Positions 1 through 64,000 of a stretch of 64,000 nucleotides of DNA are shown here, one piece after another (the stretch's first letter is position 1; every line of letters starts with the position of its first letter). Where the stretch lies: NCBI GenBank assembly GCA_035610835.1, contig CM069454.1, forward strand, positions 2,853,117-2,917,116, written 5' to 3'. The notes beneath the pieces were generated by a model. The model made no database searches. It saw only the letters and a program-made list of their open reading frames with translations, and was not told where the DNA came from. The position numbers and the translations under genes are program-made. This DNA is from Ophiura sarsii (Eukaryota; Echinodermata; Ophiuroidea; Amphilepidida; Ophiuridae).

Positions 1-626
1 AATTGTACATTCTGAACATCACGGTAGCGTAACTGATCATGCTGATTGCCAATTTAACAGTGCCATAGGCAAACCGTCTCTTGTGAATATACAAGCAAAA
101 TGAGCTAGTAACCTCTCCAAAAGGCGCGAAAGACTGACACTCAAATCGGGTTTATATGAGCCATACGACTATATCGCAATATTAAACATGATGGGTTGAA
201 AGGAATACTTCAGGCTTAATGTCTGATATAAAGATGTCACGCTACATGGAATGTGGAATTGATAACGAACAAAGAAAAGAGAGAAAACAAATCTGAGAGA
301 TTATATACGAGACAAATTACTGTCACCACCCCCTTCGCAACTACTATCAGGTAAGTTTCAATCGTCAGCAAGGCTTAGAAAATTCACCGGAGTGCCGATA
401 GCTGAACATGATTAATGCAACTCGCATAGGGACAGATTCGTCAAACTAAGGCATCTGATTGAAATTTGAATTCGCAGTTATCTGTTGGTAAGCTTATTAC
501 TCTCGGGCGTGCAAGCAAATCAAATTATTCAAAATCATATCGCCATGTTCTCAAAGGCATGGCAGTACGTGTAATAGCCTCGCACAACGTAGCACTTACC
601 ACACTTTGCGCCAAACTTTGGGATCT

Positions 627-3164
627 CGGCAGAAAATATTTATTACCAAATATATGATATGTTGTATCGCTGTATGATGAAATGTCATGCATCGCGGTTT
701 GAATGATCCTACGCCTAGAGGGTTTGATTGAAGATTTTCAAATTACTAGATTTGGCACGGTAGGTGTCCGGTTAATATTTAACCAAATCAATCAAAATTA
801 TCCCTCCCAGTTACTTTAGAACCGCAATTGCAAATACAAAATTTAGATACTGTACCCGAGCTCCACAAAAGGGTATGTCCTTGGAGTGAGACATTCATAA
901 CTTAGACTAGTGTAAAGACCCTTACGGAATGAAGCTTTATAATCCTTTAATGATCCGCCAATAGAGGATTTTGTGCTAGGTTAATTCCCTGCTGTCTTAC
1001 ACCAAGGATAAATCCCAAAAGACCCACATTCCGAGGCTATGAAGAGCGAATGTCAATTTATAGGTAGATTTATTGAAAAGGAAGGTTAATCAAACAGTAT
1101 AAGTAATTTTCTGGATACATTTATGAATAATTATAATAATAATAATAATAGTAATAATAATAATAAGACCATGCTTATATAGCGCCTTACAAACAACACT
1201 AAGCGCTTCACAAAAACCACATCACAGACTACTCATTACCATACAGACCAACCTCTTAAAAAACCACCATACATATATAAACAAAACACATGGTTGTTGC
1301 GGTGAAGCAGCTGCAAATACAAAATACGTTGATAAAAATGCCGAAAAACAGGCGCAATTCATAAATAAAAAGTTACAACGTATATCTAAATCATTAAGTA
1401 TTCGATCAGACTTATCACTGGCAAATCGCTAGACTAAGCGTGTTTGTTTAGACGTGAAGGTGAAGGTCCGCTGTATAGTAATACAGAATTAATGCATTCG
1501 TTTGACGTGCGGGTAGAAGAAAGCGTGGTTTGTGGTTTTAATATCATTTGATACGATCTAGAGTTGATGCAAAAACCAACTGACACCATCCATAGTATGT
1601 AATTTAACACGTAACGTATAAACTATATTCAAGGACATGTCCGTGGTTATAATAATGTAACCTTTTGACGATTATAAGTGTAATTCGACACGTTAGTTAC
1701 CAATCAACGTCGTATTTGTTTATCTCTAGTCGATTCAAATTTCATTCCGAGTTCTATAATAGATTATTTCGTCAAATGCTCTATGGATGAACCCATTTAT
1801 GTTTATAGTAATACTGCCCCACTAAGACATTGCCCATAACCATCCTACTCGCTACATATCCCTTCCTTGCCACAATTTCGGCAGAAAATATTTATTAACA
1901 AATATATGATATGTTGTATCGCTGTATGATGAAATGTCATGCATCGCGGTTTGAATGATCCTACGCCTAGAGGGTTTGATTGAAGATTTTCAAATTACTA
2001 GATTTGGCACGGTAGGTGTCCGGTTAATATTTAACCAAATCAATCAAAATTATCCCTCCCAGTTACTTTAGAACCGCAATTGCAAATACAAAATTTAGAT
2101 ACTGTACCCGAGCTCCACAAAAGGGTATGTCCTTGGAGTGAGACATTCATAACTTAGACTAGTGTAAAGACCCTTACGGAATGAAGCTTTATAATCCTTT
2201 AATGATCCGCCAATAGAGGATTTTGTGCTAGGTTAATTCCCTGCTGTCTTACACCAAGGATAAATCCCAAAAGACCCACATTCCGAGGCTATGAAGAGCG
2301 AATGTCAATTTATAGGTAGATTTATTGAAAAGGAAGGTTAATCAAACAGTATAAGTAATTGTCTGGATACATTTATGAATAATTATAATAATAATAATAA
2401 TAGTAATAATAATAATAAGACCATGCTTATATAGCGCCTTACAAACAACACTAAGCGCTTCACAAAAACCACATCACAGACTACTCATTACCATACAGAC
2501 CAACCTCTTAAAAAACCACCATACATATATAAACAAAACACATGGTTGTTGCGGTGAAGCAGCTGCAAATACAAAATACGTTGATAAAAATGCCGAAAAA
2601 CAGGCGCAATTCATAAATAAAAAGTTACAACGTATATCTAAATCATTAAGTATTCGATCAGACTTATCACTGGCAAATCGCTAGACTAAGCGTGTTTGTT
2701 TAGACGTGAAGGTGAAGGTCCGCTGTATAGTAATACAGAATTAATGCATTCGTTTGACGTGCGGGTAGAAGAAAGCGTGGTTTGTGGTTTTAATATCATT
2801 TGATACGATCTAGAGTTGATGCAAAAACCAACTGACACCATCCATAGTATGTAATTTAACACGTAACGTATAAACTATATTCAAGGACATGTCCGTGGTT
2901 ATAATAATGTAACCTTTTGACGATTATAAGTGTAATTCGACACGTTAGTTACCAATCAACGTCGTATTTGTTTATCTCTAGTCGATTCAAATTTCATTCC
3001 GAGTTCTATAATAGATTATTTCGTCAAATGCTCTATGGATGAACCCATTTATGTTTATAGTAATACTGCCCCACTAAGACATTGCCCATAACCATCCTAC
3101 TCGCTACATATCCCTTCCTTGCCACAATTTCGGCAGAAAATATTTATTACCAAATATATGATAA
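627..3164. repeat. Recent 1.25-kb tandem duplication
   Basis: Two almost identical units (about 627-1879 and 1880-3130) are followed by the first 30 or so bases of a third (to 3164). Only isolated differences are visible, for example an extra G in TAATTGTCTGG near 2360 and TATTAACA versus TATTACCA. Each unit holds a LINE/SINE-type 3' tail (about 1128-1215 and 2381-2470) followed by a block that recurs, diverged, at 16.25-16.78 kb. Either the duplication is very young or it is an assembly artefact. Confidence 0.9.
1128..1215 (-). mobile_element. LINE/SINE 3' tail: hairpin plus (ATT)n, first tandem copy
   Basis: Read on the minus strand, GAAGCGCTTAGTG and TAAGGCGCTATATAAG form an imperfect hairpin that runs into an (ATT)n tail. 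The same architecture ends the SINE at 4994-5338 and the LINE at 8128-8990. The copy repeated at about 2381-2470 belongs to the tandem duplication. No tRNA-like head could be placed. Confidence 0.6.
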
Positions 3165-3945
3165 CGATCCGCCGGGCTATCAACTTCCGAAAGCAAGAAA
3201 AGGTTTTTTTAACTGGTTTGTAAAGCGCAGTTTGCAGAGTCTCTGACATGTACACACGCGGCCCGGTTTCGATATCCGGCTCATGGAGAGACTGATATTA
3301 CCCATCAAATTTAACCGTTTTTCTCCCGGAAAATTATGATTAAGGGATATAAGAAATCCTAATATAAGCCCCTCAACTAGATTTTATATTTATAAAACCA
3401 ACACATTTGATGATAAAACAAGGTAATTGTAGGAGTTCTGATTTGTACAACCCTCCCGGTTGTTGCCGGTGCTCGAAATGGATGCAGTTCTCATCCTTTT
3501 ATATAATTTAGGGTAGTTTTACCATTTTCCGATACCCCAGACATACAATTTGCAGGATTGTAAAAACCAAATAATATGAATTATAAGGCGATTATTCGTT
3601 GTTTTAAAAATGTGTTTGATTAACTAATTCAAAAAATTCATTGGTTGACAGTCATGTGGGTATTTCCATCGTTAGAAACCTCTATACAAATACCACCTGC
3701 ATTTGATGATGCTAACTTTCTTTTCTAACAAAAGTGTATTGAAATAGGATACTGCATGGCAAACAAATGCTGGCTGATGTGCAAATCTCTCCCATTGCTT
3801 CACCAGCGTCTACTTATTGTTCTATGATAACGTAAGCATATTTGCCCTGCATATAGAGCATTGTATCTTGAGAAGGTTTTATTGAACCTCAGCAATTCCC
3901 CCAATATGAAAAAACTCGTTTCTATAATAAAATGACTTGTCTTTG
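3165..3945. repeat. Segmentally duplicated block, diverged copy at 16.79-17.45 kb
   Basis: This stretch (opening GATCCGCCGG, then AAAGCGCAGTTTGCAGAGTCT near 3220) matches 16800-17450 over most of its length with many substitutions and small indels. I see no gene in either copy. Together with the blocks at 1.38-1.87 kb and 4.55-5.4 kb it forms one copy of a larger duplicated unit. Confidence 0.7.
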
Positions 3946-3948
3946 TAA

Positions 3949-4545
3949 AGGCTCTGTCACACCATAGCGTATGGCATGAACGTGTCCTGAACGTATGCCG
4001 ACGTATTCAACAACAACAATTCAGAGTCCAAGAACGTCCAAGAACGTCCAACTTCCTAACGAATTGCGTAGGAAAAGTGGACATCGGTGATGGAATTGAC
4101 GTATCCATAGCGTATCCATAGCGTATTGAACGTATACATAGCGTATGACTAACGTATTGATATCGTATCACTAACTTATTAAAAACTTCTGACAGCGTAT
4201 CACAGCGTATGCGAGCGTATGACCAACGTATGCTTAACGTATTCGTAGCGTATGTCTGTCGTGTTCGACGTATCCTCAGCGTATCCTCGGCGTACAACGA
4301 ACACGTGACTTATGCCGCTGCAGAAATTGAGTTTCGTACACGGCGAGACAAGTGTTGCCAGAATTTTGAACATGCTCAATAATTTTTCGCGGGCTCGACG
4401 TGTTCCAAATTTTCACAGCGTATCACAGCGTGCTCTTAACGTAAACGACGTATCCCCAACTTACCCCTAACTTATATCAGCGTACACCAACGTATTTTTC
4501 GATATTTTTCGATACGTTCAGGCGATACGCCATGAATACCTTTAT
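3949..4545. mobile_element. Element dense in CGTAT motifs, putative DNA transposon
   Basis: About twenty CGTAT motifs, mostly AGCGTAT or AACGTAT, occur on the plus strand between 3968 and 4490, often 8-12 bases apart. At the far right the motif appears inverted (ATACG, three times from 4512). The outer parts, GCGTATGGCATGAACG on the left and the inverse of CGATACGCCATGAATACC on the right, form imperfect inverted ends. The motif grammar resembles subterminal transposase-binding repeats. No transposase is present, and the sister copies at 10.49 and 17.59 kb lack this insert. Confidence 0.55.
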
Positions 4546-4547
4546 GA

Positions 4548-4989
4548 AAATACGTACATTCGTCAAATTGCCCTAGATATCAGCACGGTTTTGGCCGACA
4601 CACGGAGTGGCGCAACTATGTCGCACTAACAGTGTTTCCATGAAGTATTGATCTTGATAAAGTACATAACCATGTAATTTGAGACTATAGTCAGACCATT
4701 GGCCCACTTAGATATACCATCTGAAAATAAAATGGCAAATAGGTATTCGAAATAATTGAATTACGTCCGGTATGGATCATGACATCTACTCAATCATTAA
4801 ATCAGGTTAGAGAAGGGAAATCGATGCGTGCGATATCAATCAAATCGTTGATGTAAGAACTATTTCATCCACGCTGTGGATGAATTAAAACGTTTTCATT
4901 GACACATTGTCATGCATTTTGTGTAAACTGATAAATTGCCAACAAGTTTTTTAGGAGAAACAGGTCGATCCACAGATCTCTACCCTACA
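4548..4989. repeat. Segmentally duplicated block with copies at 10.49 and 17.59 kb
   Basis: The block beginning TACATTCGTCAAATTG and ending CTCTACCCTACAAT recurs at about 10495-10784 (continuing after insertions at 13436-13570) and 17594-18012. The copies differ by many point changes, so this duplication is much older than the 1.25-kb tandem one. No reading frame is conserved across the copies. Confidence 0.85.
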
Positions 4990-4993
4990 ATAT

Positions 4994-5338
4994 AATAATA
5001 ATAATAATAATAATATTACCGTTCTTATATAGCGCTTTCCACAATGCAAGCACAGTCCCAAAGCGCTTTTTAAATCAATTATTATCGCTGCCAGTTTAGA
5101 TATCAGAATCCTTTGGTCGCTACACTTAGACGGCTACCAGTCGACAAGTGCACAAGCCTATCAGCACTACTTAGATTTTGATATCCTAACAGCTCCCCAA
5201 ATATCGCTTGGGTCGACGAAGCAATTGAGACTAAGTACCTTGCCCAAGGATACAAACATGTTGGCCGTAGCGGGGCTCGAACTCACAATCTTTGCATCGT
5301 GAGACCGGCGTCTTATCCACTGGACCACACACGCTCTG
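4994..5338 (-). mobile_element. tRNA-headed SINE with LINE-type 3' tail
   Basis: Read on the minus strand, a tRNA-like head (5328-5262) carries an A-box-like TGGTCCAGTGGATAAG and a B box GAGTTCGAGCCCC. A body follows with CCTTGGGCAAGGTACTTAG, then a hairpin (AAAGCGCTTTGGG...GGAAAGCGCTATATAAG) and an (ATT)n tail. ATAT flanks both ends (4990-4993 and 5339-5342). The empty sites at about 13560 and 18010 read straight through, which fixes the boundaries. The tail matches that of the LINE at 8.1 kb in design, suggesting the LINE machinery mobilises this SINE. Confidence 0.88.
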
Positions 5339-5399
5339 ATATAGAAATATTTGATATATTTCCCAGTTCGACATATGAAAAACAAACGATTTTACAAAA

Positions 5400-6213
5400 G
5401 GACAGCGTTCATACACAATTTATTTTTCATAAAGACCAACAATTGTAACTGGCTGTTAACCCAGCAATCATTAGGGCATTGGCCCAGCAATGGCTTAAAC
5501 CCGTCTACTTCAGGCAAATGATGTAAACCTATATTGTTATTGACTAGTTGGATGGCCATGTGTTCGCCGCACTTACAGTTCCGGTTTCGATAGCAGCTAA
5601 TGCCCAAACAAGTTTTGAAAATTAGCTCATTCATCGTAACATCTATTCAATCGTCCCCATCGTACAGAGAAATAATAGATGATAGCACTAGTAATGTTAG
5701 CTACAACTCGCAGGAACAGTCCATACATTTCTTGAATGATAATTACTAAAGAACGTGTACCTAAGGCAATACTTAGCATTCATAAAACGTACTTTTGGAA
5801 TTGGTTTGAACTCGTATCTTTTATCAAATAGCATAGTGTATATGTTATTATATATACGTAATGCGACGTTATTGGACGTGACAGGATTATTATATTTCCT
5901 TTCTATTTTCCTGCCAATCCCTCATCAGTCGTTACATTCGAGTAAAAATATATCTCAGCGTTTTATTGAGACAGAGTCTCACAAAGAAAAGAAAAGTTTA
6001 TAAAAAGTCCATTTACATTATGTTTACAATTTGCAACAGTTGAATAGATGACATAGCATCTGTTCATCTGTTGGGTAATTTTAATTAATGTAATTTCTTT
6101 TGGGATATTGAAAATAACAACTTCGCTTTGCCGTGTATATGCTGTCGTTCCCGACAATATATGGCACTGGATTCAAGTTAGCTCCCTTTTATATTATTAC
6201 ATTTCAGCTACTT
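5400..6213. other. No gene recognised
   Basis: AT-rich sequence after the duplicated block. The short frames here are either non-ATG or show no recognisable domain, and I see no clear repeat ends. Confidence 0.5.
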
Positions 6214-7005
6214 AGGGAGTGTTCATAAATACTTTTGTGGATAAGTAATGGGGGGCCCAAAAAGTGTTGATACTGTGCAAAGGGGGGGTCAAAAAAAAAT
6301 TGAAAACCCCAACAGAGGGGGGGTCAAAAAAGTTTAAAACACTCATTAGTTTCCAACAATTTCTGGGGCTCCGCCCCCAAACCCATGCTTTACATGTATG
6401 CACATTATTTACGGAACGTTCATAAATCAACGTAAAAATAGCTAATTTGTTGATGCGCTACGCGCGCAGATGTCTATGGTCCTATTTTCATGTACTAGCC
6501 CAGCTAAAAAAGAATGAAGGGCAAATTCACGTCAATAGCAAAAACATATTTAAAGCCAGGATATATAATTGGAGGGAGCATCCTAATTGGTTTCAAAAAC
6601 AGAGATCCGTGCATAAATATGTGAAGTTATTCAGGGGATTAAAGTCCATGGCACTAAACCAAAGATACCTGCAATTGAAGAGGGAGTTCTGATTCACTCT
6701 AGAGTCTACAACCTGTCCTCCTAGATGTGATGCGTCCATCAAAAATAGAATATGATACATGGTCAAAAAAAATCCCATAAAAGATATCATATCATGTTCT
6801 CTGAACTTGATAACAATGAACGGGGACAAGAAAGTTTCAGGTGCAGGCAGTAATACAGGGGGGTCAACAAATTTGTAGCATGGCAAGAGGGGGGGTCAAC
6901 AAAGTTTGTAGCATGGCGAGAGGGGGTCAAAAAAGTTTTGATATACCAAAAATGAAATTATCCAGCCCCCCCCCCCCCCCACCAAAGTATTTGTGAACGG
7001 TCCCT
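6214..7005. mobile_element. TIR element with GGGAGTGTTCATAAATAC ends
   Basis: The left end AGGGAGTGTTCATAAATACT near 6214 is the imperfect inverse of the right end AGTATTTGTGAACGGTCCCT near 6986-7004. Directly inside both ends lie G-rich/C-rich runs and repeated GGGGGGTCAAAAAA stretches (6265-6335, 6890-6935). An internal partial end, ACGGAACGTTCATAAAT, at about 6413 suggests nesting. No transposase is recognised. Confidence 0.6.
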
Positions 7006-7144
7006 TATAAACTAGCGTCATGCATGGAAAAAACACAAATTTCCGATCAATCATAATCGACTTATAAGAGAAGCTGAGCTTCACTTTGAATGGGAAGGGA
7101 AACCAATTGAAGGTTAACAGCACTTACCAAATAAAAAAATTGGG

Positions 7145-7549
7145 AAAAAGTGTACTTTAGGTCCCAGATTCTGGACTGTACTAGTATCGTCCGATACTGG
7201 AACACCTAGTATCGGACAATACTGGTACAAAGTCAGTGTTCCAGTATCGGACGATACTGGGCCATATCAAATGTACCAGTATCGGGCGATACTGGAACAA
7301 AATTATGTACCAGTATCGTTCAATACTGGGACAAACTACACTGGTAACACGTGTACCAGTATCGTCCGATACTGGAACATAAATACGTGCCAGTATTGGT
7401 CGATACTGGAACACAATTTGGTGTTCCAGTATCGACCGATACTGGAACAGTAAAATCGTACCAGTATCGAGCGATACTGGCAACTTTCATGTTCCAGTAT
7501 TGAACGATTCTGGTATACCAGTATCTGGGACCTAAAGTACACTTTTTCC
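7145..7549. mobile_element. Palindrome-array element, complete copy
   Basis: About 25-bp inverted ends (AAAAAGTGTACTTTAGGTCC on the left, its inverse on the right) enclose ten copies of a 20-bp palindrome, CCAGTATCG-NN-CGATACTGG. They start near 7181, 7207, 7241, 7275, 7311, 7356, 7390, 7425, 7461 and 7495, and are followed by a half copy. The central two bases differ from copy to copy while the arms are almost constant. Spacing is mostly 34-36 bases. No coding potential is seen; the apparent frames are translations of the palindrome. Confidence 0.85.
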
Positions 7550-7734
7550 GACTATATTCCACTAGGTTTTGCCTTTAGGGGTTTTAGTTCACTTCTATTT
7601 GTATGGTAAAGGCGATGCTATAACCTTTTAAAAGGTTGGAAGCACTTTCAAGAATCAGGTTCTCTATTAAGTTTTGCGTGAAAGTTTGCTAATGGAATAA
7701 ACCTCCAGACATGACTCATTTGACACCACTCCTA

Positions 7735-7910
7735 CATTGCGACATCGGCCAATCACAGTAATGTTACACTTTATAAGGACGGTTATGTGTACGCTCAACA
7801 GACAATTGAATTGATAAATAGTGCTCGGACAGCGGCAAATCACAATAATGTCACTCTTTATATTAGGACTGTTATTTGTGCGCTCAACCGACAATTGATA
7901 AAATAGTACT
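7735..7910. repeat. Two-copy tandem repeat of about 88 bp
   Basis: Two diverged units both contain a CAATCACA.TAATGT stretch and a CGCTCAAC.GACAATTGA stretch. The first starts near 7740 and the second near 7827. Nothing else is recognised between 7550 and 8128. Confidence 0.6.
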
Positions 7911-8127
7911 TAGATGTCTGCATATCAATCCATCGTATGCATTAGTAATCACTAGTTAAAGGGACATTAAGAGGTGTTGAAAATGTTAAATGTTTAAAAA
8001 TTTACTTCAGAATTCAAGATGAACATTAAAAATTGCCATTATTGTTGTTTCTACTAACAAAAAAACACAGCAAAACTTGATTAAAACAATATCATCGCTA
8101 TTTATTGAAAAAACGCCCTCTATGCAA

Positions 8128-8990
8128 ATATAATAATAATAATAATAAAAACGCATTTTAAAGCGCCTTACGAATACACCTCAAGGCGCTGTACAATGGC
8201 AAAAAGTCTTAAACTACAACAAGTTATACGCCAATACATCATAAAAATATACATATTACACAGACATAATACTAAAAAACCATGATACAGTAAAGTAAAT
8301 ATCACACAGCATGTAAAACCTGCAAGGATAATATACAGATGCAGGAAAAGTAAAACCAAGAGTACAATGTTCTATACAGTATGAGAAAATTACTCATCGT
8401 CAGAGGAGTTAAACAAGAATGTCTTTAGAGCTGATTTGAAACGTGTGAGAGAGTCTATTGCACGGATTTTTGCGGGCAAGCGATTCCATAGTATTGGAGC
8501 AGCGGCTGCGAATGCGCGGTACCCATAGGTTGATGTTCGAATGGCTTTATGTGATAGTGGTTTCAAGAGTACTTCCGTCGAGGAGCGCAGTGGGCGACTT
8601 GGTTTGTAGATAGTCAGCAGTTCAACCAGATATCGAGGTGCTAATCCGTGGATGATCTTAAATGTCAGTAGGATCATCTTAAAGATAATCCGTTTGCGGA
8701 CCGGCAGCCAATGAAGTTGACGCAGAACAGGTTGCATATGTACACGACCTCCAACACGGGTAACTAACCGAGCGGCAGAATTCTGCACTCGTTGAAGTCT
8801 GTCAAGATCTGCGCTAGGGAGTCCAAATAACAAGCTATTACAGTTATCTAGGCGTGAGGTAACAAATGAATGAACAAGTTTCTCTGTAGAAGCCCGGTCT
8901 AGATATTTTCTGAACTTGCCGATGTTATAGAGAGCGAACGAAGCACTCTTGCAGACGTTGCTGACATGTTGGGATAGAGTCAAATATGGT
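8128..8990 (-). pseudogene. 5'-truncated CR1/L2-like LINE, RT C terminus and 3' tail
   Basis: An intact 197-codon frame (8983-8390) encodes the region after the reverse-transcriptase palm: DNCNSLLFGLP, RLQRVQNSAARLV, LHWLPVRKRIIFKMILLTFKI, GLAPRYL and ILWNRLPAKIR. These are typical of the C terminus of CR1/L2/Jockey-group non-LTR elements. It ends SDDE-stop and is followed by a 3' UTR, a hairpin with arms GCGCCTT and AAGGCGC, and an (ATT)n tail at about 8128-8148. The 5' end is truncated at about 8990, as is usual for LINE insertion. It is a fragment and not a host gene. Confidence 0.9.
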
Positions 8991-9036
8991 TCGTTTTATG
9001 TATCACGCGTACTGCAGAGGGATACTGTCGGACGTT

Positions 9037-9066
9037 AAATGCTCGTCCCGGCTGTACGAGCATTTT
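9037..9066. other. Short perfect hairpin
   Basis: AAATGCTCGT and its inverse ACGAGCATTT flank a 9-base loop just upstream of the truncated LINE. The function is unknown; it may be the end of a small repeat. The remaining sequence to 10.2 kb shows nothing I recognise. Confidence 0.4.
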
Positions 9067-10220
9067 TGAATCGACGTTTTCTTGTACAAAGAGGGCTGAT
9101 TTTTCTTAATCCTTATAGGTGTAAGTTCATACATGTAATACAATTATACAAATATACTAATCCCAGTTTTTATCATAATTGAGGGTGCAGCCTCCGACCC
9201 GTAGTCGCATATTACGTAATATGCCCACAAGCGGGAATTGCACAATTTTAGTTTGCAAAATAGTGTTGACACCGTGTTTCCTGAATTTCAGAAGCCACAT
9301 AACTGTATAATTGTCTCCAACGTTAATGCTACATAATGCACTACCTATAGCATTCAATATTAGAATGCCAACGCAGCTAGCTGAGTATCTAGATATAAGG
9401 ATTACAATCCGACGTAGGAGATTGTATTTACATTTAATATTTGCTTGGATCTTTTTTTGTCATATCCACAGATAGAACATATTTGTTTAGATGTGAATAT
9501 GAAGAATTGCTGTAATACAATGTTTGATGTCTCAACATTTACCTTAGCAGTCGTTTGACGTAGGCGATTGGAAAGTGTGAGTGATAATTGCATCTGTTTT
9601 ATTGATGAAATCTTCAGTTGATATGACATATGGACTCGGTAATGATTACATTTTAGAGAAAAATTGCAACAATGATATATTGTTCGAGAGTATGATTATC
9701 ATTACGATATTTTGTTTTCATTTCCTTTTTAGAGGAATTGACAGTTGTCTGTACTGCTACTGTTTCTTCTTTCTTATCGTATGCGAGCACCAACATTTAA
9801 GATATGATAATGACCTTAGAACGTACAGTATAACTGCATTCTATTCATTTTAATATGACTCCATATTCATTTATTTTTGATCAAATTGAATAGAAATCAA
9901 AATGACTTCACACAGGTTATATTAAGGGACTCTCAGGTACAGCCTCCGTAAAACTGCCGTAACTTCTTCATTATTCATTTAATCTATATAAAAGTATACA
10001 TTTTCTTGAAGGAAAAGGTTCAATGAATCCAACCATGAACATGAAATTGACCATTTTAGAAAAAATTATAAAAAAACATGTTGTTTGACCCACTTTAGGT
10101 TTATGCAAGATAACTCATAGTTTGTCAAATTGTGTCATACAGTTTTATTATAATTCTAATAAATTTCTCTAGGAAGCGTATTTTGTATTATTATCTTATT
10201 TATTTTTTGAATTTATTATA

Positions 10221-10266
10221 GACCAAAAAGTGCAAAAAAACGGGTTTTTTGGCACTTTTTGGTCTA
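10221..10266. other. Strong inverted repeat
   Basis: TAGACCAAAAAGTGC is followed, after an 18-base A-rich/T-rich centre that itself pairs (CAAAAAA / TTTTTTG), by its exact inverse GCACTTTTTGGTCTA. The result is a long AT-rich hairpin. It may be a very short fold-back element. Confidence 0.6.
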
Positions 10267-10784
10267 TATATATATTTCATCGTCAGTTATGCTCTAAGAA
10301 TTACATCGTTAGTAAGTTACGCTACAGTTAGAGCATAACTACTAAGGAAGTAGCTTACCTCCCTATTAAGTTACGCTAGTTTGGTGCACTCGGCCGTTTG
10401 TGTATTAGTATTTGTAGATCGGTGCAATAGATTCATTTGAATTATGCAGTTATCGTCCATCTCTTTATAACAATCGAAAGTTACCATTATGAAAAAACTT
10501 ACATTCGCCCTAGATATCAGTACAGTTTTGGCCGGCATACGGAGTGGCGCGACCATGTCACACTGTAGTGTTCACATGAAGTATTGCACTTGATAAAGTA
10601 AATAACCATGTAATTTGAAACTATGGTCAGACCATTGGCCCACTTAGATATACCATCTGAAAATAAAGTGGTCAAATAGCCATTCGAAATAATTGAATTA
10701 CGTCCGGTATGGATCAAGACATCAATCATGAGATCAGGTTAGAGAAGGGAAATCGATGCGTTCGACATCAATCAAATCGTTGAT

Positions 10785-12543
10785 GGTCGTGTGCCACGAA
10801 TTGGAACCCCGTATTTTGAGGAGGTGTGACATTTATACACTGTTAATGATGTTTATATTATCACCGTTTCTATATTTCTCGTCATAAAATAACCAATTTG
10901 GTGTCATTACAAAGCACATTAAATATTCTTTCCATACCATCCACAAAATAATGTCTTAATTATTTCAGTTTTAATTGGGAGCAAATAATTGATCAACGGG
11001 TGCTTGGGGAGGAGGGGGAGGAACCGGAGGAGGCTAATTGAGGAGCCATTCCCATACACACACACACAGCGCCAATCTCTAGACAAGCTATGAAATACTT
11101 CATTCACTTCACTTATTGATTATCAATATACATGCTAGAGTATTGGGGAGGAGGAGGAGGAATCGCAGTGAGGAGCTGATCTCACAGACACGCAATGAAA
11201 TACTTCATTACATCACTCATTGACGATACATGCTAAATAGAATGTCAGGGAGATTGGCTGTTGTACCGATTAGAAGTATACCGATTGATTTATTTATACT
11301 GATAACAATTCATACACTTGTGCATTATAGCTCAACATAAATTAACCACTTCATGGAATAAAACAGTATAACTATTGCGATACTAGCCCCTTAACATATG
11401 TACGTGTGGTATGTTTACTTTGCTATAACCAGACAAATGACCGCTTTCAAATAACGAGGTATGCACGCTCTACTGCATGCATGCCGAGTGAGTTCAAAAA
11501 GCCCGCGTGTACATCTCGTGGTTAAATGTCCCAAGCGATACTATGCGGTGCAGCGCGCAATCTTGAAATTTGTCCAGAATTTGTGACATCTTTATCAATT
11601 TTGAAAGATTTACGGCGCTTAGCGAGATATGGGAAGGGGTGGGGGCTTTGAGTCCATGGTGTCATTGTTAATAGTCTGTTGATTTTTGTCTGACAAACGA
11701 ACTTACATTGCATCTTGCACAATTTCCGAATACTAATTTATTTTACCCATGCTCAAAATCTGTTATGGCAGTTCACAAATAAGCACTCCGTTAGATCGCA
11801 TGTGCTTTATTTTGTAACACCCTGTATATGATGTTATTGGCCATATTAAATTTAGTATGTATCTAGACAACATTTCTAATTGTAACATGATCATTTCATG
11901 TGTGTTTTATTTCATTTCATTATCATTGCTTTCATCAAAATAAAATCAAAAAGTGAAGAAACGCGTGGATTGAGGACTCGATCATACATGTGCATTTCGC
12001 TTGTTACACCCTGTATAACATGGTAATTATTGGTCATATGTTTGTGTTTGGTGCAATATTATTACAAAACGTCAATTTGAAATTTATTATGACACTAAAT
12101 TATGATAACGGTTAACTTTATTTCAGAAATACGTTTTCACATACTTAAATTGTTACAAATTTTGACCACCTTGTATAAGGTATCCTTTATAACTAAAGAC
12201 AAAGGTGGCAACATTTTTCTTTGTACTACTAGTGTATACTTTTGATTTATGCAGCTTAATAAATTATAATTTTATCTTCAAGGTATGTAAATGACTAGTG
12301 AACATTTTGTATTTTAGTGCATTTTTTGATGTTTGCACCCTATATATTATCCACCCACCCTGTATAATGACCTTGACATTGTCATTGTGAGATTTAGAAA
12401 TGTGTATGCTTTCAGGAAATGTATACTTTCCTTATACTCCTATGTATAGTTTTATTGCTAAAAATGTTTTAAGCAAAATCCATGTGATTTTTCCATTTTT
12501 AGCATATGTCACATAAAGGGGTCCCAACTCAAGGCACACGACC
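10785..12543. mobile_element. GGTC-ended DNA element with 4-bp TGAT duplication
   Basis: The left end GGTCGTGTGCCACGAATTGG is the imperfect inverse of the right end, over about 26 bases. TGAT lies on both sides (10781-10784 and 12544-12547). The sister copies at about 4850 and 17860 read GTTGATGTAAGA without the insert, which proves the boundaries. The 1,759-bp interior includes diverged repeats with CACCCTGTATA (about 11813, 12001 and 12355) and (CA)n. No transposase frame is found, so it is non-autonomous. Confidence 0.85.
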
Positions 12544-12558
12544 TGATGTAAGAACTAT

Positions 12559-13430
12559 TAGTAGATTAATAAACTCTGGCGCATCGGTATCGATTTTAGA
12601 CCTCGTCCATTGGGCGTTAGAGGAACTCATTTTGACCAATGATGAAACAGCGGTACTTTTATAGATGTTATTATCATGATTATTTGCGCTCCATAATCAA
12701 ATGCTATTCATGATAGTGTGGCTTTATGAATAGGGCTGATCATGTAGCTTTACAATCACGACAACGAAAAACTTAATCCAGCAGCTTCAAATGTGTTATC
12801 CCTTTGGAAGCGGTTACCACAATAAAAACAAATCGACCATCATCGACCGTATACAGCTTTCGAAAGAAAAATATTATGTATGTCATTTTACCTATTCATA
12901 ATTTAGTGGATACTTTTTCTTATTTTCCGTTTTTATTATGCAAGTGGAATAAAGAAAACATTAAAATGAAAATAACAGTTCTACGTATTTATTTGCGAGA
13001 AAAAACCGGAAAATAATTCTTTTTTTACATTTTTATATATACCTAGGTACAAAACCATTTGTCCTAATTAAATGAAAAAAAACAGTTATATCAACCAAGA
13101 TACGGATTATAAACGTTACTTTAAGTATTTATGGCTATGAGACACCTGAAAACCTTTATCAATTTATCTGAATAACAATACATTTCTTTATCGAAAATAC
13201 GCGGGCAATTGACAGCAACTGTTTGCAGGCACAGTTATGCCGATAATCCCGCCGCAAGTCCCCTGTCACTAGGTACATAGTGGTGACTACATCACAGTAG
13301 TATATGCACATGAAGACACGGTATTAACCTTGCATATTACGAGTAAATTCGAGTGCCTCCCCCTCTTTTGCTTCTGTTACCTCTTTACTGAAATGGTAAA
13401 TCGCTAAAATCGGCCAATGTCTGCGAATCG
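12559..13430. mobile_element. 872-bp insertion defined by empty site, ACTAT duplication
   Basis: The sister copies read AAGAACTATTTCATCC (about 4855). Here the same sequence is interrupted after ACTAT (12554-12558) and resumes after a second ACTAT (13431-13435). The ends TAGTAGATTAAT and ATTCGCAGACATT do not give a convincing long inverted repeat, so the element type is open. It sits 11 bases from the right duplication of the neighbouring GGTC element. Confidence 0.6.
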
Positions 13431-14128
13431 ACTATAGTTCAACGTTGTGGATGATTAAAACTATTTCATTGACACATTTTGTGTGTACTGATAAATTGCC
13501 AACCAGTTTTTGAGGAGAAACAGGTCGATCCGCAGATCACAAACGTCTAGATCTCTACCCTACTATATGGAAATATCTTATATATTTTCCGGTTCGCTAG
13601 TCCATTCTGTTTGTGCGAAAACATTAGCATCGAATAAACGATACTTTTGGTGGATGTATTACATACATTTTAATTCATAATTATTTTCCATTAGAATAGG
13701 TTAGTCTCGGATCATTATTAAACATAATCGCCTATAATTATATACAGAGGATATACAATTCAATGTACAATACACGACAAAACTATTTAATCGCTCTGGT
13801 AGGTAGTGATTAGAAAACTAATGAATGTTATTGTGCATTCCGTAATAGAACAAGGCTTGCATTTAATCTCAGTAAGCCCAGTTCGACCTTTGTCGGATGT
13901 AGAATGGCAAGGAAGCCAAATTGTAACCAGGTGACACAGTTCAGTCCTTACAAAGTCCTGTTATTTTAAATTCATTGTGACTTTGATATTGGTAATGTGG
14001 TGATTTTTTATCGAAAACCGTACCATTTATAGCTCTTGCCATTTAAACAGTAACCTATATTAATCACTCTTAAAAAAATTGACACAGTTTGGGATTGAAT
14101 AACAACCTCTATAGATCGCAAGCTCTAT

Positions 14129-14320
14129 TTGAATTCGTTTCCTCTCAGGGCCCACTCCCTTAAATTTACTTTTTGGTTGGTTGGTTATGAATACGTGAGT
14201 CAAATTGCTGAAAACCACAAATGGAGCAAGAAAGCTGAGGCCGATGCTGAAAAATGTATGACACGCAGCTACAATAGCCAATTAAACTGGGTTTCATCAG
14301 AGCTCAAGAATGCGATCTGA
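14129..14320 (+). other. Conserved short frame, copy 1 (paralogue at 18.5 kb)
   Basis: A 63-codon frame has no ATG start of its own. It contains GYEYVSQIAENHKWSKKAEA and CMTRSYNSQLNWVSSELKN, then a stop created by a small insertion relative to the copy at 18.5 kb. The coding segment is about as alike between copies as, or more alike than, its flanks. I do not recognise the peptide. It is either an exon remnant of an unknown gene carried in the duplication, or chance. Confidence 0.25.
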
Positions 14321-15193
14321 CACCCATTGACCAATTATGTTTATGGTGGCAATACTGGAATGTGTTGTCACGTTTCTAGACAATTGAACCACCCTGTACA
14401 ATGTGCCGCAGGAAATGTATTTCACCTTTGGAAATGTCCATTAACGAAATTACTAATTTAAAGATTCAGGGTTGATACTCATTTATATGACATTAGTCGT
14501 GCAATTTGGAAACCGTCTATGCCTGGGGATTATATTTTTAACCATATATCTACGAAATTGACGTCGTTAGTCAACCCCACGGGGTGCCAATTTATACTGA
14601 TTAATTAAAGGTAATTGACGTACAGCCTATTAGAACACGTGTCGGGACAGTCTGGAAAGGTCGCTGACTTCAACTGTATAACAACGCGTTTGATGTGTCT
14701 TTACCATGTCGACAAACGGTATCTACACCATTTGTTTGGATATTTACGTTAACGTAGACTTTATGAGTTAAAACTAACCGATTTGCAAATTCAATATTTT
14801 TACTGTAATTTTGGTTTTTCCCCATTGTGGTTGCTTGTAATATCACACTATGTGCTGCATGCAACATATCTCCTTTGTGAAAGGGTTTTCCTGAGCTTCG
14901 ATATCACAATATAATAACACTTGAAACGCAATAGTTTTAAGCGAAAGCAATCAATTGAAAACTAAAAATACAAGCTTCATGGAGACTCAATTAGAAAAAG
15001 TATAAATAACCCTAACCATTATACACCACACGGCAACAACACAGCATGATTAAAATCGGTGCCCTTCCATATCTTTATAAATGGAATTATCTTGGGCATG
15101 GGTTATCCCTTTTAAAGGGATTTTTTATTATAACCCGGCGTGCAAGTTTTGGGCTACAAAATGAACCCAGTCTATAAAAGTTACAACGTATAT

Positions 15194-16245
15194 GGTCACG
15201 CGTTATGAACTCGCCTCCCAATAGGGTGGTGCCGTTACATTTTTAGCTTTATGCTGTCATTTTCCTCAAATATTTTTAAAACCACAAAAGCTATCTCAAC
15301 CAATCTGGTATCATTTTAAAGCCCTTATAACAAGCTATCTGCCTACCAAATGGCATTGGTATAGCTAATACAGAAAGGGAGATACAGCTGTTTGATGTTT
15401 GGGGACCAGGGGTGGTGCTGGAAGGGGTGCCGCTGGAAGGGGTGCCGCCTGTACAAACTCAATGGGGATAATCCCATGCTTTGTTCTTTTTACAATAACT
15501 AGTCATCCCCTAATGTTAAAAACACAATTTTGGTCCCATTTCAAAGGATATTTAGTAGTCATTAAGTATGTGGTTCAACAGACTTGTCAACTATTATTAA
15601 CAACTAATTAATTATGGATAAGACAATGATCATCAGCTTTCTTCCTATTCGCTACACAGTCAACATGAATAATCAGCCTCAATTTACCGGATTTATAAAA
15701 ATGACTATAACAGAAAAAGTTTTCAACCTATGATAGTAAAAGTATACATTTTTGGAAAGCTTGTAACTAGAGGAATTCAGAAATGCAGTTTATTTCAGGG
15801 AAGGGTTCATCCTTAAACCAATAATTCTGACAATTCTAAAAATATATAAAATAAAAAATGGAGATATTCACTAGCCGGTATAATTACCATACTGACGTAG
15901 TAACTTTGACAAATATATATCATCTAATGGGGAATTTCATGAGGAATTCAAATATGTTAAAAAAATAATGATAGGGTAGGTATAAAAAATATATGGATCT
16001 CAAATTAAAAATTAAAAAACTCTGATATTTTCCGAACATTTCCGATCATACCATTTTAGTTCTTAGTCGTACTATAATTTTAATGGCATATTTGGTTTCC
16101 TCATGCAATTTCCCTTCAGAAAATGTATACTTTTACTACCTCAAGGGGGTATACAAGCAAATATAAATGTGTAAAGTTAAAATCATGTCGCGAAAGCCAA
16201 AATCCGTGTGTAACGCGAAAGGAGGCGAGCTTAAAACACATGACC
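15194..16245. mobile_element. GGTC-ended DNA element with 4-bp ATAT duplication
   Basis: The left end GGTCACGCGTTATGAACTCG and the inverse of the right end (GGTCATGTGTTTTAAGCTCG) match over about 25 bases. ATAT flanks both sides (15190-15193 and 16246-16249). The empty site is seen at 1379-1390 (ACGTATATCTAAATC). It shares the GGTC start, the pattern of the next 20 bases and the 4-bp duplication with the element at 10785, so the two appear to be related families. It is 1,052 bp long with no transposase. Confidence 0.82.
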
Positions 16246-18450
16246 ATATCTAAATCAATAAGTAATCGATCAGATTTATCACTGGCAAATCACTAAACTA
16301 AGCGTGTGTGTTTAGATGTGAATGTGAAGGTCCTCTGCATAATAATACAGGATTAATTCATTCGTTTGACGTGCGGGTAGAAGAAAGCGTGGTATTGTGG
16401 TTTTAATATATATATTTCATTTAATACGATCTAGAGTTGACGCAAAAACTGACACCATCCATAGTGTGTAGTTTAACACGTAACGTACTATATTCAAGGA
16501 CATGACCGGGGTTATAATAATGTAATGGATAAAGATAATCAAACCGATTTGATGATTATATGTGTAATTCGACACGTTAGTTATCAATCAGCGTCGTATT
16601 TATTTATTTCTAGTCGATTCAAATTTCAAAATTTGATAGCAATTTTCCGAGCTCCAAAAGAAGTAAAATAGTTGATTTCGTCAAAAGCTCTATGGATGAA
16701 CCCATTTATTTGTATAGCAATACTGCCACACTAAGACATTAACCCTAACCATCCTACTCACTACAAACCCCCTCTGGTTCCACGCGATCGCATGGTCTAT
16801 ATCGTGCCACGCTCCGCCGGTTCAACTTGCGAAAGCAAGCAAAAGGTTTTTTGCAGCTGGTCCGTAAAGCGCAGTTTGCAGAGTCTCAGATTTGAACGCA
16901 CGCGGACCAGTTTCGATCTCCGGCTCATGGGGAGACTGATATTACCCATCAAATTTGACCCGTATTTTCCCCCTGATAGTTTAATTCACAAAACACGCCC
17001 AATAATTTAGGATTAAGAAATGTTAATAATTCAACCAATTCTGAATAAGCCCCTCAACTAGATTTTATATTTGTAAAACCAACACATTTGATGATAAAAC
17101 AGGGAAATTGTAGGAGTTATGATTGTTACAACCCTCTTAGTTGTTGCCGGTGCTCGAAGTAGATGCAGTTCTCATCCTGTTATATAATTTAGGGTAGTTT
17201 TACAAGGCATACAATTCTTAGTATTGTAAAAACCAAATAATATGAATCATCTCTAGAAAAATACAAACATCACTCAGATAAATTTTCAATGAATTTGTAG
17301 CTTAGGTTCCAGGCTACAATTGTGTACTGTTTTATTAGACTGGCTTGTATAATAGCAAAGTTATTAGGTAGGAGGTGGCACTTTTTGAATGACTCTCGTA
17401 CAATCCTTGCTATCATAGAATGATTTGTCTTATAAGAAACAGAACATATGCAGGATACTCATTATTACTCCAACTGATTGCAAAACAACGTGCTCATAAT
17501 ATGCGATTATGCCCTTCACAGTGTATAAGTGCTTGTGGATCGGTTCAATAAATTCATTTGAATTATGCAGTTATCTTCCATCTCTTCATAACATTATGAA
17601 AACACGTACATTCGTCAAATTGTCCTAGATATCAGCACAATTTTGGCCGACATACGGAGTGGCGCAACCATGTCACACTGTAGTGTTTCCATGAAGTATT
17701 GATCTTGATAAAGTACATAACCATGTAATTTGAGACTATGGGCAGACCTTTGGCCCACTTAGATATACCATCTCAAAATAAAGTGGGCAAATAGCTATTC
17801 GAAATAATCAGGTTAGAACAGGTACATTGATGCGTTCGATATCAATCAAATCGTTGATGTAAGAGCTAGTTCATCCACGTTGTGGATGATTTAAAACGTT
17901 TCCATCGACACATCCTGCATGCATGGTGTATGTACTGATAAATTGCTAGACAGTTTTGAGGAGAAACAGGTCGACCCGCAGATCACAATGTGTCTAGGTC
18001 TCTACCCTACAATATGGAAAATATCTGAATGACAAGCTAAGTATGAAGTTTCCCGGTTCGCGCGAAAACATTAACATCGAATAAACGGTACTTTTTAATA
18101 AATCAAATGCATTTCAATTCACAATTACTTCCATCGGAATAGGCTAGACTCAGATAAATATTAAACATAAACGCCGCAAATTATAAACAGAGAATTTACA
18201 ATCCAATGTACAATACACGACACAACTATTCTAACGCTGGTAGTTAGGGATTAGAAAACGAATGCATTTAAATGTTGTTGTGCATTCCATAATATGATAA
18301 GATTGCATTTAATCTCAGTAAGCCTGTTCTACGTTTGTCTTCTGTAGAATGGCAAGGAAACCATTTTTTTACCAGTTGACACAGTTCAGACCTTATAGTT
18401 GTATTTTTTTAAATCGAAAACCGTACTATTTATTATAGCTCTTGGAATTT
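16246..18450. repeat. Segmental duplication, second copy
   Basis: 16246-16780 matches 1382-1870, 16795-17450 matches 3165-3930, and 17594-18012 matches 4548-4989. The order and orientation are the same, and the SINE and the CGTAT element are absent. This is the best reference copy for recognising insertions in the others. No gene is recognised. Confidence 0.8.
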
Positions 18451-19428
18451 ATACAGTAACCTATATTAATCACTCTTAAAATAGTTGACACCGTTTGGGA
18501 TTGGCTAACAACCTCTATAAATCGCAAGCTCTATTTGAATTGGTTTCTCCTCAGGGGCCACTCGTTTACATTTGCTATTGGTTGGTTGGTTATGAATACG
18601 TGAGTAAAATTGCTGAAAACCACAAATGGAGCAAGAAAGCTGAGGCCGACGCTGAAAAATGTATGACACGCAGATACAATAGCCGATTAAACTGGGTTTC
18701 ATCAGAGTTAAAGAATGTGATGTGGACCAATTATGTTTATGGTGGTAATACTGAAATATGGTGTCACGTATCTATACAATTGAACCACCCTGTACAATGG
18801 GCTGAAGGAAATGTATTTCACCTTTAGAAATGTCCATTAACGAAATTACTAATTTAAAGATTCAGGGTTGATACTCATTTTTTTGACATTAGGCGTGCAA
18901 TTTGTAAACCGTCTATGCCTGGGGATTATATTTGTAACCATATATCTACGAAATTGACGTCGTTGGTCAACCCCAGGGGTTAACCAATTTAAACTGATTA
19001 ATACCAGGTAATTGACGTACGAACTATTAAATCACACGTCGGTTCAATCTGGAAAGGTCGCTGACTTCACCTGTATAACAACCGCGTTTGATGTGTCTTT
19101 ACCATGTCGCCAAACGGTTTGTACACCATTTGTTTGGATATTTACGTTAAAGGAGATTATATGAGTTAAAACTAACCGATTTGCAATTGAAATATATTTA
19201 CTGTTATATTGTGGGTTTTTTCCATTGTGGCTGCTTAAATATCAAAAATATGTGCTGCATGCAACATCTCTCCCTTGTGATTTACGATCTCACATCCCTC
19301 CTGACCATCGGGTTCACGAGACTTGCTCAATATAATAACGCTTGCAACGCTATCGTTTTATTGCGATCATAAGCAATCCATTGAAAGCTAAAAATACAAG
19401 CTTTATGGAGACTCAATTAGAACACGTA
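18450..19428. repeat. Segmental duplication block matching 14.05-15.0 kb
   Basis: Both regions contain the short conserved frame, then ACGAAATTACTAATTTAAAG, GCCTGGGGATTATAT and TTTGATGTGTCTTTACCATG in the same order. Their last part (AATACAAGCTT..ATGGAGACTC) also recurs at about 27090. Confidence 0.8.
18495..18827 (+). other. Conserved short frame, copy 2
   Basis: This matches the frame at 14129-14320. It reads on without the stop through VMWTNYVYGGNTE and IQLNHPVQWAEGNVFHL, giving a 110-codon frame in all. The differences between the copies include both synonymous and amino-acid-changing substitutions. No known domain is recognised, and no clear splice signals or start codon are seen. Confidence 0.3.
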
Positions 19429-20691
19429 CACTGCAAAAAGGTTGCTTAAAATACGTTGCTAAAAGTACTTTTATCATCCGTTGGTTGACGTGTTGATTAA
19501 AATTCATTCAATATATGTAGAAAGTTAGGCGTTGTATAAAAGTAAAAAATCCCCAGCGTTGAGCAATTCGTCGAAAACAATGTCCTTAAAATGTTGGTGA
19601 AAACTGTTTCTGTTGCTAAAATATGTTGCGTAAAAATATTCCACTTTGGCAACTGTTGCATGAGCATTGAGGACAATCACGCAACAGTTGATGCAAGTTA
19701 CGCACATGTGAATTTTAGGCAACTGTTGTCCAAAAAAGCCAATTTCGTGAGCTGTTGCATACTTGAACAACTGTTGAGTGAATATAATTGCCTAACTTTT
19801 GAGTAACTAGAATTGTTCAACTGTTGGTGAAACATGTTATCCAACGGTGTAAGGAACCTTTTTGCAGCGCAGGACCACAATTAGATTTATTCTGTCTTGG
19901 CATCCAAAACGGAATACACTGACAAATAGTTTAAAATTGCCATCCTTGTTTGACATATATTTGTTTATGAATATCATTTCAGTGGTGGTATAGCGACGTC
20001 ACGAGCGATGAATATTGAATAGTCGATTTTAATAGCCACAAAATACACGACATGGACATATACTGAATAGTTCATGTCATGTGATCTATTTTGCACCAAA
20101 AGAATCACATAAATATGTTTATGTATTATATACTATGGACTATTTATACCTTCATACCCAGATAGCAAGACTACGTTTGGCAAACGTTCACAGTAAAAAC
20201 ACCATTGATAAGAGATGTCAGATATCATGTATATAACATGTTAAATTAAATTACACATTCACTACCGAACGGGAATAGTGTATGTAGCTCTGCTGCATCG
20301 CCCAGAATTCACATTATTTTGCCTACTGCGTGTTGCTATACCAAAAATGCTCAATATATAATAAAAACTTGACACAAATAAAATACCCAACATATGGCTA
20401 TATTTGATAAATTAAGCAACAGTTGCTATACAAAAATGCTCAATATATAATGAAAACAATTCACAAATTAAGCAACAGTCACAAAATGCCCAACAAATGG
20501 TTAATTAATAATACCCAACTGTTGTGTAATTAAAATTGTGCAACTGCTGAGTAACTGGAATTGTTCAACTGTTGGTGAAAACATGTTATCCAACGGTGTT
20601 GGGTAAATTTTACGCAACTGTTAAGCGGTTGCATACTTCAACAACGTTGTGTAAAATGTTGAGTAAATATTTAAGCAACCTTTTTGCAGTG
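19429..20691. mobile_element. CACTGC-ended element, TA duplication, CAACTGTTG repeats
   Basis: There are perfect 22-bp inverted ends (CACTGCAAAAAGGTTGC... and the inverse) and TA on both sides (19427-19428 and 20692-20693). The empty site is preserved at 27114-27125 (ACGTATTATTGATGG against ACGTA[insert]TATTATAAATGG). The subterminal thirds carry about ten CAACTGTTG or CAACAGTTG motifs. A partial internal end near 19857-19872 suggests nesting or an internal duplication. No transposase is seen. Confidence 0.85.
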
Positions 20692-20693
20692 TA

Positions 20694-21534
20694 TTATAAA
20701 TGGTATATATGTTTATCCTGAAAATACGAGTAGTATCAGGTTGTGACTGTCCCTCATTTGTAAGTAATTAATCCATATGAAAATTAGAGATTATTTTAGA
20801 CCGTACCAGTGTTATTGTCTAACTGGCGATAGTATTTGTATAAGTGGAAAAACGACGCCTCTTAAACCTATACATATTCTTATTTTTAAACAGTAATATT
20901 CCAAAATATATCCAATTAAACACGTAGCTTGTATTGCCATTACTTGCCAACATTTACCTTAATTTGCATAGAATAACCCATCGTCAGTTCATACACCCTC
21001 GCTCGGTTGGTTGGCCATGTGAGAACGTATGAAGCCGCACAAAAACGTTGAATAAGCGCAGTTGGACGCAATGAAAAGGTGTGTCTGACATAAGTCATGG
21101 AATACGTTATGAAACACAAGTCGCTCTCTACTAATTGCCATATCGAGAGTTAGGTACGGTATTGTAACTTTTGTGTATTCACCTGACACATGATGCATTG
21201 AGTGTGGTAGTTTTTTAAAGAACGACGCATAACAATCCCGCACCTTACAATCCCGCACCTTAATGCATATCGAACGATCAGTCCGCATGGGTGGATTGGA
21301 CGTTAACTGCAACGATTCAGGTAGTTTGGGGCTGTAGCCAACAGTTGGCAAGTCGCTGCCTATGATTTACTGCGCGATTGTTGCAATAATGAGGCAAAAC
21401 ACGTAATCTGGAATGTAAGCTCTGCCTCATGACCTAATCATTCGGTGACCTTATATCATGTATATGTAATTAACATTACCGGATTTATATTGTCTCCGCT
21501 TTTCTGAGACACAGTGGGAATTACTTAAACTTCC
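20694..21534. other. No gene recognised
   Basis: Part of the duplicated region. The minus-strand 120-codon frame at 20989-21351 starts with TTG, shows no known domain and contains a direct repeat of CAATCCCGCACCTTA. I do not call it a gene. Confidence 0.5.
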
Positions 21535-21538
21535 TTAA

Positions 21539-21777
21539 CACTTTCCACGCGGCAGGCAGCTGCAGACGACATTCCAAAATGTCACAAAAATGTTTTAAAA
21601 ATGTCAAAATTGTTGAATTTCATTACGATATTTGGAATCACCATGAGAAATGCATTAACATAAGTACATACATGCCTAGTATTGATTCAGTAATCCTTGA
21701 GATAGACTTTAAAAATTGTGAAAGGTTTCTGAAAAATCTATTTTGGGTATGGTAAAAATATAGCCGCGTAGAAAGTG
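21539..21777. mobile_element. TTAA-flanked MITE with CACTTTCCACGCGGC ends
   Basis: The left end CACTTTCCACGCGGC and right end GCCGCGTAGAAAGTG are inverted, with TTAA on each side (21535-21538 and 21778-21781). It is 239 bp. The same family is at 28067-28308, with partial copies at 30545, 34555 and within the satellite at 38.6-39.9 kb. A TTAA target is typical of piggyBac- and Kolobok-mobilised elements. Confidence 0.85.
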
Positions 21778-22512
21778 TTAAGCAATTCCATACAAAACTG
21801 GTATATTGGTGGGATAGTACAACCACTCCCAAAGTACCACCAATTCCAAAGATAAAATTTCCTCATTTATAATGAATCCCTATGAAAATGTTCAAAATCT
21901 ATTGATCGAATTTGGTAATTTAATCTACGTTGTTAAACTATACTTACTTGCCTCATGGTTATTTGATATTACTATAGTTTTGTGGTTGTTGAATCGACCG
22001 CCAACTTTGAACAGAAAAACACTCAAACCTTACGCTTCTCGTATATATAAAGAAGGCAGGCTGTTTATTTGGAAAGTTATTAACGGTAATCTGCAAAAGA
22101 CTCAAGGGATTGATGTTTCAGCGTCATTTAATTGCAAATGGATCTAGGCTACGTTTCGATGGCTATTTAACCGCAATGTGTTTCATCTGAAAATCTCGAT
22201 TTAATAACCTCGAAAATACACGTATATAGTAGGAGTCTGTTTCGCCGTCCAAATTACTTCGCGCCTAGCACCAACAACTGCTTCCAAAATGTTTACTTTT
22301 TTTCAATTTCCATCATTGTTATAAACATGGTAAACTGACATCAAAACCATTGCATGTAATTTCCGTAAAAATCATCTTATAGCTAATAGGATATCCAATA
22401 TGAGTGTGACCTTGTATTGCCAGCGTCCACCTCCCTCGGATTTGTTTGATTTACAATTATTCACAAATGTCAATTCCGCGCTGTCAACATTCAATAACAT
22501 ATTACTGCCGTA

Positions 22513-23178
22513 ATCAGTCTGATATAGACTGAATACGTAAATGGGTTCAGTCTGATATAGACTGAGTACGTAAATGGGTTCAGTCTGATATAGACTGAGT
22601 ACGTAAATGGGTTCAGTCTGATATAGACTGAATACGTAAATGGGTTCAGTCTGATATAGACTGAGTACGTAAATGGGTTCAGTCTGATATAGACTGAATA
22701 CGTAAATGGGTTCAGTCTGATATAGACTGAGTACGTAAATGGGTTCAGTCTGATATAGACTGAATACGTAAATGGGTTCAGTCTGATATAGACTGAGTAC
22801 GTAAATGGGTTCAGTCTGATATAGACTGAGTACGTAAATGGGTTCAGTCTGGTATAGACTGAATACGTAAATGGGTTCAGTCTGATATAGATTGAATGGG
22901 TTCAGTCTGATATAGACTGAATACGTAAATGGGTTCAGTCTGATATAGACTGAGTACGTAAATGGGTTCAGTCTGATATAGACTGAGTACGTAAATGGGT
23001 TCAGTCTGATATAGACTGAGTACGTAAATGGGTTCAGTCTGGTATAGACTGAATACGTAAATGGGTTCAGTCTGATATAGATTGAATGGGTTCAGTCTGA
23101 TATAGACTGAATACGTAAATGGGTTCAGTCTGATATAGACTGAGTACGTAAATGGGTTCAGTCCAATATAGACTGATT
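22513..23178. repeat. 33-bp minisatellite, about 20 copies
   Basis: The unit contains the perfect palindrome CAGTCTGATATAGACTG followed by A/GTACGTAAATGGGTT. The period is 33 bases with few variants. A shortened unit (..GATTGAATGGG) occurs twice, about 190 bases apart (near 22900 and 23090), which shows a higher-order duplication of several units. The array directly abuts the 3' end of the LINE fragment at 23180. Confidence 0.95.
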
Positions 23179-23179
23179 A

Positions 23180-25010
23180 TTAGAGAGACCATGTTGATAT
23201 TGTACTCTTTTTATGTTATCTCTATCATCTTTATTTATTGATGCTTTCTTTATTGAGGACTTGCATTGCTTTTCAAGCAGGCCCTGATTTCCATACATAA
23301 ATACATACAAATATGAAATGTTACTTTGTTTAAATATAATACAAATTATAATACAAATAATGATATTATTCAATGATACAGTGGAAATATAGGATTTGAA
23401 TTGACCGAGTGATACATTTTCTAAATCAATACGAATAGATGGTGATAAATTGTTCCACAGGTGGCTAGATTTGAAAAGAAAAGTGCGCATACCAGAATTT
23501 GAGTTGATTTTAGGAATGATTAAAGTATTACTTGAATGATTCCTGGTAGTATGATTGTGTTAGTTATGTACAAATTTAAAATTGGATGATAGATAGGTTG
23601 GATTTGAATTTTCCACCTATCACTTAGTTTTGTCCAATGAAGTATGTTTATCATATCATTTATTGGTGTTCTAATATCAGCAGATAATATTGTTCTGGCT
23701 TAACGGTTGTGTAAGACTTGAAGTCTTGCTTGATATGTATTTAAACAGTTGGACCATACTGGGCTGGCATGATCAAAACGAGGAATCACAAGGGCATTGG
23801 ATAACATCACAAGAGTTGGATGTGGAATCAAATGCTTTACACGAGGAATAACACCGATTCTCTTGGAAACATTATTTGCTAAGTAATCTATATGTAATAA
23901 CCAAGACATGGTACTATCAAATTTGACACCGAGATATTTAAATTCGCTAACCATTTCAATTATAGCATCGTTATAGGTGAGTGAAATATCATTAAACCTA
24001 TTTATCATGTGTCTGGTACAAAATAGCATAACTTTAGTCTTATTGATATTTTAATGTAAGTTTGTTTGCCTTCAACCAATCAGCAACTAGATCTAGGTTT
24101 GATGTCAAAGAAGTTCATCAGTATATTTTGATCTAAATAGTAAAGTGGTGTCATCAGCATACATTGTAGTTTTACTATTTACAGCATTTGGTAAACAATT
24201 TACAAATAAAATAAATAACAGAGGTCCTAATATTGAGCCTTGTGGAACATCAATATTTATATGCTCAAACTCTGAAAGATTAGAATTAACATACAGCCTG
24301 TGATCTATTGCTGAGGTAAGATATAAACCATAAAAGGTCAATACCATCAACACCATACCTTTTAAATTTATCAATTAGCACTTTATGGTTGACAGTATCA
24401 AATGCTTTCTTTAAATCAAGAAAAAGGCACCTGTGACATAACCATTATCCATATAATTGAGAATAACATCTTGTACATCTAGTAAAGTTGTTGTAGAGTG
24501 ATTTGCACGAAAACCTGATTGAACACTCGAAAGAATTCCCTTAGTACTTACATACTTATACAATTGGTTATGAACAGCTCTTTCAATAATTTTAGACACT
24601 ATTATTGGCAGCACTGAAATTGGCCTATATTTACCAACATCTGATTTTTCCCCTGATTTATAAATAGGAGTTACCTTTGCCCTTTTTCAGTCATCGGGAA
24701 AACAGAGCTTCTCAGTGACAAATAACAAATAAAAGCAAGCGATTTTGAAATATAGGGTGCTCCTAATTTGAGCAAACTAACACTAAATTGATCTAACCCT
24801 GCTGATTTATCATTATTCATATTATTAATTTGATTAGAAACAAATTCAGGAATAATATCATAAAACTCAAATTTATCATTAGATGTATCATTATTAATCC
24901 AAGAACATGAATTATTACATGGACAATTATTATTTACATCATTATCAAACTTCTCACCAAGTTTTTTCCCTATAGAAGTATAAAATATGGAAATAAACAA
25001 CATAAAATTA
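23180..25010 (-). pseudogene. Broken CR1/Jockey-like LINE reverse transcriptase
   Basis: Fragments in order on the minus strand give a recognisable non-LTR reverse transcriptase split by frameshifts and stops. The fingers (25003-24671) include NNDKSAGLDQFSVSLLK. 24614-24411 has LPIIVSKIIERAVHNQL and GFRANHSTTTLL. The palm (24374-24105) has [17 protein letters not shown] and the catalytic YADD in [11 protein letters not shown]. 24029-23700 has EFKYLGVKFDSTMSW, and the C-terminal tail (23490-23158) has FLFKSSHLWNNLSPSIR. No endonuclease domain is seen upstream, so the copy is 5'-truncated and dead. The minisatellite at 22513 follows its 3' end. Confidence 0.9.
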
Positions 25011-25259
25011 AAAACAATGATTTGTAATTCAATTCAAATTCAATGTTGCGAATGCATAATTGGTAGACACATTGAAATATGCCCTTTAGGTGTACTAAAA
25101 CAAATTAGATGCAAACTTGATGTACATTCTCGATATGTTCCATTCGGGAATTTAAATTGCACTGAAAAAACAGATAAAGTTGACAGTGACATGTGAATGA
25201 ACACCCATGACCTGATGATGATGTACCTTCGTGACACTATAGATAAATCAGACGGCACA

Positions 25260-27040
25260 AAACGGCGATAAGACTGACGATATGACGTGATTGATGTATC
25301 TCATATTAATATAATTGCGCAGGAAATTATAGCATTACTTGATTCCATTTTATAAGACACTCGTCGTTTAGCAAAGTAAATCATCCTCACTAACCGATAG
25401 TACTCTTTAAACATTAAAATGAGCTAATTAAATGAATATACAAAGATACAACATTCAGCATTCATATGGGAATAACAGTTCTTTTGCTGAAGTGCATGAT
25501 GGTTACGTCGTTATTGAGCCATAACGAACAATCCAATGTTAGTTATAAACTTCAAAGCAGTGACGTAGCTATGCCCCGCCCCAGTTTTCGGATGTAGTGT
25601 GTATAGGCATTATTATAATTTACAAGGACCATTTTTCGCGAGCGACTGAAAAATATATTTGGGCACCCTTTTTTGAAAATGTGTGACCCATCCTTGACCC
25701 GAAATAAACCACATAATGATGCATGACCCCCAACATAGCATTGGTAACTTATAACGACAGTTCCAAAATGACACAAAATGTTGCAAAAAATGTCATTACC
25801 ATATTTGAAATCACCATTAGTAATGCATTAAGATTAGTACAAAAATGCCTACACAAGTGGTAGACTATGGACATTAATTACAGCGCCTCCAAGTGACAGC
25901 ATTTAACTTTTGAACTAATCTAATGTTTTCAACCAGCAGTAGGCCAATAATAAAATATTGTTTGGTTGTCCTCGACCTTCCTATCTTATTTTCTGTCAGT
26001 TCTAAATCCTCGTAACCTTATTCATAGTCAAATGAACCGCTCATGCTTAACCGATGAACATATACCTGTATTGTATCAGTGCAGTGGGGGCCGTATTTGA
26101 CTACAGATAGACCAGTGTGCAATGAAGGCATGCTAAGTTGACGTGAATTCAATCGCCAATTATTAGCCGTTGATGGGCAGAGTGTCGATTGGGAAATGTG
26201 TTGAAATTCTTTTGTTGTTGTATTGGTTTGTTTTTTATTGACATCATTGTTCACCGGACTATGGTGAGCGTGTTAACTCACTAAAAATGTTTTAGAGATG
26301 ACCAATTATAAGGATTGACCGGGGACAACTAAATTATTTATATTTTGGGACTTACGGGAGTATTGATATTAGACGATTTATTGAATCAATTTCAATCAAG
26401 TAATCTATCAAAATATTCCTTGATGTATAAATAAGTATTATAAACGAAATCATTCTCTTTACTGCACAAATCACAGAGAAATCTTGAAATGAAAGTTGCA
26501 AACATTTTTATTTTTGGTTGAATTTTTGATTTATTTTTTTGCGACGCGTTAATTTTCACTCATCTGTATCAGTCTGCTATGTTGAAGGGGAATGGCATTT
26601 GGCTCTCTTCTCATTTATAATAGAGGTTTGACTTAATATTTATTACATCCATACCATTAAACAACAACTTTAATATGTCAATTTTCTAATATAGTGACAC
26701 CCAATAGTTAGCTATAGACAATTGACATCAGAGCAAGCGACCATTGATGTTTACTGTGGTTCGATTACTATTGTTCAGCTGGTCGCTAGTGGGCGCTGCA
26801 TTTGATTTTGTTATATGCTTGCGGTAGCACTTGTGAGCAAGGAGAGCTTTCCTAGGCAATTCAAACATGTTAAAACCCGCCCCTAAACCTTCGCCCATGG
26901 ACCCCACGCCGTAGCGGTGAAAACTTACACATTTACAGCACCCCCCATACAAGACATGCCTCCTTAGCCCTGGGGTGGGCCCACCCGCTAGTTCATGATA
27001 CTAATACGTTGGGCACTGCCCGGCACTTACTCGAGATAAT
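25260..27040. other. No gene recognised; weak repeat remnants
   Basis: CAGTGACGTAGCTATG near 25558 resembles one end of a hAT-type MITE, but no partner end is found. 25760-25840 resembles the interior of the TTAA MITE family. Otherwise nothing is recognised. Confidence 0.4.
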
Positions 27041-28490
27041 AGCGCTTGCAACGCAATTGTTTTATTTCGATAACAATCCATGAGCTTTAAATACAAGCTC
27101 AATGTAAATTATATTAGAAAACGTATTATTGATGGTATTACATGGATCACAAAGATACAATTCGTACCAGGTAGTGTCTGTCATTTATAATTTATGAATC
27201 CCTATTGCATCATTTACATATCTCCGATTTGCTGAGAGGCAAAGGAAATGGCTCTGACATTCAAGCTGTTTAAGAATATATCCACATTAAGCACAATCTT
27301 TGATTGCAAACCCTGATTGTCTTGATGTACTTCCCAGTTTGGTTTTTATTCTAGACTGTAGATCGAATTTGGCAATTTAATGGATGTCCTTCATAATTTC
27401 GGGTAAAACTAAACTATACACGCGATACAAATTTGCTCCATGGTTATTGGATAGTACTACTCAGAAGATACTAATAACCTGCCAACTTATTTTGAAACGT
27501 CCGACTTTGAACAAACACACACTCAAACAATTATGTTAAGCTTCCCTTGAAAGCCGTTTAATACACAAGGAAGGCAAGCGATTCACCTAGAAAGGTATTA
27601 ACAATTACCGGCAAAGACTCAAGGGATCGCACGTTGCATCGTTATTTAATTACAAATGGATCTAGGCTACGTCTCGACGCATCGTATAACCATAATTTGC
27701 TCTACATGTATCTTAATCTTAAAATCATGAATTAACAACCCTTTCCAATTCCAATAGTTCTTGCAATTAGTTTCAGTATTCCCGTAAACGTCACCTCTCC
27801 TCCTAATATCACTAGAGGCAACTACTGTTTCAAAACATTCTTAATATTCTTTCAAGTTTACCATAAACTAGACCAATGAACACGTTAAACTGTCATCAAT
27901 CCGTTGGATATACAGCGTGTCAAAAGAAAAACTGGGTCCAAAAACAGTATTAAACATAACTGCTTTATATAATATAGGGATATGAAAGTAAATATACTTG
28001 ACCTTAATTGGTGAAAGGGTGATACAAATCTGAGATTCAAGCTGTTTAACAATATATCCACATTAATACTTTCCACGCGGCTATTAGTTTTACCATACAC
28101 CAACAATATTTTTCAGAAACCATTCCCAATTTTTAAAGTCTATCTCGAGGATAACTAAACCAATTATACTAGGCATGTTTGTATTTATGTCAATGCATTT
28201 CTCATGGTGATTCCAAATATGGAAATGAAATTCAATAGTTTTGATATTTTTGAAACATTTTGCGCAATTTTAGAATGTCGTCTGCAGCCGCCTGCCGCGT
28301 GGAAAGTGTTAAGCACAATCTTTAATTGCAAACTCTGATTGTCTTGATGTACTTCCCAGTTTGGTTTTTATTCTAGACTGTAGATCGAATTTGGCAATTT
28401 AATGGATGTCCTTCATAATTTCGGGTAAAACTATACACGCGATACAAATTTGCTCCATGGTTATTTGATATTACTACTCAGAAGATGCAA
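27040..28490. repeat. Segmental duplication block with internal partial second copy
   Basis: 27040-27690 matches 19330-22150 piecewise, without its insertions. A shorter second copy (about 28020-28490) repeats 27260-27470 and carries the TTAA MITE. The duplicated text includes GATCGAATTTGGCAATTTAA in both. No gene is seen. Confidence 0.75.
28067..28308. mobile_element. TTAA-flanked MITE with paralogous empty site
   Basis: The ends are TACTTTCCACGCGGC and its inverse GCCGCGTGGAAAGTG, with TTAA at 28063-28066 and 28309-28312. The related sequence at 27277-27300 reads ATCCACATTAAGCACAATC with a single TTAA, so it is the unoccupied site. It is 242 bp long with no coding capacity. Confidence 0.92.
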
Positions 28491-29014
28491 AGGCTTATGA
28501 CTCGGATCAACATTGCCTCCGGGGAGAGGGATGGGGTTTTTCCGTAATTAGGACAAGGTGTGCCAACATTTTTTTTCCTTGATTGTAGATATCTGGATGA
28601 ATGGGTCTGGAGTGATTGCGGTATAAATGGTGTGACTAGCTGTGAAGATTTAACTCTTTTGTTGATTAGAAACACAAATTTTTACTGCGTTTACATCAAT
28701 TAAATGCGATATTTGTTGACCATAAAATTATGTATATTAATTTTTTGTATACTTATCAAAGTTTAAAAATCAGATTGTAACCTCTCTTTACTTGTTTAAT
28801 TTATTATGACTAAATTTCATATATCATGTGTTGTTTTTAGTTCAAGCAAATGTGGCCGAAACATGGATGGCCTCAATTGTACCACCCCCCCCCCCCCCTA
28901 AACAAATCCAGACCGAGCTGCAGACTGCAGAGTATGCTGATTTTGGTACCATATGGTATAGCTACAGATATCCCATTTCCATACATACCAAAACAAGTAC
29001 AAACATCCCACGCA

Positions 29015-29033
29015 TGACGTCATAATGACGTCA
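29015..29033. promoter_or_regulatory. Two consensus CRE palindromes
   Basis: TGACGTCA occurs at 29015-29022 and again at 29026-29033. This octamer is the binding site of CREB/ATF bZIP factors. There is no obvious gene start next to it, so it may be a repeat-borne site or an enhancer. Poly-C runs lie at about 28887 and 29227. Confidence 0.45.
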
Positions 29034-29436
29034 CGAAACATTGCCGCCCTCAAAATCCTGTTGAATTCGACTGTTCAGTAAAATATAGACAAACATTGAA
29101 ATTTTTGCCTGTTTTCTTGCTTATAAGTGAGGTAAATGATGTTTCTAACATATACCATAATGATTCACAACCATACAATAAAGGAACCTTTCAAAATGGC
29201 GATTTAAAAAAATGCAAAAGTGGCTACCCCCCCCCCCCCCCCCCCCTCCCCTACCCTACCCTCGGACTTTGACGTCTTACCCTTTCTCCCTGGGTAAGCT
29301 GGTACTCTCATTTTCTTTCGTCAAATGAGCGCAAGACGCCTTAGGTCACTGTTCTTTGCGTTTAGTGCAATCGGTGGTGGTAACACTAACAGCGCCACAA
29401 CTATAGCCCACGCAATCACCTTCCAATAGAGCGAAC

Positions 29437-29770
29437 CACATGTTCTCTATATTTAGCTTTAAAAAAGCTCAAGTTATCACATCAGTGAATGTGGTTTTCC
29501 CGGATATTGTTCCTATTACACCAAACGTGGAATAAAAAGCGCAAATAAATGTAGCCTATAGTACTAGTATAAGGCGCTGCGAGAATTTTCTCATTGATAC
29601 TTTCTCATTGAGTACAAGCATGCTCTCTCCACATTTAGCTTTAAAAAGATCAAGTTAACATATAACTGAATTTTGTTTTCCCGGATCTTACTCTCATACA
29701 CCAAAAGAGGTATAAAAAGCCCGCGGAAATGTAGCCTAGTACTTGCTTAAGTTTCCCATCGATACTTCTT
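29437..29770. repeat. Two-copy tandem repeat carrying TATA-like boxes
   Basis: Two units about 185-190 bases apart share a TTTAGCTTTAAAAA.. start, TTTTCCCGGAT, and an A/TATAAAAAGC TATA-like box (near 29532 and 29711). They end AATGTAGCCTA. It could be a duplicated promoter of a small non-coding unit, or simply a repeat. No frame follows. Confidence 0.5.
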
Positions 29771-30540
29771 TTAAAGCAAAACACTCATCAGGCCTCGGAG
29801 TTCGTTAAATTTGTTTACAATGTAAACATTGATAAGCGCTATAAATGTTGTAATCATGTCTCCCCATGTGGAATCCCTTTCCTATTCAACATCAACAGTA
29901 CACTTATTTTCGAAATTTTGCATGTAAACAGGTACTGTTATCCTACCTATTTTATACTTCCTGTTTGACGTGCTTAGTTGCCATGGAAAGAAGGGGTATC
30001 ATGAGCTATCAACAGTATACGCGCTGAGTACAAGTTTAATAAGCTTGGATGTCGTCAGTTGTGACGTATATGTTAAATTGATTTACAATTTACATATTTT
30101 ACTTAGGTCGCAGTGCAAAACTAATACGTATGACTCAGACGTATAAGTGACTTATACGCACGACTAACGCAATGCAATACTTTGCAACAGCAGACGTCCA
30201 AACACTCACGAAAATTGAAGGAAAAACCGATGCAAATATAATAATGATAACAATGCGTAAAGAAAAAAAAGAAAGTGCGGCATAATTCTGTTATACCCTA
30301 CACACCTACATCAGTAGTATGCGTCGTTCTTAAAAATCATGCACTATGAATACCTCTGTAAAGGGTATAACAGAATTACTCCGAAAGTGCGTAAAGATAA
30401 TAATAATTTATATTATTATTAAAATAACTAATATTTTTGCTCTAAGTATAGTTTTTAGTCACTATACGTATGAGTATTACGTTCGGATCATCTATACGTA
30501 TGAGTTATTCGTATTAGTTTTACAGCGCTGCCTTAAACTC

Positions 30541-30660
30541 TTAACACTTTCCACGAGGGCAGGCGTCTGCAGACGACATTCCAGAATGTCAAAAAATTCT
30601 TCAAAAATGTCACAATTATTGAATGTCATTACAATTTTTGGAATCACTATCACTAAAGTA
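30541..30660. mobile_element. Truncated TTAA MITE (CACTTTCCACG end)
   Basis: The left end TTAACACTTTCCACGAGGGC and the following 100 bases (GTCTGCAGACGACATTCCAG) match the copy at 21539. The right end is missing. Confidence 0.7.
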
Positions 30661-31159
30661 CGGGAGCAATAAGAATCTCAATCTAAGATGACAGTATCTA
30701 TATTATCTGACTTACTAATGCGCAATCGCCTGTTTTACAAGACAAAGTCCTGCCATAATCAACATCGCTAGCTAAGAATACTACTTTAAAATTAATATCA
30801 AATTTAATAGTGTGTTAGATTATCGGAAGATTTGATATCACTAATTTGTAGGATTGGAAATTAATCTAGTTGTAAACACCATATGCGATACATCGTGTTT
30901 GGAATGACCTAGTTTTCTACTAATTTTTCGCGCGATATTTTATTTTCGCTTTGCACATGATTAACCATTTTTGTGGTTTGTTTTGGGTTTAGCAAACCTT
31001 GAACCATGTTGCTTTTTTCCTTCGGTAAATTGCCTTTTAAAGCGCTCAAATCACAACTAAATGAAGTGGGTAAATGTCTGCGTTTACTACCAGAATACAT
31101 ACGGACTTTGTACGCATTGGCTTTATAATTTCTAAATAAGCTTTGATATACGATCTTAA

Positions 31160-31532
31160 AGGCATATTATGTGATCTTTTCCAGAGGCGCCCTCTATTCA
31201 TGATTTTTTTTAGAAAGTAGATTTTCTTGCAGATTTACATTTCTGATCATAAATCGTACATACATTCCAAGTTACAGAGCGATACGATTCCTAATTACCT
31301 CAAAATCATGGTTTTAGAGTGAATTTAGAGTGAAAATATAAACTGTCGTGTTATCCCGACAGTTTATTTTCACTCTAAAACCATGATTTTGAAGTAGTTA
31401 AGAATCGTATCGCCCTGTAACTTGGAATGTATGTACGATTTATGATCAGAAATGTAAATCTGCAAGAAAATCTGCTTTCAATTTTTTGTTCGATGTTGAG
31501 GGCGTTCCCTGGAAAGATCACATAATATACCT
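31160..31532. mobile_element. Fold-back MITE with TTAA target duplication
   Basis: Almost the whole 373-bp element is an inverted repeat. AGGCATATTATGTGATCTTT on the left returns as AAAGATCACATAATATACCT on the right, and the inner arms (CCATGATTTTG, ATTTACATTTCTGATCATAA) pair as well. The centre is CTGTCGTGTTATCCCGACAG. TTAA flanks both ends (31156-31159 and 31533-31536). A transcript would fold into one very long hairpin. Confidence 0.92.
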
Positions 31533-31577
31533 TTAATCATATTAAACTCAAGTAGGATGCATTAATATATTTTAATA

Positions 31578-31820
31578 CAGGGTGTATCAAAAATATTAGG
31601 ACTCTGTTTCATGACGGTGTAATTCTTATTATAATCATTGGACCATGACCAATTTAGTGTACGCTAGTTTTCTTATTTTTTATCGGATTGATCTCTTATT
31701 TTCAGGATATCATAATAATTAATTGGGCTTTACATTGAGACTAAATTGGTCATGGTCCAATGATTATAATATGAATTACACCGTCATGAAACAGAGTCCT
31801 AATTTTTTTGATACACCCTG
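31578..31820. mobile_element. Tc1/mariner-type MITE, CAGGGTGTATC ends
   Basis: The ends CAGGGTGTATCAAAAA and their inverse continue as an inverted repeat of about 75-90 bases (for example GACTCTGTTTCATGACGGTG). TA dinucleotides lie on both sides. It is 243 bp long. TA duplication plus long inverted ends fits a Tc1/mariner-mobilised element. Confidence 0.88.
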
Positions 31821-31829
31821 TATACTCTC

Positions 31830-33216
31830 GAAAGTCTCCAAATCAAATCCAGCGTATAAATTGTATAACTGAAATCTATGAACGATTGCATTATTATTAA
31901 ATAACATGACAATGTATCAATACAATTTCCTCGAATCGGATCAATAAATTCTATGGATAATGTGTCTGAATATGTTTAATATTACTCAGTTGTCAATTTA
32001 AAACCAACTAAATGCATTCCTCCTTTAAAACACACGTGTTTGTAATACACAATTTTCTATAAGCAACGACCACATAAGTACTCGTCCTTCGGTCAAATAA
32101 CGTGTTGATGAGAAATTCATACTATTTGAGAATTTTGATGACATGATAATCTTCAAATTTCCCAAGAGTATACCAAACCATCAAATAATTATTGATAGTG
32201 TTATTGGATGAAATGGAAAAATCTGTCCTTGGACGAATAAGATTTACATGGATTTTAAGAAACAGTTTGCATTGCTAGTTCTCTGTAGCGTTGGTATCAC
32301 TATTATATCAAGTCAGTCATGAGTTTTGCAGTTATGGAAAGTTTGGTAACATGTTGTATTTCAAATAGCTGTTACCCGGTAAATATAAGATCAAACAAAA
32401 TAGCCAATCTGGAATGATCTTATCAGATTCTGATATCTGCTTAATTTCATTTGAATTCTTCACAGGCTGCAAATGCTGTTTTTACCGTTCGTGGGTGCTG
32501 CCATTAGTTTCGACGGAACTACATTCATGATTAAATTGTAAATTGCTCGCTTAGGAGCGCTATTAATTCGGTCTGATAAACCTATTGTTATCAATTACTA
32601 CGACAGGATTGCCCAGTGCGCGTGTACAGCCAGGCAATCATATTTAAATTCGGGGCGAGTACGAGCGGTACTACTGTTAACTGCATGGGTGAGTTTCCAT
32701 TATGTTGCAGCCGGTTGATTGCACACGAGAATTATGTCATATAGCAACCAGCTTCGATGGAAGGCGAATATTTAAATTTGGTGCCGGTTTTTAGGGCACC
32801 AATTTACATGAATTTATAGCGCTGCTAAGCGGGCCTTGTAGCCTAATGTCACGACGTTTGAACGGTATTGAATGCTTGAATTATAAATTAATTGCACGAT
32901 ATGATAATTTCTTTCTAAGGCTCTAAACCATTAACACATCATTATCGATAGGCTCAAGGAAAGATCTTTACTACAAGTGTTACCGCCACCTTCAGGGTGT
33001 TTACGATAGAAATAAGTTACGGCAAGGCATCACTAGAAGTAGAATTAACAAGCAAATGACTCAGAACTGACAAATATTGTACATCATAAATGTGACCTGG
33101 TGTCAAGAAGTGCATTTAATCAAGAAACAATGTGCCTTCAGATGATTTCAATTGCATTTGTGTAGTATGCGTGAGCATCTTTATACATTTTGTTTTCGTG
33201 ATGCTTTATCCACTTT
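31830..33216. other. No gene recognised
   Basis: AT-rich intergenic sequence; no clear repeat ends and no frame with recognisable content. Confidence 0.5.
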
Positions 33217-33271
33217 TGCGTGAGTATTGTCTCTTTGATGCTATGGCATATCTAATAAGACAATACTCACG
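33217..33271. ncRNA. Hairpin with 15-bp arms, possible small-RNA precursor
   Basis: GCGTGAGTATTGTCT and its inverse AGACAATACTCACG flank a loop of about 25 bases. The flanks show further partial pairing (TTTAT..CCA with TGG..ATAAA). The size fits a miRNA precursor or a tiny fold-back repeat. I recognise no known miRNA seed in it. Confidence 0.3.
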
Positions 33272-33602
33272 TACCACAATAAATGACAGATACAATGATG
33301 CATAATACAATTAGCTTTCACTCCATAGTACATCGTGCTAATACCGGTATGGTGTCATGTCATTATCATTACTGTGAAAGCCCCATTTGAACGGTAAACA
33401 AACTGTTTTGCTGCGTTGTTGTTGGTGCTGCTGCTATTGCTACTGCTGTTGCTGTTACCGATTGCTCCAAAGTGGTCTTGCTGTTCCTGCTCTTGTGCCA
33501 CAACATCATCTATATATATATATAATACACTGCTCTTTTCTGCTTTCATCGGCCTGGCTGTAACTGCAACTGCAATTGCTGCTGCAGCTAAAACTTTACC
33601 AG

Positions 33603-33768
33603 CAAAAAGTGTACTTTAGGTCCTAGATTCTGGAATGTACTAGTATCGTCCGATATTGGGACACTTCAATACTGGTACAAAGTCAGTGATCCAGTATCGG
33701 CCGTTACTGGTACATACACAATTTTCCTGTATCGGGCGATACTGGAACATAATTTTGTACCAGTATCA
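33603..33768. mobile_element. Palindrome-array element, truncated copy
   Basis: The left end AAAAAGTGTACTTTAGGTCC matches the copy at 7145 and is followed by three or four degenerate CAGTATCG..CGATACTGG palindromes. It breaks off within a palindrome, exactly where a LINE coding fragment begins (about 33768). Confidence 0.8.
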
Positions 33769-33966
33769 GCATTGGACAGCATGTGACAAATGAAGACCTG
33801 TACGGGGATCTACCTACTAAAGTCCCGGAAGTTATCAGAGAATGTAGAGCAAGATATTTCGGACACTGCTTCATAAGGACATATGAGAAAACTCTTACAC
33901 TGGATTCCAAAACATGGAGCAAGACTTAGCGTGGTAGACCAGCTTTTACTGATATTGACCTATTGA
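33766..33966 (+). pseudogene. Fragment of a LINE C terminus (endonuclease-RT family)
   Basis: The plus-strand translation gives VTNEDLYGDLPTKVPEVIRE, RYFGHCFIRTYE, then after a frameshift LHWIPKHGARL and GRPAFTDIDLLNRD. This T-N-E-x-L-Y-G...GHC.R...W.P.HG.R..GRP....D.L pattern is the conserved tail of a widespread animal non-LTR retrotransposon group. Frameshifts and a stop make it a dead remnant of about 200 bp. Confidence 0.75.
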
Positions 33967-33969
33967 ATC

Positions 33970-35240
33970 GTGATTGAAGGTAGAATTGATAAATGGCCAT
34001 GTTGGAAAGGTAGATGTGGAGAAGTATCGTTACTGACCTATTTTACTTCACAAGACTTACACATAATATCGGGGGCCGATTAGTCTGTTTGCGTTTCCGG
34101 ACGCAATATTCCCATGACGATTAGGAAAAACAAGAATGGAAATCAAATCCAATGATTAAGTTATGTACAATTTACGGATGTTCGTATTGATCGAATATTC
34201 CTCTGACGTGTAATTTGATAACGCCCTCTGGGAGTTGTAGTCTCGATGTAATAACCTCGAAAAGGGGTCAGAATCACGCGTGCTATAAATCATAGAAATA
34301 AATTGAAATATATTCCCTTATTTAATAATATAAATAGCAGCTTGACAGAGGATTAATTTGTTGTTTTCTCTACCCGCACAAATAAGAGGTATCTAAACGG
34401 TTATATCAGGTATCGTGTAGGGATCCTTTTTATTTACTTTTAATCTATGTGTGCATCTTTGTTTTCCCGCGTTATATGCGATACTCTGTAATATTATAAC
34501 ATCCGCCTCCATTTTGTGAACTTTTAAAACTATTTTCTGCGGACGATTGCCGCGTGGAAAGTGTTATATTTAGGAATTTCATTTCTTATTTTTTTGTGAT
34601 TGCAAAATTCAATGGCATGGAAAATAAATAAATCCATACATGTAATTAATGTTAGTACCGAGTGAATGAGCTTACATAAGCACATGGTCAGGAACTGTTT
34701 TAAGTTGTTGACTCAAACATGAAGAAAATACTATTTGCAATCGTGTAGTACAAATCCTGATCAATACTTCGGGCCACTACTGCACATGAGATCTGCACTT
34801 TTGATTAATGATTGCTATATCTGACAGGTGTATCAATAACATCGTTGAATCTGAATACATTAAAATGATATAGCTATATAGTATCATGATGTGTATGTCC
34901 CTGCTCATATCGGTTCAATAAGAAAACCATATTATTATGGATCACAACAAAAAGTGATAGTTGTGGCAGAATATGTTTAGCATATAAAATGTGATTGTCT
35001 TTGATGCATTATATCTGAAAGGGGCTGCCGCAGTCTGGGGCACTCATATGGCAAATGTGATTGTGTGTTTTGTCCATTTAGCCATAATTTGCAAGTAATT
35101 AAATTACCCGCATGTAACCGGAATATTTAATATTATTAATTAAGGAAATTGTATAACATTCAATTTGTTAAAACAGGTCAATATTATTCAAAGTCTGTTC
35201 TTGGAGGTTGACAAGTGAACAACATAATGTATACATGTAC
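33970..35240. other. No gene recognised
   Basis: Intergenic. ATTGCCGCGTGGAAAGTGTTA near 34548-34567 is a remnant of the TTAA MITE family. Nothing else is seen. Confidence 0.4.
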
Positions 35241-35510
35241 ATAGAACGACAGGAGAGGGCGCAACGCTCTGAAGGCTTGTTGTGTGCATGTACAAAACAA
35301 GCGCGGTGCACTGGCGCTCAAGGGCGACCATGGAGACCCTCTAACGACCCTCTCACGTTCCAGCCAGTTCCCACTGCATCACGGAGGGGTTCGGGGAGAT
35401 CTTGACTGCGTTTGGGTTGGCGTTTTGATCCCGTTTTAGGGTTTTAGTGACCTTGATTTCAAAATGGATAATTTCGGACAGTTTTCCGCGCTCTCACTCT
35501 CTTAAATCAA
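35240..35510 (+). repeat. GC-rich repeat, inverted copy at 61.77-61.99 kb
   Basis: AAGGGCGACCATGGAGACCC, ACGACCCTCTCACG and CGGACAGTTTTCCGCGCT all recur in the same order on the minus strand at 61985-61770, with moderate divergence. It is distinctly more GC-rich than its neighbours. No reading frame is conserved, so it is an unclassified dispersed repeat. Confidence 0.75.
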
Positions 35511-35860
35511 AAGATTGAAAATGTCCCGTCTTTTACAGATTGACGCATGTGTGACAGGGGTATTATGTATATTTATAATGTAATATGTCAATTTAGCGTA
35601 AACGTGTTATGAACGGTGCCACATATATTCACGCATTTTCCATCCATATTATTTTGTTTTTAAAAAGAAAAACATCTTTTAACTTATGATGCGTATGATT
35701 CTTTAAATATCAATATTTTGTCATATATCCGATGTTTCGTAACCAAGTTATCAGAGGGGGTAAATGTTGCCGACCTTTACATAATAACCTTATACCCTAG
35801 AAGTATTGCAGTGGGGATGGCCCGAAGAACAGGCGGAGAATATGGGGGACAAAATAATTA

Positions 35861-35930
35861 GGTCCGCCGCTCCCAGGAATTGAACCCGGGTCGCCGTAGT
35901 GATAGGCGAGCGAGAACACCAACAAACCAT
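35861..35930 (-). mobile_element. tRNA-like SINE head
   Basis: On the minus strand TTGGTGTTCTCGCTCGCC is followed by a pairable TCGCC..GGCGA arm and a B box GGGTTCAATTCC inside a T-arm-like CCCGG..CTGGG. The order and spacing suit a tRNA-derived promoter. The acceptor stem does not close, so a SINE is more likely than a functional tRNA gene. The tail is not identified. Confidence 0.5.
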
Positions 35931-36224
35931 GTTTGCAGTATGGGATAGAAGTTGTGTGCATGCGCCTAAAAGTGCTGCTGGCAGTGCGGTTCTGTGTCGC
36001 TGTGTACGCTGTGTTCTGTGTAATATATGATTGCCTAATATTGATTCTTTGTATCTTTATTAGTTGAATAGACCTTAACCTTGTTTTGATACCATAAGAA
36101 GCTAAAACACATTTGTGGTTGATTACATTTGATTGTCCGTAAAGTGAACTCTATAGGTACTTCGACCTCGGTCATTGCTAAGCCAATTATGGTTAACGAT
36201 ATATTATGTAGCAGTGATCGTAAC

Positions 36225-36436
36225 AATACCAGTGAGATTTGTCCCAGTATTGAACGATACTGGTACATAATTATGTTCAGTATCACCCGATACTGGAACA
36301 TTTTATATGTGCCAGTATCTGTCGTTACTGGAACACTGACTTTATTCTAGTATCGAACGATACTGGGTGTTCCAGTACAATGCTGGATGTTCCAGTATCG
36401 GGCTATGTACACTTCAGAATTTGGGACCCAAAGTCA
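36225..36436. mobile_element. Palindrome-array element, third copy
   Basis: Four good and two degenerate CCAGTATCG-NN-CGATACTGG palindromes lie between about 36233 and 36400. They end with TGTACACTTCAGAATTTGGG, a decayed version of the family's right end. The left inverted end is missing. Confidence 0.8.
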
Positions 36437-37738
36437 ATATATAGCACAGTGAGGCTGTACATTACTAAGCTTTATTTGGCCCATGAAGTCCACTGCGATT
36501 GTTTTCAAACAGACACGGATGTCCGTTGCACCGTTTGTGGGGCCTCGCGTACTTAACATGCTTAACGTGAGGACAACCCCGTGTGCGTCCATTGCTTCGA
36601 GCAACCCATCAGTGACAATTCGCTTCCCGTTCAAATCGAATCAAGTAGCTTAACATATAGTGAGAAATAATGACAACCAAACTCATTCTAGCACTCAGAT
36701 GCGTCAATGTTTATTGTGAGCACTATAAAATGGTACATCTTCTTAAAATAAGTCAATAACATGAATTTAAGAGTACCTGGTTACTTGTAAAACACATTTC
36801 CATTAACTTTGAATCGGCTTATTTATAAAGAAAATAGACCTGGAGTTAAATTGAAAAGTAATTACACATGGTGAGATAGATGACAGTCAAGCTTATATCA
36901 GCATTCAGCACTAATGTTGACAGTGTATACAATTCCGAAGAGCTCTAGAAATCGTTTGAGTAGTTTTCTGCAAGAAGTATCAGGGGGAAATACGAATAAA
37001 CTAGAGCGGTTCTCGGCTTTCGCGGTTCTCGGTTTTTGCGGTTCTCGGGGTTTGTGGTTTGAGATTTTGAACAAAACCTGACTGGGTCCTGTTAGTGAAT
37101 AGAGTTGGTCTCATCCTTTGTATATTTGTAAGGGGAACAGTCTTTATCAGATTTCAGACGAACTGATATAATGAGATGAGTGACAATGTCCCCATTGAAA
37201 TATTAAGGTTACCGTGGGGTATGCTGTTTTACTGAATTGGTGCATAAACATGGTTATTAAAAAATTGAGTTGATGGACATGACATATTTACAAAGCTAAT
37301 CATATTATTTTCAATTTTGTATATATTTTTAATTGGCGCATTTACGTGGATGTGGGTTATGTAAAGTGAAAGTGGAAGCAGCGATTTAGCCAAGAAGGGG
37401 GTGCTATCTAGTTTGATTGGACTCAAAATAATGGGACAAGTGTATGATTTTTTTGCCGAACAATGTTTATTATGCACACATACAACATCTTTACTATAAA
37501 AATAGTTGTAGTTTGTTCATTAAAAACGAAATTTCTAGAATATATTCCTTCTGCGATTATTTTTAGTGCTATAGTTTACTTAGTTCCAAATTGGCGGAAA
37601 CTGTTTACATATGATTTAATTTGTGGAAGAGTAGGCAATTAAAACACTTGCATTTTTGTTTTGTTTGCAAAAATCGTTCTTATAGGCTTGGATAAATTGT
37701 GTGCGCGGATTGATAATAGCTGAATATACAGGGTGAGT

Positions 37739-38316
37739 CAAAAAGACTGCAATAGTGGAAAGAAGCCATTTTGTTTTCAAAACCAAAATTAATTTGAACC
37801 TTTTAATCAGTGCACCCATTTCACACGTTTGTCCACGAGATACCCAAAATATGCATCAGATCGCAAAATGTGTCACTCAGTCAAATTTGGAAACTTAAGT
37901 TCATTTGTGATGTTATTGGAATTTGATGGCATCCTTTCTTGTTTACATGTAACTTAGCATAATCAATTATAATCATCATATACCTATGCTATGAAAGCGT
38001 ATAATATTCTAAATTTTAATAAAAAAGTGACATTTTCCTTTTTTTTGTTGGCGGGATATTCAAATATGAAAATGCAATGTGTGCCATTTCAAATGAAAAT
38101 CCCTCTGCTCGTGGACAAACAGGTATATTTGGTTGAGGGTCACTGCCAAAGAGGGTCACTGCCAAAGACAGACGAAAATGCGATCGACTTCATTTTTTCA
38201 CACAAAGTTAGGATTAAATACATCATTCTTGCAACGTTTAAAGAAATTTAAAATTCATTTTGGTTTTGGAAACAAAATGGCTTCTTTCCACTATTGCAGT
38301 TTTTTGACTCACCCTG
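37739..38316. mobile_element. Tc1/mariner-type MITE, CAGGGTGAGTC ends, long copy
   Basis: About 60-bp inverted ends start CAGGGTGAGTCAAAAAGACTG and continue GGAAAGAAGCCATTTTGTTT. TA lies on both sides. Inside is a short direct repeat, GAGGGTCACTGCCAAAGA. It is 578 bp long. The copy at 45783 is a shortened relative. Confidence 0.9.
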
Positions 38317-38599
38317 TATCTTGCTATGATGGAACTAATTAAACTATATAGCTTATAACTATATTCTAAATCTGTTTACAAGAACAATATTGCAATTTAA
38401 GGAATTTGTGTGCTACAAGTAAAGCAAATGTTTATATTTTAGTCTAATTGTCACGATGGACCACAGTCATATGCATAACACCGTTTGAAAGGTAAGTACT
38501 GTTTAGATGGAATGTTGGTTTGTATTTGTAAATGGTCATCTTTTATTACTTCAGTTTCCATAAAGGAGGTTTTGTTACATTGTAATAAAATGCCAGAAC

Positions 38600-39947
38600 C
38601 GGTACTTAACCACGTAGAATTGACACTAATGATCTTTACAAAATAGTTAAGGTTGAATTAAATTCTGCATACTTCAGCCCCCACCCCTCTCGGTACGGCA
38701 CGGGGTCTACAATGTTCTAAAATGTCATTAGTAAAGATGCATCTTCACGTGGAATTGATACAATGTCCTTTTTAGACATTTTGTGAACTTTTGGAATGTC
38801 GTCTACAGACGCATGCCGCGTGGAAAGTGTTAATGACACTAATGATCTTTACTAAATATTTAACGTTGAATTAAGTTCTGCATACTTCCGCCCCCCCCCC
38901 CCCTCCCTCTCGGTAGGACACGGGGTCTGAAATGTTCTAACATGTCATTAGTAAAGATACATCTCCACGTGGCATTGATACTACAATATGTCATTTTTTA
39001 GAAATTTTGTGAACTTTTGAAATGTCGTCTACAGACGCATACCGCGTGGAAAGTGTTAATGACACTAATGATCTTTACTAAATATTTAACGTTGAATTAA
39101 ATTCTGCATACTTCAGCCCCCACCCCTCTCGGTACGGCACGGGGTCTACAATGTTCTAAAATGTCATTAGTAAAGATGCATCTTCACGTGGAATTGATAC
39201 AATATGTCCTTTTTAGACATTTTGTGAACTTTTGGAATGTCGTCTACAGACGCATGCCGCGTGGAAAGTGTTAATGACACTAATGATCTTTACTAAATAT
39301 TTAACGTTGAATTAAGTTCTGCATACTTCCGCCCCCCCCCCCCCCTCCCTCTCGGTACGACACGGGGTCTGAAATGTTCTAACATGTCATTAGTAAAGAT
39401 ACATCTCCACGTGGAATTGATACTACAATATGTCATTTTTTAGAAATTTTGTGAACTTTTGAAATGTCGTCTACAGACGCATGCCGCGTGGAAAGTGTTA
39501 ATGACACTAATGATCTTTACTAAATATTTAACGTTGAATTAAGTTCTGCATACTCCCCCCCCTCTCACCCCCCCCCCCCCCCCCCCCCCTCTCGGTACGG
39601 CACGGGGTCTACAATGTTCTAAAATGTCATTAGTACGTGGAATTGCTACAATATGTCATGTGTTTAGACATTTTGTGAACTTTTGGAATGTCGTCTACAG
39701 ACGCATGCCCGTGGAAAGTTTCAATCGGACACTAATGATCTTTACTGAATATTTACGGTTGAATTAAGTTCTGCATACTCCCCCCTTCTCGATACGGCAC
39801 GGGGTCTAAAGTGTTCTAAAATGTCACTAAAGATATATCTCCGGTTCTATAAACCACGTGGAATTGACACAAATGATCTTTACCAAATAGTTAAGATATA
39901 ATTCAGTTCTGCATACTCCCGTCTGCCTCTCCGTGCTCAGGCTCATG
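38600..39947. repeat. Satellite of about 220-bp units with alternating variants
   Basis: About six units each contain GACACTAATGATCTTTAC, a poly-C/T run, CTCTCGGTACGGCACGGGG and the MITE end GCCGCGTGGAAAGTGTTAA. Units 1 and 3 are nearly identical, and so are 2 and 4, so the array expanded as dimers. TGCCAGAACCGGTAC lies at both borders (38591 and 39947). The last units are shorter and more diverged. Confidence 0.92.
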
Positions 39948-40079
39948 CCAGAACCGGTACACACAAACTTGATTCATCTAATTTGGAGCATTTTGATCCA
40001 TATACAGCTTAATAGACAACAAAATTAATTGGATTTTGTTACTCAAAATTATTAATGCACTTATCAATTGCATCCCCTG

Positions 40080-40550
40080 CCCCGGGGGACCCGGGTATAG
40101 CGGGGATTAGGGCCGGGACGTACAAATTGCCCATGTGACGTACGTCCCGGGTTTACGGTCCCCGCATGGCCGGGCACCATTTCTTGTACACGTCCCCGCT
40201 ACTAACAGTCCCGGCCCCTTGTCTGGGACAAAGTGTACACGGCCACCCATTTCCCAGGACAATGTATTCACTACAGTCCCAAGGTCGCTTACTTCTTTCT
40301 GCAACCATAACGGAATGCATTTCTATGTGTTCAATATGGCTTATTCCGTCAAGCGCATCGCATCTCTAGCTTATTCAAAGCAAACGTCCGGGGTGTACAT
40401 TTGTTACCTTAGCGTACGTCCCCGCTACACGCCTCGGCTAGCGGGGGCACAGTTTGTACGTCCGCGTACACTCCCCCGGCCGCATAGGCCTAGCCGGGCA
40501 CCATTTTGTGTACACTCGTGTACGGTCCCCGCCATGCCCGGATTGCAATT
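40080..40550. repeat. GC-rich island of GTCCCCG/CCGGG motifs
   Basis: This abruptly GC-rich segment has repeated GTACGTCCC, GTCCCCGC and GCCGGGCACCATTT motifs; the last occurs twice (about 40169 and 40493). It is bordered by AT-rich DNA with CAATTGCAT on both sides. The 141-codon frame here follows the repeats and is not called a gene. Confidence 0.5.
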
Positions 40551-40559
40551 GCATAAATA

Positions 40560-41558
40560 ACAACTAATGCAATAATGGAAATATTTATGCTTGACGTATT
40601 GAGATTGTTTTAATAATCATGTTTGGTGTTTAGACTAACCCTAACTAACATTATATGCTCTACATATTGTTAGGGTTTGGCAGATTTTTTGTGTCTTTAA
40701 GGCAAAATTGATGGGTAGGATATTTAAAATTTGGGCTGGTAGTTCCCCCCCCCCCCCCCCCCCGACAGAATTTGTTGTGTGCCCCCGCCTCCCTTTGTGC
40801 CCCGCCCCACTCTCTGGAGATAGTGCTTTTATGCGTCTTAACGTTTTAAAAATAACATTTTCCCTTTTTTAAATAAATAAATGCCATTATTTTTGAAAAA
40901 TTGATTAAAATCCTGCGGATTGTTGACTGTGCTGCTTTTGGACTGCGAAATTTTTGGACCGTGCGAAATTTGTGGTCCTTATTTACGAAGGTTTTTGAAA
41001 TCTTGCCTCCCCCCCCCCCCCCTGAAAAAAATCCTAGCTACGCCACTGACGTGTACGGTGTACCCCGGGCGGTGTACACACATTTATTGGAAAGCAGTAG
41101 GGGCCTTGACAACAATGAATGACTGGATTTGAGGAGGAAAAAACACATTTCTTGAGACCTATTTTTTTCTTGAGAAAATCAATTCTTTATCGAGAAAAAC
41201 AGTTTTTAACCAGTATTTTTGCTATTCAGTTGGGACTGGTTTCGTATATTGTATTATTTTTTTGCCAATCAATAAAAAATACCAGTTAAGTTTCGAATTT
41301 CTAAGACTATTCTTATAGGCCTTCAAATATTTGCTGTGCTAACGTACATTGTATATAAGCCTACGTAGATACGGCATATGAGTGCCCCCCCGGCAAGAAT
41401 GGCTGTAGCTTCCCGTGCGCGATGACAATCTTGGCATTAATTTCAAGTACCCGGTCAATTGATGAGCCAATAAACCACTCAAGTACGTATTTGGGCTAAC
41501 ACGCCGCTATTGTCTTCAACAAGCGTTATATTTGCTTTATGGCTTCTAAACATTCCGT
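40560..41558. other. No gene; poly-C runs and a hAT-like right end
   Basis: Poly-C runs lie at about 40746-40763 and 41010-41021. CTAGCTACGCCACTG near 41035-41049 looks like the right end of a hAT-type MITE, but the left end was not found. Confidence 0.4.
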
Positions 41559-41634
41559 CGCTGTTCTGACATACCGGCACATCTCTTTACTTATTTCTGT
41601 TGTAATGTGCCGGTATGTCAGCAGAACAGCGACG
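41559..41634. ncRNA. 76-nt hairpin with about 28-bp arms
   Basis: CGTCGCTGTTCTG-ACATACC continues as GGCACAT and pairs perfectly with the downstream inverse arm, apart from a 3-base CTG bulge. The loop is about 20 bases. The length, single bulge and loop size are like an animal pre-miRNA. A short fold-back repeat is the main alternative. Confidence 0.35.
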
Positions 41635-42524
41635 ATTCCATCAACACTGCTGTCATATATCCTGATTTCTTGTAAGCATGTAATGTATTTGTGTTTAAAG
41701 CTGAATATTCCATTAGACTTCAAGGGGTAAGGGTTGTAGGAAGTTTGTTATAAAATACCAGCACAAAAAACTTCGCCTATAATACTGATAAAAAAAAATT
41801 AAAAATTGACCACGGTATCAAAAAGGGGATCAGGTACAGAGGTAGAGCTGAGACTTATATTAGTCTCAGGGTAGAGTACGAACTGAACCAAGAGATTTTT
41901 TTATGACGAAAAAATATTTTTAAACTGATTTTATCGATGTCTTTAAAAAAATGGGGCTTTGTAATGAAAATGTTCGCGATTTTCCTCCAGTGTTTTGAAC
42001 ACCTTTCCAACGTCAGTGCCCTCCCTCCCCCGGGCATTCGCCCACTTGAAAATACAAAAACAACAACACTTTGCCACCCAACTGAAACATAGGTCCTTCC
42101 CCCGGTCTTTCGAGTCATTGCGACTGCGCGAATTCCTGGCTTCAAAGTTGATAATATCGCGAGCTTTAGAAGCCACAGTTTCCCTTTGACTGACTAACCA
42201 AGAACGATGCACCGTAGCACAGAGAGGATCAACATGTTTAATGATTAGCATAATATTTATGATTTCCGGTTGGTCATTTCACCGTCAACAGAATCCAAAG
42301 TCTACCTTCGACCAAGCGTCACACATTACCGCCGACGTTTGCACAGGGGGATTAGATCCTTGAGACATGCAAAAGCCAAATACTGGCCACGACAAACTTA
42401 TATACGGATTAGCGCCTTTGATAATAAACTCGACCGTAACCAACAAGGTTCTCCCCCAATCAACCGTAACACATGATATAATGACCTTAGTACACAGGAT
42501 CGTAATATAATTGGGCTACTTATT

Positions 42525-42860
42525 GTCGTGAGCCGCGGTTTAGAGCACACTTGGGCCGCGGTTTGGAACATCACGGTTGGCAACACTGTTTGAGACTTTT
42601 TTAAGACTTTTTTGAGACATGTTGCCTACACCACGGTTTGGCCGCACTATTGGGCTACTTTTGTCCCCTGCACCGCGGGCAAAAAAACGGGGGCCACGGT
42701 TTGGGAAAACTGAGACTAATATAACTATTAGTCTTAGGGAAAAGTCAAGCTACACTGTATTTTCTATGGGAACACAACAATTTTTGTCGCGGGTCGCGGT
42801 TTTAGAGGACACTTGGGCCGCGGTTTTGAACTAATCTGAGTTGGCAACACTGCAGTCCTT
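42525..42860. repeat. Direct repeat of about 70 bp
   Basis: GCGGTTTAGAGCACACTTGG..CCGCGGTTT..GTTGGCAACACTG occurs near 42533-42592 and again near 42795-42854. A further CACGGTTTGGCC copy lies between them. The role is unknown. The region 41640-43528 otherwise shows no recognisable gene. Confidence 0.6.
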
Positions 42861-43528
42861 GAGCCATGACTCAGAGCTCGTAAGACGAATTCAATACTGG
42901 GATGGACCCAGTAACAAGTCGAATGTACCTTATGCTTACCTAAATTGCTTTGTGTTTTTATGCCGCGTTTGGGTAATGGGAGTACGATCCGGGACAGCAC
43001 ACGTTTTGGGGATTAAGCAGTATTAATTAAAATGGAAGATGTTATTTCTGTGTTTTGAAATTAACAGTGGTGTGGTTTGAGGTCTGAATATTGCTTTGGG
43101 TTTGAACTATTATGAATAATTAATTATTAAATTAATTGCCACATAATTTCTTTAAAAGTTTTTTATGTCATTCGGGGTGTTTTATTGGCCTTTATATATA
43201 AATAAAAGTCTGATCGATTTATTGACATCGTCACATTTTTTCGGACACTTTCATAAAAAGTGTTGTTACCTAAATGCGGGGGACTTGTTTCAGTTCTCTA
43301 CACTCCTACTGGATGACGACACAAGTTGGCCATACACACTGGTAGTTGTCTATGTCTTTTCAATACGTAGCCAGCGTGCGTTATTAAATTTACTGAACTT
43401 CTTAGCCATGTCCCATGTGGGGTATCAAAATGGCTTGATATACGTAAGTACATTCTGTTTGTCGGCTGTAAATCATAAGATAAGTAATGCTTTTTGTTTA
43501 TGTTTCACATTATTTACACGGTATCCTA

Positions 43529-44017
43529 CGAGGGACATTCAATAAATACCTGCAACCATTGAAAATCTCTGAACCGTGACACGTGTCAGTAAAATAAACT
43601 TATGATACTTAAACTGTAAGTCGTACTCTTTTCTCACAGAAATTTTCGAACACGTAGGTTATTTTTATTATTACATTTCAACACTGTGCATACCGTGATC
43701 TCAGGGCACAGGTTAGGGAATTAAATGTTACAATGGCGGAGTTTGAGAGACAAGTTTGTGGTATGCATTAAGATACATGCGTTAACAGTGTTAATATTGG
43801 CGCTTGATTTATAATGCTGATTCTTGTCAATTTTCAGTGCCCAGAGACCATGATGTTTATAGTCCTGCAATAACATGATAAAAATGACCCACATGTTTGA
43901 AATTTTCCGTGAGAAAGGGTTAATACTTACAATTTAAGTATCATTAGTTTATTTTATTGACACATGTCACGGTTCAAAGATTTTCAATGGTTGCAGGTAT
44001 TTATTGAATGCCGCTCG
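43529..44017. mobile_element. mariner-type MITE, CGAGGGACATTCAATAAAT ends
   Basis: Imperfect inverted ends of about 100 bases (CGAGGGACATTCAATAAATA.., then TGCAACCATTGAAAAT, TGAACCGTGACA and so on) are flanked by TA. Ends of the CGAGGG-CATTCA type with TA duplication are typical of mariner relatives. It is 489 bp long and the interior carries no transposase. Confidence 0.88.
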
Positions 44018-44715
44018 TATAAGAGTATATTCAAGATAACTTGATTTGGTTTATTTTTGGAATGCCAATGATTATATTTTTTAAATCAATTTTTGAGATC
44101 AATTATTTGTTTAAGCATAACTAACATGCATCGTCGCTACCAAGTAATGGTGATAGTGTACTCTTTGGAGTCGCTCAAACGAACTATGAAAAAGTGGTAA
44201 AAACAAATCTCTCACAGCTACTCGACTGATCAAACAAACCGGTCGTGCACGAGGTGGATTGAAATCAACTGCAGCGATTCAGTCTTGTCGACCTGGTGTA
44301 ATCTGTCCTTACTGTTGGCAAATCGCCTGACGTCGTCCATACTAAATGAAAACTCGTTTAGCGACCTAAGTATGTGATCAGCATAATAAGACGTTTAAAA
44401 ACAACTGTAACTTTCACATCATTTAAACACTTCATACATTTTTTGCCGGTATTATTCATCCTTAGTGAACCTTAATTAGGTACACAATAACATGTATAGT
44501 GATATTTGAAAGTTATTGATCTTTTGAAATATAATGAATTGCACGCAGTTATAATTGCCGAAAAACCCTAAACCATTAACACGTCAATTTTAATGAAGTT
44601 CAAATGAAAGGATTTTTATTGCTGCACTTGTCATACATAATAAAGCAGTGCCCATACATCATGTACTTTCAAATGAAATAGAGCAATGTTTGGGGCAAAT
44701 AGAGACGGACCACTA

Positions 44716-45425
44716 TAATATTAATAATAATAACACTAATATTAACACTAATAACAATAATAATAATAACATTAATAATAATAATAACATTACTAATCAT
44801 AAAACTAATAATAATAATGATAACAATATTAGCGACAAGGCACATATCCAATCTAAATGAGAGCGCCCAAGGCACGAACATATAATACAGTATACATAAA
44901 AACGATGAACAACAATAAAAATGCAAGAGCCTACCGATCTCACATAAAAAGAATGGACGATAAAGCTATACGGTATACAATGAAGAAGGAAGAAACTGAA
45001 TTATTGCAAAATATCTTTAGACATCAGATGTGTTTTCAACAGATTTCTAAAGATTATTACTGTTTTTGCAGTTTTTATATTGATAGGAAGTTCATTCCAG
45101 AGACGAGAAGCTGCAATGGCGAATGATCTGTCTCCCCAAGTGCGTTTAGATATAGTTGCTTGAAGAAGATGCACGTGTCCAGAACGAGAGTGCGAGTTGG
45201 CACATAGTTTGATAACAATTCAGATAAATATGATGGGGCAACATTGTTGATACATTTATATACAATCAGCAATGGTTTGAAAATAATTCTCCGAGCGCAA
45301 GCAAATGGAGTAAGATCGTTTAGAGAATGTGAGTATGAGAGCTGCAGTGTTTTGAATTTTCTGAAGACGATAGTGTTCGTTAGCTGGTAATCTATAAAAA
45401 AAGAGCATTGTTGTTAACAAGACGA
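44716..45425 (-). pseudogene. LINE 3' fragment with (ATT)n-rich tail
   Basis: The minus-strand translation in two frames gives HYRLQKIQNTAALILTFSKR and then VYKCINNVAPSYLSELL. These are parts of the C-terminal tail of a CR1/L2-like reverse transcriptase, joined here by a frameshift and a gap. An AAT/AAC-rich microsatellite at 44716-44840 lies where the 3' tail would be. The copy is short and broken. Confidence 0.75.
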
Positions 45426-45782
45426 TACAGCAACAGAATGCAATATGCATTTCAAAGGCACCCTAGTTTTTATCATCTTACAGAAGTTATAAGAGTAGCG
45501 CCAAAACTCAACGATTTTCGTAAACATGATTTGTTTAAGACTCAGAACTACCATCATGGACTATTTCATTGGAATAGTACTGTTGTTATGAGAAATGATG
45601 AAGAACGCATTGAATGACCTTCTTATGTCTCGAAGTTACTGTATATAATAGGGCTACCGTTTCATGGTCCATCCAATAAATCCAAACATCATCACCCTAG
45701 AAAATAAGGGTTATAGGTCCGGTACACCGGTTGCTGTAATTGTTATTGTTTTGGTTGGTACAGGAAGCTATAGCATGTTATA

Positions 45783-46044
45783 CAGGGTGAGTCAAAAAGA
45801 CTGCAATAATGGAAAGAAGCCATTTTGTTTTCAAAACCAAAATGAATTTTAAAACAGGTTCATTTGGTTGTGCAGCAAAGATGGTCACCAAAGACAAATG
45901 AAAAATGCAATCGACTTCATTTTTTTACACAAAGTTAGGATTAAATACATCATTCTTGCAACGTTTAAAAAGTTTTAAAATTCATTTTGGTTTTGAAAAC
46001 AAAATGGCTTCTTTCCACTATTGCAGTCTTTTTGACTCACCCTG
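45783..46044. mobile_element. Short copy of the CAGGGTGAGTC MITE
   Basis: It has the same ends and TA flanks as 37739-38316, but only 262 bp between them. The right half is almost identical, so it is an internal-deletion derivative. A further partial copy without proper ends lies at about 46133-46290. Confidence 0.88.
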
Positions 46045-46289
46045 TATCTTGAATCACGTTTATTGGATTGATGGATTAAACGTTTTTATTCTGGGTATGC
46101 ATAATAGATGATGAATTGTAATGCAAAACAAAACCTGCAATAATGAAAAGAAGCCATCTTGTTTTCAAAACCAATTTGATTTTTGAATATTTTTTAAACA
46201 TTATAAGATTAACATATCCATTACTAATTTCGTGTGAAAATATGAAGTCAATCGCATTTTGTCACAGTGCCGTTCGGGCGCTTGCCCTT

Positions 46290-46530
46290 TACCGCATCTA
46301 CAATGCCAATTCACTCCTATTATAATGTGCGCTATGTGGATATCGATCTTAGGCGGCTTCAGCGTCTCCAATACAAGGCCACACGGCTTGTCTTTGTTTG
46401 TGGAAGGGATGAGCGCTCTTTGAATCTGCTTGCATCCCTCCACTGGCTTCCTATTCAGGATAGAAGTCGCTTTAAATATGTTATGTATGTTTATAAGTGT
46501 ATCAATAATGTAGCACCATCGTATTTGATT
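46290..46530 (+). pseudogene. CR1/L2-like LINE C-terminal fragment
   Basis: The plus-strand frame includes LRRLQRLQYKATRLVFVCGR, NLLASLHWLPIQDRSRFKYV and VYKCINNVAPSYL, the conserved tail of CR1/L2-like reverse transcriptases. It shares VYKCINNVAPSYL with the fragment at 45.1 kb but lies in the opposite orientation. It is truncated on both sides. Confidence 0.8.
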
Positions 46531-46539
46531 ATTTTTTTT

Positions 46540-47760
46540 CATATAATTTTCTTAATCTCATATCATTTTGCATTAATATTCATTAATTTTTCTTCAATAC
46601 TCATATAAATTTGCATCAAGCTCTGTCATCATATTGGAAAACAACACCTAACGTACATAATTTCCATCAATATAAATGGATGCACTTGGTATTCACAGAT
46701 TTTATCATTGTCTCACAATGTTATCATGGAAGTTTGTAGATATTATTACTTACAGATATTGTTCGGCTTTCATTTGTACAGGCGGAAAAATGTTATGTTG
46801 ATCGATGTTCAATACAACTACATGTATACCATTTAAAAGCTTAACATGATATCTTTAATATTAATCATATAATTTGCATCAATATGTCATACGTTTGCAT
46901 CAATATTCATATTATTTTGCATCAACATCCATAACGTTCATGATTACAATAATAAACTGTGCGTCAATTTTCACACGGTTTAAATAATGTGTATACATTT
47001 ATTTGACATAACAGGACGTGGTTCAGTCATGAAACAGAAATTACAGTAATAATGTGTAAGACGATTATAACTAGTTTACAAAATCTGTCATTAATAACTA
47101 ATAGTATTATTTTCATCAATGTCGTATAATGTTGCATTAATATTCATATAATGTTGTTTCACTACTCATATACAATTGCATCAAATTCCATTATATTATA
47201 ATAATATATAAAAATACAATAATATACGTTGCATCAATGATCATACAGTTTACATAATTTGTGAGACGATAATATAGATTTTTCAAAATCTAATAATTAA
47301 TCATTATTATTATTCATATACTTGCTATCAATGTCATATAATTTTGCATTAATATTCTTATAAATTTGCTTCAATACTCAATATACATCAAACTCTATAT
47401 ATTATATAATTACAACAATATACGTTGCATCAATGTTCATACAGTTTACATTTGAATCAGGATTTGATTCAGTCTTATACAAATTCTCAATGATGTGTAC
47501 CGGATAAATCAATAAACTGTCATCATATTGGAAAAACAACACCTAACGGACATAATTTCCATCAACAGAAATGGATACATAACACTTAACTTGGTATTCA
47601 CAGATGTTATCATTGTCTTACAAAGTAATCATAGAAGTTTGCAGATTATTGTTATTTACAGAATTTGTTCGTACAGGTGGAAAACCATAATGTCGATCGA
47701 TGTTACAAAACAATTACATGTATACCATTCGTAAGCTTAACATTATGCTACATATAAATG
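46540..47760. repeat. AT-rich repeat field with about 895-bp duplication
   Basis: Degenerate TTGCATCAATATTCATATAA motifs recur many times. The segment from TCATCATATTGGAAAACAAC (46626) to about 46860 is repeated at 47520-47750, with the same order of words (ATTTCCATCAA, TTGGTATTCACAGAT, GTCGATCGATGTT). No coding potential is seen. Confidence 0.7.
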
Positions 47761-49178
47761 CTGGATGCTGCTACATACAAATCGTGTGAAACCTAAAAAA
47801 GTGTTTAGAGAAATTTACCATAACATATTCATTAACGACGCCTCATGCTCATTGCGCGCCAATGAAAAGAACACAATACAATAAAAGCACCAATAGCAAA
47901 GCATTGTTCACCGCTAATATAATAGAGATGCTGTTTCAGATTAAAATTAAAAATAATAATGTCCTTTTTACCAAGGGATGCTCGAATAGAGTTTATTGTT
48001 TCCTTCATAATAGCCATTACTAACACAAAACACGTGATATCTATAGTGGAATTACACATTGACCGTGTAAAATTCAAAGTTAAATGACTAAATTGATATA
48101 GAATTACAATTAATATTTACAATCATTGGCTGTAATCAATTTAAAAAATACACGTTGTTCATCCCTAACATACATACTAGTGCCGTTGGTTGATTGTTGA
48201 ATGCATACATTTGATTGCATATGAGCACAATGGCAAGATATACAGTAGCATTTTGATAACGATTATGTCGAGTTTACGAAAACTTCGTAGTTCGTATTAA
48301 ATCTTCAAGATATCATATAATTTTGTTGTCCATAGTCATAATTTGAATAAATATACATATAATATAATTCATTTAATTACAATAATATATCTTGAATCAA
48401 TTCACAACGCTCGAACGCTAAGCGCAACCGTTGACCACCGTTTACCAATCAGGCTGCGTCATTTTGTTTTGGTAGAGCTACTGCGCATGTGTGAGAGCGC
48501 AAATAGTTCGATCGTAGTTGAGTACGCTCAGCGCTTAAGTGTTGAATTTGTCTATGCAATAAAGTGATAATGTGATAAGTTTCTTTTGCAGCTCAGTTAT
48601 ATATCTCACCCCCTGGGAGTGGTTATAAACATAACAAGACTCAAGGCGCATGATCAATAAAGGTGTGGTTTTTTTCAAAAGTGGTTACATCAAATGGCTG
48701 CTTCATGTCAAATTTTCATTGAACTATGTTGCAGCAGCAATCCCTTTAGGTATTGACAGCTATTGGATTTAACGAATTTGGAAATGAAATGTTCAAATAC
48801 CGCACCGGTCTTTGATCGTAGTGGTGTCTGTTGCTGGTAAGTATTTGGAAGTACTAGTAAGTTCGTCAATTGAAAGCGGGGTATAGCTAGAAATACTTCG
48901 GTGGTATGTTTAGCGCTTAGTGCTTAGTGCTTGTAACTTCCTATTGCAGCTCAGGCCGGAGCTATACTGGAAGCCTCCTGAAACCTAGAGGATGTGGATT
49001 TTTTGTACAGGTAACAGACCCGGAATGATCCCCTACTCTTTACGATGAGGTCTGCAACTATTTTAACGTGTTCAGGGTGAATCGTCTGAATACACGGGAT
49101 CAACGGCATAACGTGATCACGACGAACTGACACTCACTGCATAGACCTTGCACGTTGAACACAGTGAATGGGGTAGAG
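47760..49178. other. No gene recognised downstream of the giant gene
   Basis: Intergenic. 48400-48560 is less AT-rich than its surroundings but has no supported frame. TTTATT near 47990 would be an AATAAA signal on the minus strand, but it lies 1.6 kb beyond the stop codon. Confidence 0.4.
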
Positions 49179-49229
49179 GAGAAATTCTACAATTAAATTT
49201 GATTATCAGCTTAAACCACGGAAAGAGAC

Positions 49230-49416
49230 CAGTGGCGTACCCAGCTTTTGGAAACTGGGGGGGGGGGGGCATATTTCTACCGACGAGAGGCATGGGGGGT
49301 GGTAGCGATGAACTTGTCCGCATAACCGGCCGAAAAAAAATCGCATGGTCAAAATTGCAAATCTACCGACGGAGGGTCGTTTTTACCGACAGGGTTACCC
49401 CTTGGGTACGCCACTG
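49230..49416. mobile_element. hAT-type MITE with 8-bp target duplication
   Basis: The ends are CAGTGGCGTACCCA and its inverse TGGGTACGCCACTG. Both sides are flanked by the direct repeat AAAGAGAC (49222-49229 and 49417-49424). CAGTGGCGTA-type ends with an 8-bp duplication are diagnostic of hAT-superfamily non-autonomous elements. It is 187 bp long and carries a poly-G run near the left end. It lies downstream of the SecA-like gene. Confidence 0.9.
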
Positions 49417-49439
49417 AAAGAGACTCCGATAACTAACAC

Positions 49440-49590
49440 TCACTGAATTAAAATTTGATTGTAGAATTTCCGACCTAGATAGGAACTGTTTGAGGTAAAC
49501 AAGGAATCCTGGTTTCAAGGCGACTTGAACCCACGATTGATAGAAAACTCCCGACCGACGATCAGCGGGCTGGGAAACAATTGAGCTTGT
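49440..49590 (-). mobile_element. tRNA-like SINE fragment in the 3' flank of the giant gene
   Basis: On the minus strand, starting about 12 nt after the stop codon, there is a tRNA-like stretch ending in a B-box-like GGGTTCAAGTCGCC (near 49510-49525). It resembles a tRNA-derived SINE head. A clear A box and a tail are not visible, so this is a partial or old copy. It would lie in the 3' untranslated region of the SecA-like mRNA. No AATAAA is seen close downstream on this strand. Confidence 0.4.
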
Positions 49591-49601
49591 CTCCGTAACC
49601 C

Positions 49602-52600
49602 TTATCTTCTGTTTGCTCTACGATCAGCTCCAACCATATTATCCCTTGGTAGTCTTTCCACTAGATAATTATTATTGGTTGGATTTTCTACCCAGTTAGC
49701 TGGTGACATCATCACTCTGCCTATTTGTTTCATTGACGAATATGTAGATCCCCGTATTTTCTTTACTTCCGACTCAATAAAAGGTACAAAAGGATCTCTG
49801 CTGTCGAGATTACGTTTTACCTCACGTTTGACTGAGCCAATGCGCTCCTTCTCGTCTGGGGACTGGGCAAAAAGCTCGGCTACACAGGCTGTCTTGTATC
49901 TCTCTCGATTTGATCCACGTAGGTATTCTGCGCGATCTCCAGGATTGGCTAGATCATGATCCGTATTCTTAATAATGTTTGTACGTTCAGCCTCATATTG
50001 CCACTGGGTAACACGATTGATGTCGGTCCGTTCAGTATGAATCACTAATGCGTTAAAAATTCCTCTTCGAGCGGTATGAGGTGTGTTTGTATCAGCACGG
50101 CCTTGTTCATCGTTTTTGTAAAATGCCGCCTTGATTTCACCATGAAAAGAATCTTGTTTCTGCGTTCTGAACTTATTTGAGCTAAATGTTGCACTATGTC
50201 CGTACAGCAGTCCATTCTCCTCGTGCACGACATACATAGTGTCAACGCGCATGTGGTTTAACAGATCTAAGTGGTCATAATCACTTTTATCGCCGAAATT
50301 TAATTTGGATTTCAAATCATCATTTTTTGAAAGTTCAATCCATTTAATGAATTCTGCCCTTTTTAGAAACTCATGGTTATGAAGTTTGTCATCTATCAGA
50401 CTTTTCATCAGTTTCTTTTTACCCTCAATACTCAGGTTTGAATGATCGATAGTGGAATTTCGTAGATCGTCAATTCTGCCGCTCATGTTATTGTTCCTTA
50501 CGTCTGTTCTTGCTATACCTCCAAAACCACCTTTCCCCATGAAGTGCGCATGTATGCCCCTTTTTATGCGTCGCCTTGTGGTTGGGTTATGTTCTATGTC
50601 TCTTGCAACTTCTTCTCTATCCAATGAGGAACCTGTACATTCATTGATTGCTGCAAACAAACAATCGTATCTCCCTGCCGATTGGCTTATATTTCCTTGC
50701 CCTGCTGCACCACAACCAGTTGTGAAATGTCCGCTGGTACCGTCTTCACCTGCGTGAAAATCGAGTACAATAGGATCGCCACTACGTTTTCCACTGGTTG
50801 GTTCGAAATCGCTTGGTATTGTCATTGTATTGTCGCCGCCATTATTCCTCACGTTAATGATGATTTTTCTATTTAATAGTTCTGCCATAGCCTGCGTGCT
50901 ATGGATTCCCACAGGCACACCTTCTCTGACTATATTAGCAAAAAGACGGGGACTCCTAGTTTTCATCATCAATTTGGTCATCTCTCGGCAGTACTCTTCG
51001 TGGACCTGTTTGGTCATGTTTGTTTCGTTGCTCTTTGCTCTGTCTATAACAGTACCCTCCGCTTTGTCTTCGGGTTTATATTTCTTCTGTATTTCAAGAT
51101 ACTGTTGTTCATGACGGTAGTTTCTGTACATCGAATAGGTCTTTTGGATAGATTTTCCGGCATATTTTCGTGCCTTTGAGGCACAATATTGCATAGCGGG
51201 CCTTACAAAATCAGTAACAAGCTTGTCTTTAATCTGTGTTGCTATGCGCTGTTGTAATTCGGCTGTGATGTTATTTTCAAATGTGGCGTCATTCGAGGAT
51301 TGATCATTGCTAATTGAGGTAGCATTGTTTTCATGACCAACAGATGCAGCTTCTAGTTCTCGGATCTTCTCCCGTATTCCATCTGATATATGTTGCAAAG
51401 TACTTTCGGTGACGGTGCATAATTCACCTATAGCTTTCACTGTTGCAATCCCCGAGAGAGTCTCAGACATTACCTGAGATATATTCCCCAACAGCTTTGC
51501 CGATTCATTTCCACAATGTTTGAGTTTGCCAGCAGCTTGGCCTACTCCACCGGTGACGGTACTAACTATTTTAGATATGCTTGCCATAAGATCATTCCAT
51601 TCTACACTATTGCTAATGCTATCATCGTATACGCGCCAAATACACCTTTCGGCTTCTTCTGGACCCACTTGTTGCTTTAATCGTCTCATCTGGGATACAA
51701 CATCGAGCTTCGCAATTACGCTTTTAATGCTGCCCATAATCGATTCACATGCAGTCTGCAACTGTTCATCAACCAAGTGTTCAATGGCTTTGTCTATTGC
51801 AGCGTTGCAGAGACCGGTTGCAACCCCTTCCGCTATCTTTTTTCCAACCCTAATCATGACTTGTTTGGCAAGAGCTCGTTTTCCAACTTGTTTGATCAGT
51901 GCTCGTCCTGTCAATTGTTGTACCCATCTATCCCCAATCTTGTAACCATATCTCGAAAACTTGGCCCCTCTTGAAAGATAAGCACCGATTCCACCCGTGA
52001 TAGCCGTAATGCATACGCTTATTATTTTGTGTTTGGCATACGCTTTCCAGGTGCAATACCCGGAAAATGCACATTCCATACCAAATATGATGTCACCGAT
52101 TCCTTCGCCAATGAGACCGACAGCGATGTTAGTGGCGGCACCAGCAGTAACAATCTCAAGGCATGCTCCGGCAATTATTTGTAACACTCCTAAAGCAATT
52201 ATAATGGCAATTTTGCAGATACTTTGCCATGTCCATTTCCGTTCACAGAGTGAGATCGTCCGATCCAAACCATTTATCGCAAACATACCGAATTCCTCGG
52301 AAAGAGATAGCTGTGCTGTCACTTCAAAAGACTCTTTAATATCAACTAGTTGTGAGTCCATATTGTCATATTTGCTTAGCACAGTTTGCCACGAATGTAA
52401 CCGTTTCTCGATATCTTTAAGAAGTTTCTTAGTAGCTATTTTCCCGTGTAATATATTTTTGATGGGCATATCTACCGTTTTAAATTCTGAATTCAGACTT
52501 TGATCTCTCAGCATTTCGGCAGAGCACGTGACTCTATGTACGCTGGATTCCTTGCAAATCCATCCAAAGTATGTCATTCTAGCAATGACGTGAGACAAAT

Positions 52601-55600
52601 CCACTTGGTTTAGATGTAAAGAAAGTGCTAATTGTTCCTGAGTCACTTGAGCCAATTCACGGAGCATAAGTTGTTCATATTTGTAACTTCCACGTTCATG
52701 TGCAACCGTTGCAATGTCAGCTGTGACGTCTGCTGTAAGTGCCGCTCCTGCTCCAGCAACTCCTGAATGTACAACATTGACAACACGATCCATTTTCGTA
52801 TAATGAATGCCATATAATTCCTTTAAAATGTGACCAAATTGATCGTCCTTGAGCTTTGGGTTCACTTGTACAGGTGCTATAATATCGCGGTTAATCAATT
52901 CGTTGAACAAGTATGCGTTTGGATTCGAAGGCAGAGTAAATGTACCATCGAGGGTAAACTGAATCAGTTCTAGTCTGTACTGAAAGCTCTTTGACAGAAC
53001 ATTAAGTATTTCAGTTATTATTTGACGATAGCTCGGCAAATCGATATCTTTGAAATTTTCGTGGAGAAGTCGATACGGCTCATTAGCTGAAATTACCTGC
53101 TTGGCAATCAATTGCTGAAGAATATCTTTAGAATTCATGATGCTTACACCTTTGATGACACAGAATGTGTCTTCGCATATTCCATCGTATCGATTAAGCT
53201 TGATAGAATCAAAATCAACTTCATTGTTGAGTATGGCTCGCTTGTTAGTTTGGATAATGCTCTCTCCTTTCCTTGATCTGAGCGCTCTCCACAATTCTAC
53301 CCTGCCGAATTCGGCTTCAAAATCATTCCGTGGAATCAACATTTTCGCTTCCACCTTGTCTATTTGTTCTGGATACAGCCACACTATCCTATTTATTGAA
53401 GTTTGAACAGAACAAAGGCTATCATAATCAACTTTCAATCTCTGATTGGATTCTTCATCTTTGCTATCAGAAGCCTTGCCTACTACAATAGCTTTCATAC
53501 TGGAAAATTCTAGCAGATTCCTTTTTGCAGCATCGTTCAGCATTTGGGTAGATTTGAGATTTTCCTTGTCCAATAAAACGTATTCTACTTCATGAGACAA
53601 AATGTCTGCTTTAAGGAGTGTGTCCCAGAATTCTTCTCTACTTGGCAATATGTGTGCTATGTCGTGTTCACACACTTCGACTTTATAAGAGAGACTCTTC
53701 ACCTTACTTTCAATATCTTCGAAGTAGAGTGCGTATTCCTTTTTGAGCTCATCAAGGTTGTCTTTATAATTTGATACAATTGTTGGTCCTACTAATACGT
53801 CTCTCCTACGTAAGTCATCAAATATCATTTTGGCATGTAGGGAATCGTATGTTACATCCCCAATCATCGCAAGTGTCACTTCGTGTCCACGAATATCTTT
53901 GATAGATTCGACAAATTTGGAATACACACCAATCACTTCTTCTTTCTGTTTTTTGTAATCATCTGCAACCAGAAAGCTATTCTGAAGTTTCGTGTACTGA
54001 TCACTTATAGATCTAATGATGATGACCATATTTTGCAACTGATCTATTCGATTTTCTAGAAGGACCTTTGCCCGATGTAAATGCTTATGGAAGCGTGAAC
54101 TCTCCTTTTCTATCAGTTTTAACTTAACCATACAATGTGATTTATAATAATGAGCGGCTTCGGAATATTCATCTTCCATGTTGATCACTTCATCGAAAGT
54201 GGACATTGCTTCGTCAAACTTCTTCTTTTCTATCAAAACCTTCCCTAGCTTAGTGCAGTTAATCGGACTCAATATCAATGGCAACTTGTCAATCTCGATG
54301 TTCTTCAAAGCCTCCCCAACAGTACTAAGAATGGTTGACAGTTTTTCAGCTATGTCAGTCCCACTTTCAACATCCTCCTGCACACTGTCTAGCCACAGGG
54401 CCCACCTATCTAACAAACTATCTGTTACAAGAGATATTTCCTCGGAACTGAAGATCTTCTTTTTGGCCTTCATTGTTTGTTTCAATTTTAAATAAGAACG
54501 TTCAAATTTGTCAAAAGCCTGTTCTTCAACGAGAATCTTTTGCTCGTAACTATCTTTGATCTCTGCAATCCGTTGTTGCTCCAATTGATTCCGTTCAGTC
54601 TTCAATGTCATACACTTAACATTACTCCTTATTTGGAGATCTTCGCTGTCATCCGTCTCCATGAGTATGATCATATTCCCACTTCCATTTTGCCCTTTTC
54701 TTGCAGTTCGCCCGTAGGCCTGTTGTTCAATACGAATATTAGAGGGTAAGTACGTCAGACATACGTACAATCCACCGTCATTACTAGTTGTCTCCTCGAT
54801 CTTTATGTCCGTACCACGCCCAGCCAGATTTGTCGCTAATACAACACAGCCTTTTTTGACCGGTTTCAAAAAAACATCTGGCTGTTCATAGCTGTGTTTG
54901 TAAACATGTAGGTCTACATTTTCCACAATTGCGTGTCGTTTAAATCTCTTTTCTACCATTTCTAGTTTACGAATGGTTTCACAAATGACAAGTACTGGTC
55001 GTGTCTCTGAGATCGTCTTTACACAATTGCCAATCTCTTCAAGCCATTCGTTTTCAGTTTCGCAGATTACAGCATCTTCTTCAATGAACCTCGATGATCG
55101 ATATTTAGGTACGGTGACATATTCAATGTGATAGAGTTCTCTCAGCAGTGTCCGTTCTCTATCAGAGCCTAACGTACCTGTTAAACCGTATATGTTGTGT
55201 TCGTAACGCTTAAAAAAGCTGATATTGGACATAAAGACTGCTTTGACACTTTCCATGCTTGTGCGACAACTGTGTTTCAATTGTAAGAACTGGTGGAGGG
55301 CTTCGTTCCATTGGGAATTGTATTGCTCGATGCCAGTGTCTGTATCCATTATAATGACGTTTGTAAGCCATGGTTGATTCGTTTCACTTTTATCAACATC
55401 TATTATATAGTGTTCACCTTCAACCAAGAAACGTGCTCTGAAAGCATTTTCGATCCATATCTTCAAATGACGTTTAACGTATGCTTCCAAAAAATGGGGT
55501 ATACTGAAACTTGAACCTTTTCGCAGAGTATCTTTCAAAGTGCGTGTTACTATGTCTGAATGCGAGCATTTCAAACTACATCTACCGTTCTGTATTTCCT

Positions 55601-58600
55601 CTGTCTTCAACATTATTCCATCTTTATCCATCACGTTGTCATCAATAAGATCTTGCCAGATTTGCTGTAGCTCATCGGGAGTCGTCGGTTTCCCCAGGCA
55701 GCATAAATTCTTCTGCAGATCAATTTTTTGCAAAGTACCAAACATGGCATCCATTATTCCTGTGTACACTAAGTCCATGTCCTTTTCTGTTCCGACCAGA
55801 TCGCTAGCATGGACGAAACTCCAAATATGAACAAAGACCAGCTCCAAATGATTCATACCTGGAATATCGTGAGAAAGATAGAGGACATTCTGGCCTTTAT
55901 CTAGCAACATACTATCAACCTCGTCTACAATGACATTGTCACTCAAACGATCGCCAAGTATGTTTTTATTGTAGAACTCATCCAGGAGAATATCTCGCTG
56001 GAAAGTACCGATTTCGCCATAGACAATGGAAGACTTGTATGCTGCTGTTCTGTCCTTCAAATTTTCACTGCAATTATGTGACACACTTGCACCGAAGAGT
56101 TCGTAGATATCCCTATATAATTCTGCATCGCGTGCTGCTAACACAGGGGAACTTGTAATAATGTCAACTCTCTGTCCACTCAAATGCTTGACGATTGACA
56201 ACGCTACTATTATCAGAGATTTACCTTCACCGGTGGAGACCTGTTCTAACATCCCTCTATGTGTATTTAATAAGAATAGCAGAATCGATATCTGTTGGGT
56301 ATTCCGTAATGAGAATCCTCTTTGAATTGATATGGCACGCAGAACTACGCACAATATCTCATCCATATTGTCCATGACGTCAGGAGCTGGACTTATGGAC
56401 TTGAACTGTGATGCCCACGAGCGAATATCGTCCGCGGTGAATTGACCTATTTGGTTATTTTTCTGTGACTTAAATTCCTCCGGCTCGGGTAGAAATTGTG
56501 AATATTTCTTCTCCATGTCTTTCGTCCTGCGCAGTAAATCTTCTACCCGAACATAAATGGAATGAGAAATGGAATTGTTTGAATCTCTCTTCATTATCTG
56601 AGTCAAATCAACTAAATCTCTATCTTTAATATTCAAACTGCGTTTGCTGATCTCAATTTGCCATTTTTCAGGCGTGCAATTTCGGATGATTTGTAATATG
56701 GAGCTTTCACACGGCCATCGATTGGAGTATAGGTTTTTTAACAGTGTCATGAAATCGCATTCATCTATTTTGGATTTGGTTTTAAGAATTGCAACAAAAT
56801 CCTCCATAATCTCATCGCCGTGTCTGTTTCGTAACTCCCACAGATAACTTGCTGCCTCTACTATATTCGTCTCAGTCAAATGGCTCACACTTAGCGATTC
56901 CAATACCAAAAATTCTTGGCGTAATCGCAGTCGATATGGCCATTCACGAAGCGCCAGATTTGTCAAATCTAGCATTGTATGACCATCCAACTCCCCCCTT
57001 TGTATAGCTTCAATGCATTCTACAAAATGTGCAACAGAACATGATTTGCAATCCTTGCCGGCTAACTGCTGACTTAAAAACAAGACTGATCTTCTACTTT
57101 CAACTTCCGAAAGCTTCTCACGGAGCACATTCTCATCTTCAAGTGATATGTGGGTAGCCATCCGCAGTTGTACCAAGATGTATTCATGTAACCAGTTGGG
57201 GTAACTATGTAATGTAAATATGCTGGTTAATTCAGCCACAATCTGTGCGGTGCCGATTCCAATAATACGGGATATAAGCCACTTGAGTGTTTCGATGTAC
57301 AGGCGTGAATCCTCAGATTCTTCACATAAGATTCGATCAAATAAAACTTGATGCAATTGTTTTATACCATCAGTTTCAACAAAACTCAGATTCTCAACGC
57401 AGTATTTTACCTCTGGAGCTAACGGCAACGACTGAACGTTAGTGGATATCACCCCTTGGGGTTCGTTATCGTATTTATCTGCACTACCAGTGAATGTCTC
57501 TTCATTTTCCTCATCACCATCTGAGTCGATCATCTCATCAGCAGAGCCCAACTCCTTTGTGTCATTGTCGCCACACACATCCTTATTTTCTTCTCCTTCA
57601 AAAGACTCAATTGCACCTTCAAATATTTGGAAATAGCTAGAATCAGTGGCAAAATCCGTAGATTCAAACTGTCTGATGATAGTCTGCATATTATGATAAC
57701 GAATGACGTTCTGCGAATAATCCTCCATTGTTTGCATATCACGCATTGCCCGTAAGTCCTGATAAATCTCAATATATTTACTCTGATTATATTGGCGGAT
57801 GAAGTCATGAAGATCTGATAAACATTTAAGATGTGCAGTGTCGTGGTTTCCATTCACATCGCACGTTTTCTTGTTGATTTGTTGTGATATCCTTTTCATG
57901 AGATTAAACCTGTACTTGCCGACCAAAGAATCACTAATTAAACTGAAAATAAGTTTTAAGTCTTTATCCAGAATGTTACGGTTTTCAGAAAATGGGATCC
58001 GGTAACGATGTTGTTTGCTTGTGACAATTTGTTCAAGACAGATCTGAATATCGAACACAGCTTTTTCCAATATGTCAATTTGTTCTTTATCCAATGTCCA
58101 TTGTCTGATTTTCGTGTGAAGCATTTTCAATATATCTGTGATATTCTTAAGGTCCCGTTCACCATCTGCTTGGCCGTTCCTGAAAATGGTAGCTATTTCT
58201 TCCAATTGGTCGAACCATTGTTGAAACGATGCACTCCTACAATGTTCGATTATTCTCTCAACAGCATTCATTTTCGATGGATCACTTAGTCCAACTGTAT
58301 TTCCTATCTGATGATTGTCCTTGTTAACAGTGGCCATTGTAGTCATCACATCACATTTTGAAAATACGGGTACTGGTACCCGAACTTTTGAATAACCACG
58401 AGAGGAGCCTTTATCTTTGGTTACTATTGTGTGTGTATGACGTGTTTCATTTAAAGACCTCGTTTGAAGCTGTGCTGTTAAACTAGTAAGATTGTTTGTA
58501 CAAACTGTGAGGTTTTCTTGTAAGGATGCTCTTGTTTGGAACGCATCGATACCTTGGATAAACTCTCTTTCAACTTTATCGTTGTCAATGGGTATTTGTC

Positions 58601-61256
58601 GACGTAGTTGCAGTTGAGCTTGCGATGCACCACAAGCGGACTTCACGTTCATACCATCGCAGCCATACTCAGCGCGAACGCTACGTTGATCTGGACGAGA
58701 ATCTGCTGATATATAAGCATACTGCCTGTTACGTGGACAGTAGGCATGTTCTGTCTTGCTATCATATTCGTCAGAGTACTTCAGTGACAAATGTCCATGT
58801 ATCCATTGTGTACCACTTGCCATTCCACCGCATATACGTGAATTGTCCTTTCCTTTTTCACCATGTATGCCACCACGGCCACCACGACCATCTTCACCCG
58901 ACTTCCCATCTCTACCCTTATTACAATCGACTGTTATGTTATCATGTTTGCTACCTGTCATTTCTACAGTTCCTTCATAGCCACCTAAACCAGCATTGCC
59001 TTTTGCACCACCATTGCCTCCTTGAGTTCCTTCAGTACCATCCTTACCATACTGGATGCAGTAAGCCTGCCTACCCGATGCAATCCCAAAACTAAAAATG
59101 TTACCTAATGCATTTTGATAATGAGACCGTATCATCCGATGACCATCGTGTGTTTTCCCTGTTATGTAGTAACAATTCAGACCATATTCGTTTGTATTAA
59201 CATGACAACTATTTTGATTACAGAGGTTGGTGTTGGATTCAAACGAGTCAGCCAACATCACAGCTGTATCTGGAAAAAGATCTTTGAATTGTTCTTGAGT
59301 TAAAGTGCACCCATCCACACCATCCTTACCATCTCCACCATTCCCACCATTCCCACCATTGCTACCGTTACCTCCGTTTGACATAATAGTAAGTTTGTCT
59401 CCATTCACTAAACTATTCGTCATAATCAGCACGTTCCCACCACTCTCTCCATGGCAACCATGTTCTCCCGCTTCGCCGTCTTCTCCAGCGACATCGCCAT
59501 CGCTCGGTTGACCACGTTTGCCGTTAGCACCGTCATGTTCTGCATTAACTCCAGACACGTCCCAGACAATATCTCGCTGGATGTGGATTTCTTTTGCTGC
59601 CATGACAATATTGATACCGGGCATTCGAAGATCACAGTTTGCACGCAGCACCTCAAATGAATATATTTGAATCTCTGTGACATTATTTATACTGACATTC
59701 TGGGATGCTAACATGTATTTAATCAGATCAGTAACTTGCTGTAAATCTGTATAATAGCCACGGCATATTACATGGGTTCTATTATCTTTCTTCTCAAACG
59801 TAATTGATGGTAATTGTCCGATTCTATCTATCACTTGTGCTAGGTTTTGCCTAAACACATTACTTACAGTCGTACGACGTAAATGAGCGGCTAGTTTCCG
59901 CAGTTTGCAAGATACGTATGGTAGGTCTTTTTCAGTGCTTAATACCGCTAATAACTTCGTATTAACCATGTTAACCATGCTATCATGATTTTGCAGAGAT
60001 TTGATCCCAAGCTTCCGTAATAACTTCGTAACCATGCTATCATAATTTTGACATGAATTAGCAAACTCCTCCAGGAAATCTTCATTGTGAACGTAATAAC
60101 ATTTGATACAGTTTAAAAGTTCTTCAACGAAACTATTCTCAGAACCGAGCGACTTGCATTTCGAATTCAAATAGTTCCGGCAAAGTACAAGAAACCTGTT
60201 GAAGAAGGCGCGTTTCTGTTGTTCATCCATGATTGTCTGGCATTGTTTGAAATTGTTATAGCTTAGTAATATTTCAAACGGCTTACCAACATCTTCCAAC
60301 ATTTTCAAGCTAGAAACTATTTTCTGAAATAATTGTATTGAGTCATCTGAACATACCATTGTTGGCAGAAATCGCTCTGTTTCAGTTATAAATTGGGTTA
60401 AGCTGAATTTGATATACCACTTTTGAATATATAAACTTTCTCTACGGCTTATAGAAAATCCTGCTTTCGTGATTATATCTTTAACAATGTCCAGTGAACG
60501 ATGGTTTGCTACGGCTGTTGAAATCATCGATTTTACTTGACTTTTCCTTGTTTCAAACTCAGAATCAGAATAACGACATGTCAACACGGTATCGCTTCCA
60601 ACAGATGAAGATGGCCCCGAACAGTTACAGCAGAACTTAACTCCTAAATAGATCATGATAATACTATACAACAGCATGGTACACATTATACTCACTAGTA
60701 ACCTTATCCAGTACACGAAATCGATGTTGACAAATATTGTGGACGCATTGTGACGATGGCGTGACACCCGTGCTTTAACGTTTTCAACCCTTGTTTGAGC
60801 CATATCTACGCTCTGTTCCAGATCATCCGTTATGCTTGTCAGGCACGTTGCTTGTTCTGTTCTAGTTTGAGCCTGTTCTTCGCTCTGTTCTAGACCATCA
60901 GTTATGCTTGTCGGGCACGTTGCTTGTTCTGTTCTAGAGCTTGTCTGATCCCGTTCTACGCTCTGGTCCAGATCATTAGTCACGTTTGTCGGGCACTTTG
61001 CCTGTTCTTTTCTAGAGCTGGTCTGAGTCCGTTCTACACTCTGTAACAGATCAGTTATGCTTGTCGGGCACGATGATTGTTCTGTCCTAGAGCTTATCTC
61101 TTCTTTTGTCTCTACTTGACATACACCTCCGTCAGCGTAACTCAGGGTGTGACGTAGTGCGTCCATTGCCGTTGTCGTTGATTTAGGCTTGCTTGGTCTT
61201 CCAGTCACAGCAGCCGTAGTCGGGTGTGAAGGCAAACACCTTAATCTCCTCCTCAC
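49602..61256 (-). CDS. Giant SecA-like ATPase protein, single 11.7-kb exon
   Basis: An uninterrupted frame of 3,884 codons ends in TAA at 49604-49602. Its first codon is GTG, directly behind a splice acceptor, so it is the start of an exon and not a start codon. The first ATG is residue 31 (61166-61164), in a good context (G at -3, G at +4). Domain order by residue: four 25-residue Cys repeats (55-155), one transmembrane helix (about 184-206), a Gly-rich collagen-like region (573-805), a SecA-type motor core (about 1640-2230), a TPR-like hairpin (about 2330-2375), long helical stretches, a hydrophobic segment (about 3006-3092) and a C-terminal Cys/His peptidase-like region (about 3440-3790). 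Bacterial SecA is about 800-900 residues and drives preproteins through SecYEG, so only the motor is shared and the animal function is unknown. No other gene is close by. An origin by transfer from bacteria is inferred. Confidence 0.9.
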   Translation of the reverse strand: MRRRLRCLPSHPTTAAVTGRPSKPKSTTTAMDALRHTLSYADGGVCQVETKEEISSRTEQSSCPTSITDLLQSVERTQTSSRKEQAKCPTNVTNDLDQSVERDQTSSRTEQATCPTSITDGLEQSEEQAQTRTEQATCLTSITDDLEQSVDMAQTRVENVKARVSRHRHNASTIFVNIDFVYWIRLLVSIMCTMLLYSIIMIYLGVKFCCNCSGPSSSVGSDTVLTCRYSDSEFETRKSQVKSMISTAVANHRSLDIVKDIITKAGFSISRRESLYIQKWYIKFSLTQFITETERFLPTMVCSDDSIQLFQKIVSSLKMLEDVGKPFEILLSYNNFKQCQTIMDEQQKRAFFNRFLVLCRNYLNSKCKSLGSENSFVEELLNCIKCYYVHNEDFLEEFANSCQNYDSMVTKLLRKLGIKSLQNHDSMVNMVNTKLLAVLSTEKDLPYVSCKLRKLAAHLRRTTVSNVFRQNLAQVIDRIGQLPSITFEKKDNRTHVICRGYYTDLQQVTDLIKYMLASQNVSINNVTEIQIYSFEVLRANCDLRMPGINIVMAAKEIHIQRDIVWDVSGVNAEHDGANGKRGQPSDGDVAGEDGEAGEHGCHGESGGNVLIMTNSLVNGDKLTIMSNGGNGSNGGNGGNGGDGKDGVDGCTLTQEQFKDLFPDTAVMLADSFESNTNLCNQNSCHVNTNEYGLNCYYITGKTHDGHRMIRSHYQNALGNIFSFGIASGRQAYCIQYGKDGTEGTQGGNGGAKGNAGLGGYEGTVEMTGSKHDNITVDCNKGRDGKSGEDGRGGRGGIHGEKGKDNSRICGGMASGTQWIHGHLSLKYSDEYDSKTEHAYCPRNRQYAYISADSRPDQRSVRAEYGCDGMNVKSACGASQAQLQLRRQIPIDNDKVEREFIQGIDAFQTRASLQENLTVCTNNLTSLTAQLQTRSLNETRHTHTIVTKDKGSSRGYSKVRVPVPVFSKCDVMTTMATVNKDNHQIGNTVGLSDPSKMNAVERIIEHCRSASFQQWFDQLEEIATIFRNGQADGERDLKNITDILKMLHTKIRQWTLDKEQIDILEKAVFDIQICLEQIVTSKQHRYRIPFSENRNILDKDLKLIFSLISDSLVGKYRFNLMKRISQQINKKTCDVNGNHDTAHLKCLSDLHDFIRQYNQSKYIEIYQDLRAMRDMQTMEDYSQNVIRYHNMQTIIRQFESTDFATDSSYFQIFEGAIESFEGEENKDVCGDNDTKELGSADEMIDSDGDEENEETFTGSADKYDNEPQGVISTNVQSLPLAPEVKYCVENLSFVETDGIKQLHQVLFDRILCEESEDSRLYIETLKWLISRIIGIGTAQIVAELTSIFTLHSYPNWLHEYILVQLRMATHISLEDENVLREKLSEVESRRSVLFLSQQLAGKDCKSCSVAHFVECIEAIQRGELDGHTMLDLTNLALREWPYRLRLRQEFLVLESLSVSHLTETNIVEAASYLWELRNRHGDEIMEDFVAILKTKSKIDECDFMTLLKNLYSNRWPCESSILQIIRNCTPEKWQIEISKRSLNIKDRDLVDLTQIMKRDSNNSISHSIYVRVEDLLRRTKDMEKKYSQFLPEPEEFKSQKNNQIGQFTADDIRSWASQFKSISPAPDVMDNMDEILCVVLRAISIQRGFSLRNTQQISILLFLLNTHRGMLEQVSTGEGKSLIIVALSIVKHLSGQRVDIITSSPVLAARDAELYRDIYELFGASVSHNCSENLKDRTAAYKSSIVYGEIGTFQRDILLDEFYNKNILGDRLSDNVIVDEVDSMLLDKGQNVLYLSHDIPGMNHLELVFVHIWSFVHASDLVGTEKDMDLVYTGIMDAMFGTLQKIDLQKNLCCLGKPTTPDELQQIWQDLIDDNVMDKDGIMLKTEEIQNGRCSLKCSHSDIVTRTLKDTLRKGSSFSIPHFLEAYVKRHLKIWIENAFRARFLVEGEHYIIDVDKSETNQPWLTNVIIMDTDTGIEQYNSQWNEALHQFLQLKHSCRTSMESVKAVFMSNISFFKRYEHNIYGLTGTLGSDRERTLLRELYHIEYVTVPKYRSSRFIEEDAVICETENEWLEEIGNCVKTISETRPVLVICETIRKLEMVEKRFKRHAIVENVDLHVYKHSYEQPDVFLKPVKKGCVVLATNLAGRGTDIKIEETTSNDGGLYVCLTYLPSNIRIEQQAYGRTARKGQNGSGNMIILMETDDSEDLQIRSNVKCMTLKTERNQLEQQRIAEIKDSYEQKILVEEQAFDKFERSYLKLKQTMKAKKKIFSSEEISLVTDSLLDRWALWLDSVQEDVESGTDIAEKLSTILSTVGEALKNIEIDKLPLILSPINCTKLGKVLIEKKKFDEAMSTFDEVINMEDEYSEAAHYYKSHCMVKLKLIEKESSRFHKHLHRAKVLLENRIDQLQNMVIIIRSISDQYTKLQNSFLVADDYKKQKEEVIGVYSKFVESIKDIRGHEVTLAMIGDVTYDSLHAKMIFDDLRRRDVLVGPTIVSNYKDNLDELKKEYALYFEDIESKVKSLSYKVEVCEHDIAHILPSREEFWDTLLKADILSHEVEYVLLDKENLKSTQMLNDAAKRNLLEFSSMKAIVVGKASDSKDEESNQRLKVDYDSLCSVQTSINRIVWLYPEQIDKVEAKMLIPRNDFEAEFGRVELWRALRSRKGESIIQTNKRAILNNEVDFDSIKLNRYDGICEDTFCVIKGVSIMNSKDILQQLIAKQVISANEPYRLLHENFKDIDLPSYRQIITEILNVLSKSFQYRLELIQFTLDGTFTLPSNPNAYLFNELINRDIIAPVQVNPKLKDDQFGHILKELYGIHYTKMDRVVNVVHSGVAGAGAALTADVTADIATVAHERGSYKYEQLMLRELAQVTQEQLALSLHLNQVDLSHVIARMTYFGWICKESSVHRVTCSAEMLRDQSLNSEFKTVDMPIKNILHGKIATKKLLKDIEKRLHSWQTVLSKYDNMDSQLVDIKESFEVTAQLSLSEEFGMFAINGLDRTISLCERKWTWQSICKIAIIIALGVLQIIAGACLEIVTAGAATNIAVGLIGEGIGDIIFGMECAFSGYCTWKAYAKHKIISVCITAITGGIGAYLSRGAKFSRYGYKIGDRWVQQLTGRALIKQVGKRALAKQVMIRVGKKIAEGVATGLCNAAIDKAIEHLVDEQLQTACESIMGSIKSVIAKLDVVSQMRRLKQQVGPEEAERCIWRVYDDSISNSVEWNDLMASISKIVSTVTGGVGQAAGKLKHCGNESAKLLGNISQVMSETLSGIATVKAIGELCTVTESTLQHISDGIREKIRELEAASVGHENNATSISNDQSSNDATFENNITAELQQRIATQIKDKLVTDFVRPAMQYCASKARKYAGKSIQKTYSMYRNYRHEQQYLEIQKKYKPEDKAEGTVIDRAKSNETNMTKQVHEEYCREMTKLMMKTRSPRLFANIVREGVPVGIHSTQAMAELLNRKIIINVRNNGGDNTMTIPSDFEPTSGKRSGDPIVLDFHAGEDGTSGHFTTGCGAAGQGNISQSAGRYDCLFAAINECTGSSLDREEVARDIEHNPTTRRRIKRGIHAHFMGKGGFGGIARTDVRNNNMSGRIDDLRNSTIDHSNLSIEGKKKLMKSLIDDKLHNHEFLKRAEFIKWIELSKNDDLKSKLNFGDKSDYDHLDLLNHMRVDTMYVVHEENGLLYGHSATFSSNKFRTQKQDSFHGEIKAAFYKNDEQGRADTNTPHTARRGIFNALVIHTERTDINRVTQWQYEAERTNIIKNTDHDLANPGDRAEYLRGSNRERYKTACVAELFAQSPDEKERIGSVKREVKRNLDSRDPFVPFIESEVKKIRGSTYSSMKQIGRVMMSPANWVENPTNNNYLVERLPRDNMVGADRRANRR
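49887..50939 (-). other. C-terminal Cys/His region, OTU/papain-like peptidase candidate
   Basis: Residues about 3440-3790. A YDCLFAAI motif (Cys 3532) resembles the catalytic Cys motif of OTU-type papain-fold peptidases (D-x-x-C-L-F-x-A). Two histidines are candidates for the partner. His 3510, in SGHFTTG, follows a segment of the kind A-E-L-L-N-R-K-I-I-I-N...P-I-V-L-D-F, which looks like the end of an OTU fold. His 3687, in LLYGHSATF, lies 155 residues after the Cys. The first would mean a circularly permuted order and the second the usual order. This is a motif reading only; no structure was modelled. Confidence 0.45.
54567..56339 (-). other. SecA-type DEAD motor core within the giant protein
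   Basis: Residues about 1640-2230. Visible motifs in order: Walker A TGEGKS (1675-1680), a TSSPVLAARDAE segment like the SecA motif Ia region, YGEIGTFQRD, Walker B-type DEVD (1778-1781) followed by SMLLD, a DTGIEQYNSQWNEALHQF segment matching SecA's D-x-x-T-G...W...LHQ region, GLTGTLG (2024-2030), AGRGTD (2145-2150) and motif VI GRTARKGQ (arginine 2183). The DEVD box, LTGT and AGRGTD together are specific to SecA among superfamily 2 ATPases. All nucleotide-binding residues I can check are kept, so the ATPase is probably active. The insert between DEVD and LHQF is in the place of SecA's preprotein-binding domain but does not resemble it to the eye. No SecA C-terminal zinc-binding tail is seen. 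Confidence 0.9.
58842..59540 (-). other. Gly-rich collagen-like region of the giant protein
   Basis: Residues about 573-805. Two blocks of short Gly-X-Y-like runs (around 573-660 and 745-803, for example GNGGNGGDGKDG and GRDGKSGEDGRGGRGG) flank a non-repetitive stretch with several Cys. The runs are rich in Asn, Asp, Lys and Glu and almost lack Pro, so a true collagen triple helix is unlikely. A glycine-rich structural or adhesive linker is more plausible. The coding DNA is not a simple microsatellite, because third positions vary, so the repetition appears to be kept at protein level. Confidence 0.75.
60639..60707 (-). other. Predicted transmembrane segment of the giant protein
   Basis: Residues about 184-206 are almost wholly hydrophobic (Leu, Val, Ile, Met, Tyr). 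Arg and His clusters lie just upstream (about 158-172) and a Cys-rich CCNC motif lies directly after it (209-212). With no signal peptide visible before it, this would act as a signal anchor. The positive-inside rule puts the N-terminal repeats in the cytosol and the large body on the other side, but that topology is only inferred. Confidence 0.6.
60792..61094 (-). repeat. Four tandem coding repeats of about 25 residues near the N terminus
   Basis: Residues 55-155 contain four copies of a unit like SSRTEQA-x-CPTSITD-x-LEQSVE. Each carries one Cys, and the spacing is 25, 26 and about 24 residues. The copies are alike at DNA level too, so the array arose by recent tandem duplication and may vary in copy number. 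It precedes the predicted transmembrane helix. Confidence 0.85.
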
Positions 61257-61280
61257 CTGTTATAAACAAGAAAAACGATA
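61257..61280 (-). promoter_or_regulatory. Splice acceptor in front of the giant exon
   Basis: On the minus strand a pyrimidine-rich run (CGTTTTTCTTG) is followed by TTATAACAG and then the exon, which begins GTGAGG. The codon directly before CAG in the coding frame is TAA, so the reading frame cannot continue upstream without splicing. An exon starting at 61256 is therefore expected. It either joins an upstream coding exon in phase 0 or carries a short 5' untranslated part before ATG at 61166. Confidence 0.65.
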
Positions 61281-61533
61281 CATTTTCAAGAAAACGGCAT
61301 CTGAAAGCTGAGTGTTTTCCCTTTTCGTGTTTATAAATATATTACACCAAACTTTAGGACTTCATGGTCAACAAGTTGCGCAAACATGTGCACAATTTTT
61401 TAGGGACACCCTGTACACTTTTATTAAGCAAAATCTGCAACAATAAACCATGGAAAACGAGAAAGGATAACGGAAAAATAGTGGGAATTTCAAAAGAAGC
61501 TGATCATTATTTTTTTTTCAAACCGTTGAAAGA

Positions 61534-61583
61534 AGAGATACTAGATGTGTATTGTTATAGTGATCGTTACATCTAGTATCTCT
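61534..61583. other. Perfect 15-bp hairpin upstream of the giant exon
   Basis: AGAGATACTAGATGT and its exact inverse ACATCTAGTATCTCT flank a 20-base loop. It lies about 280 bases before the splice acceptor, probably within an intron or promoter of the SecA-like gene. The role is unknown. Confidence 0.5.
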
Positions 61584-61764
61584 AAAGAAGAGAGGTTGTG
61601 GCAGCCATCTTTGATTGATGCATTTATGTATATCTTCATTTCGATTATCAACATACTTATATAAATTGATATGTTTCTGATTATTGATTGCACTGTCACA
61701 CCCATGACGACCGGGCCAGCAAATGCACTGCGCTGAAAAAAATATCCAAATATGAATAACACGC

Positions 61765-61990
61765 AGAGACAGCGCGGAAAACTGTCCGAAATGTCACATT
61801 CTGCTGCGATCAGGCTGGCGCTTGCATTACGCTAAAAAGTATTAAAACGCCAAGCCAAGCGCATCCAGGTCTCTAAGAACCCCTCTCGGTGACGCTGTGG
61901 GAGCTGGCTGGGACGTGAGAGGGTCGTGAGAGGGTCCCCATGGTCGCCCTTGCGCACCAGTGCCCGGAGCACAGAACTAATTCGATTCCC
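61765..61990 (-). repeat. GC-rich dispersed repeat, inverted copy of 35.24-35.51 kb
   Basis: It matches the repeat at 35240-35510 on the opposite strand (AGGGCGACCATGGGGACCCT, CGGACAGTTTTCCGCGCT). It lies upstream of the giant gene, so the same repeat family is found on both of its sides. Confidence 0.75.
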
Positions 61991-62803
61991 ATTGCATTTA
62001 CACACGTTTGTTAAACTGCTCTATTTTAAATGTGCTCGTGACAATTTTGTATGAAAATCTTATGCCATCAACGCATATTTATAATATATCTGAATGTCAA
62101 GGGTGTATCACCGATTACATTTTTCAGTAAATGCCGCTGGTCTGGTCCTGATTTCATCACCTAATTTTCAGTCCTCAGGCTGGGATGCACAGTGGCGGTA
62201 AATCGGCGGATAAAATTAAAATAAAGCTCAAATCATCCCGGTTTTTTTTACAATCTTCACGGACATATTCCACATAACACATAAATGCCACAATCGAAAG
62301 GACAAGACCAGCTAAATTTGACCGGAAGTAGAATTCTAGACTGAATTAGTTGTGTGCGCCTTTGTGGCCCGTGCATGTTTTATGCAAGCACAAAACAAGC
62401 GTTTGCTTGGGGCGTTGACATTTTTTTAGCGCAACGCAGGCGCAAGGCCTGATTTTGAAGGCACAGTAAGCTTTTTTCTGGTAAAGTTTCCGCCATTTTC
62501 GATCCAGTTCAAAATTATTTGCCGTCTGCGCATGCGCATATTTTCTGTAGGTTTCATATGAATAAGTTCAGATAATTAGTTAACTAACTTATAAAATCAC
62601 CCAAACTGGTTCATTTCTTGGATTTTGCTAGATATTAAGTCCCGTATGCTCGTACGTAGTGACACGGCTTTAAGCTAAACACGCGTACGCGTCTAACTTT
62701 GTGGGTATTAATCTGCAAACATGTACATGCATCTATAATGTTGGTATTCATTATGTTCCAAAACGAGGCAGTCATGACTCTTCTAGTTTGTATAAATCGT
62801 GAA

Positions 62804-63070
62804 TTATACTCGTACACATCCTACCGTATTATTTTCTATTCGTCCTCTTGTACCACTTTCGCCATCATCGTTAACAGTTTCATCTGTAGGCCATATTGTA
62901 CCATCATCAGACGCCACTTCATCATACCAGGGAAAGCCCTGCGTTCTCCCTCTCACACCTCTTTCCGCCACCTCAAGATCTTGTTGAAGCTCATATCGCC
63001 CGTATTTTCGTCGAAGATGTCGTTCCTTGCGCCACATTGTACGTAACTTACGTTGCAGACTATTCCACTC
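62804..63070 (-). other. Possible upstream exon, highly charged peptide
   Basis: On the minus strand a TTTTAACAG acceptor ends at 63071. An 88-codon open frame follows, starting EWNSLQRKLRTMWRKERHL and ending in TAA at 62804. The first part is basic and helical; the second is acidic and rich in Asp, Glu and Gly. As at the giant exon, a TAA codon precedes the CAG in frame. The splice donor is unclear (a GTATGA near 62928 or a GTAGGA near 62827 are weak options). It may be an upstream exon of the SecA-like gene 1.5 kb away, or part of another gene. I do not recognise the peptide. Confidence 0.3.
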
Positions 63071-63242
63071 CTGTTAAAATTTCACACAAGAATGAAAACA
63101 ATGGAAGTCACACAAGCTCATGACCTATACAATTACACCAATTCAAACGGAATAACCTTCGGCACTATCCAACAAAATGTTCATATATTGGGGAGGGGGT
63201 TGTGACATGGTTTTCCAAACCGGCACGAAAACGGGCTATTGG

Positions 63243-63372
63243 ACGCGATAGTGCCAGGATAATGCCAGTCTAAACCGACAGTGCCATGCTCAAACGGCAG
63301 TGCCAATTTCGGTCGACAGTGACAATCTCAACCGACAGGATTCAATTTCAACCTGCAAGATTGCAATATTGG
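63243..63372. repeat. Degenerate tandem repeat of about 20 bp
   Basis: Five or so units of the form ACCGACAGTG-CAAT-CTCA follow each other with substitutions. No function is recognised. Confidence 0.5.
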
Positions 63373-63566
63373 TGGTAAGATAGTTTTTTTAGCTTAATGG
63401 TTACTTTCCAGGACGCTAGCAGTAGGCTAACATTAGAGATTAGCCTTGAAAAATTGAAATTTATATGTGTCACTTTTCCGTTGTTGATGTAATGAAATCG
63501 TTACGCGATATCGTAATGTTTACATTCTTCGCCCTCTTTTCGATACGCAATATCATTATTTGAAAC

Positions 63567-63690
63567 AAGGGCATTTTAGGTCCCAATAACTAGTATACCA
63601 GTATCGAAATTAGCCAGTATCGCTCGATACTGGTACAAATTTATTGTTGCAGTATCGATCGATATTGGGACACCTAAACTGCGCTTACCA
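63567..63690. mobile_element. Palindrome-array element, short copy
   Basis: ATTTTAGGTCCCAATA on the left and the imperfect inverse TATTGGGACACCTAAA on the right enclose two CAGTATCG..CGATACTGG palindromes and one half copy. It is the smallest family member here and lies upstream of the SecA-like gene. Confidence 0.75.
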
Positions 63691-64000
63691 TAGATGCTCC
63701 AAGTTTAGACAGTTTGGGCACCCATGCTTCCAGGGTAAAATCTTTCAAAACCACGCTGCAGGAAGTAGCTCCAACCCCAATTAAATGTGATATTCTAGCA
63801 GATTACGTGTATAATAACCCAATGCTAGCAGAAACAAATGCTATTATATCTCTCAGTGCTCATGCCCTTTCTCTCAGCCGATCTAAGCGCGGGATTACGC
63901 GATCATAGCGCGATCCTTTTTTCTATTGTTAAAAGGATCGCAAAAGGATTGGTGCTTAACACCCCGCTGAGCCACCTCTCTACTTATCTCGCGTTTACAA

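Follow-up and report, generated by a model that had tools for sequence, protein, structure and literature searches.

A SecA-motor gene of Ophiura sarsii and its polymorphic-toxin-like family

The window analysed here, a 64,000-nucleotide stretch of the Ophiura sarsii genome, contains a nuclear animal gene of the giant 'eukaryotic-like SecA' family, which is present in this genome as three intact paralogues. Judged from aligned proteins, the members of this family follow the plan of a polymorphic toxin: a constant body, a conserved His/Cys pre-tip domain, a Gly-Gly junction and an exchangeable tip. This modularity looks new: a search of the literature outside subscription journals found no published description of exchangeable tips on giant SecA proteins. 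On balance, we regard the window gene as a domesticated member of this SecA-motor, polymorphic-toxin-like family, with a putative activity in its tip.

The genome measures 1.57 Gb, and its contig C14, of 69,982,176 bases, carries the window, which therefore belongs to an animal chromosome and not to a bacterial contig; the earlier note likewise took the protein for an animal one. The genome holds three such genes on two chromosome-size contigs (C14 and C15), i.e. C14:2902721-2914375 (the window gene), C15:4871221-4883799 and C14:16926-31448, with frames of 3,885, 4,193 and 4,841 codons, respectively. The paralogues share 58-61% identity in the motor, 46-57% in the pre-tip domain and 26-34% in the tip. 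Third codon positions differ most in 30 of 30 partly overlapping region comparisons, and dN is lower than dS in all 15 comparisons, out of 30, with estimable dS; for the motor and the tip, dS is saturated in 3/3 paralogue comparisons each. The three copies are under purifying selection. The three intact frames and the dN/dS comparisons thus support the selection that had been argued from the open frame of the window gene.

On the minus strand, this frame runs uninterrupted from 61259 to 49605, with the stop at 49602-49604, and its 3,885 codons confirm the more than 3,800 stop-free codons reported earlier. Chance is excluded as an explanation (log10 P about -120), and the longest open reading frame in 20 first-order shuffles of the window has 224 codons. 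The giant frame is probably a single large exon with its start at 61256, which is the same end as in the earlier note. The sequence TTTTTCTTGTTTATAACAG directly 5' of this start resembles a splice acceptor, and an acceptor-like CAG stretch also opens both other giant frames (read by eye). Further upstream, a conserved block preceded by an acceptor-like AG at 63071-63072 matches the C14 paralogue (61.5% over 39 aa, E 8e-11) and the C15 paralogue (66.7% over 33 aa, E 1e-10) in tblastx. The features of the gene, from 5' to 3', are:

62945..63061, minus: candidate upstream coding exon, 39-residue block conserved 5' of all three paralogues (tblastx)
61257..61275, minus: acceptor-like pyrimidine-rich stretch with terminal CAG (read by eye)
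49602..61259, minus: giant open frame, 3,885 codons plus stop (translation P0001; identical to G000:C14:2902721-2914375)
61164..61166, minus: first in-frame ATG, codon 32, context GGCAATGG
60790..61099, minus: 78-bp tandem repeat, 4.1 copies, a lineage-specific N-terminal protein repeat
60621..60737, minus: two TM-like segments, residues 175-193 and 195-213, not general in the family
59040..60566, minus: N-terminal module, residues 232-740, partly common to animals and Wolbachia
58770..59582, minus: glycine-rich region, residues about 560-830
55167..56465, minus: SecA_DEAD (NBD1), residues 1599-2031 (Pfam)
56217-56234, minus: Walker A motif TGEGKS, residue 1676
55914-55925, minus: motif DEVD, residue 1779
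55167-55184, minus: motif LTGTLG, residue 2026
54699..55079, minus: SecA P-loop/Helicase_C part (NBD2), from residue 2061 (Pfam)
54807-54824, minus: motif AGRGTD, residue 2146
54699-54713, minus: motif GRTAR, residue 2183
51690..52292, minus: conserved hydrophobic/glycine-rich module, residues 2990-3190
52149-52205, minus: TM-like helix inside the hydrophobic module, residues 3019-3037
50517..50969, minus: pre-tip domain, residues 3431-3581, with H3511, C3533 and H3570 (weak OTU-like match)
49605..50516, minus: C-terminal tip, residues 3582-3885, tip cluster 2

The SecA-type motor that had been recognized from the letters alone is confirmed, with TGEGKS, DEVD, LTGTLG, AGRGTD and GRTAR all present in SecA order. 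The TGEGK, DEVD and GR.R positions are invariant across a 16-member alignment, and every one of the 24 PDB sequences that P0001 matches at E<=0.01 is a SecA chain (best 7e-35). The earlier note had proposed a search with two Pfam profiles, of which SecA_DEAD matches P0001 (104.1 bits, E=1e-29, cut-off 24.6), while SecA_PP_bind (PF01043, the preprotein cross-linking domain) stays under its cut-off (15.2 against 23.5 bits). P-loop_SecA (49.9 bits, cut-off 27) and Helicase_C (23.7 bits, cut-off 23.5) also match. The helical scaffold/wing domain SecA_SW (which we take to be PF07516) is absent among the five Pfam families found for P0001 at E<=10. Since SecA_PP_bind is under cut-off and SecA_SW is absent, translocation is not established by sequence. 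Both nucleotide-binding halves, with their motifs, are common to P0001 and canonical SecA (such as the E. coli protein, PDB 8ya0 among others), but SecA has 901 residues in E. coli against 3,885 in P0001, in which the PPXD is sub-threshold and SecA_SW was not found. The motor stands outside the canonical Sec family, and it may, as the earlier note proposed, pull or unfold proteins outside the Sec pathway.

The membrane anchor proposed in the earlier note would correspond to two TM-like segments at residues 175-213, and none of the 8 relatives scanned has an equivalent pair; P0002 and P0012 have one TM-like segment each in their first 220 residues. The TM-like helix of the hydrophobic module recurs at the matching place in 7 of the 8 relatives, the exception being Wolbachia P0029.

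The evidence for modularity comes from 241 proteins (P0001-P0241), among which 102 have the pre-tip domain, 96 reach the junction and 90 have tips of at least 60 aa. The OTU match of the pre-tip domain is weak and sub-threshold (E 0.25, 12.3 against 23.3 bits), with the His half before the Cys half, and the closely related pre-tip piece from Wolbachia had no match. Conservation is high at H3511 (77/94), C3533 (86/96) and H3570 (82/96), and each Gly of the junction, which in P0001 reads GGFGG and ends at residue 3581, is kept in 78/95. The 90 tips sort into 19 sequence clusters, and on the motor tree of 88 of these proteins the tip has changed 28 times or more, where the possible minimum would be 16. 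The Wolbachia proteins P0029 and P0030 are 99.755% identical over 3,667 aa, after which their tips, of 241 aa and 225 aa, are unrelated and give no BLAST match at E<=10. Likewise, P0020 and P0022 are 96.1% identical over 3,685 residues, followed by tips without significant similarity. At the family level, this constant body with a sharp junction and unrelated tips is the arrangement of polymorphic toxins. Tip class 2 is stable in the window's clade (14 members, from cnidarians to echinoderms and molluscs); exchange is therefore shown for relatives, not for the window gene. The window tip itself matched no Pfam or NCBIfam family, no PDB chain (one chance-level match, E 0.69) and, at E<=0.01, none of 2,267 candidate proteins of about its length.

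Recognizable C-terminal toxins occur in relatives (L004, P0113 and P0121), not in the window tip. The tip of the phage-like locus L004 matches WHH (59.7 bits) and Colicin-DNase (44.1 bits), and is overlapped by a following open reading frame with a SUKH/SMI1_KNR4 match (82.9 bits). Between L004 and a second phage-like locus, L005, identity is 92.6% across 3,409 residues and 95-99% in the flanking DNA; the two differ mainly in the tip and the following open reading frame. Positions 16480-16651 of L004 match L005 15273-15441, the stretch directly before the L005 tip; this piece seems to resemble orphan modules, which often match a pre-tip stretch. Both loci resemble the window protein in the motor only, with 32% identity across about 640 aa. 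Among ten other tips, two match toxin families, i.e. P0113 (Endonuclea_NS_2, 49.1 bits) and the bdelloid rotifer protein P0121 (OTT_1508 deaminase, 34.3 bits). A visible immunity gene was found only at L004/L005 among the relatives, where Wolbachia members were compared as proteins, with no Wolbachia loci among the genome contigs, viral contigs and phage collection searched. Unlike at L004, no immunity gene was found directly downstream of the window gene: the 3.2 kb that follow the frame contain no open reading frame of 80 aa or more starting at Met (introns ignored). The same holds for the C14 paralogue over 3.2 kb, and the C15 paralogue has a single 98-aa antisense open reading frame there.

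The giant secA family of animals and Wolbachia has been known since 2013 (Duplouy et al. 2013, PMC3639933). According to the accessible parts of that paper, wBol1_1092-type genes have a frame of more than 11 kb with few introns and are under purifying selection (omega 0.266 between two Wolbachia strains). The window gene, a very long, largely intronless frame with SecA_DEAD and P-loop_SecA, is of this type, and wBol1_1092 and its Harpegnathos and Daphnia homologues (PMC3639933) are collinear with the window protein over most of its length. Wolbachia P0029 is collinear at residues 222-627 and 1348-3608, i.e. on both sides of the SecA domain, as befits the giant eukaryotic-like SecA family. Since Wolbachia has most of the same architecture, the proposal that the multidomain protein was rebuilt in this animal is not supported. 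Unlike the present analysis, the accessible account of wBol1_1092 (PMC3639933) comes without exchangeable tips, junction or immunity partner; unlike wBol1_1092, the window member comes from a marine-type clade without Wolbachia.

Wolbachia/Rickettsiales sequences are nested inside arthropod clades, which fits the transfer from eukaryotes to Wolbachia inferred in the accessible text of Duplouy et al. 2013 (PMC3639933). Copies in Artemia, Chilo and Osmia match Wolbachia proteins at about 75-81% identity across more than 3,100 residues. No bacterium appears among the named rows of the window's clade; of the named relatives, the brittle star Amphiura filiformis comes nearest, and its copy differs in sequence. 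The giant clade is far from canonical SecA (E. coli branch of 4.3 substitutions per site), and a bacterial origin is plausible, but the tree has one very distant SecA as its sole root.

The SecA of the phage WO eukaryotic association module belongs to the same family as the window protein and is nearer to invertebrate than to bacterial proteins (Bordenstein and Bordenstein 2016 PMC5062602, 2022 PMC9203015); the available portions of these papers class it under secretion of virulence factors and do not discuss tips. As in the giant SecA family, polymorphic toxins have a constant body and a variable C-terminal domain, and their processing peptidase, which directly precedes that domain, would correspond to the weakly OTU-like pre-tip domain (Zhang et al. 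2012, PMC3482391). The available portion of that paper lists WHH nuclease, deaminase and SUKH immunity as typical parts, places a papain/OTU-like releasing peptidase before the tip, notes that large Wolbachia proteins similar to polymorphic toxins contain OTU domains, and mentions SecA-like domains once, among the variable effector domains found in Amoebophilus. A SecA motor inside the toxin is not one of the secretory routes given in its abstract (PMC3482391), and, unlike polymorphic toxins, the window gene has no visible immunity partner.

We suggest that (i) the SecA motor may hydrolyse ATP and thereby unfold and thread a polypeptide chain, with the C-terminal part of the same protein as the most likely substrate; (ii) threading would occur at a membrane touched by the conserved hydrophobic module; (iii) an OTU-like cysteine peptidase may cleave after Gly-Gly and so release the tip as an effector; and (iv) the protein probably works inside the animal's own cells, e.g. 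against intracellular bacteria. Tips swapped like toxin warheads in insect-symbiont and phage relatives suggest that the animal genes are tamed weapon descendants. It is because the tip class is unchanged in the lineage and three copies are under purifying selection that we read the window gene as a domesticated one. A fuller version, which we offer tentatively, is a self-powered delivery protein with its own SecA translocation motor, membrane-inserting module, permuted OTU-like Gly-Gly peptidase and exchangeable effector. Such a protein might have begun as a weapon of intracellular bacteria and their phages, have passed many times between these and animals, and have been retained by several animal lineages as a cell-autonomous effector.

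Giant SecA proteins of invertebrates, Wolbachia and phage WO have been annotated for more than a decade as secretion factors or functionless transfers. Tip exchange gives them a testable function, i.e. motor plus releasing peptidase plus effector, and it is misleading to annotate animal proteins as 'Protein translocase subunit SecA'. If true, the proposed function would add a motor-driven class to polymorphic-toxin routes, give a reason for the gene to travel with phage WO and provide animal genes in which to study the taming of a bacterial weapon; on the self-powered delivery reading, animals would own domesticated polymorphic toxins with an internal translocase.

A clearly less likely explanation is a host unfoldase or helicase-like protein with an ordinary cellular role, whose motor remodels host proteins or nucleoprotein and whose C-terminal segment is a fast-diverging adaptor. 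The stable tip class of the 14 clade members, the tip without a toxin match and the lack of an immunity-like open reading frame near the gene would all suit it, but it accounts poorly for unrelated tips after a sharp junction on near-identical Wolbachia bodies, for nuclease and deaminase tips in relatives and for His/Cys/Gly-Gly conservation right at the junction. An unlikely reading is that the gene is selfish or was recently transferred from a symbiont: it would jump repeatedly from endosymbionts to animals and back, and its presence would reflect transfer and not host function. The nested Wolbachia/Rickettsiales sequences and the Artemia, Chilo and Osmia copies point that way; against it, all three copies in this genome look old, with about 26-61% identity depending on the region, and they are intact and constrained; moreover, the gene has no flanking terminal inverted repeats, and the window's clade lacks a named bacterial member.

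A plastid- or mitochondrion-type SecA kept for organelle protein import is very improbable: motor homology and database labels of some relatives as 'Chloroplast protein-transporting ATPase' speak for it, but the giant clade is far from E. coli SecA (the sole plain SecA in a tree with no plastid SecA), PP_bind is sub-threshold and SecA_SW is missing. Although SecA is a bacterial family, contamination of the assembly with bacterial DNA is refuted, unless the contig is chimeric, by a 70-Mb contig with microsatellites, one gene-length frame in 64 kb and no tRNA genes in the window, by GC of 0.41 in the gene against 0.37 in the flanks with a similar CpG ratio, and by three diverged copies on two chromosome-size contigs.

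A transposon with terminal inverted repeats was also considered and rejected, as none of the 8 short pairs found convincingly brackets the frame. Eight neighbouring open reading frames were scanned, with no Pfam match at E<=0.01; by their appearance, some are presumably pieces of LINE reverse transcriptase.

The SecA motifs that the earlier note had read from the window are all present, and in the same order, in one giant open frame on the minus strand, which confirms the observation of a SecA motor. In Pfam, the encoded protein (P0001) matches SecA_DEAD (residues 1599–2031; 104.1 bits, cut-off 24.6) and P-loop_SecA (residues 2061–2156; 49.9 bits, cut-off 27) above cut-off, but SecA_PP_bind, at 15.2 bits, lies below its own cut-off and SecA_SW is absent from the matches at E ≤ 10. 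Every one of the 24 PDB sequences that reach E ≤ 0.01 is a SecA. A chance frame of this length has log10 P of about −120 and no ORF exceeded 224 codons over 20 shuffles of the window; the frame is therefore not a product of chance. Searching the whole genome (1,573,662,873 bases in 748 contigs, with 69,982,176 bases in contig C14, of which the window covers 2853117–2917116) with SecA_DEAD gives three places, each inside an open frame:

Giant SecA genes of the Ophiura sarsii genome
Window 49605–61259, stop codon 49602–49604, minus strand: giant gene on contig C14, 3,885 codons in a single frame
C15:4871221–4883799: C15 paralogue, 4,193 codons
C14:16926–31448: C14 paralogue, 4,841 codons

The C14 paralogue sits ∼17 kb from the first bases of its contig, and its N-terminal module is doubled in one frame (residues 58–706 and 994–1622), both copies matching the related protein P0002 from residue 90 onward. 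A genome search with the domain preceding the C-terminal tip (pre-tip domain, residues 3431–3581) and the tip (residues 3582–3885) matches the three giant genes only; one with residues 32–2420 adds a single short fragment with one stop on contig C11 (G000:C11:16628718–16629089), which resembles residues ∼731–858.

To judge from their identities (58–61% in the motor, 46–57% in the pre-tip domain and 26–34% in the tip), the three paralogues are old. Among 30 comparisons (10 regions, some overlapping, in three paralogue pairs), third codon positions are always the most divergent; dS is estimable in 15 and exceeds dN in all 15, and for the motor and the tip it is saturated in every pair. Frames this long that are still open at such divergence indicate that the three genes are under purifying selection, in support of the selection proposed in the earlier note. 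Near the start of each giant frame we find, by eye, a pyrimidine-rich stretch that ends in ACAG and resembles a splice acceptor, and a same-strand upstream block with conserved protein similarity is present at all three loci (window versus C14 paralogue, 61.5% over 39 residues, E = 8e-11; window versus C15, 66.7% over 33 residues, E = 1e-10; C14 paralogue versus C15, 58.3% over 48 residues, E = 1.5e-15). This block is a candidate upstream exon. A second match, directly upstream of the giant exon, looks like a shared non-coding repeat rather than coding sequence:

Window 61263–61420, both strands, several frames: repeat, also found upstream of the C14 paralogue

A protein search with residues 1500–2300 yields 958 proteins at E ≤ 0.001, and the best 120 of these comprise animals (brittle star, mussels, hydrozoan, bees, ants, mosquitoes, brine shrimp, rotifers and nematodes) and bacteria (Wolbachia and other Rickettsiales). 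Many relatives are collinear with P0001 well outside the SecA part. Because Wolbachia P0029 aligns with residues 222–627 and 1348–3608 and most of the architecture is shared with Wolbachia, the idea that the protein was rebuilt in the animal is not supported. Residues 1431–2560 recover additional shorter relatives in frogs, fish, beetles, Paramecium, a fungus and bacteria. SecA-like proteins of 1,024–1,921 aa occur in frogs, a newt and fish (P0196, P0197, P0198, P0203, P0207, P0217, P0218 and P0224), and those of frogs, newt and some fish form one set in the FastTree tree.

In passages of Duplouy et al. (2013, PMC3639933), wBol1_1092 is described as an 11.8-kb Wolbachia gene with full-length ant and Daphnia homologues, few true introns, a place in a eukaryotic clade and an omega of 0.266 between two Wolbachia strains, and transfer from eukaryotes to Wolbachia is inferred; a passage of Bordenstein and Bordenstein (2016, PMC5062602) includes SecA among the phage WO domains closer to invertebrates. 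Owing to this earlier work the giant animal/Wolbachia SecA is known, and what looks new is the exchange of tips.

Phylogeny was analysed with IQ-TREE (71 rows, quick search, support by SH-aLRT only) and FastTree (226 rows). In the IQ-TREE tree, the giant animal/Rickettsiales proteins form a single group (SH-aLRT 97) that joins two bacterial sequences (SH-aLRT 89 for the union), one of them from a Legionellales MAG. Most deeper lineages mix bacteria or phage with some animals, Paramecium or a fungus. Since the E. coli SecA branch is very long (4.3), the root and a bacterial origin of the family are not secure. In both trees, the giant-group members from Wolbachia and other Rickettsiales nest within arthropods, and Amphiura filiformis, a brittle star, is among the motor's nearest relatives, after two closer proteins and alongside one more. 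Artemia, Chilo and Osmia sequences fall inside or beside Wolbachia, which points to recent transfers, the alternative being assembly contamination. These proteins (P0039, P0041 and P0049 from Osmia, Chilo and Artemia) share 70–72% identity over ∼3,180 residues and are 74–81% identical to Wolbachia proteins.

A profile of the pre-tip domain, run on all 241 proteins, finds it in 102, of which 96 extend to its end and 90 carry a tip of at least 60 residues; the six with shorter tips were left out of clustering. Clustering at phmmer E < 1e-3 sorts the 90 tips into 19 clusters (28, 28 and 14 members, four of two and twelve of one), an upper estimate of independent tips because single linkage may overlook distant similarity (the tips of P0045 and P0061, for instance, retain a 27-residue match at E = 0.002). 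When 88 of the 90 are placed on a tree of the motor, their 17 tip classes need at least 28 changes against a minimum of 16. The strongest apparent cases of tip exchange are in Wolbachia: P0029 and P0030 share 99.755% identity over 3,667 residues, whereupon the tips that follow, 241 and 225 residues long, give no BLAST match at E ≤ 10, and P0020 and P0022 show 96.1% identity over 3,685 residues before their ends diverge. Assembly error is unlikely, as each of the two common Wolbachia tips recurs in five close relatives (P0025, P0026, P0030, P0033 and P0037; P0020, P0024, P0029, P0032 and P0038).

The junction ahead of the exchanged tips is itself conserved. In an alignment anchored where the pre-tip domain ends, the retained residues include H3511 (77 of 94 sequences), F3512 (82 of 95), C3533 (86 of 96), R3548 (93 of 96) and H3570 (82 of 96), together with both glycines ahead of the tip (78 of 95 for each); the three paralogues and P0002 keep His-Phe, Asp-Cys and Gly-Gly. 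The window's pre-tip domain shows a weak match to OTU, under cut-off at E = 0.25, which involves the C-terminal half with the His, and this half precedes the Cys motif. The Wolbachia pre-tip piece gives no match in the same profile comparison, and the family consensus matches Tox-PL-2 below threshold (E = 0.0057). We infer that the pre-tip domain may be a circularly permuted OTU-like peptidase that would cleave after Gly-Gly.

Some tips of relatives resemble toxins. When ten tips or C-terminal pieces were scanned, two exceeded Pfam cut-offs, as Endonuclea_NS_2 (P0113) and OTT_1508 deaminase (P0121, from the rotifer Didymodactylos carnosus); the mayfly P0094 tip matches GIY-YIG under cut-off. 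The clearest putative toxin cases are two phage-like contigs, L004 and L005, whose similarity to P0001 is limited to the motor. The L004 SecA protein (3,554 residues) ends in WHH (59.7 bits) and Colicin-DNase (44.1 bits) matches, and the next ORF, overlapping its stop, encodes a SUKH/SMI1_KNR4 immunity protein (82.9 bits). Its L005 counterpart is 92.6% identical over residues 1–3409, with flanking DNA 95–99% identical on both sides; the two differ in the protein end, the next ORF and ∼230 bases located ∼250 bases ahead of the tip. L004 also holds a second pre-tip copy (16480–16651, 82% identical to L005 15273–15441) that, by analogy, may resemble orphan tip modules. L005 encodes a portal protein just above cut-off (30.5 bits versus 30), a sub-threshold terminase match and a Protochlamydia outer-membrane protein. 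Giant SecA genes also occur on plasmids of Megaera, Bandiella and Legionella geestiana. On the Megaera plasmid (L008 1–18065), the giant gene adjoins a second SecA-like gene of 1,589 residues. On the Bandiella plasmid (L009 1–10410), the tip of the SecA giant contains LysM (31 bits) and GHSLGG, which we take to be a lipase-like motif; two ORFs follow the gene, and the first of them matches a lipoprotein signal below threshold.

The hydrophobic module is also conserved, with a TM-like helix in P0001 and seven of eight relatives scanned, the one without it being Wolbachia P0029. With the motor motifs, this module, the His/Cys/Gly-Gly junction and tip exchange in relatives established, the motor could thread or unfold the protein's own C-terminal part, the pre-tip peptidase would release the tip and the released tip would act as an effector. 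As a whole, the giant family is built like polymorphic toxins and probably works like them. The window's gene is a member of the giant eukaryotic-like SecA family; membership of canonical SecA or of polymorphic toxins is not claimed, because some of the features tested for each were not found in it. Its tip gives no significant match in Pfam, NCBIfam or PDB and has no further relative of similar length in the protein collection (none of 2,267 candidates at E ≤ 0.01). It belongs to the 14-member cluster (including Clytia, an octocoral, Mytilus and Amphiura), in which eight columns (R, D, G, H, L, G, E and K) are invariant across eight aligned tips. Because this cluster follows the tree of the bodies, two changes of label included, and no immunity-like ORF was seen within 3.2 kb downstream of the gene, the tip of this clade looks fixed rather than exchanged. 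We take the gene as a probable domesticated effector.

Elsewhere in the window, ORFs 8390–8995, 23700–24050, 45075–45413 and 46246–46608, with zero Pfam matches at E ≤ 0.01, presumably resemble C-terminal pieces of LINE reverse transcriptase. An identical 788-base stretch occurs twice (1110–1897 and 2362–3149), 1,252 bases apart, and there are two tandem arrays:

Window 22514–23176: tandem array, 33-bp unit, 20.6 copies
Window 38621–39779: tandem array, 226/442-bp units
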